In this document: one piece after another, positions 1 through 48,570 of the stretch
How positions within the stretch are numbered: position 1 is the first letter of the stretch
Layout: each line of letters begins with the position of its first letter
Origin: Ignavibacteriales bacterium
GTDB taxonomy: Bacteria; Bacteroidota; Ignavibacteria; UBA10030
Reading direction: 5' to 3'
DNA: 48,570 nucleotides
Assembly (NCBI GenBank): GCA_016193365.1
Contig: JACPSI010000085.1
Location: 1-48,570, forward strand
Made by a program: the position numbers and the translations under genes
The notes under the pieces: generated by a model
The model's input: the letters and a program-made list of their open reading frames with translations, nothing else
Databases searched by the model: none
Told to the model about the DNA's origin: nothing

Positions 1-312
1 TGTCGGCCCGGTGATTTCAACTCTCCTGTCGAGCAAATCCTGCGGTGTGGGCGCAACCCTCCAATAGGATTGTCGAATGTGTGTCGTCGCAGGAAGGAAA
101 TTCGGCATGACACCGAGGTTGATTTCACTTTGCCGCTCTACGCGTTTTTCGAGCATGGTTTTCCGCTGATGAGCGAATTCCCGCTGAAGGGTAGCCACAA
201 AATGAAGAGCATCGTAAGTCAGCACACTTGCGTACACCTCGTTCATCTCACCGGTTACCTGAACCCCTTCGGGTAGGCGATACAATTTTGTGTCTATGGA
301 GCCTGTTTTCAT
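1..312 (-). CDS. aceB: Malate synthase A, N-terminal part (runs off left edge)
   Basis: The minus strand is open from an ATG at 310-312 to the window edge (104 codons, no stop). The translation has the N-terminal features of malate synthase A: a GVQVTGEM segment near residue 15, a segment rich in Arg and Gln (LEKRVERQ), then MPNFLPATTHIR, YWRVAP and, at the edge, RRVEITGPT. The family condenses glyoxylate with acetyl-CoA to malate in the glyoxylate bypass. The catalytic TIM barrel lies outside the window, so activity cannot be judged. A purine-rich GAGAGA sequence precedes the ATG. It lies 19 nt downstream of the preceding minus-strand gene and may be cotranscribed with it, but has no obvious link to the polysaccharide genes. 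The identification rests on recognised N-terminal sequence only. Confidence 0.85.
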   Translation of the reverse strand, partial: MKTGSIDTKLYRLPEGVQVTGEMNEVYASVLTYDALHFVATLQREFAHQRKTMLEKRVERQSEINLGVMPNFLPATTHIRQSYWRVAPTPQDLLDRRVEITGPT

Positions 313-331
313 TTCTCTCATTCGTGCATAG

Positions 332-985
332 TTAACGCGGCCTTCCAGGAGGAAGAGGAAAACCTCCCGGGTCAATTGTTGCATTCCCGTTCCCGGAGAG
401 CAGTACCAGGGTTGTGAGGCCAGCGCCGAGAATTGCGGCGCCGCCCACCCACCACATCGTCATATCCTCCTGGACAATGAGCGCGGACCGCACTTCAAAG
501 TAAAAATCACTGCCGTTCAGCCCCTCCTGAAATTCTTTCCCCATGTCCCAGAGGATCTTTTTGTTCTTTCCTGCGCCGCGCACGGTGCCGATGTCACCGC
601 TGACCCTTCGCGGCACATAGCGGAAAAGTTCATCGCTGTCCCTACGGAGTGCGAGGGAGATCTTGAACTCCTGCTGACTCGCGTCTTCGGCCTCATTGTG
701 CTCCTGATCGACTGCGGGGGAAGAAGGCCGCTGGCCAGGATTATTTTCGAATTTCTTGTCTTGCATGTTGAGCGAGGCAAGCATTTTCTTGAGCTCCGCT
801 GCTTTGTCTTTATGGTAATGGAGGTCATACAAGATGGCAACGCGATTGTCCTTGACTTCGAACCGTACGTTTGAGACGAACACAGTGTCGTTCCCCAAGG
901 CTCTAAAGGAGAGAAGGGGAATCAGCGCAGTCAACATTCGCCAAATGTGTTTTGACGAAAGTAATTGAACAATCCGATTTTTCAT
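332..985 (-). CDS. Uncharacterised envelope protein with C-terminal membrane helix
   Basis: 217 aa, not recognised as a named family. An N-terminal hydrophobic stretch (about residues 17-31) looks like a signal peptide or anchor. It is followed by a strand-rich domain with VRFEVKDNRVAILYDL near residue 40, ISLALRRDSD near 110 and GDIGTVRGAGKNKKILWDM near 130. Proteins with this pattern (a V-F...I-YDL start, then GD-G-V..G-NK-I-WD) recur as hypothetical surface or gliding-associated proteins in Bacteroidota-type genomes; I know of no assigned function. A second hydrophobic helix at about 177-198 (WWVGGAAILGAGLTTLVLL) is followed by a short Pro-rich tail. The start has a good AAGGAG ribosome site about 10 nt upstream. 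A long stem-loop (1010-1048) separates it from the giant repeat gene upstream. Confidence 0.6.
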   Translation of the reverse strand: MKNRIVQLLSSKHIWRMLTALIPLLSFRALGNDTVFVSNVRFEVKDNRVAILYDLHYHKDKAAELKKMLASLNMQDKKFENNPGQRPSSPAVDQEHNEAEDASQQEFKISLALRRDSDELFRYVPRRVSGDIGTVRGAGKNKKILWDMGKEFQEGLNGSDFYFEVRSALIVQEDMTMWWVGGAAILGAGLTTLVLLSGNGNATIDPGGFPLPPGRPR

Positions 986-1009
986 GCTTGGTTTACTCCT
1001 TCACATTTT

Positions 1010-1048
1010 GCAAAGCCCCTCTCCCGCAGGCCGGAGAGGGGACTTTGC
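1010..1048. repeat. Long intergenic stem-loop
   Basis: Six outer pairs (GCAAAG with CTTTGC) and nine inner pairs (CCCCTCTCC with GGAGAGGGG) enclose an 8-nt loop with one bulged A. It lies between the stop of the FN3 giant (1099) and the ribosome site of the next minus-strand gene. There is no T run on the minus side, so it is not a classical terminator. It may be an RNA-stabilising or processing hairpin, or one copy of a dispersed palindromic repeat of the CCCTCTCC...GGAGAGGG kind. Confidence 0.6.
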
Positions 1049-1098
1049 ATGCAAAACCGTCTTCAGGAGGCAGCATAGACGGACTTGCGTTGTCATTA

Positions 1099-4000
1099 TT
1101 ATTTCAAGAGAATCATTTTACGCGTTTCAGAAAAACCGACGTTTGTCGCCAGACGGTACAGGTACACACCGCTAGGAACTTGCATTCCGAGGTTGTCCTT
1201 TCCGTCCCACAAGACCCAATGGCGTCCCGGCTCTGCAGTCCCGGCATACAGGGTCCTGACTTCCTGGCCAATCATGTTGAAAACCTTCAGGTCAATCTCT
1301 GAACCCGTCGGAATATCAAATGAAATGAGTGTAGACGGGTTGAAAGGATTCGGAAAATTATTGCCAAGAACGAATCGACGTGGAACGTTGAAGGATTGAA
1401 GCAGTTCGTCGACCGCATCCTGTGTTCCGACCGTGACCACAAATTGTGAAACCTCCGAAACCGACGTGTACGAGTATACTGAATCCGACCTCAGGTTTAC
1501 TGCTCGCGCTCTTTTTTCATCCAAAAGGTATGTGTGCAAATGCGCCGGGAGGGTGCTTATTCCTTTGAACGTCAAATCCACTCTGGCGCCTTTCGCCGAT
1601 TCCACATTGAAACTCCAGCGTTCGATGCGTTGAACGGGCGGACGAAAATCTGCCCCGAACGAAGTGTAATGTTCGTCCCACTCGGGCCTGTCAAAATAAA
1701 CCGCCGGAGTTCCACCAAAACCGCGAGGCTTATGGTAATCGAGATCATCTCGGTCCACCGAAGCACCGGGCGATGTTCCAATCCATGATGATTTGTCCAC
1801 AATCTCTCCTGAGGAAGCGGCGATTTGAATCTTCCACAACGGCTCAGGCGACGACGAGGAGACTGTATCATTAGGAAATTGGTCGCTGTAGGGGATTCGC
1901 AGAAACGGGAGACTCTCTTTGTTGAAGAAATAGTATCCAACATACGGTGCCAAAGTCGCCGAGCTGTCATAGCTGCCCGAAAATGACCAGATTTGCTCAC
2001 TCGTGCCGTTGAGATTTTGAAGCTTTGACCACAGCACGGGGCGGTCGAAGGGATTGCTAATAAGATTCCAGCCGCTATGGAGCGGAATTTCAACTTCGTC
2101 CGAGGAATTCAATTGCGCAGTCTGAATGTTGCCGCTCATATCCAACGGCCCTTTGTTGATCAGCCAAAACGCGCGGCCGACCGTGAAACGGAAAATGTCG
2201 TTGCTGCTGTTATAGGGAATGAGGTTGTCGGTGGGAGCCCCATTATCCCAGTACATTATCCAGTCTTTTTCCGGAACTCCCTGGATCATTGATTCGACGC
2301 GGCTGTTGCTTTCACCGGGTAGTCCGACGAGCCGGTAATCCGTGGTTTTGTATTCACCCGGGCGGCTCATGGTTGGAAAGTATATTGTGGTTCCTACAGT
2401 ATACGTCGTGGGATATGGTGGTATCGACGTCGTGAAGCTTTTATCTTCGCCGTAGGCGGTAGCATCGCTGTTTGTTGCCATTACTCTGTAGTGATATGTT
2501 GTGTTAGGAGAAAGGCCTTCCAGAGTTTTGTTCACATCGACGGCGCCAGTACCTGAAACAGTCGATGGAATCGCATCCACAGTATTTCCATAAGAAAGCG
2601 ATTTTCCGTACTGAAACCTGACGATTGTGCTGTAACCATTTGGGTTGACAGAAGCGTTCAGAGTGGCCGATGTCGGCGTAATGGCCGAGGGTGCGCCGGT
2701 GACAGCTATCGGGGCTCCCCCTGACGCTGTCGTAAACATAAAGGCAGTTGAGAAACCGCTCCAACCGCCATCGTTCCTGGCCCGCACTCGCCAATAATGC
2801 GCCGTTGAGGTTACCACAGGTCCGATTCTTTGTGAGGCAATGGTGAGTGTCGTATCATCGAATACTAACGCTGTGAATGAACTGTTCGTGGACACCTGCA
2901 ACTGACAACTTGTTGACAAAGGGGCGTCCCACGTGAGTGTTGGCGTCGTTGATACATTTGTTGCACCGTTTGACGGTGAAGCGAGAGTTGGAGTGGGTGG
3001 CGGTAAGGGAACGGTGGTGAAACTCCAGACGTTTGACCAGTCACTCGAAAGGAGAAGGTAGCGCGAACTCACCCTCCAATAATAAACTGTGTTGTTATTC
3101 AATGAGCTCACCGTGTGGGACGTTCCCGAGATGGCCGAGTCCCTGAAGACAATCGAGGAAAACGAAGAGTTTGTCGAAATCTGTAAATAGTAGCTGACGG
3201 CGGCGGGGTCGGCGTTCCAGCTAAACGTGAGTGTCGTTGGCTGATTGAGTGCCCCATTCGGTGGTGACACGAGTATCGGACCTGCCTGGGGGTTGTTGCT
3301 TTCTGTGGCGAAATTTCTGGTCGGCGACCAGGGGCTTGTTCCCCCCGAATTTTTCGCGTTCACGTGCCAGTAATACACTGTGCCCTCGTTCAACGATCCA
3401 ACTTGTTTCGAGGTTGTGGTTATCGTGGAATCGTCGAAATCCGAGCCTGTGAAGTTTGTGTTCTTGGAAAGCTGCAAACGATAACTCGTTGCACCGGTCG
3501 AGGTGCTCCAGCTGAGTGTTATGGTCGTCGGTTGATTCGTCGCTCCGTCTGATGGAGTTGAGAGTGTGGGCGGCGGAGGCGTGTCGGAAATAGTTTCAAA
3601 ATTCCAGGTTGCTGACCAATCACCGTTTCCCCCTGCATTAGCCGCGCTGACTCTCCAAAAGTACTTTGTCCTGCTGGAAAGGTTGACCAACGGATAGGAT
3701 GTGGAGAGTATGTCCGTTTGATTGACAACAATGTTCGTGAAAACAGAATCCACTGCGAGTTGAAGTCGATACAGGGAGGCTCCAACAACAGAAGCCCAGC
3801 TTAATGTGGGATTCAATGATACACCGGTTGCTCCATTTGCCGGTGTCGAGAGCGTGGGTGCTGCCGGGGGCGAAGGAACAGTTGTGAAGCTCCAGACGTT
3901 TGACCAGGCGCTGGTTCCCCCGGTATTGAAGGCATGGACGCGCCAGTAGTGGATGGTATTCGTCGCTAAACTCGTAATCGTTGCCGTCGTTGATACGAGA

Positions 4001-7000
4001 TCGTTCTGGTCGACGCCTATTGCCGTGAACGTTGAGTCGGCCGAGACCTGCAATCTGTACGCACTGGCCCTTGCGGATGAATTCCACATCAGCGCAATTG
4101 TTGTCGGCTGATTTTGTGAGCCGTTCGCCGGCGAAGATAAGGATGGAGTGGCAGGCGGGGCAGGCACCGTTGTGAAGTCCCATACAGTTGACCAGGCGCT
4201 CGTACCTCCGGAGTTTGTTGCATTTATTCTCCAATAATATCGCGTGCTGTAAGCGAGTCCGGAAATCGTATCCGAAGTGTCTGCGATGCCCGCCTTATCA
4301 ATTACCGTGCTCGTGAAATTGGAATTCGTAGATATCTGAAGATGATACGAGGCTGCGCCTGTTGAGGCATTCCATGACAAGGTCGGGTTGACGGAGATGT
4401 CGTTCGAACCGTTTATCGGCGAGGCAAGTGTCGGAGTAGCCGGAGTATCTGGTATCGTGGTGAAACTCCAAACACTCGACCAATCGCTTGTGCCGCCCGC
4501 GTTCGTTGCGCTGACGCGCCAATAATACGTTTGATCCCGGTTGAAACTGTTGGCGGGAAAAGACGTTGACGTAATGCCGCTCTGGTCGATCATTGTCGGA
4601 GAGAACGTTGGACTTGGCGACACCTGCAATCGGTATGAGATCGCTCCCGTTGAAACATTCCATGAGAATGTCGGGCTCGTCGATACATTGATAGCATTAT
4701 TGGCCGGGGAGATGAGCGTTGGTGTTGGGGGGATGTCAGGAACCGTTGTGAAATTCCATACGCTCGACCAGTTGCTGGTGACGGCAATTTGCTTTGAACG
4801 CGCGCGCCAGTAATACGTCGTTGCGTTTGCCAGAGATCGGACCTCTTGTGAGGTATTTGTGATCGTAGAGTCGTCGAACGTCAATGCGCCAAACGCAGGG
4901 TCTGATGAAACCTGAAGGTGATAACTGATCGCGCCAACGGAAGAATTCCAGATCAGCGTGAGGGTCGTCGGTAGGTTCAAAGATCCGCTCGGAGGCGACG
5001 ACAATACCGGCCCCGGAGGAGTTTCAGGCGATGTCGTTGTGAAATTCGATGCGTTAGACCAGGCACTGGTTCCGCCCGCATTAGATGCGAGAACCCGCCA
5101 ATAATATGTCGTGGTGTAGGAAAGAGGCCCAACCTGTTGTGATGTTTGCGTAATCGTGGAGTCGTCCACAACGACGGAAGTGAAGTCGGCATTGCCCGAG
5201 ACCTGAAGTCTGTAGCTGCTTGCCCTCGCCGATGACGTCCAACTCAGGTCCAGTGTTATGGGTTGATCTGTTGCGCCGGAGGGCGGTGATGTCGGCGATG
5301 GAATATCAGGCGCCAAGGGAATTGTAGAGAACGTCCATACGGCCGACCAATCGCCAGTTCCGCCGGCATTTGCTGCACTCACACGCCAATAATAGGCCGT
5401 CCCGTTGGTAAGACCATTGGCGGAAAACGACGTCGTTGCCAGGTCGTTTTGCTCGATAATGATTACAGAAAACGCTGAATTCGATGAAATCTGCAAATGA
5501 TAAGTGACAGCTCCTTCGGATGGATTCCAGCTCAGTGTCGGTGACGTTGAGATGTTCTGAGCCGCATCTGTCGGACTGACCAGTATCGGCGGTGGAGGGG
5601 ATTCCGGAATCGTTACAAAATTCCATACTTCCGACCACGGACTGATACCGCCCGAATTCGATGCATTGACCCTCCAATCGGTGATGGCTGAATCGTCCAC
5701 GATCCACGTAGAAAATGTCAAGTCTTCGGAAAGCTGCACACGATATGCAGAGGCGCCGGATGAAGCGTTCCAGCTTAACGTTGGGTTGGTTGAGATGCCT
5801 GTGCTTCCACTTGCGGGCGAGAGGAGAAGCGGAGCGGAAGGGGGAGGTGGCACGGTAGTAAAGTTCCGGACCGAGGACCAATTACTGGTTCCGCCACTCG
5901 TTGTAACGCGGACACGCCAATAGTACGTCGTGTTTTGAGAAAGTCCCGTTATTTCTCGAAATGTGTTCGTCAGTGTTGAGTCGTCAACCAAAAGTGTCGT
6001 GAAGAGAGAACTTGTCGAAACCTGAAGACGGTATGTGCCGTTTGATTCCGCCGATGACCAGGAAAGCGTTAGTGTCATTGGCTGGTCGGTTGCTCCATCA
6101 TCCGGACTTACCAAGGTAGGAGCAGATGGAGGCGGGTCAAAGGTCGTAAAACTCCAGACCGGGGACCAGTCGCTCGTTCCTCCAGCATTTGACGCGTTTA
6201 CGCGCCAATAATGAGTTTTGTTATTTGCAAGCCCGCTGACCTCACGAGAAGTTGACTGAATACCGCTTTGGTCCACGACAAGGTTTGTGAAATTTGTAGA
6301 GGTGGCAACCTGCAGTCTGTATGATTCGGCCCCGGAAGCAGCATTCCAGGTCAATGTGAGCGTTGTGGGAAGTTCATTTGTTCCGTTTCCCGGGGAGAAA
6401 AGAGTCGGCATGTCAGGCGGAGGCGGAACCGTCGTGAAACTCCATACTGCTGACCAGTCGCCCGAACCTCCTGCATTCATGGCGTTCACGCGCCAGAAAT
6501 AAATTGTTGAGAGGCTAAGGCTGCTTGCATTGAACGTTGTCGCAGTCACTCCGCTTTGATCAAATGTTGTCGACGAAAACAATGAATCCGTTGAAAGCTG
6601 TATGCGATAAGAGTCTGCGCCCGTAACGGTATTCCAGCTCAACGCTGGATTTGTCGAAACATCTAAAGCTCCGTCTACTGGAGAGACCAGCGTTGGTGGC
6701 GCGGGGACGGCTGGAACCGTCGTGAAATTCCACGTTTGCGACCATCCGCTGGTGCTGGAGCTGTTTTTGGCGTTCACTCGCCAGTAATATGTGGTTTCGT
6801 TTTGGAGCGGACCAACTTGCCCGGAAGTGTCGGCAACAGTCGAGTCATCAACCACGAAAGAGCTGAATGCAGGGTCATTGGAAACCTGAAGTCGATACGA
6901 AATTGCGTTTGGCAATGCATTCCAGGTCAGTGTCAGTGTGATGGCCTGATTGATCGAATTATTTTGGGGCAAGGCCAATGTTGGAACAATGCTTCCAAAT

Positions 7001-9192
7001 TGTGTCACAAATGTTAAGAGGCTGCCTGTCGTCGTTCCCGCGCTGTTGAAACCTGTTACCGTAAAGTAGTACCTGGTATTTGCCACAATCCCGTTCAGGT
7101 GCTTGGTCACAGCGACAGGTTCAGTTCCATTCCCGATTTGGCCATTTTCTCCCTGCTCAGCATTCGCGGAGTTAGGGACGGCCGGCGTTGTTCCCCAGTT
7201 GAATTTCACAGTAGTTAAAAGACCGTTGGGATTGACGACACCGTTGAGAATCGCAGAGGAAGAAGCGATTTCAGTGGCGGGGTTTGTGGTGACCGTTGGA
7301 GCGTTTACCGCTTTTGTTGTGAAGTTCCATGAGGCTGAAAACGCGCTTGAGCCGCCCGAATTCTTTGCCCGTACGCGCCAGTAGTAGGTCGTATTGTGGA
7401 AAAGTTGTACTGTCCGACTTGTTTGTGTGATGCTTGAATCATCCAGGACGAGGGACGAGAAGCCTGAATTCGATGAAACCTGCAGGTGATAGAGTGTAGC
7501 GCCTGCGGCCACATTCCACTGCAACGTTACGGCTGTGTCCAGGTTTGTCGCTCCGTTTGCCGGGCTTACCAGTGTCGGGACTGGTGGGGGAAGAGGAATC
7601 GTTGTAAAGTTCCAAACTTGTGACCAATCGCTCGTCCCTCCTCCATTTGTTGCATTGACACGCCAAAAATACCTGGTGCTGTTGCTCAGCCCGCTTGTAC
7701 TGTATGATTGTTCGGACAGATCGCTTTGATCGATGGTCACCGATGTAAAAGTAGAATCAGTTGAGATTTGCACCCGATAGGTCGATGCACCGTCGGAGGG
7801 ATTCCAGAGGACCGAGGTGTTCACGGGAACATCAATTGCACCATTCTCCGGACTCGAGAGCATTGGTACTGCAGGAGGGACGGGCATAGTCGTAAAGCTC
7901 CAGACGCTCGACCAGTCGCTCGTTCCTCCTGCATTTGTTCCATTTACTCGCCAGTAATACGTGATGTTGTTTGACAGCCCGTTCGCATCATAAGAAGTGG
8001 AGGAAATATTACTTTGGTCAATCGTCGTACTGGCAAACGTTGAGTCAGTACTAACCTGCAAACTATATGAGTCCGCCGTTACTGAAGGGTTCCATGAGAG
8101 AGTCACGTCTGTGGCAATGTTTTGTGCACCATCTGTGGGGGTGACCAGAGTTGGCGCACTTGGCGGACTTGGTATAGTTGTAAAATTCCAAACTTGTGAC
8201 CAATCGCTCGTCCCTCCTCCGTTTGTTGCATTGACACGCCAAAAATATCCGGTTCCATTGGTGAGGCCGCTCACGTCAAAAGACTGAGTTGTTAGGCCGC
8301 TTTGGTCTACGATCTGAGTGAGGAATGTGGAATCAACCGATAGCTGAAGCTGATAGGAAGAAGCTCCGGATGCGGCATTCCAACTTAACGTCAACGAAGT
8401 TGCTTGACCGGTGACCCCATTTTCTGGACTCAGAAGTATAGGCGCTGACGGGGCAGCCTCAATGGTGGTAAAGCTAGAGGTATCTGACCAGTCGCTTGAT
8501 CCACCACTATTGGAGGCTTGAACGCGCCAGTAGTATATCGTGTTTCCAGCCAATCCGCTCGCGGCGTACGAAGTATCTGACAAATCAGCCTGGTCGATCG
8601 TTGCTGATGAAAAGTTCTGGTCTGTAGCGACCTGAATGCGATATGACGTTGCGAAACTTGAGGACTCCCATGAAAAATTTGGCGAAGTCGATACCCCCGT
8701 CGCCCCATCGTTCGGCGACCGTAGAACTGGCGGTTCAGGCGGCGCTGTCGCGGTAAGAGAAGAAAGTACATGTAAGGCACCGCCAGAATACTTACCGGCG
8801 CCAAACGAACTATTGGTAAACGAATACGCCACAGAGACACTTGCGTATTCTGTGTCAGTCGCTTTACGCCAAACACGGTAAAATATTTCCTCTCCCGGTT
8901 TCATCCCGTCGACAGTATCCGTGGTCGTAGCGTCGTCCCCCCAAACAGCTATCGAGATGTCCGCACTGTTCCACACAATAGCCCCAACACAAAGCCCTGC
9001 GGGCGAAAACGCGCCAATTTCATCTCCTGCAGCAAGAGGCGATCCATTGATGTTCGGATTCGACGTGAGTGGAACGGCGACGTTATCGCTGACGTCTGTT
9101 ATGGTATATCGGAAATGTTGCGGCTGAGCATTCATCATGCTGAAGAACACGCAGCCCAACAAGCCAGGGAGGAGAACCCTTGTCATTAGCAT
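1099..9192 (-). CDS. Giant T9SS-secreted surface protein with about 22 fibronectin-III repeats
   Basis: 2697 aa. A signal peptide (hydrophobic to about residue 21, ending MMNAQ) is followed by a GDEIGAF-containing domain (about 25-145) shared with the neighbouring protein. Then come about 22 FN3-like modules of about 92 aa. Twenty follow the pattern P-T-L-SP-G-A...L-W...YRLQVS-S-F...TYYWRV-A-N-GGTSDWS...FTT; two (sixth and last) are of a different SATLN-VNPNG type. A GWNLISNPF domain and a classic T9SS type A sorting domain (NNFPNPFNPST start, KMILLK end) close the protein. Its likely role is an extracellular adhesin or matrix protein attached after T9SS export. Start is ATG at 9192; a second ATG at 9186 is possible. 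The ribosome site is weak. It lies 41 nt after the 938-aa FN3 gene. One module (near 5678) has an internal deletion and two others share a nearly identical 70-nt stretch. Confidence 0.9.
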   Translation of the reverse strand: MLMTRVLLPGLLGCVFFSMMNAQPQHFRYTITDVSDNVAVPLTSNPNINGSPLAAGDEIGAFSPAGLCVGAIVWNSADISIAVWGDDATTTDTVDGMKPGEEIFYRVWRKATDTEYASVSVAYSFTNSSFGAGKYSGGALHVLSSLTATAPPEPPVLRSPNDGATGVSTSPNFSWESSSFATSYRIQVATDQNFSSATIDQADLSDTSYAASGLAGNTIYYWRVQASNSGGSSDWSDTSSFTTIEAAPSAPILLSPENGVTGQATSLTLSWNAASGASSYQLQLSVDSTFLTQIVDQSGLTTQSFDVSGLTNGTGYFWRVNATNGGGTSDWSQVWNFTTIPSPPSAPTLVTPTDGAQNIATDVTLSWNPSVTADSYSLQVSTDSTFASTTIDQSNISSTSYDANGLSNNITYYWRVNGTNAGGTSDWSSVWSFTTMPVPPAVPMLSSPENGAIDVPVNTSVLWNPSDGASTYRVQISTDSTFTSVTIDQSDLSEQSYSTSGLSNSTRYFWRVNATNGGGTSDWSQVWNFTTIPLPPPVPTLVSPANGATNLDTAVTLQWNVAAGATLYHLQVSSNSGFSSLVLDDSSITQTSRTVQLFHNTTYYWRVRAKNSGGSSAFSASWNFTTKAVNAPTVTTNPATEIASSSAILNGVVNPNGLLTTVKFNWGTTPAVPNSANAEQGENGQIGNGTEPVAVTKHLNGIVANTRYYFTVTGFNSAGTTTGSLLTFVTQFGSIVPTLALPQNNSINQAITLTLTWNALPNAISYRLQVSNDPAFSSFVVDDSTVADTSGQVGPLQNETTYYWRVNAKNSSSTSGWSQTWNFTTVPAVPAPPTLVSPVDGALDVSTNPALSWNTVTGADSYRIQLSTDSLFSSTTFDQSGVTATTFNASSLSLSTIYFWRVNAMNAGGSGDWSAVWSFTTVPPPPDMPTLFSPGNGTNELPTTLTLTWNAASGAESYRLQVATSTNFTNLVVDQSGIQSTSREVSGLANNKTHYWRVNASNAGGTSDWSPVWSFTTFDPPPSAPTLVSPDDGATDQPMTLTLSWSSAESNGTYRLQVSTSSLFTTLLVDDSTLTNTFREITGLSQNTTYYWRVRVTTSGGTSNWSSVRNFTTVPPPPSAPLLLSPASGSTGISTNPTLSWNASSGASAYRVQLSEDLTFSTWIVDDSAITDWRVNASNSGGISPWSEVWNFVTIPESPPPPILVSPTDAAQNISTSPTLSWNPSEGAVTYHLQISSNSAFSVIIIEQNDLATTSFSANGLTNGTAYYWRVSAANAGGTGDWSAVWTFSTIPLAPDIPSPTSPPSGATDQPITLDLSWTSSARASSYRLQVSGNADFTSVVVDDSTITQTSQQVGPLSYTTTYYWRVLASNAGGTSAWSNASNFTTTSPETPPGPVLSSPPSGSLNLPTTLTLIWNSSVGAISYHLQVSSDPAFGALTFDDSTITNTSQEVRSLANATTYYWRARSKQIAVTSNWSSVWNFTTVPDIPPTPTLISPANNAINVSTSPTFSWNVSTGAISYRLQVSPSPTFSPTMIDQSGITSTSFPANSFNRDQTYYWRVSATNAGGTSDWSSVWSFTTIPDTPATPTLASPINGSNDISVNPTLSWNASTGAASYHLQISTNSNFTSTVIDKAGIADTSDTISGLAYSTRYYWRINATNSGGTSAWSTVWDFTTVPAPPATPSLSSPANGSQNQPTTIALMWNSSARASAYRLQVSADSTFTAIGVDQNDLVSTTATITSLATNTIHYWRVHAFNTGGTSAWSNVWSFTTVPSPPAAPTLSTPANGATGVSLNPTLSWASVVGASLYRLQLAVDSVFTNIVVNQTDILSTSYPLVNLSSRTKYFWRVSAANAGGNGDWSATWNFETISDTPPPPTLSTPSDGATNQPTTITLSWSTSTGATSYRLQLSKNTNFTGSDFDDSTITTTSKQVGSLNEGTVYYWHVNAKNSGGTSPWSPTRNFATESNNPQAGPILVSPPNGALNQPTTLTFSWNADPAAVSYYLQISTNSSFSSIVFRDSAISGTSHTVSSLNNNTVYYWRVSSRYLLLSSDWSNVWSFTTVPLPPPTPTLASPSNGATNVSTTPTLTWDAPLSTSCQLQVSTNSSFTALVFDDTTLTIASQRIGPVVTSTAHYWRVRARNDGGWSGFSTAFMFTTASGGAPIAVTGAPSAITPTSATLNASVNPNGYSTIVRFQYGKSLSYGNTVDAIPSTVSGTGAVDVNKTLEGLSPNTTYHYRVMATNSDATAYGEDKSFTTSIPPYPTTYTVGTTIYFPTMSRPGEYKTTDYRLVGLPGESNSRVESMIQGVPEKDWIMYWDNGAPTDNLIPYNSSNDIFRFTVGRAFWLINKGPLDMSGNIQTAQLNSSDEVEIPLHSGWNLISNPFDRPVLWSKLQNLNGTSEQIWSFSGSYDSSATLAPYVGYYFFNKESLPFLRIPYSDQFPNDTVSSSSPEPLWKIQIAASSGEIVDKSSWIGTSPGASVDRDDLDYHKPRGFGGTPAVYFDRPEWDEHYTSFGADFRPPVQRIERWSFNVESAKGARVDLTFKGISTLPAHLHTYLLDEKRARAVNLRSDSVYSYTSVSEVSQFVVTVGTQDAVDELLQSFNVPRRFVLGNNFPNPFNPSTLISFDIPTGSEIDLKVFNMIGQEVRTLYAGTAEPGRHWVLWDGKDNLGMQVPSGVYLYRLATNVGFSETRKMILLK

Positions 9193-9233
9193 TGTAACGG
9201 TTTCTTACTTTTTCCTATTGTTGTCCTTCAAGA

Positions 9234-12050
9234 CTAACGCACGAGGATCATTTTTCTGATTTCAGTGAACTCGTCCGCTTTGAACCTGTAAATGTAAATG
9301 CCTGCTGGTAACTTTGTGCCAAAAACGACTCTGTGGTAGCCGGGTCCCTGTTCTTCTTCAACGAGAACTGCCACGCGTTGTCCGATGATGTTAAACACTT
9401 CCAAACGTACCATGGCGGATTTCGGCAGCCCGTATGTAATTACTGTTGTGGGGTTAAACGGGTTCGGATAGTTCTGACCAAGCACGAACTCCGTCGGAAT
9501 ATCAGGATCTTCCTGAATGCCCGTAGTAGATCCGGCAGTGAAAGCGGAAAGCACTGACAAGCCATTGGTGGCGTAAGAGCTATCTCCCTCCGAGTATCCG
9601 ACAATCACCTTCGGGAACTCCTGGTTGTTCTGTTGCTGCCAGACCCGGTAGTGGATCTTCTCGCCTGACCGAATTCCGTCGATTTCCGCCGTTTGGTCGT
9701 CGTCTCCCCAGACAGTAACCGATGTGTTCAATCCCGTCCACACCACAGCCCCGACACAAAGTCCGGCGGGGGAGAAGGCTCCGATCTCATCTCCGGCTGC
9801 GAGTGATCTTCCGCTGATGTTTGGGTTTGAAGACACCGGGATGGCAACAGTCGCATTGTTCCCGGTATTTGATTTAAAAGAGAAATAAGATGCTGTGGCA
9901 ATTTTGTGTTCTTGATTTGCTGCAGACAAGAGGGTGATCGGAGCGCGTCCTGTTAACATGTCGCCAGTGGAAGAGCTGTCATTTGCAGGATACGTCAATG
10001 TGGATGCTCCCGTAAGTTTCAGTTGATATCCCTGTCCGGGCATCATTGTTCCAATTTGGTCGATACTATGCTCTGGCCAGTACACTCTCCCTGAACCATT
10101 TTTCACGATGATAATTTGACCGGCAATCGTCGCAAGAGCAGAGTCGATATCCAAGGCAGAGTTGCGCATATAGGTAATCATATGCCAGCCTTGAATGAGC
10201 GAAAGAGAATTCATCTCGGGGATGAGTTCATTTCCAGGAATCATCAAAGTGTCGCCGGCGCTCATGTATGCCTGGTATCCGTCGGCGTAATCCCAGTCGC
10301 CGATGTCATTAATGCGGAAATCCGATGTAACCCAGTAGACTTTCCCTGAATCGTCTTTTATGATGACCAGGTTATCTGCAATCCCCGATGTAAGCGTGTC
10401 AAGATTAGTGTTTTGCGGTTGGACAAAGCTGGAGATCATGTTCCATCCCTGCTGAAGAATAATCCCGTGTGTCATTGGAGTGCCTATCGTCGTAAACCGC
10501 CAAACGCTTGACCAATCGCTTGTCCCGCCAGAATTTGTAGCATTGACACGCCAGTGATAGGTTGTGGCGTTAAGAAGAGGCCCGACCTCGCTGGAAGTTG
10601 ATGTCACAGTCGAATCGTCAACGATAGTAGAAGTGAATGAAGAGCTTGTTGAGACTTGCAAGCGATAACTTATCGCCCCTGAGGATGCATCCCAACTCAA
10701 TGTCAGAGTCGTAGGCTGAAGCGTAGATCCGTCCGCAGGAGAAAGGAGTGTCGTAACGACCGGAGGCAGGGGGACAGTTGTAAAACCCCAGACCGTCGAC
10801 CAGTCACTGATACCGTCTGTATTTTCAGCACTAACTCGCCAAAAGTATGCTGTTTCGTTAGATAGCGGGCCCACCTGCCTCGAGATTTCTGTGAGGCCAG
10901 AGTCATTGACAGCCAGAGAACTGAACGAAGAGCTTGTTGAAACCTGCAAACGGTAACTCGAAGCTCCGGAGACGGCATTCCAACTTAAAGTGAGTGTCGT
11001 TTCCTGATCAATCGAGCTATCAGGCGGAGCTGCAAGCTGCGGAGCGGCGAGCATCGTGGTGAAACTCCAGACGCTTGACCAGTCACTCGTCCCGTCTGCA
11101 TTTGTCGCATTCACGCGCCAGAAATACGATGTATTATTTGCAAGCGGTCCAACATCACTGGAGGTTGTCGTAACATTCGAATTATCAACTACGATGGAAG
11201 CGAAGGAGGTATCCGTCGACACCTGTACACGATAGCTCGTTGCACCGGAAGAAGCATTCCAGGTCAGAGAGAGTGAGATGGGTTGGTGGACCGAACCATC
11301 AGTCGGCGATAAGAGATCTGGCGGTCCTACAATGGTTATAAAACTTCTGACCGTTGACCAATCGCTCGTGCCTCCGGAATTAGAGGCATTCACACGCCAA
11401 AAATATGTTGTATTGTTCGCGAGGCCGTTCGCGTTAAAAGATGTTGCCGTAATACTGTCTTCAGCTATAGCCGGCGATGTGAAAGACGTATCTGTGGCAA
11501 CCTCGATGCTATATGTTGTGGCAAAACTCGTTGTATCCCATGAAAATGTTGGAGTTACCGATAGTCCCCTTGCGCTGTCCAGCGGCAAGAGAAGGTTTGG
11601 AGGATCCGGAGGTGCCGTCGCATCCAGAGACGTGAGTGTATAGGTTGCGTTCACGATATACGTTCCGTCACCCGATAAATACGTCACGACAACGCTTGCA
11701 AACTCGGTGTCTGTGGATTGACGCCAAACACGGTAATGAATGAGTTCTCCTGGCTGCATTCCGTCGATGGTACCTGTCTGTTCATTATCTCGCCAGACGG
11801 TGATCGCGTCATTGACGCTGTTCCAGACAATCCCGCCCACACAAAGCCCTGCCGGAGTGAAGGCTCCGATTTCGTCGCCTGAAACAAGTGGAGAGCCGTT
11901 GATGTTTGGGTTGGTTGTGACAAGCACAGCCACAGTGGCGCTGTTGCCCGTATTTGAAGTAAACTGAAAATGTTGTGTTTGTGCCGATGCTTCCGCTGCC
12001 AGAAAAGCAAACAACGCCAGGCAGACAAATATGACAGTTATCCTGCTCAT
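9234..12050 (-). CDS. T9SS-secreted protein with four FN3 repeats
   Basis: 938 aa from the ATG at 12050, which has a strong AAGGGGG ribosome site; the frame extends 22 codons further upstream without such a site. Order: signal peptide (hydrophobic core then AEASAQ, about 1-24), GDEIGAF domain (about 25-120), four FN3 modules (about 125-480) ending VWRFTT, and two GW-MIS units (starting QQGWNMISS and IQGWHMITY, about 485-660). A second GDEIGAF domain (about 720-830) and a T9SS type A sorting domain (QNYPNPFNPTT...KMILVR) follow. FN3 and GDEIGAF modules are closely similar to those of the 2697-aa neighbour, so the two arose by duplication of shared parts. Export by T9SS and surface attachment are expected from the sorting domain; the ligand is unknown. 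It lies 72 nt downstream of the initiating transferase and may be read from the same sigma-54 promoter. Confidence 0.9.
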   Translation of the reverse strand: MSRITVIFVCLALFAFLAAEASAQTQHFQFTSNTGNSATVAVLVTTNPNINGSPLVSGDEIGAFTPAGLCVGGIVWNSVNDAITVWRDNEQTGTIDGMQPGELIHYRVWRQSTDTEFASVVVTYLSGDGTYIVNATYTLTSLDATAPPDPPNLLLPLDSARGLSVTPTFSWDTTSFATTYSIEVATDTSFTSPAIAEDSITATSFNANGLANNTTYFWRVNASNSGGTSDWSTVRSFITIVGPPDLLSPTDGSVHQPISLSLTWNASSGATSYRVQVSTDTSFASIVVDNSNVTTTSSDVGPLANNTSYFWRVNATNADGTSDWSSVWSFTTMLAAPQLAAPPDSSIDQETTLTLSWNAVSGASSYRLQVSTSSSFSSLAVNDSGLTEISRQVGPLSNETAYFWRVSAENTDGISDWSTVWGFTTVPLPPVVTTLLSPADGSTLQPTTLTLSWDASSGAISYRLQVSTSSSFTSTIVDDSTVTSTSSEVGPLLNATTYHWRVNATNSGGTSDWSSVWRFTTIGTPMTHGIILQQGWNMISSFVQPQNTNLDTLTSGIADNLVIIKDDSGKVYWVTSDFRINDIGDWDYADGYQAYMSAGDTLMIPGNELIPEMNSLSLIQGWHMITYMRNSALDIDSALATIAGQIIIVKNGSGRVYWPEHSIDQIGTMMPGQGYQLKLTGASTLTYPANDSSSTGDMLTGRAPITLLSAANQEHKIATASYFSFKSNTGNNATVAIPVSSNPNISGRSLAAGDEIGAFSPAGLCVGAVVWTGLNTSVTVWGDDDQTAEIDGIRSGEKIHYRVWQQQNNQEFPKVIVGYSEGDSSYATNGLSVLSAFTAGSTTGIQEDPDIPTEFVLGQNYPNPFNPTTVITYGLPKSAMVRLEVFNIIGQRVAVLVEEEQGPGYHRVVFGTKLPAGIYIYRFKADEFTEIRKMILVR

Positions 12051-12122
12051 AATTCCCCCTTTGAAAGAATAAGAAATGAAAACTTTACTGTGGCGACATC
12101 TTTTCCGTTTGTTCATGGAATC

Positions 12123-14057
12123 TTATGCTCTGAGATTTTCAGGCCCCTCGTAGTGATGCAAAAGTACAGCGGGACGTTCGTTGGTGTTGGCTCGTTTTTC
12201 CGTTGGGATCTCTTCAAGCAGCAGCTTCGACCGCCTGATCGTTACCCTGTTGTCCCTGGCTACTCGTTTGACACGATCCAATATCTCTGGATGGAGCGAC
12301 TCGCTTGCAATGATAATCTCTTCAACGGTTGTCTTGCGAAGGAGCCGTGGCAATTTCCAGTGACCTCCAAAAATGGGATAGCCGTTGACGTTTTTGCCTT
12401 CGAGATCCGGGTTGTCGTCGAGAAAACCGAGAGGGTTCAATACAAAGTCATCGTCCATAAGAATTTTTTGTAGCGTCAGGACGCCGTTTGCGCCGGCGCC
12501 GTAGATCAGAATGCCCTTGCCGCGTTTCTTCTCTCGTTGGAACTGGTAATTCAAAACATGGAAGGAGCTTCTTGTGCCGAGGACGAGCGTCAGAAGGATG
12601 AAAAAGTCCGCAATAAGAGTCTTGGTGGAAATAAAATGACGTGGTTCGGGAAGTATCGCGAGGACGACTCCTGTTACAAGCACTGCAAGCGCAACTGTTT
12701 TCGTGATTTTCAGGAGATCGCCAACACCAAGATGCCGCAACGAACCCTTATACAAACCGCTGAAGAAAAACACCAGCGGTTGAACTCCACACACGATTGG
12801 TGCAAGGTAGAGGAACTCGCCGGCGATAAGAGTCTCGTCGAGTGTCAGGTAATAAGCAAGTGCGAAGGCGATTCCACTGAATCCCAGGTCAAGAAATCCC
12901 TGGAAGAGGGCCCGGTTCAGAACAGGCCATTCGTAGAGTGGAAGGAGAACGCCATTGCTCAGAATCGCCATTTCCTTGTAGCGCAGATGCTTGATGCCCG
13001 AGAACGTGGCTAGGCCGACGGCAACGAGAATCAGTGAGGCCCCGACGTTATTGCTGACGGTGACGGCGAAGGCCACGAGGCCAAATGCACACGACACGAC
13101 GTAAAGTATCAGAACGACGGAACGATGGGACAAGCCCATCGCCATCAGTTGATGGTGAACATGCTTTTTGTCCGGCAGGAACATCGAATGCAACTTTGAT
13201 CCAACTCCGTGCAGGGATTTCGTTTCCGGAAGGAGGGAGGAGAGCACGCGCCTGGCCATCGATAACAGAGTGTCCATAATCGGGAGCCCAAGCGCCAGTA
13301 CCGGCACAAGGATGGCGAACGCCGTCGTCCCCTTTGTGGAGCTTTCCATTGAGAAAACAGCAAGCGTAAAGCCGATCAGCAGGCTGCCGGAATCCCCGAG
13401 AAAAATCCTGGCCGGATTAAAGTTGTAAGGAAGAAACCCGAGCACAGCGCCTGCCAGGACGAGAGCCATGCACGCAGTCGTTAATTCTCCGATGAAGAAA
13501 GAAACAGCACACATGGTCAGCGCAGCAATCACTGCAATGCCCGATGCCAGTCCATCGAGGCCGTCGATGAGGTTGAAGGCATTGGTCACGCCCACGATCC
13601 AGAGAACGGTCATGGGGTAGTCGAGTGCTCCGAGGTCGAAATGGCCAGAGCCGAAAAAGTCTGTCACCGTCGAAATCCGGAAACCACCTGCATACACAAT
13701 CGTCGCAGCCAAAACTTGCACAAGAAATTTTTTCCCAGGATTCAATGCGCGCAGGTCATCCCATATGCCGAGGGAAAAGACGAGAAGAAGAGCGCCCAAA
13801 AGCCATACAGCCTTCCCCGATTCGAAGAAAAGCGCCAGTTGGTGATTCAACGGCCAGTTAAAAAACAGTGCGAGAGAAAGAAAGAAGCTAAGATAAATGG
13901 CAATGCCGCCGAGCCTCGGTGTAGGGTTCTTGTGGATCTTCCTCTCGTTGGGAAGGTCGATGGCGCCGATTGCAGAAGCGAACCGCACGACCAAAGGCGT
14001 CAACAGCAATGAGAGCACAGCCGGAATGGCGGCAATAAAGAACATATCCTTCAACAT
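12123..14057 (-). CDS. WecA/TagO-type polyprenyl-phosphate sugar-1-phosphate transferase fused to a CapD-type N-terminal half
   Basis: 644 aa. Residues 1 to about 360 are a multi-helix membrane enzyme of the UDP-HexNAc:polyprenyl-phosphate transferase family, with WDD (99-101), NAFNLIDGLDGLASG (159-173), FLGDSGS (219-225) and a His cluster KKHVHHQ (297-303). It should load the first sugar phosphate on undecaprenyl phosphate. From about 384 a second membrane block (four helices) leads to a nucleotide-binding fold starting ILIYGAGANG (516-525), like the N-terminal half of WbpM/CapD or WbaP proteins (CoA_binding_3). No sugar dehydratase or WbaP-type catalytic domain follows, so this half may be regulatory. 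It is third in the minus-strand operon after the Wza-like and PorV-like genes. The usual family length is about 350 aa, so the fusion is notable. The exact sugar cannot be told. Confidence 0.9.
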   Translation of the reverse strand: MLKDMFFIAAIPAVLSLLLTPLVVRFASAIGAIDLPNERKIHKNPTPRLGGIAIYLSFFLSLALFFNWPLNHQLALFFESGKAVWLLGALLLVFSLGIWDDLRALNPGKKFLVQVLAATIVYAGGFRISTVTDFFGSGHFDLGALDYPMTVLWIVGVTNAFNLIDGLDGLASGIAVIAALTMCAVSFFIGELTTACMALVLAGAVLGFLPYNFNPARIFLGDSGSLLIGFTLAVFSMESSTKGTTAFAILVPVLALGLPIMDTLLSMARRVLSSLLPETKSLHGVGSKLHSMFLPDKKHVHHQLMAMGLSHRSVVLILYVVSCAFGLVAFAVTVSNNVGASLILVAVGLATFSGIKHLRYKEMAILSNGVLLPLYEWPVLNRALFQGFLDLGFSGIAFALAYYLTLDETLIAGEFLYLAPIVCGVQPLVFFFSGLYKGSLRHLGVGDLLKITKTVALAVLVTGVVLAILPEPRHFISTKTLIADFFILLTLVLGTRSSFHVLNYQFQREKKRGKGILIYGAGANGVLTLQKILMDDDFVLNPLGFLDDNPDLEGKNVNGYPIFGGHWKLPRLLRKTTVEEIIIASESLHPEILDRVKRVARDNRVTIRRSKLLLEEIPTEKRANTNERPAVLLHHYEGPENLRA

Positions 14058-14081
14058 ATCTTTTCTCCTCAGTGTCCCGAA

Positions 14082-15059
14082 TTAGTCCTGCTCGATTTTT
14101 TTGGATTCTCCCAACAAAATGGAAAGCGTCAGTTGATGGAAGCGTTGAACACCTTCACCGGTTGCGTATGCGTAATCGACCTGAAATCTGTTCAGAAAAA
14201 AACCAACACCGTAACGAGGAGAGGCCACGGAAGGCGCCGCAACATATCCCGCTCTCAAAGCGGCGTAACGCGTCGCATTGACCTCGATCGCACCTTTGTA
14301 GACAATTCCGGGGCTTCCAAAAATTTTTTTGTTTTCCAGGGAAATGGTCACCACCCGATCAGTACGCGATGAGGGATAACGCATGGCAAGCCCGAGATGA
14401 AGAGTGGACGGGAGCGAGACCTTTGAAAAAACCAGCTTGGGCGGCCCCTGAAGGTCATAACTATGCTCCATCCCAAGCCCTATGCCGCTATACACAATCG
14501 CATAGCTGATTTCCGGAGAAGGCGAGTACAGCAGCCCGAAAACAGTAGAGCCCGTCCAGAGCCTTGAATCTTCCGTTTGGCCGTGTTGCACTGCTACTCT
14601 TGCACCAAAGCTCAGGGTGGAAGTAAGGAGCCTGGCCGATGAGAAATTCAAGCCGTAACGTGAACCTCGAATGATAGCGCCTGCTCCGTCGTTGACGCCA
14701 ACCTGCGTCGCGGTCAACCCAAATCCCATGACATCGTTGCCGCTCAATCGAAACGGGATGGAAAATGTCCCCATCGCCGTTCCGTTATCCACATCATTCA
14801 AATAGTCAAACGTGAGGGAATTCCTCTCGAGGAAAGCGAGGCTCGCCGGATTCCAATACATGCTCATAACGTCTGCGTACTCTGTGCCATACGCTTCCGC
14901 CAGTGAGGCAGCCCTGGCTCCAATACCGTATGTTGGAGAACGATCGTTATCCTGTTGAGCTCCAGCAGCATTCCCGAAGAACAGGATGAAGGCTGCCAGC
15001 GCAGCACACTGAGCCCGACGTGGTGATGTCTTTTTGAAACGTTCGATGTCATGTTTCAA
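14082..15059 (-). CDS. PorV/PorQ-like outer-membrane beta-barrel protein
   Basis: 325 aa. A signal peptide (hydrophobic AALAAFILFFGNAAGAQQ, about 19-36) is followed by GIGARAASLAEAYGTEYAD and MYWNPASLAF, the hallmark N-terminus of PorV/PorQ-family outer-membrane proteins of T9SS bacteria. The rest consists of alternating strands of a FadL-like barrel. PorV shuttles T9SS substrates to the attachment complex; other family members are uncharacterised, so the specific role here is open. No ATG occurs before the signal peptide. The start is a TTG at 15059 whose TTGA overlaps the stop of the Wza-like gene, which implies translational coupling. Placement inside a polysaccharide export operon suggests a role in polymer export or surface anchoring, but this is inference. 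Confidence 0.75.
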   Translation of the reverse strand: MKHDIERFKKTSPRRAQCAALAAFILFFGNAAGAQQDNDRSPTYGIGARAASLAEAYGTEYADVMSMYWNPASLAFLERNSLTFDYLNDVDNGTAMGTFSIPFRLSGNDVMGFGLTATQVGVNDGAGAIIRGSRYGLNFSSARLLTSTLSFGARVAVQHGQTEDSRLWTGSTVFGLLYSPSPEISYAIVYSGIGLGMEHSYDLQGPPKLVFSKVSLPSTLHLGLAMRYPSSRTDRVVTISLENKKIFGSPGIVYKGAIEVNATRYAALRAGYVAAPSVASPRYGVGFFLNRFQVDYAYATGEGVQRFHQLTLSILLGESKKIEQD

Positions 15060-15757
15060 TTGAGCACCCGGAAAAATCCAAACAGGAGAACAACATCGCG
15101 CAGAAAATCGGAAAACGACCGAATGAAGTTTTCCTTTTTTGGCACAAAGACGGTATCGCCCGGCCGAACCTTTGGAATGAGGTCGACATTGCCGGTTTCC
15201 ATGTGCCAGGCCACATCAACTTCCGTCGGCTCACCATTGTTGCCATATCGCAAAATCTTCACATGGTTAAGGTCCGATTCCGCCGTCGTTCCACCCGCTG
15301 TCGAGAGGATTTCGACCAGCGAGACATCAGAGGTAACGGGATAATTGTCCTGACGCGTGACAGCTCCGAGGACGGTTACTTTTTGGCTGAGAGGGCTCGA
15401 AACGGAAAGCGTGATCCTTGGCTCCCCCTGCACATACTCGGACAACCGTGCACGGATCAAATCTGAAAAATCATCTTTGGCGAGCCCCACTGCCTTTATT
15501 TCCCCCAGCAAAGGAACCGTGATTGTTCCACCGCTCTTGACCAGCGTAGAAGTGTTGAACTCGGGATAACCCCAAACTGAGAGGTCAACGTTATCGCCTT
15601 GCTTAATCAAGTACGTATTCGATTGCATCTTGACGAGAAGCACTCCGGTCTTGGACCGGGAAACAGCTGGCGCAGTATCCTGCACAATTCTTTCTGATGA
15701 GCATGAACTCAGAAGAACAGCGATCAAAACGACCGCCATAGCACGATGAATAGTCAT
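15056..15757 (-). CDS. Polysaccharide export lipoprotein (Wza/outer-membrane polysaccharide export type)
   Basis: 233 aa with a lipoprotein signal (VLIAVLLSSC, Cys19). Residues about 48-130 form the Poly_export domain (YLIKQGDNVDLSVWGYPEFN... GGTITVPLLGEIKAVGL), followed by one SLBB-like domain (KVTVLGAVTRQDNYPV, ..LVEILSTAGG) and PGDTVFVPKK near 208. A hydrophobic C-terminal helix (about 216-232) could be the outer-membrane helix seen in Wza. Such proteins form the outer-membrane pore for polymer export and work with the Wzz/BY-kinase pair encoded divergently at 16205-18405. First gene of the minus-strand operon, about 75 nt after the predicted transcription start of a sigma-54 promoter. Shorter than E. 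coli Wza (about 380 aa) but normal for this class. Confidence 0.9.
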   Translation of the reverse strand: MTIHRAMAVVLIAVLLSSCSSERIVQDTAPAVSRSKTGVLLVKMQSNTYLIKQGDNVDLSVWGYPEFNTSTLVKSGGTITVPLLGEIKAVGLAKDDFSDLIRARLSEYVQGEPRITLSVSSPLSQKVTVLGAVTRQDNYPVTSDVSLVEILSTAGGTTAESDLNHVKILRYGNNGEPTEVDVAWHMETGNVDLIPKVRPGDTVFVPKKENFIRSFSDFLRDVVLLFGFFRVLN

Positions 15758-15842
15758 GGGCGTTTGTAGGAATTTGCAGAGTGTATAGTGGGCGCGTGGA
15801 AAGATTGTCTACCTTGCTCGATTGGTTTTTTCCGGAACGGAG

Positions 15843-15858
15843 CGCAAAAGCTGTGCCA
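15843..15858 (-). promoter_or_regulatory. Sigma-54 promoter for the minus-strand export operon
   Basis: On the minus strand the site reads TGGCAC-AGCTT-TTGCG. It has the invariant GG and GC doublets 10 nt apart and matches the consensus TGGCAC-N5-TTGCW closely. The predicted start lies near 15833, giving a leader of about 75 nt before the Wza-like gene. Sigma-54 promoters need an activator of the NtrC family; none is encoded in this window. Confidence 0.7.
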
Positions 15859-15930
15859 GCGCCGTTAAAAAGATTTTAGGGACGCTCTTTCAAACAGAGA
15901 ATCGAGAAAACATTGCTATCCATTGATAAA

Positions 15931-15947
15931 TCATTCTGTAAGAATGA
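15931..15947. promoter_or_regulatory. Perfect inverted repeat, candidate enhancer-binding site
   Basis: TCATTCT-GTA-AGAATGA: 7-bp arms around a 3-bp spacer. It sits about 75 bp upstream of the minus sigma-54 site and about 200 bp upstream of the plus site, the distance range usual for NtrC-type activator sites. Function is inferred from symmetry and position. Confidence 0.45.
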
Positions 15948-16144
15948 AAACGGCGTTCCGTGGGAAATGCGATGAAACTGTTTCTATTTTATTCACAGGA
16001 GGGAGGCGGGTGTGTAATTGTTGCGCAGAGGTTTGTAGGTCCACATCGTAATGACGAGATCCGGTCCTCGTCAAAAATGCCGATTAAGGCTCTGGTGAAG
16101 GCGTTTTTCTCTTACAAGAGCTGTGTGATCCAACATCGCGTGGC

Positions 16145-16160
16145 TGGCATGGGACTTGCA
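16145..16160 (+). promoter_or_regulatory. Sigma-54 promoter for the plus-strand exopolysaccharide operon
   Basis: TGGCAT-GGGAC-TTGCA has the GG and GC doublets exactly 10 nt apart and differs from the -24/-12 consensus at one common position. The predicted transcription start is near 16171, about 34 nt before the proposed start of the chain-length gene and 20 nt before its ribosome site. Confidence 0.7.
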
Positions 16161-16204
16161 GAAACCACTCTCTGAATAGATATATCAACGAGAAAGGATT
16201 ATCT

Positions 16205-17557
16205 CTGCAGACCGCACAGTTTACGGCTCAACAGGTTGTTGCTGTTGTCCGGCGCCGCAGGAAACTGGTCATACTTCCGGCAACCATTGTTACCTGTTTA
16301 TGTCTTCTCGGAGCGCTTATTCTGCCGAGGAAATACGAATCCTCTGCCACGATTCTGGTACAGAAGGATGAGATCTTAAACCCTCTCGTCAGCTATACCA
16401 TGGCGGTGACCATGGCTTCCGAGGATCGTCTGAAGACGTTTAACGAGATCATTTACAGCCAGATGACCATTCAGATTCTCATCGACAGTCTCAAACTGGC
16501 CGGAAAAAGGAAAATTATCGATGAGGAAGAACGCCAGGAAATGGTCAAGAAAATCCGAAAGGACATTTCGACTGACCGGCCTGGTTCATCCTCTTTTAAG
16601 ATCAGCTACCTCGATACCGACCCTGTCCGCGCGCAGCGGGCAGTCCTCATTCTGTCGAATCACTTTATCAAGACCATCCTGCAGGTTGAAAATCAGCGTA
16701 ATGAGCTGGCCGTTCAGTTTTTTGAGACGAAACTCGTCGAGTTGCGTGAACGATTTGAGGAAAGTCAGCAAGAAGTTATTGTTTCCATGCGAAAGCGAAT
16801 CGAGGATATGCCCGCTGAAGGCCGGGCTCTTCAATCGCAGATAGAAGAGACAGAAGAAGATCTCAGAGATATCGACGGACGACTAAAGCTGTACCAGCAA
16901 GGTCTTACCATGATGAAACGATATCCTCAGATCCTTTCCTCAGATGAAGGCAAGAAGGTTGTCTACGACCTGGCCCGCACCAACCTTCCCTATGCAGCAG
17001 AGTTGCGTCCATTACTGACAAAGTATGACGACTACATACGCCGCTACACTGAGCGTTACCCGGAAGTCACGAAACTCAAAATTCAAATTCTGGATCTCCT
17101 GAGCTTGATTCGGTCTTCGCTTGAGTCTGAGACTTCCAAGGAACGGGCTGCAAGGCTTGACGTCGAAGCGCGTCGGATTCAGCTTGTTGATGATCTCAAG
17201 CGCACTTCTGTTTCCAAGAGAGTTGATGAGGATAAGGAGTCTACACACGATATCTACAGGAAGTTGTATGATGAAATGAAGGTCAAGCTGGAGCAAGCCC
17301 GCACAAACAGAGACCTCGGCCTGACCGGAAGGGAGCAATTCATCATCATCGACCCGCCCATCATTCCATCCGAGCCTTCAAAGCCAAACCGAATGCTGAT
17401 AATTTTTGGCGGCATCGGTGTGGGCATTTTCCTGGGCTTGCTCATTGCCGGCACGGCAGAACTTCTCGACACGCGGGTCCGAGCAAAAAAGGATGTTGAA
17501 GTATATCAAAAGCCCGTGATTGCGTTTATACCGGACGCAGGATTCATCGTCCGTTGA
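16205..17557 (+). CDS. Wzz-type polysaccharide chain-length determinant (non-standard start)
   Basis: About 450 aa if read from CTG at 16205. The frame is open from 16088 but contains no ATG, GTG or TTG before the ATG at 16400, and that ATG would remove the first membrane helix. A good ribosome site (AGAAAGGA, 16191-16198) sits 6 nt before the CTG and about 20 nt after the predicted sigma-54 transcript start. The protein has helix 1 (about 20-40, LVILPATIVTCLCLLGALIL) and a Wzz domain with RKYESSATILVQ. A long charged, coiled-coil-rich periplasmic part follows, and helix 2 near the end (IIFGGIGVGIFLGLLIAG) precedes a short cytoplasmic tail. It should set polymer length with the ATPase encoded next. 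Either a rare CTG start or a sequence error (ATG read as CTG) explains the start. Confidence 0.85.
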   Translation: MQTAQFTAQQVVAVVRRRRKLVILPATIVTCLCLLGALILPRKYESSATILVQKDEILNPLVSYTMAVTMASEDRLKTFNEIIYSQMTIQILIDSLKLAGKRKIIDEEERQEMVKKIRKDISTDRPGSSSFKISYLDTDPVRAQRAVLILSNHFIKTILQVENQRNELAVQFFETKLVELRERFEESQQEVIVSMRKRIEDMPAEGRALQSQIEETEEDLRDIDGRLKLYQQGLTMMKRYPQILSSDEGKKVVYDLARTNLPYAAELRPLLTKYDDYIRRYTERYPEVTKLKIQILDLLSLIRSSLESETSKERAARLDVEARRIQLVDDLKRTSVSKRVDEDKESTHDIYRKLYDEMKVKLEQARTNRDLGLTGREQFIIIDPPIIPSEPSKPNRMLIIFGGIGVGIFLGLLIAGTAELLDTRVRAKKDVEVYQKPVIAFIPDAGFIVR

Positions 17558-17595
17558 TACCGGCTGAAATGTTAGACGAAAGGAAACGGGAGAAC

Positions 17596-18405
17596 ATGGC
17601 GCTGGAGTCAAAAGATTTTTTCAATCACCGAACCCCGGAGTCGGAACCGCGCGGGGAAGAAAAGGATTACAAACCTGTCGTGCCGCCAATCGACAAGATT
17701 GTTCGGGCGCCGAATGAGATTATCCCTAATCCTGTTCCCGGTAGGAAACTCGACCCTTCGGTTATCAATTTCAAATACTACAACAGGTTCAACTACTCGC
17801 TCTTGCCCAAGCAGAATGAGGATCTCCGGCTTGCGTTTGGCATCACGAGCGCTACTCCCGGGGAAGGCAAGTCCCTTGTCGCCTCGAACCTTGCTGTATC
17901 ACTTACCGTCGGCTACAGGAAGAAAACCATCCTCGTCGACCTCAATATCCAAAGGCCGACATTGCACGAAACGTTTGGCACAGTTCTCTCTCCAGGTCTC
18001 GTCGAGGCCCTTCATGAGGGGACAATCCATGTTTCCCAAACGAAAATTCCCTACCTGTCCGTTTTGTCTGCCGGTGCTGGCCGGGGCAGGCAGTATGGTG
18101 TAGACTCGAGCACAAAACGCGGCGAACGCCGTCCTCCCCCTCAGACGGTGGGATTGGCGCAGATGGCGGCGTTTGGGGACGTCATCTATTCCCTCCAACA
18201 GGAATATGAGTTTGTTATCGTCGACATGCCCGCGATCAATACGGGAGATTTTCCAATTCTTTTTGCGAGTCGCTTGAGTGGATTGTTAGTAGTGGTCGAC
18301 ACCACACGAACAAAAAAGGCCGAGATCGACAAGATGTTTCGACATTTGAACGAGAATCAGGTTCTTGGGTTTGTATTGAATAGAGTGACTGATGAGGAAG
18401 AGTGA
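17596..18405 (+). CDS. BY-kinase-like ATPase of polysaccharide export (CpsD/CapB type)
   Basis: 269 aa from ATG 17596, chosen for its GGGAG ribosome site; TTG 17554 and ATG 17569 upstream lack one. Walker A is SATPGEGKS (85-93), Walker A-prime ILVDLNIQRP (112-121), Walker B FVIVDMPA (206-213). In canonical BY-kinases A-prime reads D-x-D-x-R-x-P type; here the second Asp is Asn. The C-terminus ends VTDEEE and has no tyrosine cluster, so self-phosphorylation of a Tyr tail is unlikely. The first 60 residues are polar and unlike the catalytic core. The fold is that of ParA/MinD-type ATPases. It directly follows the Wzz-like gene, which normally supplies the membrane activator, and is expected to act with it in polymerisation and export. 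Confidence 0.85.
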   Translation: MALESKDFFNHRTPESEPRGEEKDYKPVVPPIDKIVRAPNEIIPNPVPGRKLDPSVINFKYYNRFNYSLLPKQNEDLRLAFGITSATPGEGKSLVASNLAVSLTVGYRKKTILVDLNIQRPTLHETFGTVLSPGLVEALHEGTIHVSQTKIPYLSVLSAGAGRGRQYGVDSSTKRGERRPPPQTVGLAQMAAFGDVIYSLQQEYEFVIVDMPAINTGDFPILFASRLSGLLVVVDTTRTKKAEIDKMFRHLNENQVLGFVLNRVTDEEE

Positions 18406-18417
18406 GGTAGAGAACAC

Positions 18418-18585
18418 ATGTCCATTGTCCTAGGTTTGGTCGGATTCTACATCGTGGCCATTCTCGTCGGCCGACATGCAAAAAGAATGAAAGCCGGCAC
18501 ATACCTGATTGCTGCGCTGATTGCAGTCATACAAGTTTTGTTTGTACTGCATCATCTCTACAACATCGAGGTTCCGAAACCATAA
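18418..18585 (+). CDS. Small two-helix membrane protein
   Basis: 55 aa, beginning ATG at 18418 with a GAGGTAG ribosome site, ending TAA at 18583-18585. Two hydrophobic segments (about residues 3-18, VLGLVGFYIVAILVG, and 29-45, IAALIAVIQVLFVL) are separated by a short basic loop (RHAKRMKAG), so a hairpin in the inner membrane with a cytoplasmic loop is likely. It is wedged 12 nt after the ATPase gene and 10 nt before the Wzy gene in the same direction, leaving no room for another explanation of the gap. Family unknown; it may be an accessory subunit of the polymerase or export complex. Confidence 0.65.
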   Translation: MSIVLGLVGFYIVAILVGRHAKRMKAGTYLIAALIAVIQVLFVLHHLYNIEVPKP

Positions 18586-18595
18586 CTCAATACGC

Positions 18596-20104
18596 ATGCG
18601 GAATCAATCAACAAGGGCTGGCGGTTTTTTGGCGTACTGGCTTGGCGTGGACCAATTCAATGGAATTGTAGCCACGCTCGTCGTTCTCGGTTCAGCTGGT
18701 GCGGCGGCCATTCTCGTTTTTACATCCGGAAACATACTTTCTGCAGTTGTTTTCACGGCGGCTATCCTCATCGTTACTCTGACGATGTACCGAGTCAATT
18801 GGGGCTTTAATATTTTTGTCGGACTGGTGCTCACGCTGGACCATTATCGTATTCCGAACTTCGAGCCCGTGACATTCAAAACAGGCTATTTTCTCAATCT
18901 GAAGGAAATTCCGTACCTCCCGACTCTTGCTGCCGGCGTCATGAATCCTCTGGAGCTGCATCTCCTCTTGCTCATTGCTGTTTGGTGCGTGGTGCTGGTT
19001 GTGCGGAGAGACCACAAGCTCAATCGTGTGCACGTATGGGGGGCAGCATTGGTGTTCTTCGTCGGACTGGTCTGTTCATTTGTCTATGGGATGCGGACGG
19101 GCGGGGATTTTCTTCCTGCTGTGTGGGAAGTTCGGGCGCTCTTTTATTTCGGAGCGATGTATTTTCTCGTTCCGCAAATTATTCAGACAAAGGAACACGT
19201 TCAATCGCTCCTCTGGGTGATCATCGCGGCGATCTCGTTCAAAGCTCTTCAGGGCGTCGCTCGCTTCGTAAACCTGGGGCTGAGCTTTCATGGAATTCCG
19301 ACTCTCACGAACCACGAAGATCCTCTGTTCATGCTGACTCTCGTGATATTTCTTCTCGCTCTGGTCATGTTCAACGCCCAAACGAGACAACGTTCTGCCC
19401 TGGTCATGCTGTTGCTGCTTCTTGTTTTGGGGTTTTTTACCGGCCAGCGCCGTGCCGCCTATGCGGCGATTGTGCCTTCGTTGGCAACATTCGTTATTCT
19501 GCTGCCGACGAAACAGCGTTGGATGCTAGCAAAAAACTCGGTTCCTGTCCTTGGGGCATTCGCGTTGTACGCCGCAGTGTTCTGGAATAGCGAGAGCCGG
19601 CTCGCATCTCCAGTCCGCCTGGTAAAATCCGGCCTGGGGTCGGATCGCGAAACAGCAGGGGAGCGATATTATTCCAACTTGTACCGCGACAAGGAGAAGT
19701 ATAATCTCGCCATCACAGTGCAAGAGTCTCCTGTCATTGGAATTGGTTTCGGGAAGAAATATGAGGAGCCTCTGAAGCTCGTGTACGTGCCTTTTCCTCT
19801 TTGGGCCTACATTCCTCACAACGAGATTCTCTGGGTGATCGTAAAAACCGGGGCTGTGGGTTTCTTTCTCTTCTGGTTTTTTCTCAATTCGTTTGCATGT
19901 CGGGGAGTCTTTGTTCTTTCAAGAATGAAAGACCCCTACCTCCAGTCTGTATGTGCACTCGCGATATCAGCGGTCGCAGGGCAAGTCGTTGTATCCTATT
20001 TTGACTTGCAGCTGACCTACTATCGTAACATGGTATACCTCGGCACACTGATGGGGTTAATGTCAACTGCCGAATCAATCGACCAACAATCCTTGCAAAC
20101 GTAG
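18596..20104 (+). CDS. O-antigen ligase/Wzy polymerase-type membrane protein
   Basis: 502 aa from ATG 18596; the frame continues upstream but over the small gene. It has about 10-12 hydrophobic helices. A large extracytoplasmic loop (about residues 335-400) contains GSDRETAGERYYSNLYRDKE and, further on, ESPVIGIGFGKKYE, then PHNEILWVIVKTG, all typical of the Wzy_C/O-antigen ligase family. The family joins polyprenyl-linked repeat units in the periplasm (Wzy) or transfers finished chains (WaaL). Position inside a locus with Wzx and Wzz favours polymerase. No clear ribosome site is visible, so translation may be coupled to the small gene before it. Confidence 0.85.
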   Translation: MRNQSTRAGGFLAYWLGVDQFNGIVATLVVLGSAGAAAILVFTSGNILSAVVFTAAILIVTLTMYRVNWGFNIFVGLVLTLDHYRIPNFEPVTFKTGYFLNLKEIPYLPTLAAGVMNPLELHLLLLIAVWCVVLVVRRDHKLNRVHVWGAALVFFVGLVCSFVYGMRTGGDFLPAVWEVRALFYFGAMYFLVPQIIQTKEHVQSLLWVIIAAISFKALQGVARFVNLGLSFHGIPTLTNHEDPLFMLTLVIFLLALVMFNAQTRQRSALVMLLLLLVLGFFTGQRRAAYAAIVPSLATFVILLPTKQRWMLAKNSVPVLGAFALYAAVFWNSESRLASPVRLVKSGLGSDRETAGERYYSNLYRDKEKYNLAITVQESPVIGIGFGKKYEEPLKLVYVPFPLWAYIPHNEILWVIVKTGAVGFFLFWFFLNSFACRGVFVLSRMKDPYLQSVCALAISAVAGQVVVSYFDLQLTYYRNMVYLGTLMGLMSTAESIDQQSLQT

Positions 20105-20115
20105 AGAGTTTAGGC

Positions 20116-20961
20116 ATGGAGCCCTTGAGCGCTTACAATATGAAAAATGTCTCACCGTGGAAAGAAAAGCCCCCGACGTTTTCAATTCTCGGCGTGAGAG
20201 TGGATAACATTGACCGCTCAACTGCTATGAAGAGTGTCCGAAGATATATAGCAAATCGGAGGGACCTGCCGGCACGCACCATATACTTCACCAACGTGCA
20301 CACGATTCACCTGGCAAGAAAGGATAACGAGTTCCTTCGCTGCATTAACCGGGCGGACACTGTCCTTCCGGACGGAAGTGGGCTGACCATCGCCGGTAAG
20401 CTTTTTGGGAACCCGATTCAGGAAAATCTCAACGGCACGGATCTCACTCCCGCAATTCTTGCGGAAGCGCAGACAAAGGGATGGACGGTTTTTCTGCTGG
20501 GCGCCAGGCCCGAAGCCCTTCGCCGATGCGAAGAACAGATAAAGCTGCGCTTTCCACGACTCCGTGTCGTAGGCTCGCATCCGGGTTATTTCTCGTCTTC
20601 CGAAGAGTCAGACATTGTGAGATCCATAAACAATGAACGCCCCGACATTCTCCTCGTCGCTCTTGGGTCGCCGCTGCAAGAGCAATGGATTTCAGCAAAC
20701 GTTGAGCGCTTGGATGTCGGTGTGTGCCTCGCCGTAGGAGGTTTATTTGACTTCCTTTCCGGCGTACGGAAACGGGCGCCGTTATGGATGAGGAGAGTCG
20801 GCATCGAGTGGATATACCGATTCTTTCAAGACCCCTCGACGAAGTGGGATCGCGTATTCATTGAAATTCCTTTTTTTCTCCTGCTGGTCCTTCTCAAAAG
20901 ATTCACACCAAGGAGTATTCAAATGTTCATCGGCAACTTGAGGCTGTCTCATGGGAAATAA
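20116..20961 (+). CDS. WecG/TagA/CpsF family glycosyltransferase (GT26)
   Basis: 281 aa. Family landmarks in order: ILGVRVDNIDR (about 24), YFTNVHTIHLARKD (about 57), VLPDGSGL (about 83), NLNGTDLTP (about 99), TVFLLGARPEA (about 118), LLVALGSPLQEQW (about 178), VGGLFDFLSGVRKRAPLWMRRVGIEW (split motif, about 210-235). These enzymes transfer a UDP-linked sugar such as ManNAc(A) or glucose to the lipid-linked first sugar on the cytoplasmic face. It should perform the second step after the WecA-type initiator encoded at 12123-14057. The C-terminal hydrophobic segment (FFLLLVLLKRF) probably binds the membrane peripherally. It lies 11 nt after the Wzy gene. Confidence 0.92.
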   Translation: MEPLSAYNMKNVSPWKEKPPTFSILGVRVDNIDRSTAMKSVRRYIANRRDLPARTIYFTNVHTIHLARKDNEFLRCINRADTVLPDGSGLTIAGKLFGNPIQENLNGTDLTPAILAEAQTKGWTVFLLGARPEALRRCEEQIKLRFPRLRVVGSHPGYFSSSEESDIVRSINNERPDILLVALGSPLQEQWISANVERLDVGVCLAVGGLFDFLSGVRKRAPLWMRRVGIEWIYRFFQDPSTKWDRVFIEIPFFLLLVLLKRFTPRSIQMFIGNLRLSHGK

Positions 20962-21012
20962 GAGGATTGCTTCCATCACGGGAGAAGAACTGAAAGAGGA
21001 AGGAGCGCGAGT

Positions 21013-22275
21013 ATGAAGGTTCTCCACATCATGCCGTATTCCCCCGTTCCGCCGGATTTTGGCGGAGCAATGCGGTCGTACCATCTGCTCAAGGAAATGA
21101 CGAAGCGACACGAAGTCACGCTGCTGACCTACGGTAACGTCAACGATTATATCGCAATCGATAGAGAGTTCCGCCAGTTACAGGAGATTCATCTGGTGCC
21201 ATTTCCCTGGGCTCAAAAGTATCGCAGGATGGGCCAGTTGTATGCGATGTGGAAGCGAAAAAGCTTTCTACGCTATCTGGTGGAAACAAGATATATGCAA
21301 AGAGTGATCGACTGGCTGGTCCGTAGAAATGCCTACGATATCGTGCAAACGGAATTCTCGCTCATGGGCGGGTTCACCCTGCCGCAAGGTCCGGTAAAAA
21401 TTCTCGATGCCCACAACATCGAGTACGACAATTTCAAACGCATGGCCGCCAACGCCCGATCGTTGGTGAGGAAATTTCATTATGCCAGAGAATCTGAATT
21501 CTTTCATTGGGAGGAACTGGAATCCTGGCGGTTACAAGATGCTATTTTTGTTACTTCCGAACGGGATCGCGAGATCGTCCAGCGTGAAACGCCAAGTGTC
21601 CCGAATATGGTTGTGCCCAACGGCGTCGACATTTCGTATTTCAAGCCCTCGGATCTCCAGCCGGAACCATTCTCGCTCGTGTTTACGGGAATGATGGCGT
21701 ATGTGCCGAACTACGACGGCATCCTGTATTTTCTCGATAAAATCTTTCCGCTCATCGTCGAGAAAGTTCCTCAGGTTAAAATCTACGTCGTGGGCAATCG
21801 GCCACCGCGTATTCTCCAGAGGAGAGCTTCCGAGAATGTCATGATCACCGGATACGTCGCCGACGTCAGGCCGTATGTCTGGCGTTCGGGTGTCTATGTC
21901 GTTCCGTTGAGAATGGGAGGTGGAACCCGTCTCAAAGTTCTCGAAGCTATGGCAATGAAGAAGCCCATTGTCACGACGAGCATCGGCTGTGAAGGAATTA
22001 ACGGAGTGCAGGGCCAGTCGCTGCTGATTCTCGACGACCCGAAAGAATTTGCGGAGGGTGTGGTGACGCTGCTGCAGGATGGAACGTTGCGTGAACGGCT
22101 TGTGCAGGCAGGGCATGAGCTGGTATGTTCACAATACGACTGGCCCGTTATTGGAAAGCAGATGGAAAACTACTATCAACGGCTGGTCAAACAGAATCTG
22201 AAATCAGCGGCCGATCAGTACGAAGTCTCAAAAGTCTTTCAAGGATTCTCCGAGGTCGCCTCAGAACGGACGTGA
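21013..22275 (+). CDS. GT4-family glycosyltransferase, exopolysaccharide type
   Basis: 420 aa, ATG 21013 with an AGGAAGGAG ribosome site. GT-B fold: the N-terminal acceptor domain begins KVLHIMPYSPVPPDFGGAMRSYHLL (in pieces), with ILDAHNIEYDNFKRM near 133. The C-terminal donor domain has LVFTGMMAYVPNYDGILYFL near 222, KIYVVGNRPP, ITGYVADVRPYVW, and the loop VPLRMGGGTRLKVLEAMAMKKP near 297 that binds the nucleotide sugar. This form (GGAMRS start, PNYDG segment, GGGTRLKVLEAMA) is close to the glycosyltransferase group common in exosortase-linked exopolysaccharide loci (TIGR03087-like), though no exosortase is seen here. It retains the anomeric configuration; donor and acceptor unknown. Confidence 0.9.
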   Translation: MKVLHIMPYSPVPPDFGGAMRSYHLLKEMTKRHEVTLLTYGNVNDYIAIDREFRQLQEIHLVPFPWAQKYRRMGQLYAMWKRKSFLRYLVETRYMQRVIDWLVRRNAYDIVQTEFSLMGGFTLPQGPVKILDAHNIEYDNFKRMAANARSLVRKFHYARESEFFHWEELESWRLQDAIFVTSERDREIVQRETPSVPNMVVPNGVDISYFKPSDLQPEPFSLVFTGMMAYVPNYDGILYFLDKIFPLIVEKVPQVKIYVVGNRPPRILQRRASENVMITGYVADVRPYVWRSGVYVVPLRMGGGTRLKVLEAMAMKKPIVTTSIGCEGINGVQGQSLLILDDPKEFAEGVVTLLQDGTLRERLVQAGHELVCSQYDWPVIGKQMENYYQRLVKQNLKSAADQYEVSKVFQGFSEVASERT

Positions 22276-22306
22276 CCAGGGAAATCTCAAAAGGAGATAT
22301 CACAAT

Positions 22307-23188
22307 ATGATGCCGGTCAACGGCAATTCTCGAAATCTGAAACTCTTGCTCTACCACAGAATTGTCAATAATAAACAACTCTGCAATGCACACTGGTCTT
22401 GCGTGCATGTCAACGAATTCCAAAAACAACTTGACCTTCTTGACCGGTGGGGATACAGTGCCGTCACACTGGAAGACTTTCGACTGTCTCAAGAGCGGAA
22501 GCTGATGCTGCCGAAAAAACCGATCATCATTTCCTTCGATGACGGGTATCTTGACACGTACGATCTTGCGTTTCCGCTGTTGCAGGAGTATGGCATGAAG
22601 GCTGTCGTGTTTGTCCTCGGTGAACGAAAAATCAAGTCAAATTACTGGGTCAAATACCTGGGATTACCGGATGTGCCCCTTATGAAGGCTGAGCATGTGG
22701 TCGAGCTTCATGAAAGCGGGATCGAAATAGGTTCTCACACCATGACGCATGCACGCCTTCCGTTTCTGCGCGAAGATGAGGCCTGGGAGGAAATCTTTCG
22801 GTCAAGGATGTTGCTGGAGATCCTCATCAATGCACCCGTTCACTCCTTCTCGTACCCCTATGGCCTTCTGAATCCCAAAATCAAGCAAATGGTCGTCAAC
22901 GCAGGGTTCAAATCCGCGTGTGCAGTTCAATCGGGTCCTGCCACCTTTGGGAAAGATCTTTATCGAATCCGGAGAATGCCGATTTTGAATACTACGAACT
23001 CGATAGGTTTTGCGATGAGGGTGCTCGCTCCTTACCAATACTACGGTTGGATCCGGTGGAGGATTTCAAACGCTCTTTTTGGGCAATACGGTAGGTACGG
23101 CGCAAACGGGAAGTACACGCTCCGTGAACTTGTCGGGGAAACACCGGCAGCAAAAGAAGAACATTCGAATGCAGACCATAAATTTTGA
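22307..23188 (+). CDS. Polysaccharide deacetylase (NodB domain)
   Basis: 293 aa with an AAAGGAG ribosome site; two adjacent ATGs (22307, 22310). NodB motifs: IISFDDGYLDTYD (metal-binding Asp, about 73-85), IEIGSHTMTHARL (His-x3-His, about 142-154) and SFSYPYGLLNPK (about 185-196). There is no signal peptide, so unlike secreted deacetylases it probably acts in the cytoplasm on lipid-linked intermediates or nucleotide sugars. Removing an N-acetyl group would expose an amine, an ideal acceptor for the acyltransferase fusion encoded next. The stop overlaps an in-frame TTG of that next gene (TTGA), hinting at coupled translation. Confidence 0.9.
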   Translation: MMPVNGNSRNLKLLLYHRIVNNKQLCNAHWSCVHVNEFQKQLDLLDRWGYSAVTLEDFRLSQERKLMLPKKPIIISFDDGYLDTYDLAFPLLQEYGMKAVVFVLGERKIKSNYWVKYLGLPDVPLMKAEHVVELHESGIEIGSHTMTHARLPFLREDEAWEEIFRSRMLLEILINAPVHSFSYPYGLLNPKIKQMVVNAGFKSACAVQSGPATFGKDLYRIRRMPILNTTNSIGFAMRVLAPYQYYGWIRWRISNALFGQYGRYGANGKYTLRELVGETPAAKEEHSNADHKF

Positions 23189-23217
23189 AGCTTTCGTTGA
23201 CATATCAGAATCCTCGC

Positions 23218-26200
23218 ATGGATAAGGCTATAAGTCATAATCTGCGTGTCATTCAATCTCCTGCCAGGGAACCGTATCGTGCGGAATTTCCGCAATATCT
23301 TACCGTGGAAGTTCTCCGTGACAAATGGAGACTTGAAAGGGTGCAGAATGAATGGTCGCATCTTGTCGAAAAGTCGGGCGCGCACATTTTTCAATCTTTC
23401 GACTGGCAGTCATTGTGGTGGAAACATTTCGGTGGCTTCAAGGTTCTTCATGTACTTCTGTTTCGACATCATGGAACACTCGTTGGAGCAGCTCCGTTCT
23501 ATATCGACCACAAAACCCTTCTTGGCATAGACATCTACGCTCGGCTTCGTCTGGTGGGCTCTCTCGATTGCGAAGATGGATGGGGTCATGAGCGCCACTC
23601 CTGCCCGGATTCGTACCTCGATATTTTGTCCCTCCCGGAGTATGAGGACGACGTCGTCAGAACGCTCGTGAAATACCTTCAAGACCATTACGACCTCTAT
23701 GATGAAATCTCGCTTGAGAATATCGCCGAGGATTCAATGGTCAAGAGAAAACTCATCCCGGCTTTTGAGGATCTTCAGTGGAGATACCGAAAATATTCCG
23801 GCGTGCCCGCGCGGCAGATGGAGCTTGCGGAATCTCTTGATGTCTTCATGCAATATCTGACCACCAATGAACGCCATCAGCTTCAACTGGCGCGTCGTGC
23901 AGTAACACACTGGAGGCTGTTTTCTGTGGAAACAGTTGAGTCTCAACGGGAACTCAGCAACATCATTCCACTCCTCTCACGTCTTCATCGTTATCAAAGT
24001 CAGAAAAGAGGAAGATTCAGCGCCTTCAGAAACACGCAGTTCGATGCCTTTGTGAAAGATGTTTTTGCTGCCAGTTTAAAGAAGGGCGTTCTCTCTCTCG
24101 CCGTTGCACGACGGGATGAACAGCCTGTGGCGTTTCACTGTGGCTTCTTCTTTAACAAGAGAGCCTATAACTATCTCACCGCATGTGACGAAAGCATGCC
24201 GACCGCCAGGCGGAAAGCAGAGCAGGCGCTGCTCCTCTCTTTTATCGAACAAGCTGTCGAGAAGCGCTTTCTGTGCATTTATGACGTCCAACCGAATGAA
24301 CCTTGCATACAACAAGCTTCGTTTTCTCCGGGGCACACATGGAACCTGGTAATCCCAAATCCGCCAAGATACGCCGACCTTCGATACAAATTGTTTCACG
24401 CTCAGTCGGCTCTGGCCTCTTATCGCCGGAGAGCCATTAGCGCGTTCCTTGGAGGCTGGATGTTGCTGAGGGAGTACTTACGAAACCTCGCGCGTGTTGC
24501 GAAGAATTCTCGAGATGAAGAATCGGAAACAACAGAAGGATCACACATGATCTCAGAACGCAGGATGAAAACAAACCCCGAATTTCGAGTGGAGGTCATT
24601 CACAAGGATAGTGAATTCCTCAATGTTCGGGCTGAGTGGGAAGAATTGGTCGAGCAGTCAAACGTAAGCATCTATCAGACATTTGATTGGATGTGGCTGT
24701 GGTGGAAGCATTTTGGCAAAGCACACACTCTTCACATTGTTCTCATACGTTGCGGGGAAAAGTTAGTGGGCATCGTCCCGATCCTGTTGGAAGTGCGTCG
24801 CATCCTGGGAATGCCACTTTACAGGAAGTTTAAGTTTATCGGCTCCGGCGTCGACCTCGGAACAAATGGCGGCATGTTGGCCGATTCTGGGCCGAGCGAT
24901 TACCTCGATATGATTGCGATGCCAGGGTATGAGTCTGACTGCGCGAGAGAATTCCTTGAATACCTTCAACGAAACAGTTCTGCATGGAGTTCGGTGGAGT
25001 TCGTCAACGTCCCCGAGCGGGGTCCTATTTTAAGCACGCTCGTTCCAACGTTTCAGACGGCAGGTATGAAGGTCAAAGTCGTTCAAACAGATGTTTGCCC
25101 AAGAATTCACGTGCCCGCATCATTGGAAGAATACTTGCAAGGGCTGAACTCAAACACGCGACATCGCCTCAACCAGTCGCGCAAAACCTTTTTAAACGAT
25201 TCTCAGTATCTCATCGAAACTGTCGATTCTACTGAAAAACTTGCATCAGCATTTCAGGATCTCATGAGGCTTCACCAACAGCGCTGGAATCGGCTCGGAT
25301 ATGTTGGTCTTTTCTCGAACGACCGTTTTCTGAAGTTCCAGGAAGATTTTGCCAGAGCATTGCTGGAACAAAAACGTCTGTGGTTTAAGAGCGTCGTGGG
25401 CAATGGAAGTCGAATTGCGTGCAGAATGGGTTTCGTGTTCAAAAACAGATTCTACGATTACCTGACGGGGTTTGATGACACGGCGCCGACTGCTAAACGC
25501 CGTCCAGGCATGGCGCTGCTGCTTTGCATGATTGAAGATGCGAGTCGGTTGCAAGATGCTGTTGTAGACCTGTTGAGAGGCGCCGAAACGTATAAGTTCG
25601 AGCTGACTTCTCATGCACATCATAACCATAGCGTAACGATTCTGAATCCGGTTGCGCATTATGGCATCCGGGAGATGATCTATCAACTTGTTAAGACTCT
25701 TGATGCAATCAAGGGGAGAGTTTTGGCGGAGGTCTCTCTGTTGCGCGTGCAGTATAGAGAACACGGTATGCCGGTTTTTCTGGCGCATTATGTAGCCTTT
25801 CGTTTCAAGAGAGCCATGCAAAAGGCAAACGACTGGTTAAAATCGTTTCGAAATGGTTACAGGGAGAAGAAGGATCATCAAAAGGTCCACCCCATCCTTA
25901 ACCGGATACAACAGTTGAAGCGCTTCCCCCTGGTTCAGAAAATTCTGCGGGGTCTCAAGAGGGATAAAAACCTTCCGCTGTCGCGGAGACTTTACAAAGG
26001 TTTGATTTTCGTGCGCGCGCTAGTGCTCGCAAAGGTCTATCTGTGGAAGTGCGATATCGTAGGGAAGCGGGCTCGCACGCGCGCACGCCCATTTATTGTC
26101 AACGTCGGCCGGATAGAGATTGGCGACGATTTTAACATCAATTCACGAATCGTCAGATGTGAACTGGCGACTGCCAGCGGAGGTCTTATCAGGATAGGCA

Positions 26201-26829
26201 ATGAAGTCGGCATCAATTTCGGCACATGCGTTTTCGCCCAGAAGCACGTAGACATTGGGGACAGGGTTCATGTCGGTCCCTACGCGATGATCCTCGATAC
26301 TGACTTCCACACGGCAGCCGAACGGTACAGCGCGCCGAAAGGGGAGCCGATTATCATCGAAGATGACGTCTGGATCGGCGGAAGGGTATCCGTGTTGAAA
26401 GGAACAAGAATAGGCAAGGGCTCAGTCATCATGGTGGGGAGCGTTGTTTCGGGTGTTATCCCGCCGCACGTCATTGCCGGAGGTGTACCTGCGCGCGTTA
26501 TCCGATCGTTGAATTCCGAAGAGAATCATCGCGCATCACCGGAAAAGCAGCTCACGCAGAGAACCAATCACAGGATCACTGAACGTGTTGCCTCGGTGTT
26601 CCGCAGGACTTTTCAAATTCAAGGCCAGCTTGACCAGTCATGGGGTCCAGCGAGGATCGCCGGATGGGACTCGCTTGGGCATCTTAATATGATCTCTGAA
26701 ATCGAGCAAGAGTTTGGAATTTCACTCACAGAAGAGGACATGATGCGTCTCAGGAGTGTGAAAGAAGTGTGCGCGGTTGTCCAGGAACATATCGAGGCTG
26801 GAAAGGAATCCAATGCACCTCGTACATGA
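23218..26829 (+). CDS. Four-domain fusion: FemAB/GNAT - FemAB/GNAT - hexapeptide acyltransferase - acyl carrier protein
   Basis: 1203 aa from ATG 23218 (TTG 23185 also possible). Module 1 (about 30-400) and module 2 (about 450-850) are homologous BioF2/FemAB-like acyltransferase units: FQSFDWQSLWWKHFGG versus YQTFDWMWLWWKHFGK, NERHQLQLARR versus NTRHRLNQSRK, YLTACDESMPTARRKAEQALLL versus YLTGFDDTAPTAKRRPGMALLL (split here). Residues about 958-1100 form a left-handed beta-helix acyltransferase (RIEIGDDFNINS, VHVGPYAMILDTDFH, IEDDVWIGGRVSVLKGTRIGKG, IAGGVPARVI). Residues about 1118-1198 are an acyl carrier protein with phosphopantetheine site GWDSLGH (Ser1152). The 3-prime end overlaps the acyl-adenylating ligase by 17 nt. 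I infer a system that carries an activated acyl or amino-acyl group on the C-terminal carrier and transfers it to sugar amines or hydroxyls. A ribosome-like AGAAGGA sits 7 nt before an in-frame ATG at 24547 between modules 1 and 2. Confidence 0.88.
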   Translation: MDKAISHNLRVIQSPAREPYRAEFPQYLTVEVLRDKWRLERVQNEWSHLVEKSGAHIFQSFDWQSLWWKHFGGFKVLHVLLFRHHGTLVGAAPFYIDHKTLLGIDIYARLRLVGSLDCEDGWGHERHSCPDSYLDILSLPEYEDDVVRTLVKYLQDHYDLYDEISLENIAEDSMVKRKLIPAFEDLQWRYRKYSGVPARQMELAESLDVFMQYLTTNERHQLQLARRAVTHWRLFSVETVESQRELSNIIPLLSRLHRYQSQKRGRFSAFRNTQFDAFVKDVFAASLKKGVLSLAVARRDEQPVAFHCGFFFNKRAYNYLTACDESMPTARRKAEQALLLSFIEQAVEKRFLCIYDVQPNEPCIQQASFSPGHTWNLVIPNPPRYADLRYKLFHAQSALASYRRRAISAFLGGWMLLREYLRNLARVAKNSRDEESETTEGSHMISERRMKTNPEFRVEVIHKDSEFLNVRAEWEELVEQSNVSIYQTFDWMWLWWKHFGKAHTLHIVLIRCGEKLVGIVPILLEVRRILGMPLYRKFKFIGSGVDLGTNGGMLADSGPSDYLDMIAMPGYESDCAREFLEYLQRNSSAWSSVEFVNVPERGPILSTLVPTFQTAGMKVKVVQTDVCPRIHVPASLEEYLQGLNSNTRHRLNQSRKTFLNDSQYLIETVDSTEKLASAFQDLMRLHQQRWNRLGYVGLFSNDRFLKFQEDFARALLEQKRLWFKSVVGNGSRIACRMGFVFKNRFYDYLTGFDDTAPTAKRRPGMALLLCMIEDASRLQDAVVDLLRGAETYKFELTSHAHHNHSVTILNPVAHYGIREMIYQLVKTLDAIKGRVLAEVSLLRVQYREHGMPVFLAHYVAFRFKRAMQKANDWLKSFRNGYREKKDHQKVHPILNRIQQLKRFPLVQKILRGLKRDKNLPLSRRLYKGLIFVRALVLAKVYLWKCDIVGKRARTRARPFIVNVGRIEIGDDFNINSRIVRCELATASGGLIRIGNEVGINFGTCVFAQKHVDIGDRVHVGPYAMILDTDFHTAAERYSAPKGEPIIIEDDVWIGGRVSVLKGTRIGKGSVIMVGSVVSGVIPPHVIAGGVPARVIRSLNSEENHRASPEKQLTQRTNHRITERVASVFRRTFQIQGQLDQSWGPARIAGWDSLGHLNMISEIEQEFGISLTEEDMMRLRSVKEVCAVVQEHIEAGKESNAPRT

Positions 26830-28390
26830 ATACATCAAAGAATCTGCTCATCGATTTCCGGATAAACCCGCGCTGGTGTGCGAGCTGGAGGAATTCTCCT
26901 ACGAACAAATGCAGAAAGGGATAGAGTCGCTCGTGAAAGTGCTGGCCGAGACGGGACTCCGAAGGGGAGACCGCGTCCTCATCCTCTTGAACCACAAAGT
27001 TCATTTCCTGCTGGCTTGTTATTCCTCCATGGCAGCCGGCGCAATTGCAGTCCCTCTCATCGAAGGGATATCGCGAAGTTCCATTGAAATAATTGCCGAG
27101 GATTGCTCACCTTCTCTTTTGATTTCTTCTTCAAATGACCTGGATTTATATCCACAGCTTCGCGAGTTGATGACATGCACGATTGTACTCATCGATAAGG
27201 ACGAGACTTCGGCGATACGTGAGCAGAATCTCCAGATCGTAGGAAAAGCGGTGAAAGGTCTGTCTCATGCAAATGGACCGAACGAAAAGAATGTCTCAAA
27301 AGACGACGGCGCGGTTATTCTCTACACCTCGGGTTCCACGGGAAGGAAAAAAGGAGTGCTCCTGACACACCGTAACCTTATCCGCGCGACGTTAAACATC
27401 AACGAGTATATGGGAATCGATTCCAGGATTCGTGAATTCGTCGCAGTGTCGCTGGCGCACTCGTTCGGATTCGGAAGAAGTCGCTGCGTTCTTTTTGTTG
27501 GGGGAACGCTGGTGATGAACGACGGGATGCTGAACCCCCCTCTCGTAGTGCAAACCATTGAGCGCCACAAGTGTAATGCCATTTCGACTGTTCCATCGGG
27601 TTTCGCACTTTTCTTCGGGCGGTTGGAACCTCTGCTGTGGCGCGTCGGCTCGCAAATACGCCACATTGAGCTGGGAAGCTCGCCGATGAGTATCGAGGGC
27701 AAAAAGAAGATCATGGAGATTTTTCCGAATGCCCGCATCTGCATGCATTACGGCCTGACGGAGGCCTCACGAAGCACCTTCATCGAGTTTCGTCATGAAC
27801 GAACGAAGCTCGAAACTGTCGGCCGTCCTTCTCCGAATGTGGAAATCAGGATTGCTCCGGACGACCAACAGCTGAAGGGTGACGATGTAGAAGGCGAAAT
27901 CCTCATTCATGGAGACCATGTCGCATCCCGGTACTGGAATAACGAGGCCCTGACAAAAGAAAAATTCATTGGTGACGGATGGCTGAAGACAGGAGACTAC
28001 GGCTCCATTGACCGTGATGGGTATGTGTGTCTTCTCGGGCGAAAAGATGACATGATCAACACGGGCGGGATCAAGATTTCTCCGCTTGAGATAGAAGAAC
28101 AGGTGCGGCATGTGTTCCCTCATTGCGAGTGTTGCGTCGTCGGAATTCCAGACCCTGCAGGCGTGGCCGGTGAAATACCCGTGCTTTGCTACAAGGCCGA
28201 GAACGGAATGCGTATGACTTCGCCGGAGCTCATTCATGTGCTCCAGGATAAAATCGATAAATACAAAGTACCGAGAATGGTGTTTCAACCGGAGAAGTTT
28301 CCAAAGACAGAGAATGGCAAGATAAAACGAGACGAGTTAAGGCACATGATTCTCAAGGATATGCTTCATCGGCAATCCGAGCCTGTGTGA
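26813..28390 (+). CDS. Acyl-adenylating ligase (ANL superfamily)
   Basis: 525 aa from ATG 26813, with AAAGGA ribosome site inside the end of the carrier-protein gene (17-nt overlap, so coupled translation). ANL motifs: phosphate loop YTSGSTGRKKG (171-181), MHYGLTEAS (311-319), GDGWLKTGDYG (387-397), GRKDDMINTGGIKISP (409-424) and the catalytic Lys in TENGKIKR (Lys503). It should activate a carboxylic acid with ATP and pass it to a thiol; the overlap with an acyl carrier domain makes that domain the likely acceptor. The substrate (fatty acid, hydroxy acid or amino acid) cannot be read from the sequence. Comparable acyl-CoA ligases occur in exosortase-associated exopolysaccharide loci. Confidence 0.92.
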   Translation: MHLVHEYIKESAHRFPDKPALVCELEEFSYEQMQKGIESLVKVLAETGLRRGDRVLILLNHKVHFLLACYSSMAAGAIAVPLIEGISRSSIEIIAEDCSPSLLISSSNDLDLYPQLRELMTCTIVLIDKDETSAIREQNLQIVGKAVKGLSHANGPNEKNVSKDDGAVILYTSGSTGRKKGVLLTHRNLIRATLNINEYMGIDSRIREFVAVSLAHSFGFGRSRCVLFVGGTLVMNDGMLNPPLVVQTIERHKCNAISTVPSGFALFFGRLEPLLWRVGSQIRHIELGSSPMSIEGKKKIMEIFPNARICMHYGLTEASRSTFIEFRHERTKLETVGRPSPNVEIRIAPDDQQLKGDDVEGEILIHGDHVASRYWNNEALTKEKFIGDGWLKTGDYGSIDRDGYVCLLGRKDDMINTGGIKISPLEIEEQVRHVFPHCECCVVGIPDPAGVAGEIPVLCYKAENGMRMTSPELIHVLQDKIDKYKVPRMVFQPEKFPKTENGKIKRDELRHMILKDMLHRQSEPV

Positions 28391-28445
28391 AAGATGACCA
28401 CGATGTTCAAACGGAAAAAAAACGCAAGGTATGGGGAGCATTCTC

Positions 28446-29942
28446 ATGAGTAAAAGCGTCGCCGAATCCGTCGCCAACAACGCCGTCATTATGATGGGTT
28501 CGCAAGTCATAACGTGGATATCGAGTATTGTGCTGATGCTCTTCCTTCCACGCTATCTCGGAAGCGAAGATTATGGCAGGCTCTATCTTGCGATTTCTCT
28601 CACGATGATTTTCCAGATTATCATTGATTTCGGGGGGCACTATTTTATTGCCAAAGAAGTTTCCAGAAACCGGGAAAGCGCCCCTCAGTTGCTTGCAAAT
28701 TCGAGCGCCCTGCGAATGTTTATGTGGTTCATGTCGATTGTCGTTATCGTCGCTCTCTGTCTGGTGGCAGGTTATTCGGGATTGGTGACGTCGCTTATCC
28801 TCATCCTCGGTATGGCGAAACTCTGGGAGGGAGTCGGGAAGGTGATGAATAGTTGCTTCCAGGGATTCGAAATGATGAGGTTTCCGGTGCTTGGCTCGAT
28901 TGCAGAAAGAGTCTTTGTGACAGCAGCTGGCGTTGTGGCTCTTATGCTCGGTCAAGGGTCGGTGACGATCGCGCTAATCATGGCGCTTAGTACATTCCTG
29001 AATGCCTTGGTCGTCAGTCATTTTCTTCCGCGCATTGTGAGTAAGGTTCCCCATGTTGACATGAATGAAGTTAAAAATCTCCTGAAGCTCGGAGCACCCT
29101 ATTTCCTGTTTTCGATGTTTGCCGTGCTCTATTTCCGGGTTGACACCGTGATGCTTTCGTTGATGGTCCCCGAGGCCGTTGTCGGATGGTTTGGCGCAGC
29201 CCACCGGCTCTTCGATTCCATGATGTTCCTGCCAAGTATTTCTTCTCTCGTTCTCCTGCCCGTGTTTTCAAAACTCTGGAATAAGCAGAAGAACGAGCTT
29301 GTGAGCACAACGCAAAAAAGCCTCGAGTTCATCCTTCTGGCAGGCATTCCCATAAGCATTGGCTTGTTCGTATTCGCAGAGAACATTGTGTACCTGTTTT
29401 TTGGAGGGAATGAATATGCGCCGTCAACGCGCATTCTACAGATTTTTGCCGTCGGCTTACCATTAGTCTACGTCGACATGATCCTCGGAACCTTCCTGTT
29501 TGCATCCGACAAACAACGTCAGTGGACTATTACCGCCCTTGTGGCGGTGTTCCTGAACCCTGCGTTGAACATGTTCTTCATACCCTATACGCAATCCAGG
29601 TTTGGGAATGGAGGAATTGGAGCTTCTGTGGCCACGATCATGGTTGAATTCTTTGTTATGTGCTGCGCCTTGTCCCTGATGCCAAGAGAAGTCCTCGATA
29701 GAAGGGCGGTTTCCAGAAGCATAAAAGCGATTCTTGCAGGTGCTGTCATGGCGACAGCCTTGTGGATCATGAACATCATTGGGCTCCATTGGATTGAACA
29801 GGCCGCTATTGCCTCGGTCACCTATTGTTCGTTTCTCCTGCTTCTGAAGGTGTTCCATGAGAATGAACTGTTGTTTCTCAAACAACTTTTTTCGATCAGC
29901 GGCTTAAAGAATGTCATTTTACCGAGTGAGGGGGTTTCCTGA
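28446..29942 (+). CDS. Wzx-type polysaccharide flippase
   Basis: 498 aa from ATG 28446, which has GGGGAG 8 nt upstream; ATG 28431 lacks proper spacing. About 12-14 hydrophobic helices, starting SVANNAVIMMGSQVITWISS and LPRYLGSEDYGRLYLAISL, typical of polysaccharide-specific MOP-family exporters (Wzx/RfbX). LKLGAPYFLFSMFAVLYFRVDTVMLSLM (in pieces, about 212-240) is the start of the second half. It should flip the undecaprenyl-linked repeat unit across the inner membrane for Wzy. The upstream gene ends 55 nt before. Confidence 0.9.
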   Translation: MSKSVAESVANNAVIMMGSQVITWISSIVLMLFLPRYLGSEDYGRLYLAISLTMIFQIIIDFGGHYFIAKEVSRNRESAPQLLANSSALRMFMWFMSIVVIVALCLVAGYSGLVTSLILILGMAKLWEGVGKVMNSCFQGFEMMRFPVLGSIAERVFVTAAGVVALMLGQGSVTIALIMALSTFLNALVVSHFLPRIVSKVPHVDMNEVKNLLKLGAPYFLFSMFAVLYFRVDTVMLSLMVPEAVVGWFGAAHRLFDSMMFLPSISSLVLLPVFSKLWNKQKNELVSTTQKSLEFILLAGIPISIGLFVFAENIVYLFFGGNEYAPSTRILQIFAVGLPLVYVDMILGTFLFASDKQRQWTITALVAVFLNPALNMFFIPYTQSRFGNGGIGASVATIMVEFFVMCCALSLMPREVLDRRAVSRSIKAILAGAVMATALWIMNIIGLHWIEQAAIASVTYCSFLLLLKVFHENELLFLKQLFSISGLKNVILPSEGVS

Positions 29943-29995
29943 TAGTGTTCAACTCAATTTGCTCTCTACGCGATGCAGCTTCTTTTATCGCTTAA

Positions 29996-30880
29996 ATGGC
30001 AGAATCTATGAACGCCTCAACCTTGAATATATACCAAGCGAAGCAACCACAAGGGTGTCTACGCCACGAGAATGAGGTGAACAGGTATTTTGAGAATGCC
30101 TTGTCCTTCTGGGAAGATATCTATGAGAGAGACACTCTTGAAGGAAGTATCTATCAACGTAGAAAGAGAGTCGCTTTATCGCTGATAGATGAGCTAAACC
30201 TTCCACGTGAGTCGAATGTGTTGGAGATAGGGTGCGGGGCAGGCCTGCTAACGATGGATTTAGCGAAAAAGTACAGCCGGGTGAAAGCAATCGATGGTGT
30301 TGAGCCAATGGTCAACGTCACGCGTCAAAAAGTGGCCCGGGAAGGATTGCAACACATCGTTTGCGTTGAAAGAGGAGATGCGCACTCCCTCCAAAGCTCA
30401 GGAAACACTTTTAATCTCGTCGTGGCGTTAGGGCTTATCCCGTGGCTCCATTCCCCGGAATTGGCGATCAAGGAAATGGCCCGGGTGCTCAAACCGGGAG
30501 GGTACATCGTTGTTAGCTCAGATAATCGCTACAGGTTAAATCATTTGATTGACCCTCGACTGTCGCCGGGTTTATCATTTCTTAGGGCGTGGATAAAAGA
30601 ATTGCTGATAAAACTGACTCTATGCACAAGGAAACAGACACCGCTTCCGGTGAGGATGTATTCGCTGCGTACGTGCGATAGTTTTTTCTTCGGAAGCGGG
30701 TTGAGGAAAATGAAAGGTGTGACGGTGGGGTTCGGACCTTACAGTTTCTTTGGCAAGACCTTGTGTTCTGAGCGGCTGGGAATTCAAATTCATGAATTCC
30801 TGCAACGGCTGAGCGACCGGCGGATTCCGCCGTTCCGTTCCTTGGGTTCACATTATCTTGTGGTAGCTCGAAAACCGTGA
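29996..30880 (+). CDS. SAM-dependent methyltransferase
   Basis: 294 aa; ATG 29996 or 30008. Class I fold: motif I VLEIGCGAGLLTMDLA (about 71-86), acidic residue after strand 2 in AIDGVEPM, VERGDAHSL, FNLVVALGLIPWL (motif IV region) and LKPGGYIVVSSDN (about 168). The N-terminal segment YFENALSFWEDIYERDTLEG is matched in the second methyltransferase of this locus (34770-35630), so the two are paralogues. It likely methylates a small molecule, sugar or lipid-linked intermediate of the polysaccharide pathway; the target is unknown. It precedes the ComA-like gene by 28 nt. Confidence 0.85.
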   Translation: MAESMNASTLNIYQAKQPQGCLRHENEVNRYFENALSFWEDIYERDTLEGSIYQRRKRVALSLIDELNLPRESNVLEIGCGAGLLTMDLAKKYSRVKAIDGVEPMVNVTRQKVAREGLQHIVCVERGDAHSLQSSGNTFNLVVALGLIPWLHSPELAIKEMARVLKPGGYIVVSSDNRYRLNHLIDPRLSPGLSFLRAWIKELLIKLTLCTRKQTPLPVRMYSLRTCDSFFFGSGLRKMKGVTVGFGPYSFFGKTLCSERLGIQIHEFLQRLSDRRIPPFRSLGSHYLVVARKP

Positions 30881-30908
30881 TTCCAAATAATAACAAAAGG
30901 GGGATATC

Positions 30909-31766
30909 ATGAATATACAGGAAGCTGGTGACGGAATGTTACGAACACGAATTCATACGAGCGAGTATCTCGCAAAAATTGGCGTCCCGAAGATTCCGCC
31001 ACTGACGAGTCCTTTCGACCCGGGTTACGATCCTGTGACCCTTGAGAGTCACTTGCAGCAAAGTTCTCATCTCATGTCGATTCTGAAAATCTCTATGGCA
31101 TGCTGGATAATAGCGGATGAAGGGTCAACGCGTCAGAAGCTGTCGGCGGCAAAAAGATATAATGTTCCAACTGTCACCGGTGGAGGCCCATTTGAAATTG
31201 CCGTTGCCCAGAAGCAGTTGCCTCTTTATATGGACCTGTGTGCTGACATAGGTGTCACACGGATAGAATGCGGTGAGGGATTCACCGATATGCCGCTCAA
31301 GCCGCGTGAAGTTGTTGGGATGGCGGCCGAACGCGGGCTTGATGTACAATTCGAGCTGGGTAAGAAGCATGGCGGGGCGTTCACTCGCAAAATAGTGAAC
31401 ATGCTTTTAGAACAGGGAGAACGATGGCTCGATGCTGGATCCCTCCAGCTTGTTGTCGAGGCAAGAGAAAGCGCGAAAGGAGTGGGGCTCTTTGACGATC
31501 GCGGTGACTTCAACAAAGGATACGCCGACCTCTTTGGAAAAACATTCGGCCTTCATACTGTTATATTTGAAGCCCCGAACAAACCGAGTCAGTTTGCCCT
31601 GTTGGATCACTTCGGGCGCGATGTTCATCTTTGTAACGTAAGACTCGAAGAGGTTCTTCGTGTGGAAATTTACCGTCGCGGATTGCATTCTGACGCGTTC
31701 CAGAAAGATCACTTGAGGCCACAGATTCCCAGAGAAAGAGGGCAACACCAATTGTTTGAGGCCTGA
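30909..31766 (+). CDS. ComA-like phosphosulfolactate synthase family protein
   Basis: 285 aa, ATG 30909 with AAGGGGGAT ribosome site. ComA condenses phosphoenolpyruvate and sulfite to (2R)-phospho-3-sulfolactate, the first step toward sulfolactate or coenzyme M. Family segments are recognisable in order: PTVTGGGPFEIA (ComA GGTLFE), VTRIECGEGF (EISDG), DVQFELGKKHGG (EVGKK), LVVEARESAKGVGLFDDRG, TVIFEAPNKPSQFALLDHFG, VHLCNVRLEEVLRVEIYRRGLHSDAF. Two usual N-terminal segments differ: the DKG motif reads FDPGYD and KFGWGTS reads KISMACW, so substrate or mechanism may be altered. The next gene, one base after the stop, is the ComB phosphatase homologue, which supports a real two-step pathway. Finding this pair in a polysaccharide locus is unusual. 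Confidence 0.85.
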   Translation: MNIQEAGDGMLRTRIHTSEYLAKIGVPKIPPLTSPFDPGYDPVTLESHLQQSSHLMSILKISMACWIIADEGSTRQKLSAAKRYNVPTVTGGGPFEIAVAQKQLPLYMDLCADIGVTRIECGEGFTDMPLKPREVVGMAAERGLDVQFELGKKHGGAFTRKIVNMLLEQGERWLDAGSLQLVVEARESAKGVGLFDDRGDFNKGYADLFGKTFGLHTVIFEAPNKPSQFALLDHFGRDVHLCNVRLEEVLRVEIYRRGLHSDAFQKDHLRPQIPRERGQHQLFEA

Positions 31767-31767
31767 C

Positions 31768-32292
31768 ATGCAAAGAAAAGTCGTTATCGATTGTTTTCCC
31801 GGGAGCACCGAGAAGTATGAGGAACGCTATGCCATCGTCGCCATTGATGTCATTCGAGCAACAACTACTGCTGTAACGGCTGTTGCAAGAGAGAGAAGAT
31901 GTTTCCCCGTTCCTTCAATTGAGGCAGCGCTTCCGGTTGCCGCTCGTCTCAACAATCCACTACTTGTGGGAGAGTTGGGGGGCAACATGCCCTACGGGTT
32001 CGACCTGACAAACAGTCCTGCTCAGGTTGATGCGCGCACCGATGTCGATCGGCCCATGATCTTACTCTCCTCCTCCGGGACACAGCTCATTCATGGTGCT
32101 CAGAAAGGTGAGGCCGCCTACGTTGCATGTCTGAGAAACTACGAAGCTTTGGCTCGTTACATTGCACGATGTCACGACCGTGTGGCGGTTATCGGTGCGG
32201 GGACAAGAAATGAATTTCGCGAAGAAGACCAAATGTGCTGCGCGTGGATTGCAGAACTGCTCTTGGAAGAAGGAAAACACTTGAACTTGTGA
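31768..32292 (+). CDS. ComB-like 2-phosphosulfolactate phosphatase, frameshifted
   Basis: ATG 31768 lies one base after the ComA-like stop. Reads 174 codons, then hits a premature TGA at 32290-32292. Family motifs: AIVAIDVIRATTTAVTAV (about 24-41), VGELGGNMPYGFDLTNSPAQ, MILLSSSGTQLI, VAVIGAGTRNEFREEDQMCCAW. ComB removes the phosphate of phosphosulfolactate to give sulfolactate and is Mg-dependent. The family is normally about 235-245 aa; the missing C-terminus is found in another frame (32277-32495). Reading through with a single extra A in the AAAA run near 32274-32277 restores a 242-aa protein. Likely a sequencing or assembly slip, otherwise a recent pseudogene. Confidence 0.8.
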   Translation: MQRKVVIDCFPGSTEKYEERYAIVAIDVIRATTTAVTAVARERRCFPVPSIEAALPVAARLNNPLLVGELGGNMPYGFDLTNSPAQVDARTDVDRPMILLSSSGTQLIHGAQKGEAAYVACLRNYEALARYIARCHDRVAVIGAGTRNEFREEDQMCCAWIAELLLEEGKHLNL

Positions 32293-32495
32293 GAAGATGG
32301 AGGGGCAAATCTCCCGGAGCATGCGTGGTGTCGAAGAGTGTTGAATACCTGGAAAAAACGAACCAACACGATGACCTGGAATTCATTCTTTCACATATCA
32401 ACGATCTTGAAGGGGTCTTCAAAATGTGCTCAGGTGAGGTGCTCAACCTGTCTGTTGGAGCAACATCGGTCGCAGAGAATGCCGCGTTGAGTTAA
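32277..32495 (+). pseudogene. Displaced C-terminal part of the ComB-like protein
   Basis: About 72 codons in a different frame from the start of the gene, opening at the AAAA run where the first frame ends shortly afterwards. The translation (TLELVRRWRGKSP, then VSKSVEYLEKTNQHDDLEFILSHIND and VFKMCSGEVLNL) has the expected ComB C-terminal form with the DDLEFIL segment and stops at TAA. It has no start or ribosome site of its own and only makes sense as the end of the preceding gene. Confidence 0.75.
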
Positions 32496-32559
32496 ACCAT
32501 GTAATCAGGAAAATATCAACAGTCATCCGAAGTCATAACGATACATAAATGGAGATTGT

Positions 32560-33345
32560 ATGGAACCCAAAATGCACAAAACGATTGACGTGCACCGACC
32601 TCAATCGACGCGGTTCTGGTGGACAGTTGCAATCTGTTCTCTGGTCGGTGGTGTGGTCATCTTGGGGGTCACGATGGTTGGGTACTACACGGGCACACCT
32701 CTCAACCATCTTGTAGTCGACCCCGCGGATTATCTCTGGGATGCGGGAACTGGTTTCCAGATCCCGGCGTATGTAGGGCTGTTATCCCATCTCGGTACGA
32801 TGCTTTGGTCGGCAAGCGCTGCGTTCTGTTTTATCGGGGCCATGTTGCTCGTTCGTGGACGACAGGAGGGAGAACCAGCGACAGTCGGATCTCAACGGCG
32901 GTCGGGTCGGCAGTTTTTATTCTGGTCGAGCGCTGTTTGCGCGCTGTTGATGTTTGATGATGCCCTTCTGCTTCATGACCGTGTTTTTCCGTATACGTTC
33001 GGAGTTGACGAGCGGATCGTATATGTGGTATACGCCACGTTCATCATTCTGTATGTCATTTCATTTGCGCGCCGAATTCTGGCTACCGATTATGAGCTCC
33101 TTTTCTTGGCTGCCTCGTTTGTTGGTGCCTCAGTGCTGGCGGATCGACTTCTTCCGTTCACGCCGCTCGAAACTTTCCTCGAGGACAGTATGAAATTTAT
33201 TGGCATTCTGTTCTGGGCGGCGTATTTCGGTAACGCGGCGATTGCCGTATGCACCGATGAACTCAACATCGGTAGAATTTCTGAGAAGGATCGATCGAAG
33301 ACACAAGAACAATCGAGGATAATGGTCGAAAGTATTGCAAAGTGA
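32560..33345 (+). CDS. Uncharacterised membrane protein, about six helices
   Basis: 261 aa, ATG 32560 with a GGAGAT ribosome site. Hydrophobic segments at about 20-41, 73-99, 119-137, 151-168, 175-192 and 208-226. Charged residues inside or beside the helices stand out: FDDALLLHDRVFP (about 137-149), ADRLLPF near 197 and LEDSMKFIGI near 208. Embedded Asp-Asp and His residues like these can mark metal-dependent membrane hydrolases, but I do not recognise a named family and the function is open. Its place between the ComB-like and ATP-grasp genes, in the same direction, makes it part of the modification block. Confidence 0.7.
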   Translation: MEPKMHKTIDVHRPQSTRFWWTVAICSLVGGVVILGVTMVGYYTGTPLNHLVVDPADYLWDAGTGFQIPAYVGLLSHLGTMLWSASAAFCFIGAMLLVRGRQEGEPATVGSQRRSGRQFLFWSSAVCALLMFDDALLLHDRVFPYTFGVDERIVYVVYATFIILYVISFARRILATDYELLFLAASFVGASVLADRLLPFTPLETFLEDSMKFIGILFWAAYFGNAAIAVCTDELNIGRISEKDRSKTQEQSRIMVESIAK

Positions 33346-33367
33346 TAATTCTAAACCTGCTGATTCT

Positions 33368-34729
33368 ATGGAAGAGAGAATAATTTCTCACAAGATCGAT
33401 AACTCGACACCGGTAGTGGTGCTCAAGACGGAACACTACGGTAGCCTGGGTATCATCAGGAGCCTGGGCAGGCTTGGTGTTCCCGTGTACGGTGTTGATG
33501 CCAACCCTCACGCCCCGAGTTTTTGGTCCCGTTACTGTGCCGGACAATTTCTTTGGGATATGGACAATGCCTCTCATGAAGAGAGTATTCATTTTCTGCT
33601 ACACGTAAAGGAAAAAATCGGCGGGACACCAATTCTTATTCCGACCAGCGATGAAACGTCGTTGTTTGTTGCCGACCATGCCGAAATTCTTGCTCCGTGG
33701 TTTATTTTTCCGCATCAAAGCGCCGACCTGGTTCGTTCTCTCTGTAGTAAGAAAGAAATGTTCTTCCTCGCAACGCGACTCGGTATTCCAACAGCACGGA
33801 CGGAATTCCCGCAATCTCGTTTCGAGGTTCTTCGATATCTTCGGACATTACAATTTCCTGTCATGTTGAAGGGTATCGACGGCAGGCGCCTCGAAGTACG
33901 CACCGGCAAAAAAATGGTCGTCGTTCACAATGAGCGGGAACTCTTGAAAAGATATGAAACAATGGAAGACGCTGAGCATCCGAACCTCATGCTCCAGGAG
34001 TATATTCCCGGAGGCGATGATTCTGTGTGGATGTTCAACGGATACTTCGATGAGCGATCTGAGTGTTTGGCGGAATTCACCGGCAAGAAAATTCATCAGA
34101 ACCCTGTCTATGTCGGTATGACGGCTCTTGGCGTCTGCGTTTGGAACAAAGCTGTCGCCGGGTTGACGAAACGATTCATGAAGGCTATCAACTACCGTGG
34201 AATTCTGGATATTGGGTTTCGCTACGATTGGCGCGACGGGCAATATAAAGTCCTCGACGTGAACCCGCGCATAGGTGCGACATTCAGGCTCTTTGTCGGA
34301 GAGAATGGTATGGATGTGGTCAGGGCTCTCTACCTGGATTTGACCGGACAGACGGTCCCTTCTTCAGCTCAACGCGAGGGCAGGAAATGGATTGTCGAGG
34401 ACAAGGATATTTTATCAACATACCATTACCTGCGTGAGGGCAAGCTCACGGTGAAGGAATGGTTCCGATCCATGAAGGGAATCGAGGAAGCCGGATATTT
34501 TTCCATCGATGACCTTCGCCCATTTCTGGCGATGGTAGCAAGTCACTTGCGCAAAATGCTCATCCGCATCGGAAAGAACGTCGGGCTTTTGACCATTCGA
34601 AAGAAGAAGGGAGCCAGAATAAAAGCGCCTCAAGGACGACATGCTATCGGAGAAAAAAAGAGCGCCTTTCCCCATGGAAATCTCTCCTATGCAAGCCAGT
34701 TATCAGATTATGACAGGGAAAAGTTATGA
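33368..34729 (+). CDS. ATP-grasp carboxylate-amine ligase-like protein
   Basis: 453 aa from ATG 33368; the frame also opens at TTG 33335, which would overlap the previous gene. The N-terminal pre-grasp Rossmann part (VVVLKTEHYGSLGIIRSLGRLG...) is followed by the ATP-grasp fold with FPVMLKGIDGRR (ATP-binding Lys, about 160-171), MLQEYIPGGDDSVW (about 208) and the metal-binding end KVLDVNPRIGATFR (about 296-309). The family forms an acyl-phosphate from a carboxylate and ATP and couples it to an amine or thiol. The second ATP-grasp gene (35649-37013) shares this layout. It presumably attaches an amino acid or amine to an acid in the polysaccharide modification route. The C-terminal 100 residues are basic and not recognised. 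Confidence 0.85.
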   Translation: MEERIISHKIDNSTPVVVLKTEHYGSLGIIRSLGRLGVPVYGVDANPHAPSFWSRYCAGQFLWDMDNASHEESIHFLLHVKEKIGGTPILIPTSDETSLFVADHAEILAPWFIFPHQSADLVRSLCSKKEMFFLATRLGIPTARTEFPQSRFEVLRYLRTLQFPVMLKGIDGRRLEVRTGKKMVVVHNERELLKRYETMEDAEHPNLMLQEYIPGGDDSVWMFNGYFDERSECLAEFTGKKIHQNPVYVGMTALGVCVWNKAVAGLTKRFMKAINYRGILDIGFRYDWRDGQYKVLDVNPRIGATFRLFVGENGMDVVRALYLDLTGQTVPSSAQREGRKWIVEDKDILSTYHYLREGKLTVKEWFRSMKGIEEAGYFSIDDLRPFLAMVASHLRKMLIRIGKNVGLLTIRKKKGARIKAPQGRHAIGEKKSAFPHGNLSYASQLSDYDREKL

Positions 34730-34769
34730 TCAAACGAGTGTCGGTGGGATTGAGGAGGAAGAGTCTGTG

Positions 34770-35630
34770 ATGGACGTTGTGGAGCAAAAACAGCGAGTCC
34801 GGAAATTCTTTGATTCCTCCGACTTTTGGCAGGGCAAGGTATACAGGGATCCGGCGGACCGGTTCGCTCGGGCAGTTGTTCGCAGAAAACTCTATGCCCT
34901 CGAAATGATCCGGACCCTGCCGATCTACCGGGGGGCTCGAGTGCTCGACGTTGGAAGCGGAAGCGGAGTGTATGCGGCTGAGCTCGTAAAGAACGGATTC
35001 ATGACATTTGCCATGGATATTTCAGAAGCGAGTCTCAAGTGTTCCCGAGATGAAATAGGCCCGGCCAGGAACTATGATCGGGTCAAATTCCTCTGTGCCG
35101 ACGTTGAGAGTCTGCCGGTCAAAAATGAAACGTTTGACCTCGTCCTGTGTATCGGTGTCCTTGGATATTTGCTGAAGTACCAGTCCGCAATTACCGAGCT
35201 GCACAGGGTGCTAAAACCTCGAGGGTATCTGCTTGTGAACGTGGAAAACCTTCTGTCTCTTTCATCGATCGATTATTTTTACAGAAAGCGACTGGGATCG
35301 CTGGTTTCTTCTGGCACAAACGGGGCGCGAGATAATGGGTCATCGACCGCCATGGAGTCTCCATGGGTGCGCGATCACTCCCCGACGGGTTATCGGTATT
35401 ATCTTTATCATCCCTGGAAATTTGAGCGTGACATGCATCAGAAAGGTTTTCGGCTTATTGACGGGATGACGTTCGGTTATCCATTCAGACTCTTGAGAAA
35501 ATGGAAATTCGTCTCGGAGACTACGCTGGACAGAGTGGAGTTGCTCCTGGAAAAAGTGTTTCGGGTGGTCAGGGTCCCCTATTTCTCTTACTCGGGTGAA
35601 ACATACACGGCAGTATTTCAAAAAAATTAG
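34770..35630 (+). CDS. SAM-dependent methyltransferase (paralogue of the 29996 gene)
   Basis: 286 aa from ATG 34770, chosen because GAGGAGGA lies about 10 nt upstream and the start clears the previous gene; ATGs at 34674, 34689 and 34710 are in frame but would overlap it. Motif I VLDVGSGSGVYAAELVK (about 59-75), MDISEASLKCS (acidic end of strand 2), FLCADVESLPV, FDLVLCIGVLGYLL and LKPRGYLLVNVENL follow in class I order. The N-terminal segment VRKFFDSSDFWQGKVYRD resembles that of the other methyltransferase. Substrate unknown; it lies between two ATP-grasp genes, which suggests a small-molecule or lipid-linked sugar target. Confidence 0.85.
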   Translation: MDVVEQKQRVRKFFDSSDFWQGKVYRDPADRFARAVVRRKLYALEMIRTLPIYRGARVLDVGSGSGVYAAELVKNGFMTFAMDISEASLKCSRDEIGPARNYDRVKFLCADVESLPVKNETFDLVLCIGVLGYLLKYQSAITELHRVLKPRGYLLVNVENLLSLSSIDYFYRKRLGSLVSSGTNGARDNGSSTAMESPWVRDHSPTGYRYYLYHPWKFERDMHQKGFRLIDGMTFGYPFRLLRKWKFVSETTLDRVELLLEKVFRVVRVPYFSYSGETYTAVFQKN

Positions 35631-35648
35631 AATGCGCAGGTGAAATGA

Positions 35649-37013
35649 ATGAACAACATCCGGTCAAAAACGTGCAAAGCCATTGTCATCTCAAGCGGAG
35701 GATCTCCCGGCGCCTTCGACATCGTGCGGTGTCTTGGAATGGAAGGGATAAAAACCACAGTGGCATCTTCGCATCCTCATGATATCGCATTCTCATCAAG
35801 ACACTGTGGAGGGAGGATTATTCTCCCGCCATTCCGGCCTGCATTTGATGTGTCCATCTTAAAGATCCTGGAAGTCTATGCCAGTAGATGCGAGGAGCAA
35901 CCGGTTCTGTACTACGCGTCGGATTCGGAACTTTCTTTTGTCGGACGATACCGGGATGAACTCCGGCAATGGTTCAGATTCTTGCTTCCAGAAAATGATG
36001 TGCTGCAGTTTCTATTCAATAAGGTTCGTTTTGCTGAAGATGCTCATCGCTACAATCTACCCGTGCCGTACACAGTGAGGATCCGGAATATAGAAGAACT
36101 ACGGGAACACCTCACCGACAAACTGTTCCCGTGCATTGTGAAACCTGCCTTCAGTCAGGATTGGGTGTGGGAAACGAACGAACAGCGCGAAAAATTTGGA
36201 CCATATAAAACAGCGCTCAGACGGTTCACTACGCCTGATGAGCTGTACGATTTTTGCAAGGACTTGCCGCTGAGGCCTTCGGGCTATCTCGTCCAGTCGT
36301 ACATCGACGGGAGGGATGAGTCAATCGTAAGCTTCCATGGATATTTTAATGAACGCTCCGACTGCGTCGCATGCTTTGTCGGCCGCAAACTTCGAACATA
36401 TCCTGCACACACGGGCGGAAGTACCTACATCCAGACAACATACAATCCGGAGCTGGCTCGCAAAAGCATCGACGTACTCAAACAAATGAAATTCCAGGGA
36501 GTTGTGAAAATCGACTTCAAATGGGACGAGTATCGGGGGGAGTTCAAGATGCTGGAAGTCAACCCGAGATATAACCTTTGGCAGGTACTCGGCGCCTACG
36601 CAGGAGTGAATCTGGCTCATATTGCCTACTGCCACCAGCGCGGAGAAGAGGTCGCATCGCCACGAAGTTACGCAAACAACACACGATTCCTTTACTTCAA
36701 ACAAGATGTTCGGGCATACGTGAATGGTTACCGGAAGCTGAAAGAATGGTCAATGCCGAAGTATCTACTTTCGCTTGTCAAGTGGAATCACTACAGAGTA
36801 TTCGACGTTAAAGACCCAATTCCCTTCATAGTGTCGACTCTTGGTTTCCTCAAACGTGTTGCAACCAGGATTGCTCTGCGGATTTCACCCCCGAAAACAG
36901 TATTGAGGTTCGGACGCAATCATAACGGTATCGACAGGATTCCTGCGATCGAAAATGTCCGGCAGGACTGGACTGGAATAAAAGCACAAAGCAGGGAGAG
37001 GTTGGTGGGTTGA
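35649..37013 (+). CDS. Second ATP-grasp carboxylate-amine ligase-like protein
   Basis: 454 aa, ATG 35649 after an AGGTGA ribosome site. The pre-grasp start AIVISSGGSPGAFDIVRCLGMEG matches the layout of the first ATP-grasp protein. ATP-grasp signatures: FPCIVKPAFSQDWVW (about 157-171), YLVQSYIDGRDESIVSFHGYFNERSDC (split, about 215-240) and FKMLEVNPRYNLWQVLG (about 298-314) with the Glu and Asn that bind magnesium. The phrase GYFDERS/GYFNERS occurs in both paralogues. It probably ligates a different acid-amine pair in the same pathway. Its stop is followed without a gap by the next ATG. Confidence 0.85.
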   Translation: MNNIRSKTCKAIVISSGGSPGAFDIVRCLGMEGIKTTVASSHPHDIAFSSRHCGGRIILPPFRPAFDVSILKILEVYASRCEEQPVLYYASDSELSFVGRYRDELRQWFRFLLPENDVLQFLFNKVRFAEDAHRYNLPVPYTVRIRNIEELREHLTDKLFPCIVKPAFSQDWVWETNEQREKFGPYKTALRRFTTPDELYDFCKDLPLRPSGYLVQSYIDGRDESIVSFHGYFNERSDCVACFVGRKLRTYPAHTGGSTYIQTTYNPELARKSIDVLKQMKFQGVVKIDFKWDEYRGEFKMLEVNPRYNLWQVLGAYAGVNLAHIAYCHQRGEEVASPRSYANNTRFLYFKQDVRAYVNGYRKLKEWSMPKYLLSLVKWNHYRVFDVKDPIPFIVSTLGFLKRVATRIALRISPPKTVLRFGRNHNGIDRIPAIENVRQDWTGIKAQSRERLVG

Positions 37014-38126
37014 ATGGTTGAAATCATTCATGATCGAGAGGCGCTCGCATCCCTTCAGAATGACTGGAATCGGCTCGCCATGCGGTTCCAGTCGCCGCTC
37101 CTCCGACACGAATGGTTTATGTCCTGCGTGTACGCGTTTTCGTACAGACAAAAGCCGGCTGTGTTCATCGTGAGAAATCATGGAGCTGTAGAAGCCATAG
37201 CTCCGCTTGCGACGGTAAGGGGAGTGGGCATGTCGAGCCTGGAAGTGATGGGAGCGTCGGTTCTGGGAGAACCATGCGGATTCCTGTTCAAAGACTGGCG
37301 CAGTTTGGATGAGCTCTTTAGAGCCATCGTTTCGGACGGACGGCCAGTCCACTTGGACCGAATGATGTCAGATTGCCCCGAATTGAAAGTGCTCGATACG
37401 GTTTCTTCAGAGGAGAGAATGTTTGTGCATGATCGAGAGTCGAGGTCCCCCTGGTTGCCGATTGCTGGCGACTGGAAGAGTTACGAAAAATCGATTTCTT
37501 CCAGCCGTCGTTCAAGTCTCCGTCGTGCCTATCGGCGGGCCGCGGAAGCAGGAACTCTGACTTTCGAAATCGTCTCACCCGGAAACGATGAACTCGACCC
37601 CTATTTCGAAGAAGTGGTTTCGGTTGAAGCGGCAGGATGGAAAGAAAAAGTAGGCACGTCCATGAACGCCAATGCGGCGTTGAGGAATTTCTTCTGGTAT
37701 TACGCCCATGCAACTGCCCGTATGGGAATTCTCAGATTAGGTTTTGCCAAAATGAACGGCACGTCGATCGCTGTGCTCATGGGTGTTCAGTATGCTCAAA
37801 AGTTTTGGGTGTTGAAAATTGGATTCGATGAGCAGTGGGCAAAATGCTCCCCCGGAAATCTACTCATGCACGAAACAATTCGATGGTCGTTCGAAAGAGG
37901 GCTGCGGGCATTCGAGTTTCTTGGTAATGAGGAAATCTGGATACACATATGGACCGACCTGAGCCATATCTATCAGTCGCAGTCTGTGTACCCTTTGACT
38001 GTGCGTGGCGTCGTCTCCTTTGGTATCGATTTGCCCAGGATGCTTATGCAAAGAGCAGCATCGGCGCGGAGAAAGATAGCAAAACAATGGCATGGAAAAT
38101 TCTTACAGCCGCTAAGGCAAACGTAA
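37014..38126 (+). CDS. FemAB/BioF2-like N-acyltransferase
   Basis: 370 aa; ATG 37014 directly abuts the TGA of the ATP-grasp gene. The protein has the layout of the Acetyltransf_6/FemAB-like group: LASLQNDWNRLAMRFQSPLLRHEWFMS (N-terminal, in pieces), the basic helix SSSRRSSLRRAYRRA near 162-176, then EEVVSVEAAGWKEKVGTSM near 205 and a second GNAT-fold half with FAKMNGTSIAVLMGVQYAQKFWVLKIGFDEQW near 247-278. These correspond to the two modules of the 1203-aa fusion, making this a third family member in the locus. Family enzymes transfer amino-acyl or acyl groups to amines. It overlaps the next gene by 40 nt. Confidence 0.82.
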   Translation: MVEIIHDREALASLQNDWNRLAMRFQSPLLRHEWFMSCVYAFSYRQKPAVFIVRNHGAVEAIAPLATVRGVGMSSLEVMGASVLGEPCGFLFKDWRSLDELFRAIVSDGRPVHLDRMMSDCPELKVLDTVSSEERMFVHDRESRSPWLPIAGDWKSYEKSISSSRRSSLRRAYRRAAEAGTLTFEIVSPGNDELDPYFEEVVSVEAAGWKEKVGTSMNANAALRNFFWYYAHATARMGILRLGFAKMNGTSIAVLMGVQYAQKFWVLKIGFDEQWAKCSPGNLLMHETIRWSFERGLRAFEFLGNEEIWIHIWTDLSHIYQSQSVYPLTVRGVVSFGIDLPRMLMQRAASARRKIAKQWHGKFLQPLRQT

Positions 38127-39019
38127 TATCCCGGATCGGTAAGAGTCACGTGGTTGGCTCAACTTTTCATGACGCCGTGGTCATCTCCCGTTCGATAGCC
38201 CGGTTTGGATGGTCGTGCACATTCGGGTTGTGGCCGGAAGAATCAGATTCCCCAAAAAATGTGGCGGGCAAATACCTCACAGCTCTACAGGGAATCATTC
38301 GTGAAGGGACTGCTTCCTGTTTATCAGTAAAGCTTTTCCGGCTCGGATACGATTTTGGCCTTCTTAAGGAAGTTCTCGAAGCCGCAAAATTTTCAGGAAA
38401 CAGGATTCAATTTGACGCAATGGACCATGCGTCAACATCCAATACGTTTGCAATGGTCGAAAAGTCGATGGTTGTGCACTCAAATCTTGGTTGTACGTTG
38501 CCGGCACGATGGGCCCGGAGTGAACGGGATGCAGAGTGGGCTGCGGAATTAGGGATCTTTGTGCGGATTGTGAGAGGGCAATGGCCCGATCCGAACGGAA
38601 GCCGCTTTCAGAGACCCGCCATGTTTCTGAAGCTTGTGGAGAAGCTCTGTGGCCGCGTAAAAGGCGTAGCCGTGGCCACGCACGATGAGCAACTGGCTTT
38701 GCGAGCCCTCGAGAGTTTGAAATTGGCAGGAACCCGCTGTGAGCTTGAATTGATGATTGGATTACCGCTGAAAGGCGCAGAGATGGCACGTGAGATCGGG
38801 GTTCCCGTTCGCATCTACATTCCGTACGGCGCTGCATCGCTTCCTTACAGGATTTCTGATCTGATGACGCGGCCTGCTGTCCTTGCATGGGCAACGAGAG
38901 ACCTGACAATGGGGAAAAGAAAAAAAATATACCGCATGTGCGATAAGCGGATAAGGCAATTCCCCTCTATCGCGAAAAGCCATTTCATGAATACTCATAG
39001 CTGGGAATGGAAATGCTGA
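38087..39019 (+). CDS. Proline-dehydrogenase-like flavoprotein, substrate site altered
   Basis: 310 aa from ATG 38087 (40-nt overlap with the gene before; a longer frame upstream is only a shadow of that gene). The TIM-barrel order of monofunctional proline dehydrogenase is visible: VGSTFHDAVVISRSIARFGW, IQFDAMDHASTSN, VRIVRGQWPDP (PRODH RLVKGAY-EP), VAVATHDEQL (ATHD), ELELMIGLPL (EFQMLxG-) and VRIYIPYGAASLPYR (RVYVPYG-W-PY). The helix that normally reads YxxRRLAERP, whose two arginines hold the proline carboxylate, here reads YRISDLMTRP, so the arginine pair is missing. It probably keeps FAD but oxidises something other than free proline. Location in the modification block points to a special substrate. 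Confidence 0.8.
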   Translation: MAWKILTAAKANVISRIGKSHVVGSTFHDAVVISRSIARFGWSCTFGLWPEESDSPKNVAGKYLTALQGIIREGTASCLSVKLFRLGYDFGLLKEVLEAAKFSGNRIQFDAMDHASTSNTFAMVEKSMVVHSNLGCTLPARWARSERDAEWAAELGIFVRIVRGQWPDPNGSRFQRPAMFLKLVEKLCGRVKGVAVATHDEQLALRALESLKLAGTRCELELMIGLPLKGAEMAREIGVPVRIYIPYGAASLPYRISDLMTRPAVLAWATRDLTMGKRKKIYRMCDKRIRQFPSIAKSHFMNTHSWEWKC

Positions 39020-40770
39020 AAAATCGTTCAATTCAACTGTGGTTTGTCATGCTGCTGGGCCTGGCTGTTGTTCCATTGCTGTTGGTGGAGCGACAGGGCC
39101 ACGCGCAAACATTAGTTGCAGTCAACCAGCTCGGTTATCGGCCTCAAGACCCAAAAGTAGCTTTTATTACAGAGCCTCTCAGCGGCTCATTTGAGGTCAT
39201 CGATGTCACAACGAACAAATCAGTATTGAAGGCAAATATTCGGCCCATTGGACTCCATGACGTGAGCAGTGGCGACGTGACGTTCTCCCTGGATTTTTCG
39301 AGACTATCAAAAAAAGGCCGCTTCCAGATTTGGCTTCCCCAGATCTCCGCGTTGTCTCATGAGTTTGAAATTACCGGGACAGCATACAACACGGCCGTCA
39401 CGGAAGCCCTTCAAAGCTTCTATTTCCAGCGTTGCGGCGCGGAGGTAGGCATGGGAACCCCGTGGGAGCATCCTGCATGTCACCTGGAGCCGCCGACCTA
39501 TTTTGCGGAAAGAAATCGAGTGAAAAATGTCAGCGGCGGCTGGCACGACGCGGGCGACTATAACAAATTTGTCCCGACAATGGCGGTGAGCGTTGCCTTT
39601 CTGCTGTACGCCTATGAACTCCGGCCGACAAGTTTTCATGACGGCCAGCTTGCGATACCGGAGCGTTCAAACGGCATTCCCGATATCCTTGATGAAGCGC
39701 GTTGGACTCTGGATTGGCTGTTGAAGATGCAGGACGAAAACGGGGGCGTGTATCACAAGGTCTCGATTGAAAAATGGACGGGGGAACATCTTCCTCATGA
39801 GGAAAAAGACCGCCAGTATATCTATGGTGTAAGCAGTGCGTCCACAGGGGGTTTTGCCGCCGTTACGGCGCTGGCGGCGCGGATTTTTGAGCGATGGGAC
39901 CGTCCGTACGCACAAACGCTGTTGAGAGCCTCTCTACGCGCATGGGCGTTCCTGGAAAAAAACACGGTGATAGTCCCACCGGGCGGCTTCAAAAATCCTC
40001 CGGGTGTGGAAGGCGGAGAGTATGGCGATCATCAGGATGATGACGAACGCATATGGGCGGCGGTCGAACTCCTTCGGACCACGGGAAGTTCGAAATATCA
40101 TTCATATTTCCTCGGAAAATACAAATCATTGGGGGGAGTCCATTATCCGCCAAGCTGGCAACGGACGCAGAACTTTGCCTACTTTTCATATCTCAGGCAG
40201 CCAACTGCTTCCGTCGACCTTTCTGCTAGAGGCTTTATTATAGGTTCAATTATGAGATACTGCGACAACCTTCTCCTGCGGGTCGACCAAAGCGGATACA
40301 AGTTTGTTCTTTTACCCAATGAATTCTATTGGGGTTCCAACAGCGTCGCGATGGGATACGCAGCCGACCTTCTCCAGGCTTTTGAAATTACCGGCCAGCG
40401 TTCGTATCTCAATGCGGCGTTGGATCAATTCCATTATATGCTGGGCAGGAATCCTTTCGACAAAAGTTTTGTCACGGGCGTCGGCATTCAACCGGTGAAA
40501 TATCCTTACCATCAATTTTCGATGGTGGCAACGAAGGGCCGGCCTGTTCCAGGACTCCTTGTGGGTGGAGCGAACCAATCCGGCCGCCTTCGCGGAAAAA
40601 TACTTTCTGAATTTCCGGCCAAATGCTATGAAGACAACGAAAAGAACTACTTCGTCAACGAGGTAGCGATCAATTACACTGCACCCTTCGTGTTTGTAGC
40701 ATCTTATGTTGCAGAGCCGACCCCCCACGTCGGTGCCGGTGTGCGAATGAATCCCGGAATAGAAGAATGA
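39007..40770 (+). CDS. Secreted GH9 endoglucanase-type glycoside hydrolase
   Basis: 587 aa; ATG 39007 or 39013, overlapping the previous gene by 13 nt. A signal peptide (LWFVMLLGLAVVPLLLV then GHAQ, to about 34) leads to an N-terminal Ig-like CelD_N domain (VAVNQLGYRPQDPKVAFI, about 37-124) and a GH9 alpha6/alpha6 barrel. Catalytic landmarks: GGWHDAGDYNKF (Asp181 and Asp184), the MLGRNPFDKSFVTGVG segment with downstream His, and NEVAINYTAPFVF with the general acid Glu near 552. GH9 enzymes cut beta-1,4-glucans by inversion. No cellulose-binding module is present. Sitting in an exopolysaccharide operon next to a GT2 synthase, it more likely trims or releases the operon's own polymer than degrades plant cellulose. 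Confidence 0.92.
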   Translation: MEMLKNRSIQLWFVMLLGLAVVPLLLVERQGHAQTLVAVNQLGYRPQDPKVAFITEPLSGSFEVIDVTTNKSVLKANIRPIGLHDVSSGDVTFSLDFSRLSKKGRFQIWLPQISALSHEFEITGTAYNTAVTEALQSFYFQRCGAEVGMGTPWEHPACHLEPPTYFAERNRVKNVSGGWHDAGDYNKFVPTMAVSVAFLLYAYELRPTSFHDGQLAIPERSNGIPDILDEARWTLDWLLKMQDENGGVYHKVSIEKWTGEHLPHEEKDRQYIYGVSSASTGGFAAVTALAARIFERWDRPYAQTLLRASLRAWAFLEKNTVIVPPGGFKNPPGVEGGEYGDHQDDDERIWAAVELLRTTGSSKYHSYFLGKYKSLGGVHYPPSWQRTQNFAYFSYLRQPTASVDLSARGFIIGSIMRYCDNLLLRVDQSGYKFVLLPNEFYWGSNSVAMGYAADLLQAFEITGQRSYLNAALDQFHYMLGRNPFDKSFVTGVGIQPVKYPYHQFSMVATKGRPVPGLLVGGANQSGRLRGKILSEFPAKCYEDNEKNYFVNEVAINYTAPFVFVASYVAEPTPHVGAGVRMNPGIEE

Positions 40771-42032
40771 ACCTCCTCGTACAGCATGACCCTCTGTCGA
40801 TTATTCTGGTTATGATTGCCGAAGTCCTCCTCGCCGTGGAATTTACCCTGCTGGTGCTTATGGGTTTTTTTCTCACTTACCTGCTTATGCTCAGCTGCCT
40901 GTCGTTCTTCGCAAGACGGAAGAAATCATCGGAGAGGGTTCCGAAGAAGCGCTTTGCCTTTGTTGTACCGGCTCATAACGAAGAAGCTGGAATAGAACGG
41001 ACGTTGAAGAGTCTCTTTGCTGTAGATTATCCGAGGAATCAGTTCGAAGTATTTGTTGTGGCGGATAATTGCAGCGACCGAACCGCGGAAAAGGCGTCTG
41101 TGTACGGGGCACATGTCCTTCAACGCACGGACGATAGTCGAAGAGGAAAAGGATATGCGCTCCGGTGGTGTTTTGACCAGCTGCTGGAGTTCAACCTCAC
41201 ATTGGATGCTTTCGTTGTGGTTGATGCGGACAGCGTTGTGTCTTCCAATTTTTTATCTGTTATGAACGCGTACCTTTGTGACGGTTCAGAAGTAACCCAA
41301 TCGGCGGATTTGGTTGAGCCCACTACGGGGTCGTGGAATTCAGAAGTCAGCCGCATCGCTCTTCTCCTCTACAACTACGTTCGCCCGCTTGGAAGAAAGG
41401 TCATCGGGTGTTCTGCGGGACTTCGCGGGAATGGAATGTGCTTTTCTTCGGATGTTCTCCGGCGCATTCCATGGAACGCGCATTCAATAACGGAAGACCT
41501 GGAATACGGCATGCATCTTTTGCTGAGGGGCGTTTCCGTGAGTTTTGCGCCGGAGGCCAGGGTCTATGCAACAATGCCCCAACATGAACAACATGCAGAG
41601 AGTCAGAGGACAAGATGGGAAGCCGGGAGGTTTCGGGCGATTCGAAGTTACGCCTGGAAACTCCTTTGGTTGGCGATGACGCGGCGCTCCTTTACGGCAC
41701 TCGATGCGTTCATCGAACTGCTCACTCCGGCGTTCGTCAATATGATGGCAATCGCTGCATGTGTGATTTTTGTGAAACTCCTTGCCTCCTTGGGCGGCTT
41801 TGAAGAATTCAGTCAACGTGTCGGGCTCTGGTTGGGTGTCTTTGGCTTGGGAATTGCGTATCTGATCGTCGGACTAAGAGTTGCCCGAGCACGAGGGATG
41901 CTGATGAAGGCTTTACTGTACTTTCCCAGATACATCCTCTGGAAAATGAAACTCTATCTAAAAATGCTATCAACCGGCAGAACAACCGAATGGATTCGCA
42001 CAACAAGAGAAATGCCCGGAGGAGGGCGGTGA
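40767..42032 (+). CDS. Membrane GT2 glycosyltransferase with D,D,D,QxxRW motifs
   Basis: 421 aa; ATG 40767 overlaps the GH9 stop as ATGA. An N-terminal hydrophobic segment (about 13-49) precedes a GT-A domain: FVVPAHNEEAGIERTL (about 64), FEVFVVADNCSD, AFVVVDADSVV (DxD near 152), HSITEDLEYGMHLL (catalytic Asp near 242) and ESQRTRWEAGR (QxxRW near 277). C-terminal helices (about 312-372) follow. This motif set is that of cellulose/hyaluronan-synthase-like processive or membrane-embedded transferases. Together with GH9 it suggests a beta-linked glucan or hexosamine chain, though the locus also has full Wzx/Wzy machinery. Confidence 0.9.
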   Translation: MNLLVQHDPLSIILVMIAEVLLAVEFTLLVLMGFFLTYLLMLSCLSFFARRKKSSERVPKKRFAFVVPAHNEEAGIERTLKSLFAVDYPRNQFEVFVVADNCSDRTAEKASVYGAHVLQRTDDSRRGKGYALRWCFDQLLEFNLTLDAFVVVDADSVVSSNFLSVMNAYLCDGSEVTQSADLVEPTTGSWNSEVSRIALLLYNYVRPLGRKVIGCSAGLRGNGMCFSSDVLRRIPWNAHSITEDLEYGMHLLLRGVSVSFAPEARVYATMPQHEQHAESQRTRWEAGRFRAIRSYAWKLLWLAMTRRSFTALDAFIELLTPAFVNMMAIAACVIFVKLLASLGGFEEFSQRVGLWLGVFGLGIAYLIVGLRVARARGMLMKALLYFPRYILWKMKLYLKMLSTGRTTEWIRTTREMPGGGR

Positions 42033-42035
42033 CCG

Positions 42036-42401
42036 ATGGACTCAATTCTTGTAATTGATGATGATGAAATGGACCTTCAATTGATGAATCTCTTTTTCAG
42101 ACGTGAGGGATACGAGGTTGTGAAAACAGCCGACGGTCCTCAGGGTGTCGACCTCTACAGAAAGCTTCATCCGTCTTTTGTTTTTCTTGACCTGGGGCTT
42201 CCCAGTATGAACGGGCTCGATGTCTTACGGGAGATTCGTGGGATTGATCAGGATGCGAGAGTCATTGTGATCACTGGATATGGATCGGAGAAGTTGTCGA
42301 CCGAGGCCATTCGGCTCGGGGCTCTCGGTTTCGTTGAAAAAACCTGGGACATAGGTTCGATGATGTACGAGATCAAAACTGCGCTGAATGCCTTCAGATG
42401 A
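42036..42401 (+). CDS. Receiver-only response regulator (CheY-like)
   Basis: 121 aa, ATG 42036, 3 nt after the GT2 stop. A complete receiver domain: acidic cluster IDDDEMD (8-10), phospho-acceptor FLDLGLPSMNG (Asp52), VIVITGYGSEK (Thr near 80) and GFVEKTW (Lys near 102). There is no output domain, so it must act by protein contact or phosphotransfer. Being last but one in the polysaccharide operon it may tune polymer synthesis or export after translation, perhaps under the histidine kinase encoded at 42974. Confidence 0.9.
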   Translation: MDSILVIDDDEMDLQLMNLFFRREGYEVVKTADGPQGVDLYRKLHPSFVFLDLGLPSMNGLDVLREIRGIDQDARVIVITGYGSEKLSTEAIRLGALGFVEKTWDIGSMMYEIKTALNAFR

Positions 42402-42502
42402 TTTCGATATGTTCAGATGCGGGTTTTTTATAACATCTGGAGCGCTTCAGGGTGCATGAAATGGTTGAATCCAGAAGAACAGTGCAACCGAAAGGGGAGA
42501 AC

Positions 42503-42691
42503 ATGAAAAAATACATTTACCTCGGTGGTCTCGCTATGGGGGTGCTGGCTGGCATTTTCCTCTTAAAGAGACGAGGAAATCATTCGGGGTCGCCTGCCTC
42601 TGCCTGGGATTTCCAGACCAAAAGAAAGAACTTTGGGCCTTTTCCGCCAGATATTCCGGATGCGCAGTTTGAGAATTTTCTCTTTATTTAA
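42503..42691 (+). CDS. Small single-helix membrane protein
   Basis: 62 aa from ATG 42503, which has an excellent AAAGGGGAG ribosome site 5 nt upstream; the frame extends 17 codons further back without one. One hydrophobic helix (about 5-19, IYLGGLAMGVLAGIFLL) followed by KRRGNH (positive-inside) and a 40-residue polar tail ending PDIPDAQFENFLFI. Not recognised. The strong ribosome site and clean frame argue it is real. It ends the run of plus-strand genes starting at 16205. Confidence 0.6.
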   Translation: MKKYIYLGGLAMGVLAGIFLLKRRGNHSGSPASAWDFQTKRKNFGPFPPDIPDAQFENFLFI

Positions 42692-42822
42692 CCTGACCGG
42701 CCTCTGGGTGTGACAACGCCTTCTGAGGGATGTTGCCTGACTTTTTTCTTTTGTGGTTTGCGTCTTCAGATTTCCTCAACCCAGTCTAATATCCTTCTTG
42801 ATTATCATCTGTTGACTGTTTA

Positions 42823-42838
42823 GTTTCAGTCCTGAAAC
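42823..42838. promoter_or_regulatory. Inverted repeat upstream of the histidine kinase
   Basis: GTTTCAG-TC-CTGAAAC, perfect 7-bp arms with a 2-nt spacer, about 135 nt before the kinase ATG. Operator-like symmetry; no known regulator can be named. Confidence 0.35.
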
Positions 42839-42881
42839 CTTCCCGTCCGCGCAAGCAAAATACTTTGGGCAATAATCACGC

Positions 42882-42895
42882 CCGATTCGAATCGG
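42882..42895. promoter_or_regulatory. 14-bp perfect palindrome upstream of the histidine kinase
   Basis: CCGATTCGAATCGG reads the same on both strands and lies about 80 nt before the kinase ATG. It could bind a dimeric regulator. The exact length and position make chance less likely, but function is inferred. Confidence 0.35.
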
Positions 42896-42973
42896 AGGAT
42901 CAAACTGGAAAGCGTAACTAAACTCGCGCAAGAATTGCTCAATGTGCCGCATAGATTCAACAAGAGCCGGACG

Positions 42974-45403
42974 ATGAAAAACCTTGGCATCCTTTTGGGA
43001 TTGGTTGCGGTCTATTTCCTGGCGGGCAAGTTTGGTTTGAGCCTTGCTTATGTCCACGCAAGTGCATCTACAGTCTGGCCAGCCGCAGGAATTGCTTTTA
43101 CAGCTTTTCTCATTCTGGGGAGCTGGGTATGGCCTGCGATTTTTGTTGGCGCCTTTCTGGTGAATATCACGACAGCCGGATCCCTCGCCACTTCATTTGG
43201 GATCGCTCTGGGTAATACGCTTGAAGGTTTCGTTGGCGCTTATCTTGTGAGACGGTTTGCCAACGGCCCCAATGTGTTCGACAGGCCTCAGGATATCTTC
43301 AAATTCGTTTTCTTCGCTGCAATGTTGAGCACAACGCTCAGTGCGACCATAGGCGTGACGAGCCTCGCTCTCTCAGGGTTTGCGCAATGGCACGGGTTTG
43401 GCGCTATCTGGCTTACGTGGTGGCTGGGAGACGCCGTAGGCGATATCATCGTAGCGCCGCTGCTGATTCTTTGGATTGCAAGCCCGCGACCAAGATGGAA
43501 TATTGACCAGGTCGTCGAATTGATCTTTCTCTTCCTTTTTCTTCTCGCGCTGAGCCAGCTGGCCTTTGGAGTTCCTCAATTCATGGGCAAACGTTACCCG
43601 CTTTCGTTTCTCAGTGTCCCGCCGCTGATTTGGACTGCGTTCAGGTTCAGTCCGAGAGAAACCGCAACTGCAATAACTATTTTTGCAGCGATAGCCATCA
43701 AGGGAACTCTTGAAGGGATCGGGCCGTTCGTGTTGAGTTCGGTGAACGAATCATTGTTGTTTCTCCATGCCTTTCTGGGAGTGAACGGCGTCATGGCCTT
43801 GACTTTGGCCTCCGTTGTCGCGGAGCGGCGCCGGGCGGAACAGGATCTTGAACTGGCCCGGAATGAACTGGAGCAGCGTGTTGAACAACGCACTTCGCAA
43901 TTGGTTGCGGCGAACGAAGAACTCCATTCGGTCATTCAGGAGCGCCAGAAAGCCATCGATGCAAGCTCCCAAGCCGAACAGAAGTTTCGCAATGTTCTCG
44001 AGTCCGCCCCTGATGCCATGGTGATCGTCAATGAAGAGGGAAAAATTCATCTTGTCAATTCCCAGGCGGAGAAGATGTTTGGATACAGCAAGGAAGAGCT
44101 CATTGATCTATCTATCGAGAACCTGCTACCGGCGAAGTTTCAAGCCAAACACATCTCTCACAGAGCCAACTATTTCAATGAGCCCAGAACTCGCCCGATG
44201 GGCGTCGGGCTTGAACTTTTTGCCGTCAGGAAGGACGGGCAAGAATTCTCAGTCGAAATAAGCCTCAGCCCCATGAAAACAATGGAGGGAATGTTTGTCA
44301 CTGCTGCGATACGAGATATAACCGGGCGTGTGAGAGCGGAGCAAGACATCCGCATGCTCGCTCAGACAATTACGAGCATGAATGGATGTGTCTGCATTGT
44401 CGACATGAAGAAAACAATCCTCTTGGTGAATCCGGCATTTTTAAGGGTATATTCCTATGATGAAATCGAAATTCTTGGAAGAAACGTTTCAGAACTTCGT
44501 TTGCAGATCGCTTCGACAGACAGCACAGACATGATTATCGGTAAAACCCTGGAAGGCGGTTGGAACGGGGAGGTTATCACCTTCCGAAAGAGCGGCGAAT
44601 CTTTTCCTGTTCTTCTCAGCACGTCCGTTGTCAACAACAAACAGGGAACACCCGTTGCCCTTGTGTTCATTTCACGAGACATCACCGAGCAAAAGCGCCT
44701 TCAAAAAGAACTCGACCTCGTTCAGCAACAGCGGACAAAGGACCTTCGCGCATTCGCAGCGTCTGTTCAACAAGCGCAGGAGGAGGAACGGCGTCGCATC
44801 GCACGGGAGCTTCATGATGACCTGGGTCAGCGGCTCAGCGGCATGAAATTATCACTTCAGGTCATGGAAGAAGAACTCCCGGCGAAGCAGAGAAAATCTC
44901 AAGCCCGAATGAAAACGATCAAAAGACAGATTGACGACATGATCTCGGATATTCGGAACATATCGTCAAATCTTCGGCCCGCGGCCCTCGATGATTTTGG
45001 CCTACTAATTTCGATCAAAATGTTGTGCAGAGAGTTTGAAAAAACCTCCAGCCTACGGATAAACTTCTTGACCGACTATTCTGTCGAAGACCGATACAAG
45101 GAAACAGTCGAAATCGCATTGTACCGTGTTGTTCAGGAATCGCTGACAAACATTGTGAAACACGCCCGTGCAAAAAACGTCACGGTTCGACTGGAAAAAA
45201 AGGATAGGCTGGTGTGTCTGGCCGTGGAGAACGATGGCGAAGGATTCGATGTGGCTTCTCTCCTCAGCCGAAAAGGTTCTGAACGAGGACTGGGGCTTAT
45301 GAGCATGAAAGAGCGCTCAGAACACCTTGGCGGAACCTGGAGAATAGAATCGGCCATGAACCAGGGGACAAAAGTCTACGTTGAAATCCCATTTTCACCG
45401 TAG
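42974..45403 (+). CDS. MASE1-PAS-PAS sensor histidine kinase (NarX/HisKA_3 type)
   Basis: 809 aa from ATG 42974 (TTG 42935 also in frame). An N-terminal MASE1 membrane sensor (about 1-290, eight or so helices; GKFGLSLAYVHASASTVWPAAGIA near 18) is followed by a coiled coil (AEQDLELARNELEQRVEQ near 290-320). PAS domain 1 (about 335-455, FRNVLESAPDAMVIVNEEGKI) and PAS domain 2 (about 460-580, INSMNG-like start VCIVDMKKTILLVNPAF) come next. A HisKA_3 dimerisation domain has RRRIARELHDDLGQRLS (His614), and an HATPase_c domain has QESLTNIVKHARAKNV, ENDGEGFD and RGLGLMSMKERSEHLGG. MASE1 is an integral-membrane sensor of unknown ligand. HisKA_3 kinases usually pair with NarL-type regulators; the next gene encodes a receiver of that class without a DNA-binding part. 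Confidence 0.92.
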   Translation: MKNLGILLGLVAVYFLAGKFGLSLAYVHASASTVWPAAGIAFTAFLILGSWVWPAIFVGAFLVNITTAGSLATSFGIALGNTLEGFVGAYLVRRFANGPNVFDRPQDIFKFVFFAAMLSTTLSATIGVTSLALSGFAQWHGFGAIWLTWWLGDAVGDIIVAPLLILWIASPRPRWNIDQVVELIFLFLFLLALSQLAFGVPQFMGKRYPLSFLSVPPLIWTAFRFSPRETATAITIFAAIAIKGTLEGIGPFVLSSVNESLLFLHAFLGVNGVMALTLASVVAERRRAEQDLELARNELEQRVEQRTSQLVAANEELHSVIQERQKAIDASSQAEQKFRNVLESAPDAMVIVNEEGKIHLVNSQAEKMFGYSKEELIDLSIENLLPAKFQAKHISHRANYFNEPRTRPMGVGLELFAVRKDGQEFSVEISLSPMKTMEGMFVTAAIRDITGRVRAEQDIRMLAQTITSMNGCVCIVDMKKTILLVNPAFLRVYSYDEIEILGRNVSELRLQIASTDSTDMIIGKTLEGGWNGEVITFRKSGESFPVLLSTSVVNNKQGTPVALVFISRDITEQKRLQKELDLVQQQRTKDLRAFAASVQQAQEEERRRIARELHDDLGQRLSGMKLSLQVMEEELPAKQRKSQARMKTIKRQIDDMISDIRNISSNLRPAALDDFGLLISIKMLCREFEKTSSLRINFLTDYSVEDRYKETVEIALYRVVQESLTNIVKHARAKNVTVRLEKKDRLVCLAVENDGEGFDVASLLSRKGSERGLGLMSMKERSEHLGGTWRIESAMNQGTKVYVEIPFSP

Positions 45404-45442
45404 CCAAAACACACTCTACACAATTTCCAAAAAACCCGCTTT

Positions 45443-45471
45443 TTGAACAAAATTTCACTTTACTCTACTAT
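45443..45471 (+). promoter_or_regulatory. Sigma-70-like promoter for the downstream receiver gene
   Basis: TTGAAC, 17 nt, TACTAT: a near-consensus housekeeping promoter in an AT-rich gap, about 95 nt before the ATG at 45565. It suggests the regulator is expressed separately from the kinase. Confidence 0.5.
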
Positions 45472-45564
45472 ACTTTTGGTAAGAACATCCTGTGTTTGAT
45501 GTAGTTTGTAAGTTACGGATTTCGTTCGATTGCCTTCCCGAGAGCCTTTTGCTAAGATTATTCT

Positions 45565-45978
45565 ATGAAAAGAAAGGCTGACTCATTAAGGGTGCTTATC
45601 GTGGACGATAATGAGGCTTATCGCGTTGGATTGTCCGAGTATGTTGACCGGCAGAAAGGGCTGAGTGTCGTCGGCGAGGCAGGAGGGGGCGATCAGGCAG
45701 TCTACCTTGCCCGCAGGCTGAATCCTGACATTGTTCTCATGGATATCAGTATGCCGGGAGTAAACGGGATTGAGGCGGCAAAGGACATCAAGGAGTATTT
45801 GCCCGATACGAAAGTAGTTTTTGTGACTGTACACAAAGAAGAAACATATCGGGCTATAGGGGAAATGATTGGTGCAGACGGTTTTGTCACCAAAAACTTT
45901 GTCAAGGAAGGCCTGAAGGAGGTAATCAAAAACATCAGAAGCCAGAAACCCGGAAAGTCAAGAGTGACTGTAAATTAG
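45565..45978 (+). CDS. NarL-class receiver domain protein without DNA-binding domain
   Basis: 137 aa. Receiver landmarks: VLIVDDNEAYRVGL (Asp14, Asp15), IVLMDISMPGVNGIEAAKDI (Asp60), VVFVTVHKEETY (Thr near 93) and GADGFVTKNF (Lys near 114). The sequence resembles NarL/FixJ receivers, but the protein ends at NIRSQKPGKSRVTVN, where a LuxR-type helix-turn-helix would begin. The stop is followed 45 nt later by a strong terminator and no HTH remnant is visible in other frames, so the short form looks genuine. Probable partner of the HisKA_3 kinase encoded 161 nt upstream. Confidence 0.9.
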   Translation: MKRKADSLRVLIVDDNEAYRVGLSEYVDRQKGLSVVGEAGGGDQAVYLARRLNPDIVLMDISMPGVNGIEAAKDIKEYLPDTKVVFVTVHKEETYRAIGEMIGADGFVTKNFVKEGLKEVIKNIRSQKPGKSRVTVN

Positions 45979-46023
45979 GACCCGCACGGCCGACACCAGA
46001 CCAGACGTCCCTGTTGTTTTGAC

Positions 46024-46050
46024 AAAGCCCTTGTTTTAAGGGCTTTTTTC
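46024..46050 (+). terminator. Rho-independent terminator after the receiver gene
   Basis: AAAGCCCTT-GTTTT-AAGGGCTTT: 9-bp stem, 5-nt loop, followed by further Ts. It ends the plus-strand transcript about 45 nt after the stop codon at 45978. Confidence 0.88.
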
Positions 46051-46144
46051 GTTATTTGTTTTAGGTGCTGTAGCAACAAGGGAAGATTGGCTTCAACTGG
46101 GGGGCAAGCGTCTACTTTGGGTCGTCAGTGCTATTCCTCAATCA

Positions 46145-46238
46145 AACTCGCGACCTCTTCGAATTCGGCCTGCGAACGTTTTAGGTGAGCAGCTGCCGAA
46201 TTCAGAATCCCGACGTTCTAGGTCGGGACTGCGTGACA
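46145..46238. other. Two short copies of tRNA-Asp segments beside the gene
   Basis: A 13-nt exact copy of tRNA-Asp sequence (AACTCGCGACCTC, 46145-46157; in the gene at 46268-46280) and a 10-nt copy (CTGCGTGACA, 46229-46238; in the gene at 46281-46290) lie just beyond the 3-prime end of the tRNA. They keep the tRNA's order but are spread apart. They may be debris of an integration or of a decayed second tRNA. No integrase is present in the window. Confidence 0.4.
46208..46228 (-). terminator. Stem-loop after tRNA-Asp, possible terminator
   Basis: TCCCGAC and GTCGGGA (7 bp) around a 7-nt loop, 22 nt beyond the tRNA 3-prime end. The following minus-strand tail (TTCTG) is only weakly T-rich, so termination is uncertain. 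Confidence 0.35.
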
Positions 46239-46249
46239 TCAGCCATCTG

Positions 46250-46324
46250 CGGGGCCGACGAGACTCGAACTCGCGACCTCCTGCGTGACAGGCAGGCGCT
46301 CTAACCAAACTGAGCTACGACCCC
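46250..46324 (-). tRNA. tRNA-Asp (anticodon GTC)
   Basis: The minus strand folds as a complete cloverleaf. Acceptor stem GGGGTCG pairs with CGGCCCC (one G-T), the D arm is GCTC/GAGC with AGTTTGGTTA loop, and the anticodon arm CCTGC-CTGTCAC-GCAGG has anticodon GTC. The variable loop is AGGTC; the T arm is GCGAG-TTCGAGT-CTCGT. Discriminator base is G, as usual for tRNA-Asp. CCA is not encoded. Its own promoter lies immediately upstream (46339-46370). Confidence 0.95.
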
Positions 46325-46338
46325 TTCATGAAACGTTA

Positions 46339-46370
46339 CAAATATACCCAAAAAGTTGCACCCTTGCAAA
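46339..46370 (-). promoter_or_regulatory. Bacteroidota-type promoter of tRNA-Asp
   Basis: On the minus strand TTTG, 20 nt, TATATTTG: matches the -33 TTTG and -7 TAnnTTTG elements of the Bacteroidota housekeeping promoter. The -7 element ends 14 nt before the tRNA. The same bases can be read as TTGCAA-N17-TATATT. The -33 element lies inside one copy of a tandem repeat. Confidence 0.7.
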
Positions 46371-46404
46371 CAATTCTCTTTGAGTAGCAAACAATTCTCT
46401 TTGA
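46366..46404. repeat. 18-bp tandem direct repeat upstream of the tRNA promoter
   Basis: GCAAACAATTCTCTTTGA occurs at 46366-46383 and again at 46387-46404, identical, with a 21-nt period (two helical turns). The copy nearer the gene overlaps the -33 promoter element. It could be a regulator site on one DNA face or a slippage product. Confidence 0.7.
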
Positions 46405-46446
46405 TTAATCGTAGCGGTGAATGCTTGGCGTTGTTCCGAAATTTTT

Positions 46447-47070
46447 CTATAACAGTTGAACTCCTTGAGTAAGACCGTGCTTTGTTCTCTCATCATATTC
46501 CTGCTGTAGTTTCTGGAACTCCTGCAGTATCGTTCGTCCTGCATAAGTTGCAGCCGCGTCGAGATCGCTGCAGGACATTTGGCCAGGCATTGCCCGGAGT
46601 TTTCGTAAGATGGTCCCGGCTGCGCGAAGCGCCAAATCGCGATGCCCAGCCTCGTGAATATGAAGACTTGTAATAAACGTCTTCCATTTTTCTCTCGTTT
46701 GAGGCGTAACCGTTTTCTGTGGACTCCAGAGTGGAAGTCTCACAAGGAACCTGGCTCCAACTTCGATTTGCCCAAGCGTACAGCGCTGTCCCTTTGGACG
46801 AAATCGATATGTCCACCGAATATCGTACTCTGTCGTCGCATACCTTTGAATTGTTCCATCTTTTGGGCCCAACCGTTCCATCTCAACTTGCAATTCCTCG
46901 AGTGTGCTGCCGCTAATAGCATAGTAGATCGAGTCGATAACGACAGGAATTCCGTCCTGGGTCTCCCAGCGAGATCTGAAGGCTGGAGAAGTATCTGCAC
47001 AACTCTGCAGAACCCAGAAAACCGAGAACTGGATAAGTAAGGAGAAACTTCTTATCGGTATTCTGAGCAT
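46447..47070 (-). CDS. DUF922-type putative zinc metalloprotease lipoprotein
   Basis: 207 aa. A lipoprotein signal (SLLIQFSVFWVLQSC, Cys24) is followed by a domain with VVIDSIYYAISGSTLEELQVEM near 43, YATTEYDIRWTYRF near 77 (the strand pattern of DUF922) and the zinc-binding motif LHIHEAGHRDLALRAA (HEAGH, 139-143). DUF922 proteins are predicted secreted or envelope-attached Zn-dependent proteases with no fixed substrate. A helical C-terminus with LQQEYDERTKHG follows. It lies downstream of the TonB-receptor gene on the same strand but beyond a strong terminator, so it probably has its own promoter or relies on readthrough. Confidence 0.85.
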   Translation of the reverse strand: MLRIPIRSFSLLIQFSVFWVLQSCADTSPAFRSRWETQDGIPVVIDSIYYAISGSTLEELQVEMERLGPKDGTIQRYATTEYDIRWTYRFRPKGQRCTLGQIEVGARFLVRLPLWSPQKTVTPQTREKWKTFITSLHIHEAGHRDLALRAAGTILRKLRAMPGQMSCSDLDAAATYAGRTILQEFQKLQQEYDERTKHGLTQGVQLL

Positions 47071-47076
47071 AGATAA

Positions 47077-47110
47077 AAAAGGCCGACCTCATTGTCGGGG
47101 TCGGCCTTTT
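47077..47110 (-). terminator. Rho-independent terminator after the TonB-receptor gene
   Basis: GGCCGACC and GGTCGGCC (8 bp, extended by four A-T pairs) around a 10-nt loop, with an A/T run on both sides. On the minus strand the stem is followed by TTTTTT. The structure would also work on the plus strand. Confidence 0.88.
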
Positions 47111-47126
47111 CTGAAGAAGGTTGGGG

Positions 47127-47588
47127 CTATATACCTATGTTGATATTGAAGCGATAGGAACGGAGGTTGCCGGGAATCACGCCAAAGTTGTCGATATCTG
47201 CCAAAAATTTTGTATCGAAGACGTTTAGGACTTGCGCCGTTGCTATTCCTCGGATTCCCATGAAGCTGTACCGATAGCCCGCTTGTGCGTCCCAAACCCA
47301 GCGATTGGGGAGTTTCTGATCAACTATGTACGTGAACAACGTTTTCGGTGCATCCCAGCTGCCATCGACTCGGGCATAGGTATCACCGTCCAAACCATAA
47401 TGATTGGCGTAATGGTTACCGTCTACCCCAACAAAAAAATCGCCCACCTTATACGTAAGCCCTAGTGAAAACATCGTCTGGGGAGGGCCGCCCACGTGTG
47501 TCCCCGCCAATTCGTCAATGAATACGGTGTCAATGGTGCCGGCTGCATTTCTTCCGCCGGAATTGAATACTTGGCTACTTGGCGCGCC
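47127..47588 (-). pseudogene. Displaced C-terminal end of the TonB-dependent receptor
   Basis: About 153 codons in a frame different from the upstream part. The translation (SSQVFNSGGRN.., then DTVFIDELAGTHVGG, MFSLGLTYKVGDFFVGVDGN, TAQVLNVFDTKFL, ending YRFNINIGI) has the strands and terminal aromatic/hydrophobic pattern of the last part of an outer-membrane TonB-dependent receptor barrel. It has no plausible start of its own. A missing G in a GGGG run near 47587-47591 would join it to the upstream frame as ..DPTTGGAPSSQVF.. . Confidence 0.75.
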
Positions 47589-48570
47589 CCTGTGGTCGGG
47601 TCTCTCTTAACATCCTCCAAAACCTCGGTCCATTTGTTCTCTGAGAGTGTCGCTGACCCTCGCATTTCAAGTCTCCCCAGCGGTAGCAAGTTTTCTAACC
47701 GGGCATTAAACTCGAATTCTATTCCCTTATTGCTGGAACCGCCCACGAGTATCGTCCGGAAGCCGTTTCTGTCAAAGCCAGGTTGTCCTGCCTGGCTTAT
47801 GTCTTGGATTCGTGCCGATTTGTTATCCCAGGTCATGGAATAAGCGTTCAGCTTCGCATTGAGGTCTGCTGAAGACCATCCAATGCCGGCTTCAACCTGA
47901 TCGGATTTTTCGTCATTCGCTTTTTCATTGATCCGGCCCTGGTTGTAATACACACCGAGGTCAACAAATCTCTCAACATGTGAAAAATTTCCGAAGACGT
48001 TGAGATTTTCGTCGATGTTGTAGTTTGCGCCAAATTTCGGCTGGATGAACCCACGGCTTCTCGAGGTATTCACAAGGTCGAACTCATACCAGTTGCTGAC
48101 CGTGGCAGTGGGTGAAGTGCTTGAAGACATCTCCTTGATATAGAATTTGTCACCGATTCGTCCTTCGTCTTTTCCGCCCGTGGTAGAGCCTTTCGGGATC
48201 AGTCCGAACGAAGCTATTTGAGCAAAAGTGAGACGTCGGCCAATGGCGTTTTCGCTTGGCATATTCTCAATCAGGGTGTACTTATACCATACATACTGAA
48301 CCGTTCCCGTAAGAGTTAGAAGACCAATTCTATACTCGCCGTTGGCAAAGAGCGTGAGTTGAGGTGTCTCGCCTCTGTAATTACGATATTGGGTCTTGTA
48401 TGTCCCGCCATCGTCTGTCATGTCCCAACCAAAGAGGCCAACATCATTCGTTTGGCTCACATCACCTTCAAAAGTCCGCCGACGGAACGTCGTTGTCATC
48501 AAAGCGCCGCTCGTATCGATTCGGCCGTACTGTTGAGCGCTTAAAAACGACTGACCATAGAGGTTTGTGA
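47462..48570 (-). CDS. TonB-dependent receptor, barrel part (5-prime end outside window, frameshifted at the 3-prime end)
   Basis: Open from the right edge of the window on the minus strand (codons begin TNLYGQSFLSAQQYGRID), with typical receptor barrel sequence: RRRTFEGDVSQTNDVGLFGWDM, TLTGTVQYVWYKYT, FIQPKFGANYNIDENLNVFGNFSHVERF, GIEFEFNARLENLLPLGRLEMRGSATLSENKW (split here). The plug domain, TonB box and signal peptide lie beyond the edge. After ..RDPTTG the frame shifts; the reading ARQVAKYS... up to the stop near 47462 is out-of-frame and the true end is at 47127. These proteins import iron chelates, vitamins or glycans with TonB energy. The ligand is not evident. Confidence 0.82.
   Translation of the reverse strand, partial: TNLYGQSFLSAQQYGRIDTSGALMTTTFRRRTFEGDVSQTNDVGLFGWDMTDDGGTYKTQYRNYRGETPQLTLFANGEYRIGLLTLTGTVQYVWYKYTLIENMPSENAIGRRLTFAQIASFGLIPKGSTTGGKDEGRIGDKFYIKEMSSSTSPTATVSNWYEFDLVNTSRSRGFIQPKFGANYNIDENLNVFGNFSHVERFVDLGVYYNQGRINEKANDEKSDQVEAGIGWSSADLNAKLNAYSMTWDNKSARIQDISQAGQPGFDRNGFRTILVGGSSNKGIEFEFNARLENLLPLGRLEMRGSATLSENKWTEVLEDVKRDPTTGARQVAKYSIPAEEMQPAPLTPYSLTNWRGHTWAALPRRCFH

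Follow-up and report, generated by a model that had tools for sequence, protein, structure and literature searches.

The window, the whole stretch of 48,570 nt of DNA that was analysed (G000 contig 27, from a 3.16 Mb MAG), carries a single open frame in which two FemAB units, a hexapeptide acyltransferase (LbH) and an acyl carrier domain (ACP) follow each other in this order, and the end of this frame is overlapped by the gene for an acyl ligase. Frame and ligase may well form an acylation module, fused and carrier-based, that serves an exopolysaccharide (EPS) pathway, a stepwise proposal to which we give an about even chance. Read directly from the DNA are the domains and the fact that they are fused, an intact ligase, and an EPS cluster syntenic with those of relatives.

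The frame extends from an ATG at 23218 to a stop codon at 26829 and encodes 1203 amino acids with no internal stops; the alternative start, TTG at 23185, would give a frame of 1214 amino acids. Matches above the Pfam cut-offs were obtained for Acetyltransf_6 (twice), Hexapep and PP-binding, and the ligase, starting with an ATG at 26813, overlaps the end of the fusion frame by 17 nt. An earlier note on this DNA had given the single 1203-aa frame, the 17-nt overlap and all coordinates correctly, and its hexapeptide and carrier domains (the latter with GWDSLGH, which was read) and adjoining deacetylase were also recovered, the last as a Polysacc_deac_1 match directly upstream. The features are listed in Table 1.

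Table 1. Features of the fusion frame and its immediate neighbours (window coordinates)
Feature	Coordinates	Strand	Evidence
Polysaccharide deacetylase (PgaB/IcaB/HfsH-like), directly upstream of fusion	22307..23188	+	Polysacc_deac_1 5.6e-25
FemAB1, FemX-like tandem-GNAT unit, residues 1-441, probably non-catalytic	23218..24540	+	FemAB2 homology, model, conserved columns
FemAB2, FemX-like unit, all family signatures	24577..25860	+	30-46% identity to 10 relatives
LbH, left-handed beta-helix hexapeptide acyltransferase, WbbJ/LacA type	25924..26520	+	Hexapep, PDB matches
Acyl carrier domain, candidate phosphopantetheine Ser1152 in GWDSLGH	26590..26829	+	PP-binding
AMP-forming acyl ligase, P-loop, hinge, A10 lysine intact	26813..28390	+	AMP-binding, AMP-binding_C

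The locus is a Wzx/Wzy-dependent EPS cluster, with a flippase, a polymerase, Wza-type export and a chain-length protein, and a large part of its gene order is shared with relatives. Its minus-strand part encodes a WecA-type glycosyltransferase and the Wza-type exporter. The fusion is preceded, in order, by genes for the chain-length protein, a tyrosine-kinase-like protein, Wzy, WecG, a GT4 glycosyltransferase (TIGR03087-like) and the deacetylase, and is followed by those for the ligase, Wzx, a methyltransferase, ComA, ComB, an ATP-grasp-like protein and a second methyltransferase, after which the cluster continues with ATP-grasp, FemAB3, ProDH-like, GH9 and GT2 genes. The deacetylase adjoins FemAB in most relatives, and its NCBIfam matches to PgaB, IcaB and HfsH were below cut-off. 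The third, distant FemAB-like gene overlaps the proline-dehydrogenase-like gene (37949-39019), and this pair (window 37014-39019) recurs in relatives. At 9234-12116, the gene for a large Ig/Fn3 protein with a tail for type IX secretion adjoins a minus-strand ORF of 2697 aa (window 1099-9192).

ComA (phosphosulfolactate synthase) and ComB are encoded inside the EPS cluster (window 30909-32470). In several relatives FemAB is followed by ComA, and L023 adds a gene of the Ldh_2 family, to which sulfolactate dehydrogenase belongs. The idea that sulfolactate is the acid loaded was set aside as a candidate only, because the same module stands in L047 with no ComA seen in the available DNA, and because ComA adjoins FemAB in genomes that have neither ACP nor ligase. 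To our knowledge, there is no precedent for sulfolactate being produced for a polymer. The ComB frame of the window (31756-32462) has a frameshift near 32270, with the C-terminal part in another frame; ComB copies are intact in relatives, and the break is either a sequencing error or a pseudogene.

Both FemAB units have a tandem-GNAT, FemX-like fold. PF13480 matched two stretches of the chain, the AlphaFold model of FemAB1 (pTM 0.77) had FemX as its best PDB match (Foldseek, E 4e-13), and the FemAB2 part of a FemAB2-LbH-ACP model matched FemX with E 6e-12; identity of the units to FemX is ~10%. The latter model had a mean pLDDT of 80 and a pTM of 0.58, and the placement of its domains is therefore not readable. 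FemX-fold structures bound to an amino-sugar substrate were among the matches (streptothricin-type Sbb17/Sba18 with streptothrisamine, from the PDB titles) and show that amino-sugar substrates are open to enzymes of this fold.

The two units are homologous (29% identity over 380 aa, E 1e-59), and in this respect the 'double FemAB' of the earlier note holds, but they are probably not two enzymes. FemAB2 has all 32 columns that reach 90% conservation among 25 family members, including the LHQxRW and DLLRGxExYK signatures, and corresponds to the one FemAB that related clusters have. FemAB1 keeps 17 of the 32, while other family members miss at most six each. FemAB1 is probably non-catalytic, since 15 of the 32 strongly conserved positions and two signatures are lost (LHRYQSQ in place of LHQxRWN, YDVQPNEPCI in place of DLLRGxExYK). 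In the tree it groups with those FemAB units of other genomes that stand after DegT or are joined to it (94/94, not starred, long branch), and L050 and L053 have two FemAB genes in succession. We infer that two consecutive FemAB genes and LbH-ACP were fused in the window, and that the first FemAB then lost catalysis.

The full chain was found in this genome only among the 98 genomes of the order. An LbH-ACP profile gave matches in two of 391 class genomes and three further full-length LbH-ACP genes in 395 phylum genomes; plasmid searches yielded single GNAT matches and nothing beyond. In L047 (JACQVL010000329.1, labelled a Latescibacterota MAG), FemAB, LbH and ACP lie in one chain of 810 aa, which has 50% identity to the window where the two chains correspond, linker included (HPLVKKIVNSLQRDHDLPLSRKLYKG in L047 against FPLVQKILRGLKRDKNLPLSRRLYKG in the window), and a methyltransferase and then an intact ligase are encoded downstream. 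The same chain with a homologous linker in L047 shows that the FemAB2-LbH-ACP fusion is real. A single origin of the fusion was not retained, as the tree shows no common clade of FemAB2 and L047, although the AU test does not reject such a clade (p 0.47). The same-family genome L022 has LbH-ACP as a 340-aa gene ending right at its ligase, and a separate FemAB-LbH-methyltransferase fusion; in L137 and L138, FemAB, LbH-ACP and a short AMP-binding protein are encoded by successive genes, preceded in L137 by a DegT aminotransferase. As relatives carry the same modules as neighbours, the fusion appears to have joined genes that stand in succession in clusters of a kind already known. FemAB is also fused to a DegT-family aminotransferase (L050:4448-7033, by Pfam; same layout at L053:7178-9895 and L056:8681-11416) and, at the same cluster position, to an ATP-grasp domain (L031:7327-10233). 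Together with the LbH-methyltransferase and LbH-ACP fusions, these make the FemAB of such loci a frequent fusion partner of modification genes.

The best PDB matches of LbH were sugar O-acetyltransferases, and His1031, the putative catalytic His, is invariant in all six LbH-ACP proteins. The carrier motif is AGWDSLGHL, with Ser at residue 1152 (PP-binding 24.6 bits, cut-off 20.8). This Ser is retained in five of the six proteins and lost in L139 (WSADNHL), in the cluster of which no ligase was detected. The ACP-joined LbH domains formed one clade in the tree (100/99), separate from the remaining LbH proteins encoded in these clusters, the L022 FemAB-LbH row being a long branch. Judged from these sequences, the conserved pair is LbH-ACP, not FemAB-ACP, and since it is conserved apart from FemAB, LbH is favoured as the partner of the carrier. 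LbH might acetylate independently of the carrier, because its named relatives use acetyl-CoA. The machine is not quite 'self-contained', as the earlier note had called it, because the carrier requires a phosphopantetheinyl transferase, and the AcpS/Sfp-type gene for this lies elsewhere in the genome, on contig 32.

FemAB2 might instead move an acyl or amino-acyl group directly from ACP to a sugar amine, LbH merely O-acetylating with acetyl-CoA, which we consider unlikely. In its favour, two genomes have FemAB fused to LbH-ACP and another two have them side by side, the deacetylase adjoins the fusion, and the Sbb17/Sba18 structures are FemX-fold enzymes with a bound amino-sugar substrate. However, the LbH-ACP gene of L022 is separate from FemAB, the ligase region lacks the amino-acid Asp, and FemAB is widespread without ACP; most relatives have FemAB in clusters without ACP or an intact ligase, and its donor therefore need not be a carrier.

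The ligase matched AMP-binding (3.4e-68) and AMP-binding_C, its motifs YTSGSTGRKKG, GRKDDMINTGG and KTENGK are complete, and all hallmarks of ANL adenylate-forming acyl ligases (P-loop, hinge, A10 Lys) were found. Its A4 region, AVSLAHSFGFGRSR, lacks the Asp of amino-acid adenylation, as do those of L022 and L047, and contains no acidic residues; the TIGR01733 score was 192 bits against a cut-off of 317. Given this substrate region and the conserved LbH-ACP pair, transfer of a non-amino carboxylic acid from ACP by LbH (and possibly by FemAB2) to sugar is likelier than amino-acyl transfer. The carrier-bound acyl or amino-acyl group that the earlier note had passed to a deacetylated sugar is plausible as a route from acid to ACP to sugar, and the amino-acyl part is disfavoured by the absent Asp.

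Ligase motifs were intact in three of five loci with ACP (window, L022, L047) and in none of eight without, where they were altered or missing, and only slightly changed in the nearly intact ligase of L023; with thirteen loci, which are few, the tracking of ACP by an intact ligase is suggestive, no more. Carrier and ligase are not strictly linked, because L137 and L138 keep the ACP Ser and have a short ligase remnant without P-loop. Seven relatives (L027, L028, L029, L030, L032, L052 and L057) have ligase homologues without P-loop and/or A10, still in ACP-less clusters, which appear to be conserved pseudo-ligases. The profile scores of the window ligase were highest for CoA ligases. This would suit a route in which the ligase forms acyl-CoA, LbH and FemAB2 use CoA thioesters and ACP is vestigial or structural, as would the degenerate ligases retained by relatives and the ACP-like region without Ser in L139, but Ser and WDSLGH are conserved in all three genomes with an intact ligase and the CoA route is rated improbable.

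A slightly more doubtful proposal is that LbH or a neighbouring methyltransferase tailors the ACP-bound acid and that FemAB2 then passes the finished group to the sugar; methyltransferase genes close to the module (window, L022, L047) and the FemAB-LbH-methyltransferase fusion of one genome fit this order of events, yet the methyltransferases could instead act on sugars. That separate genes were joined by an assembly or sequencing artefact, named in the earlier note as the finding that would speak against it, is extremely improbable and, for FemAB2-LbH-ACP, chance or misassembly is excluded in practice: the contig is from a MAG, no other genome shows the FemAB1 joint and an ATG with a purine-rich site lies at the FemAB1/FemAB2 junction (24548), but one frame spans all four modules, the 810-aa chain of another MAG has the homologous linker, and L022 has the LbH-ACP pair in a single gene.

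In the proposed acylation module, loading and transfer are deduced from these features. The ligase would convert a carboxylic acid that has no free alpha-amino group to acyl-AMP and load it onto the phosphopantetheine arm of Ser1152, and the tethered ACP would offer the acyl group to LbH, possibly also to FemAB2. LbH (and possibly FemAB2) would then acylate a hydroxyl or amine of a lipid-linked repeat unit in the cytoplasm, and such an amine may be one that the upstream deacetylase has set free. FemAB2 may perform a second, HfsK-like acyl transfer onto the same repeat unit, FemAB1 may be a non-catalytic scaffold or substrate-binding unit, and the fusion would keep the carrier, and the modifying enzymes that act in turn, together on a single repeat unit.

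This module is supported by the single FemAB-LbH-ACP chain with conserved linker in two genomes, by the adjacent separate genes of L022, L137 and L138, by the clade of ACP-attached LbH domains, by the distribution of intact ligases together with the Ser-less L139 without detected ligase, by the phosphopantetheinyl transferase gene, by the Wzx, Wzy, WecG, WecA-type glycosyltransferase and deacetylase genes around it, and by the precedent of HfsH/HfsK (PMC5362036). It is weakened by L137 and L138, which have the Ser with a ligase remnant, by L023, which has a near-intact ligase without ACP, and by the occurrence of FemAB without ACP in most relatives. A complete assembly line, in which the ligase-charged cis carrier serves LbH and FemAB, two chemically different acyltransferases that work one after the other on the same lipid-linked sugar while a dead FemAB unit acts as scaffold, is unlikely. 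A FemX-fold transferase with an acyl-ACP donor would, as far as we know, be the first.

A carrier and ligase fused to FemAB offer a direct handle on the donor that FemAB/HfsK-type enzymes use in biofilm polymers, as the loaded acid could be read by mass spectrometry and would point to what may be placed on the polymer; the arrangement suggests that EPS modification may be organised like a small assembly line. The individual modules are already known, and the single-chain FemAB-LbH-ACP combination with overlapping ligase was not found described in a literature search of partial, open-licence coverage, in agreement with the earlier note, which knew of no described system with this exact domain order.

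In Dlt D-alanylation and in the butirosin proteins BtrJ/BtrI/BtrH a ligase also charges a carrier protein, from which a glycan or an amino sugar is then acylated; unlike the window, these systems use unrelated transferases, separate proteins and amino-acyl groups. The FemABX aminoacyl-tRNA transferases (FemX, FemA) share the tandem-GNAT fold by structure with the window FemABs, which are ~10% identical to them and fused to LbH-ACP. WbbJ, LacA and maltose O-acetyltransferase resemble the window LbH in fold and sequence, but its scores are far under the equivalog cut-offs and it has its own ACP attached. XrtA/PEP-CTERM EPS loci (TIGR03098 ligase, TIGR03087 glycosyltransferase, TIGR03019 FemAB) have related ligase, glycosyltransferase, chain-length and kinase families, but all matches were below cut-off; membership was ruled out, as no TIGR03019 match was found for FemAB and no PF09721 match, for the exosortase, in the genome. 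In the Caulobacter holdfast, HfsH and HfsK are an EPS deacetylase and a FemX-like tandem-GNAT acyltransferase thought to acylate the exposed amines (PMC5362036). HfsK, the catalytic role of which is stated there to be difficult to predict, differs from the window in being a single, c-di-GMP-regulated enzyme, and the available part of that paper describes no ACP, LbH or ligase with it. HfsH/HfsK, a deacetylase with a FemX-like tandem-GNAT enzyme as in the window, are the nearest studied relatives.
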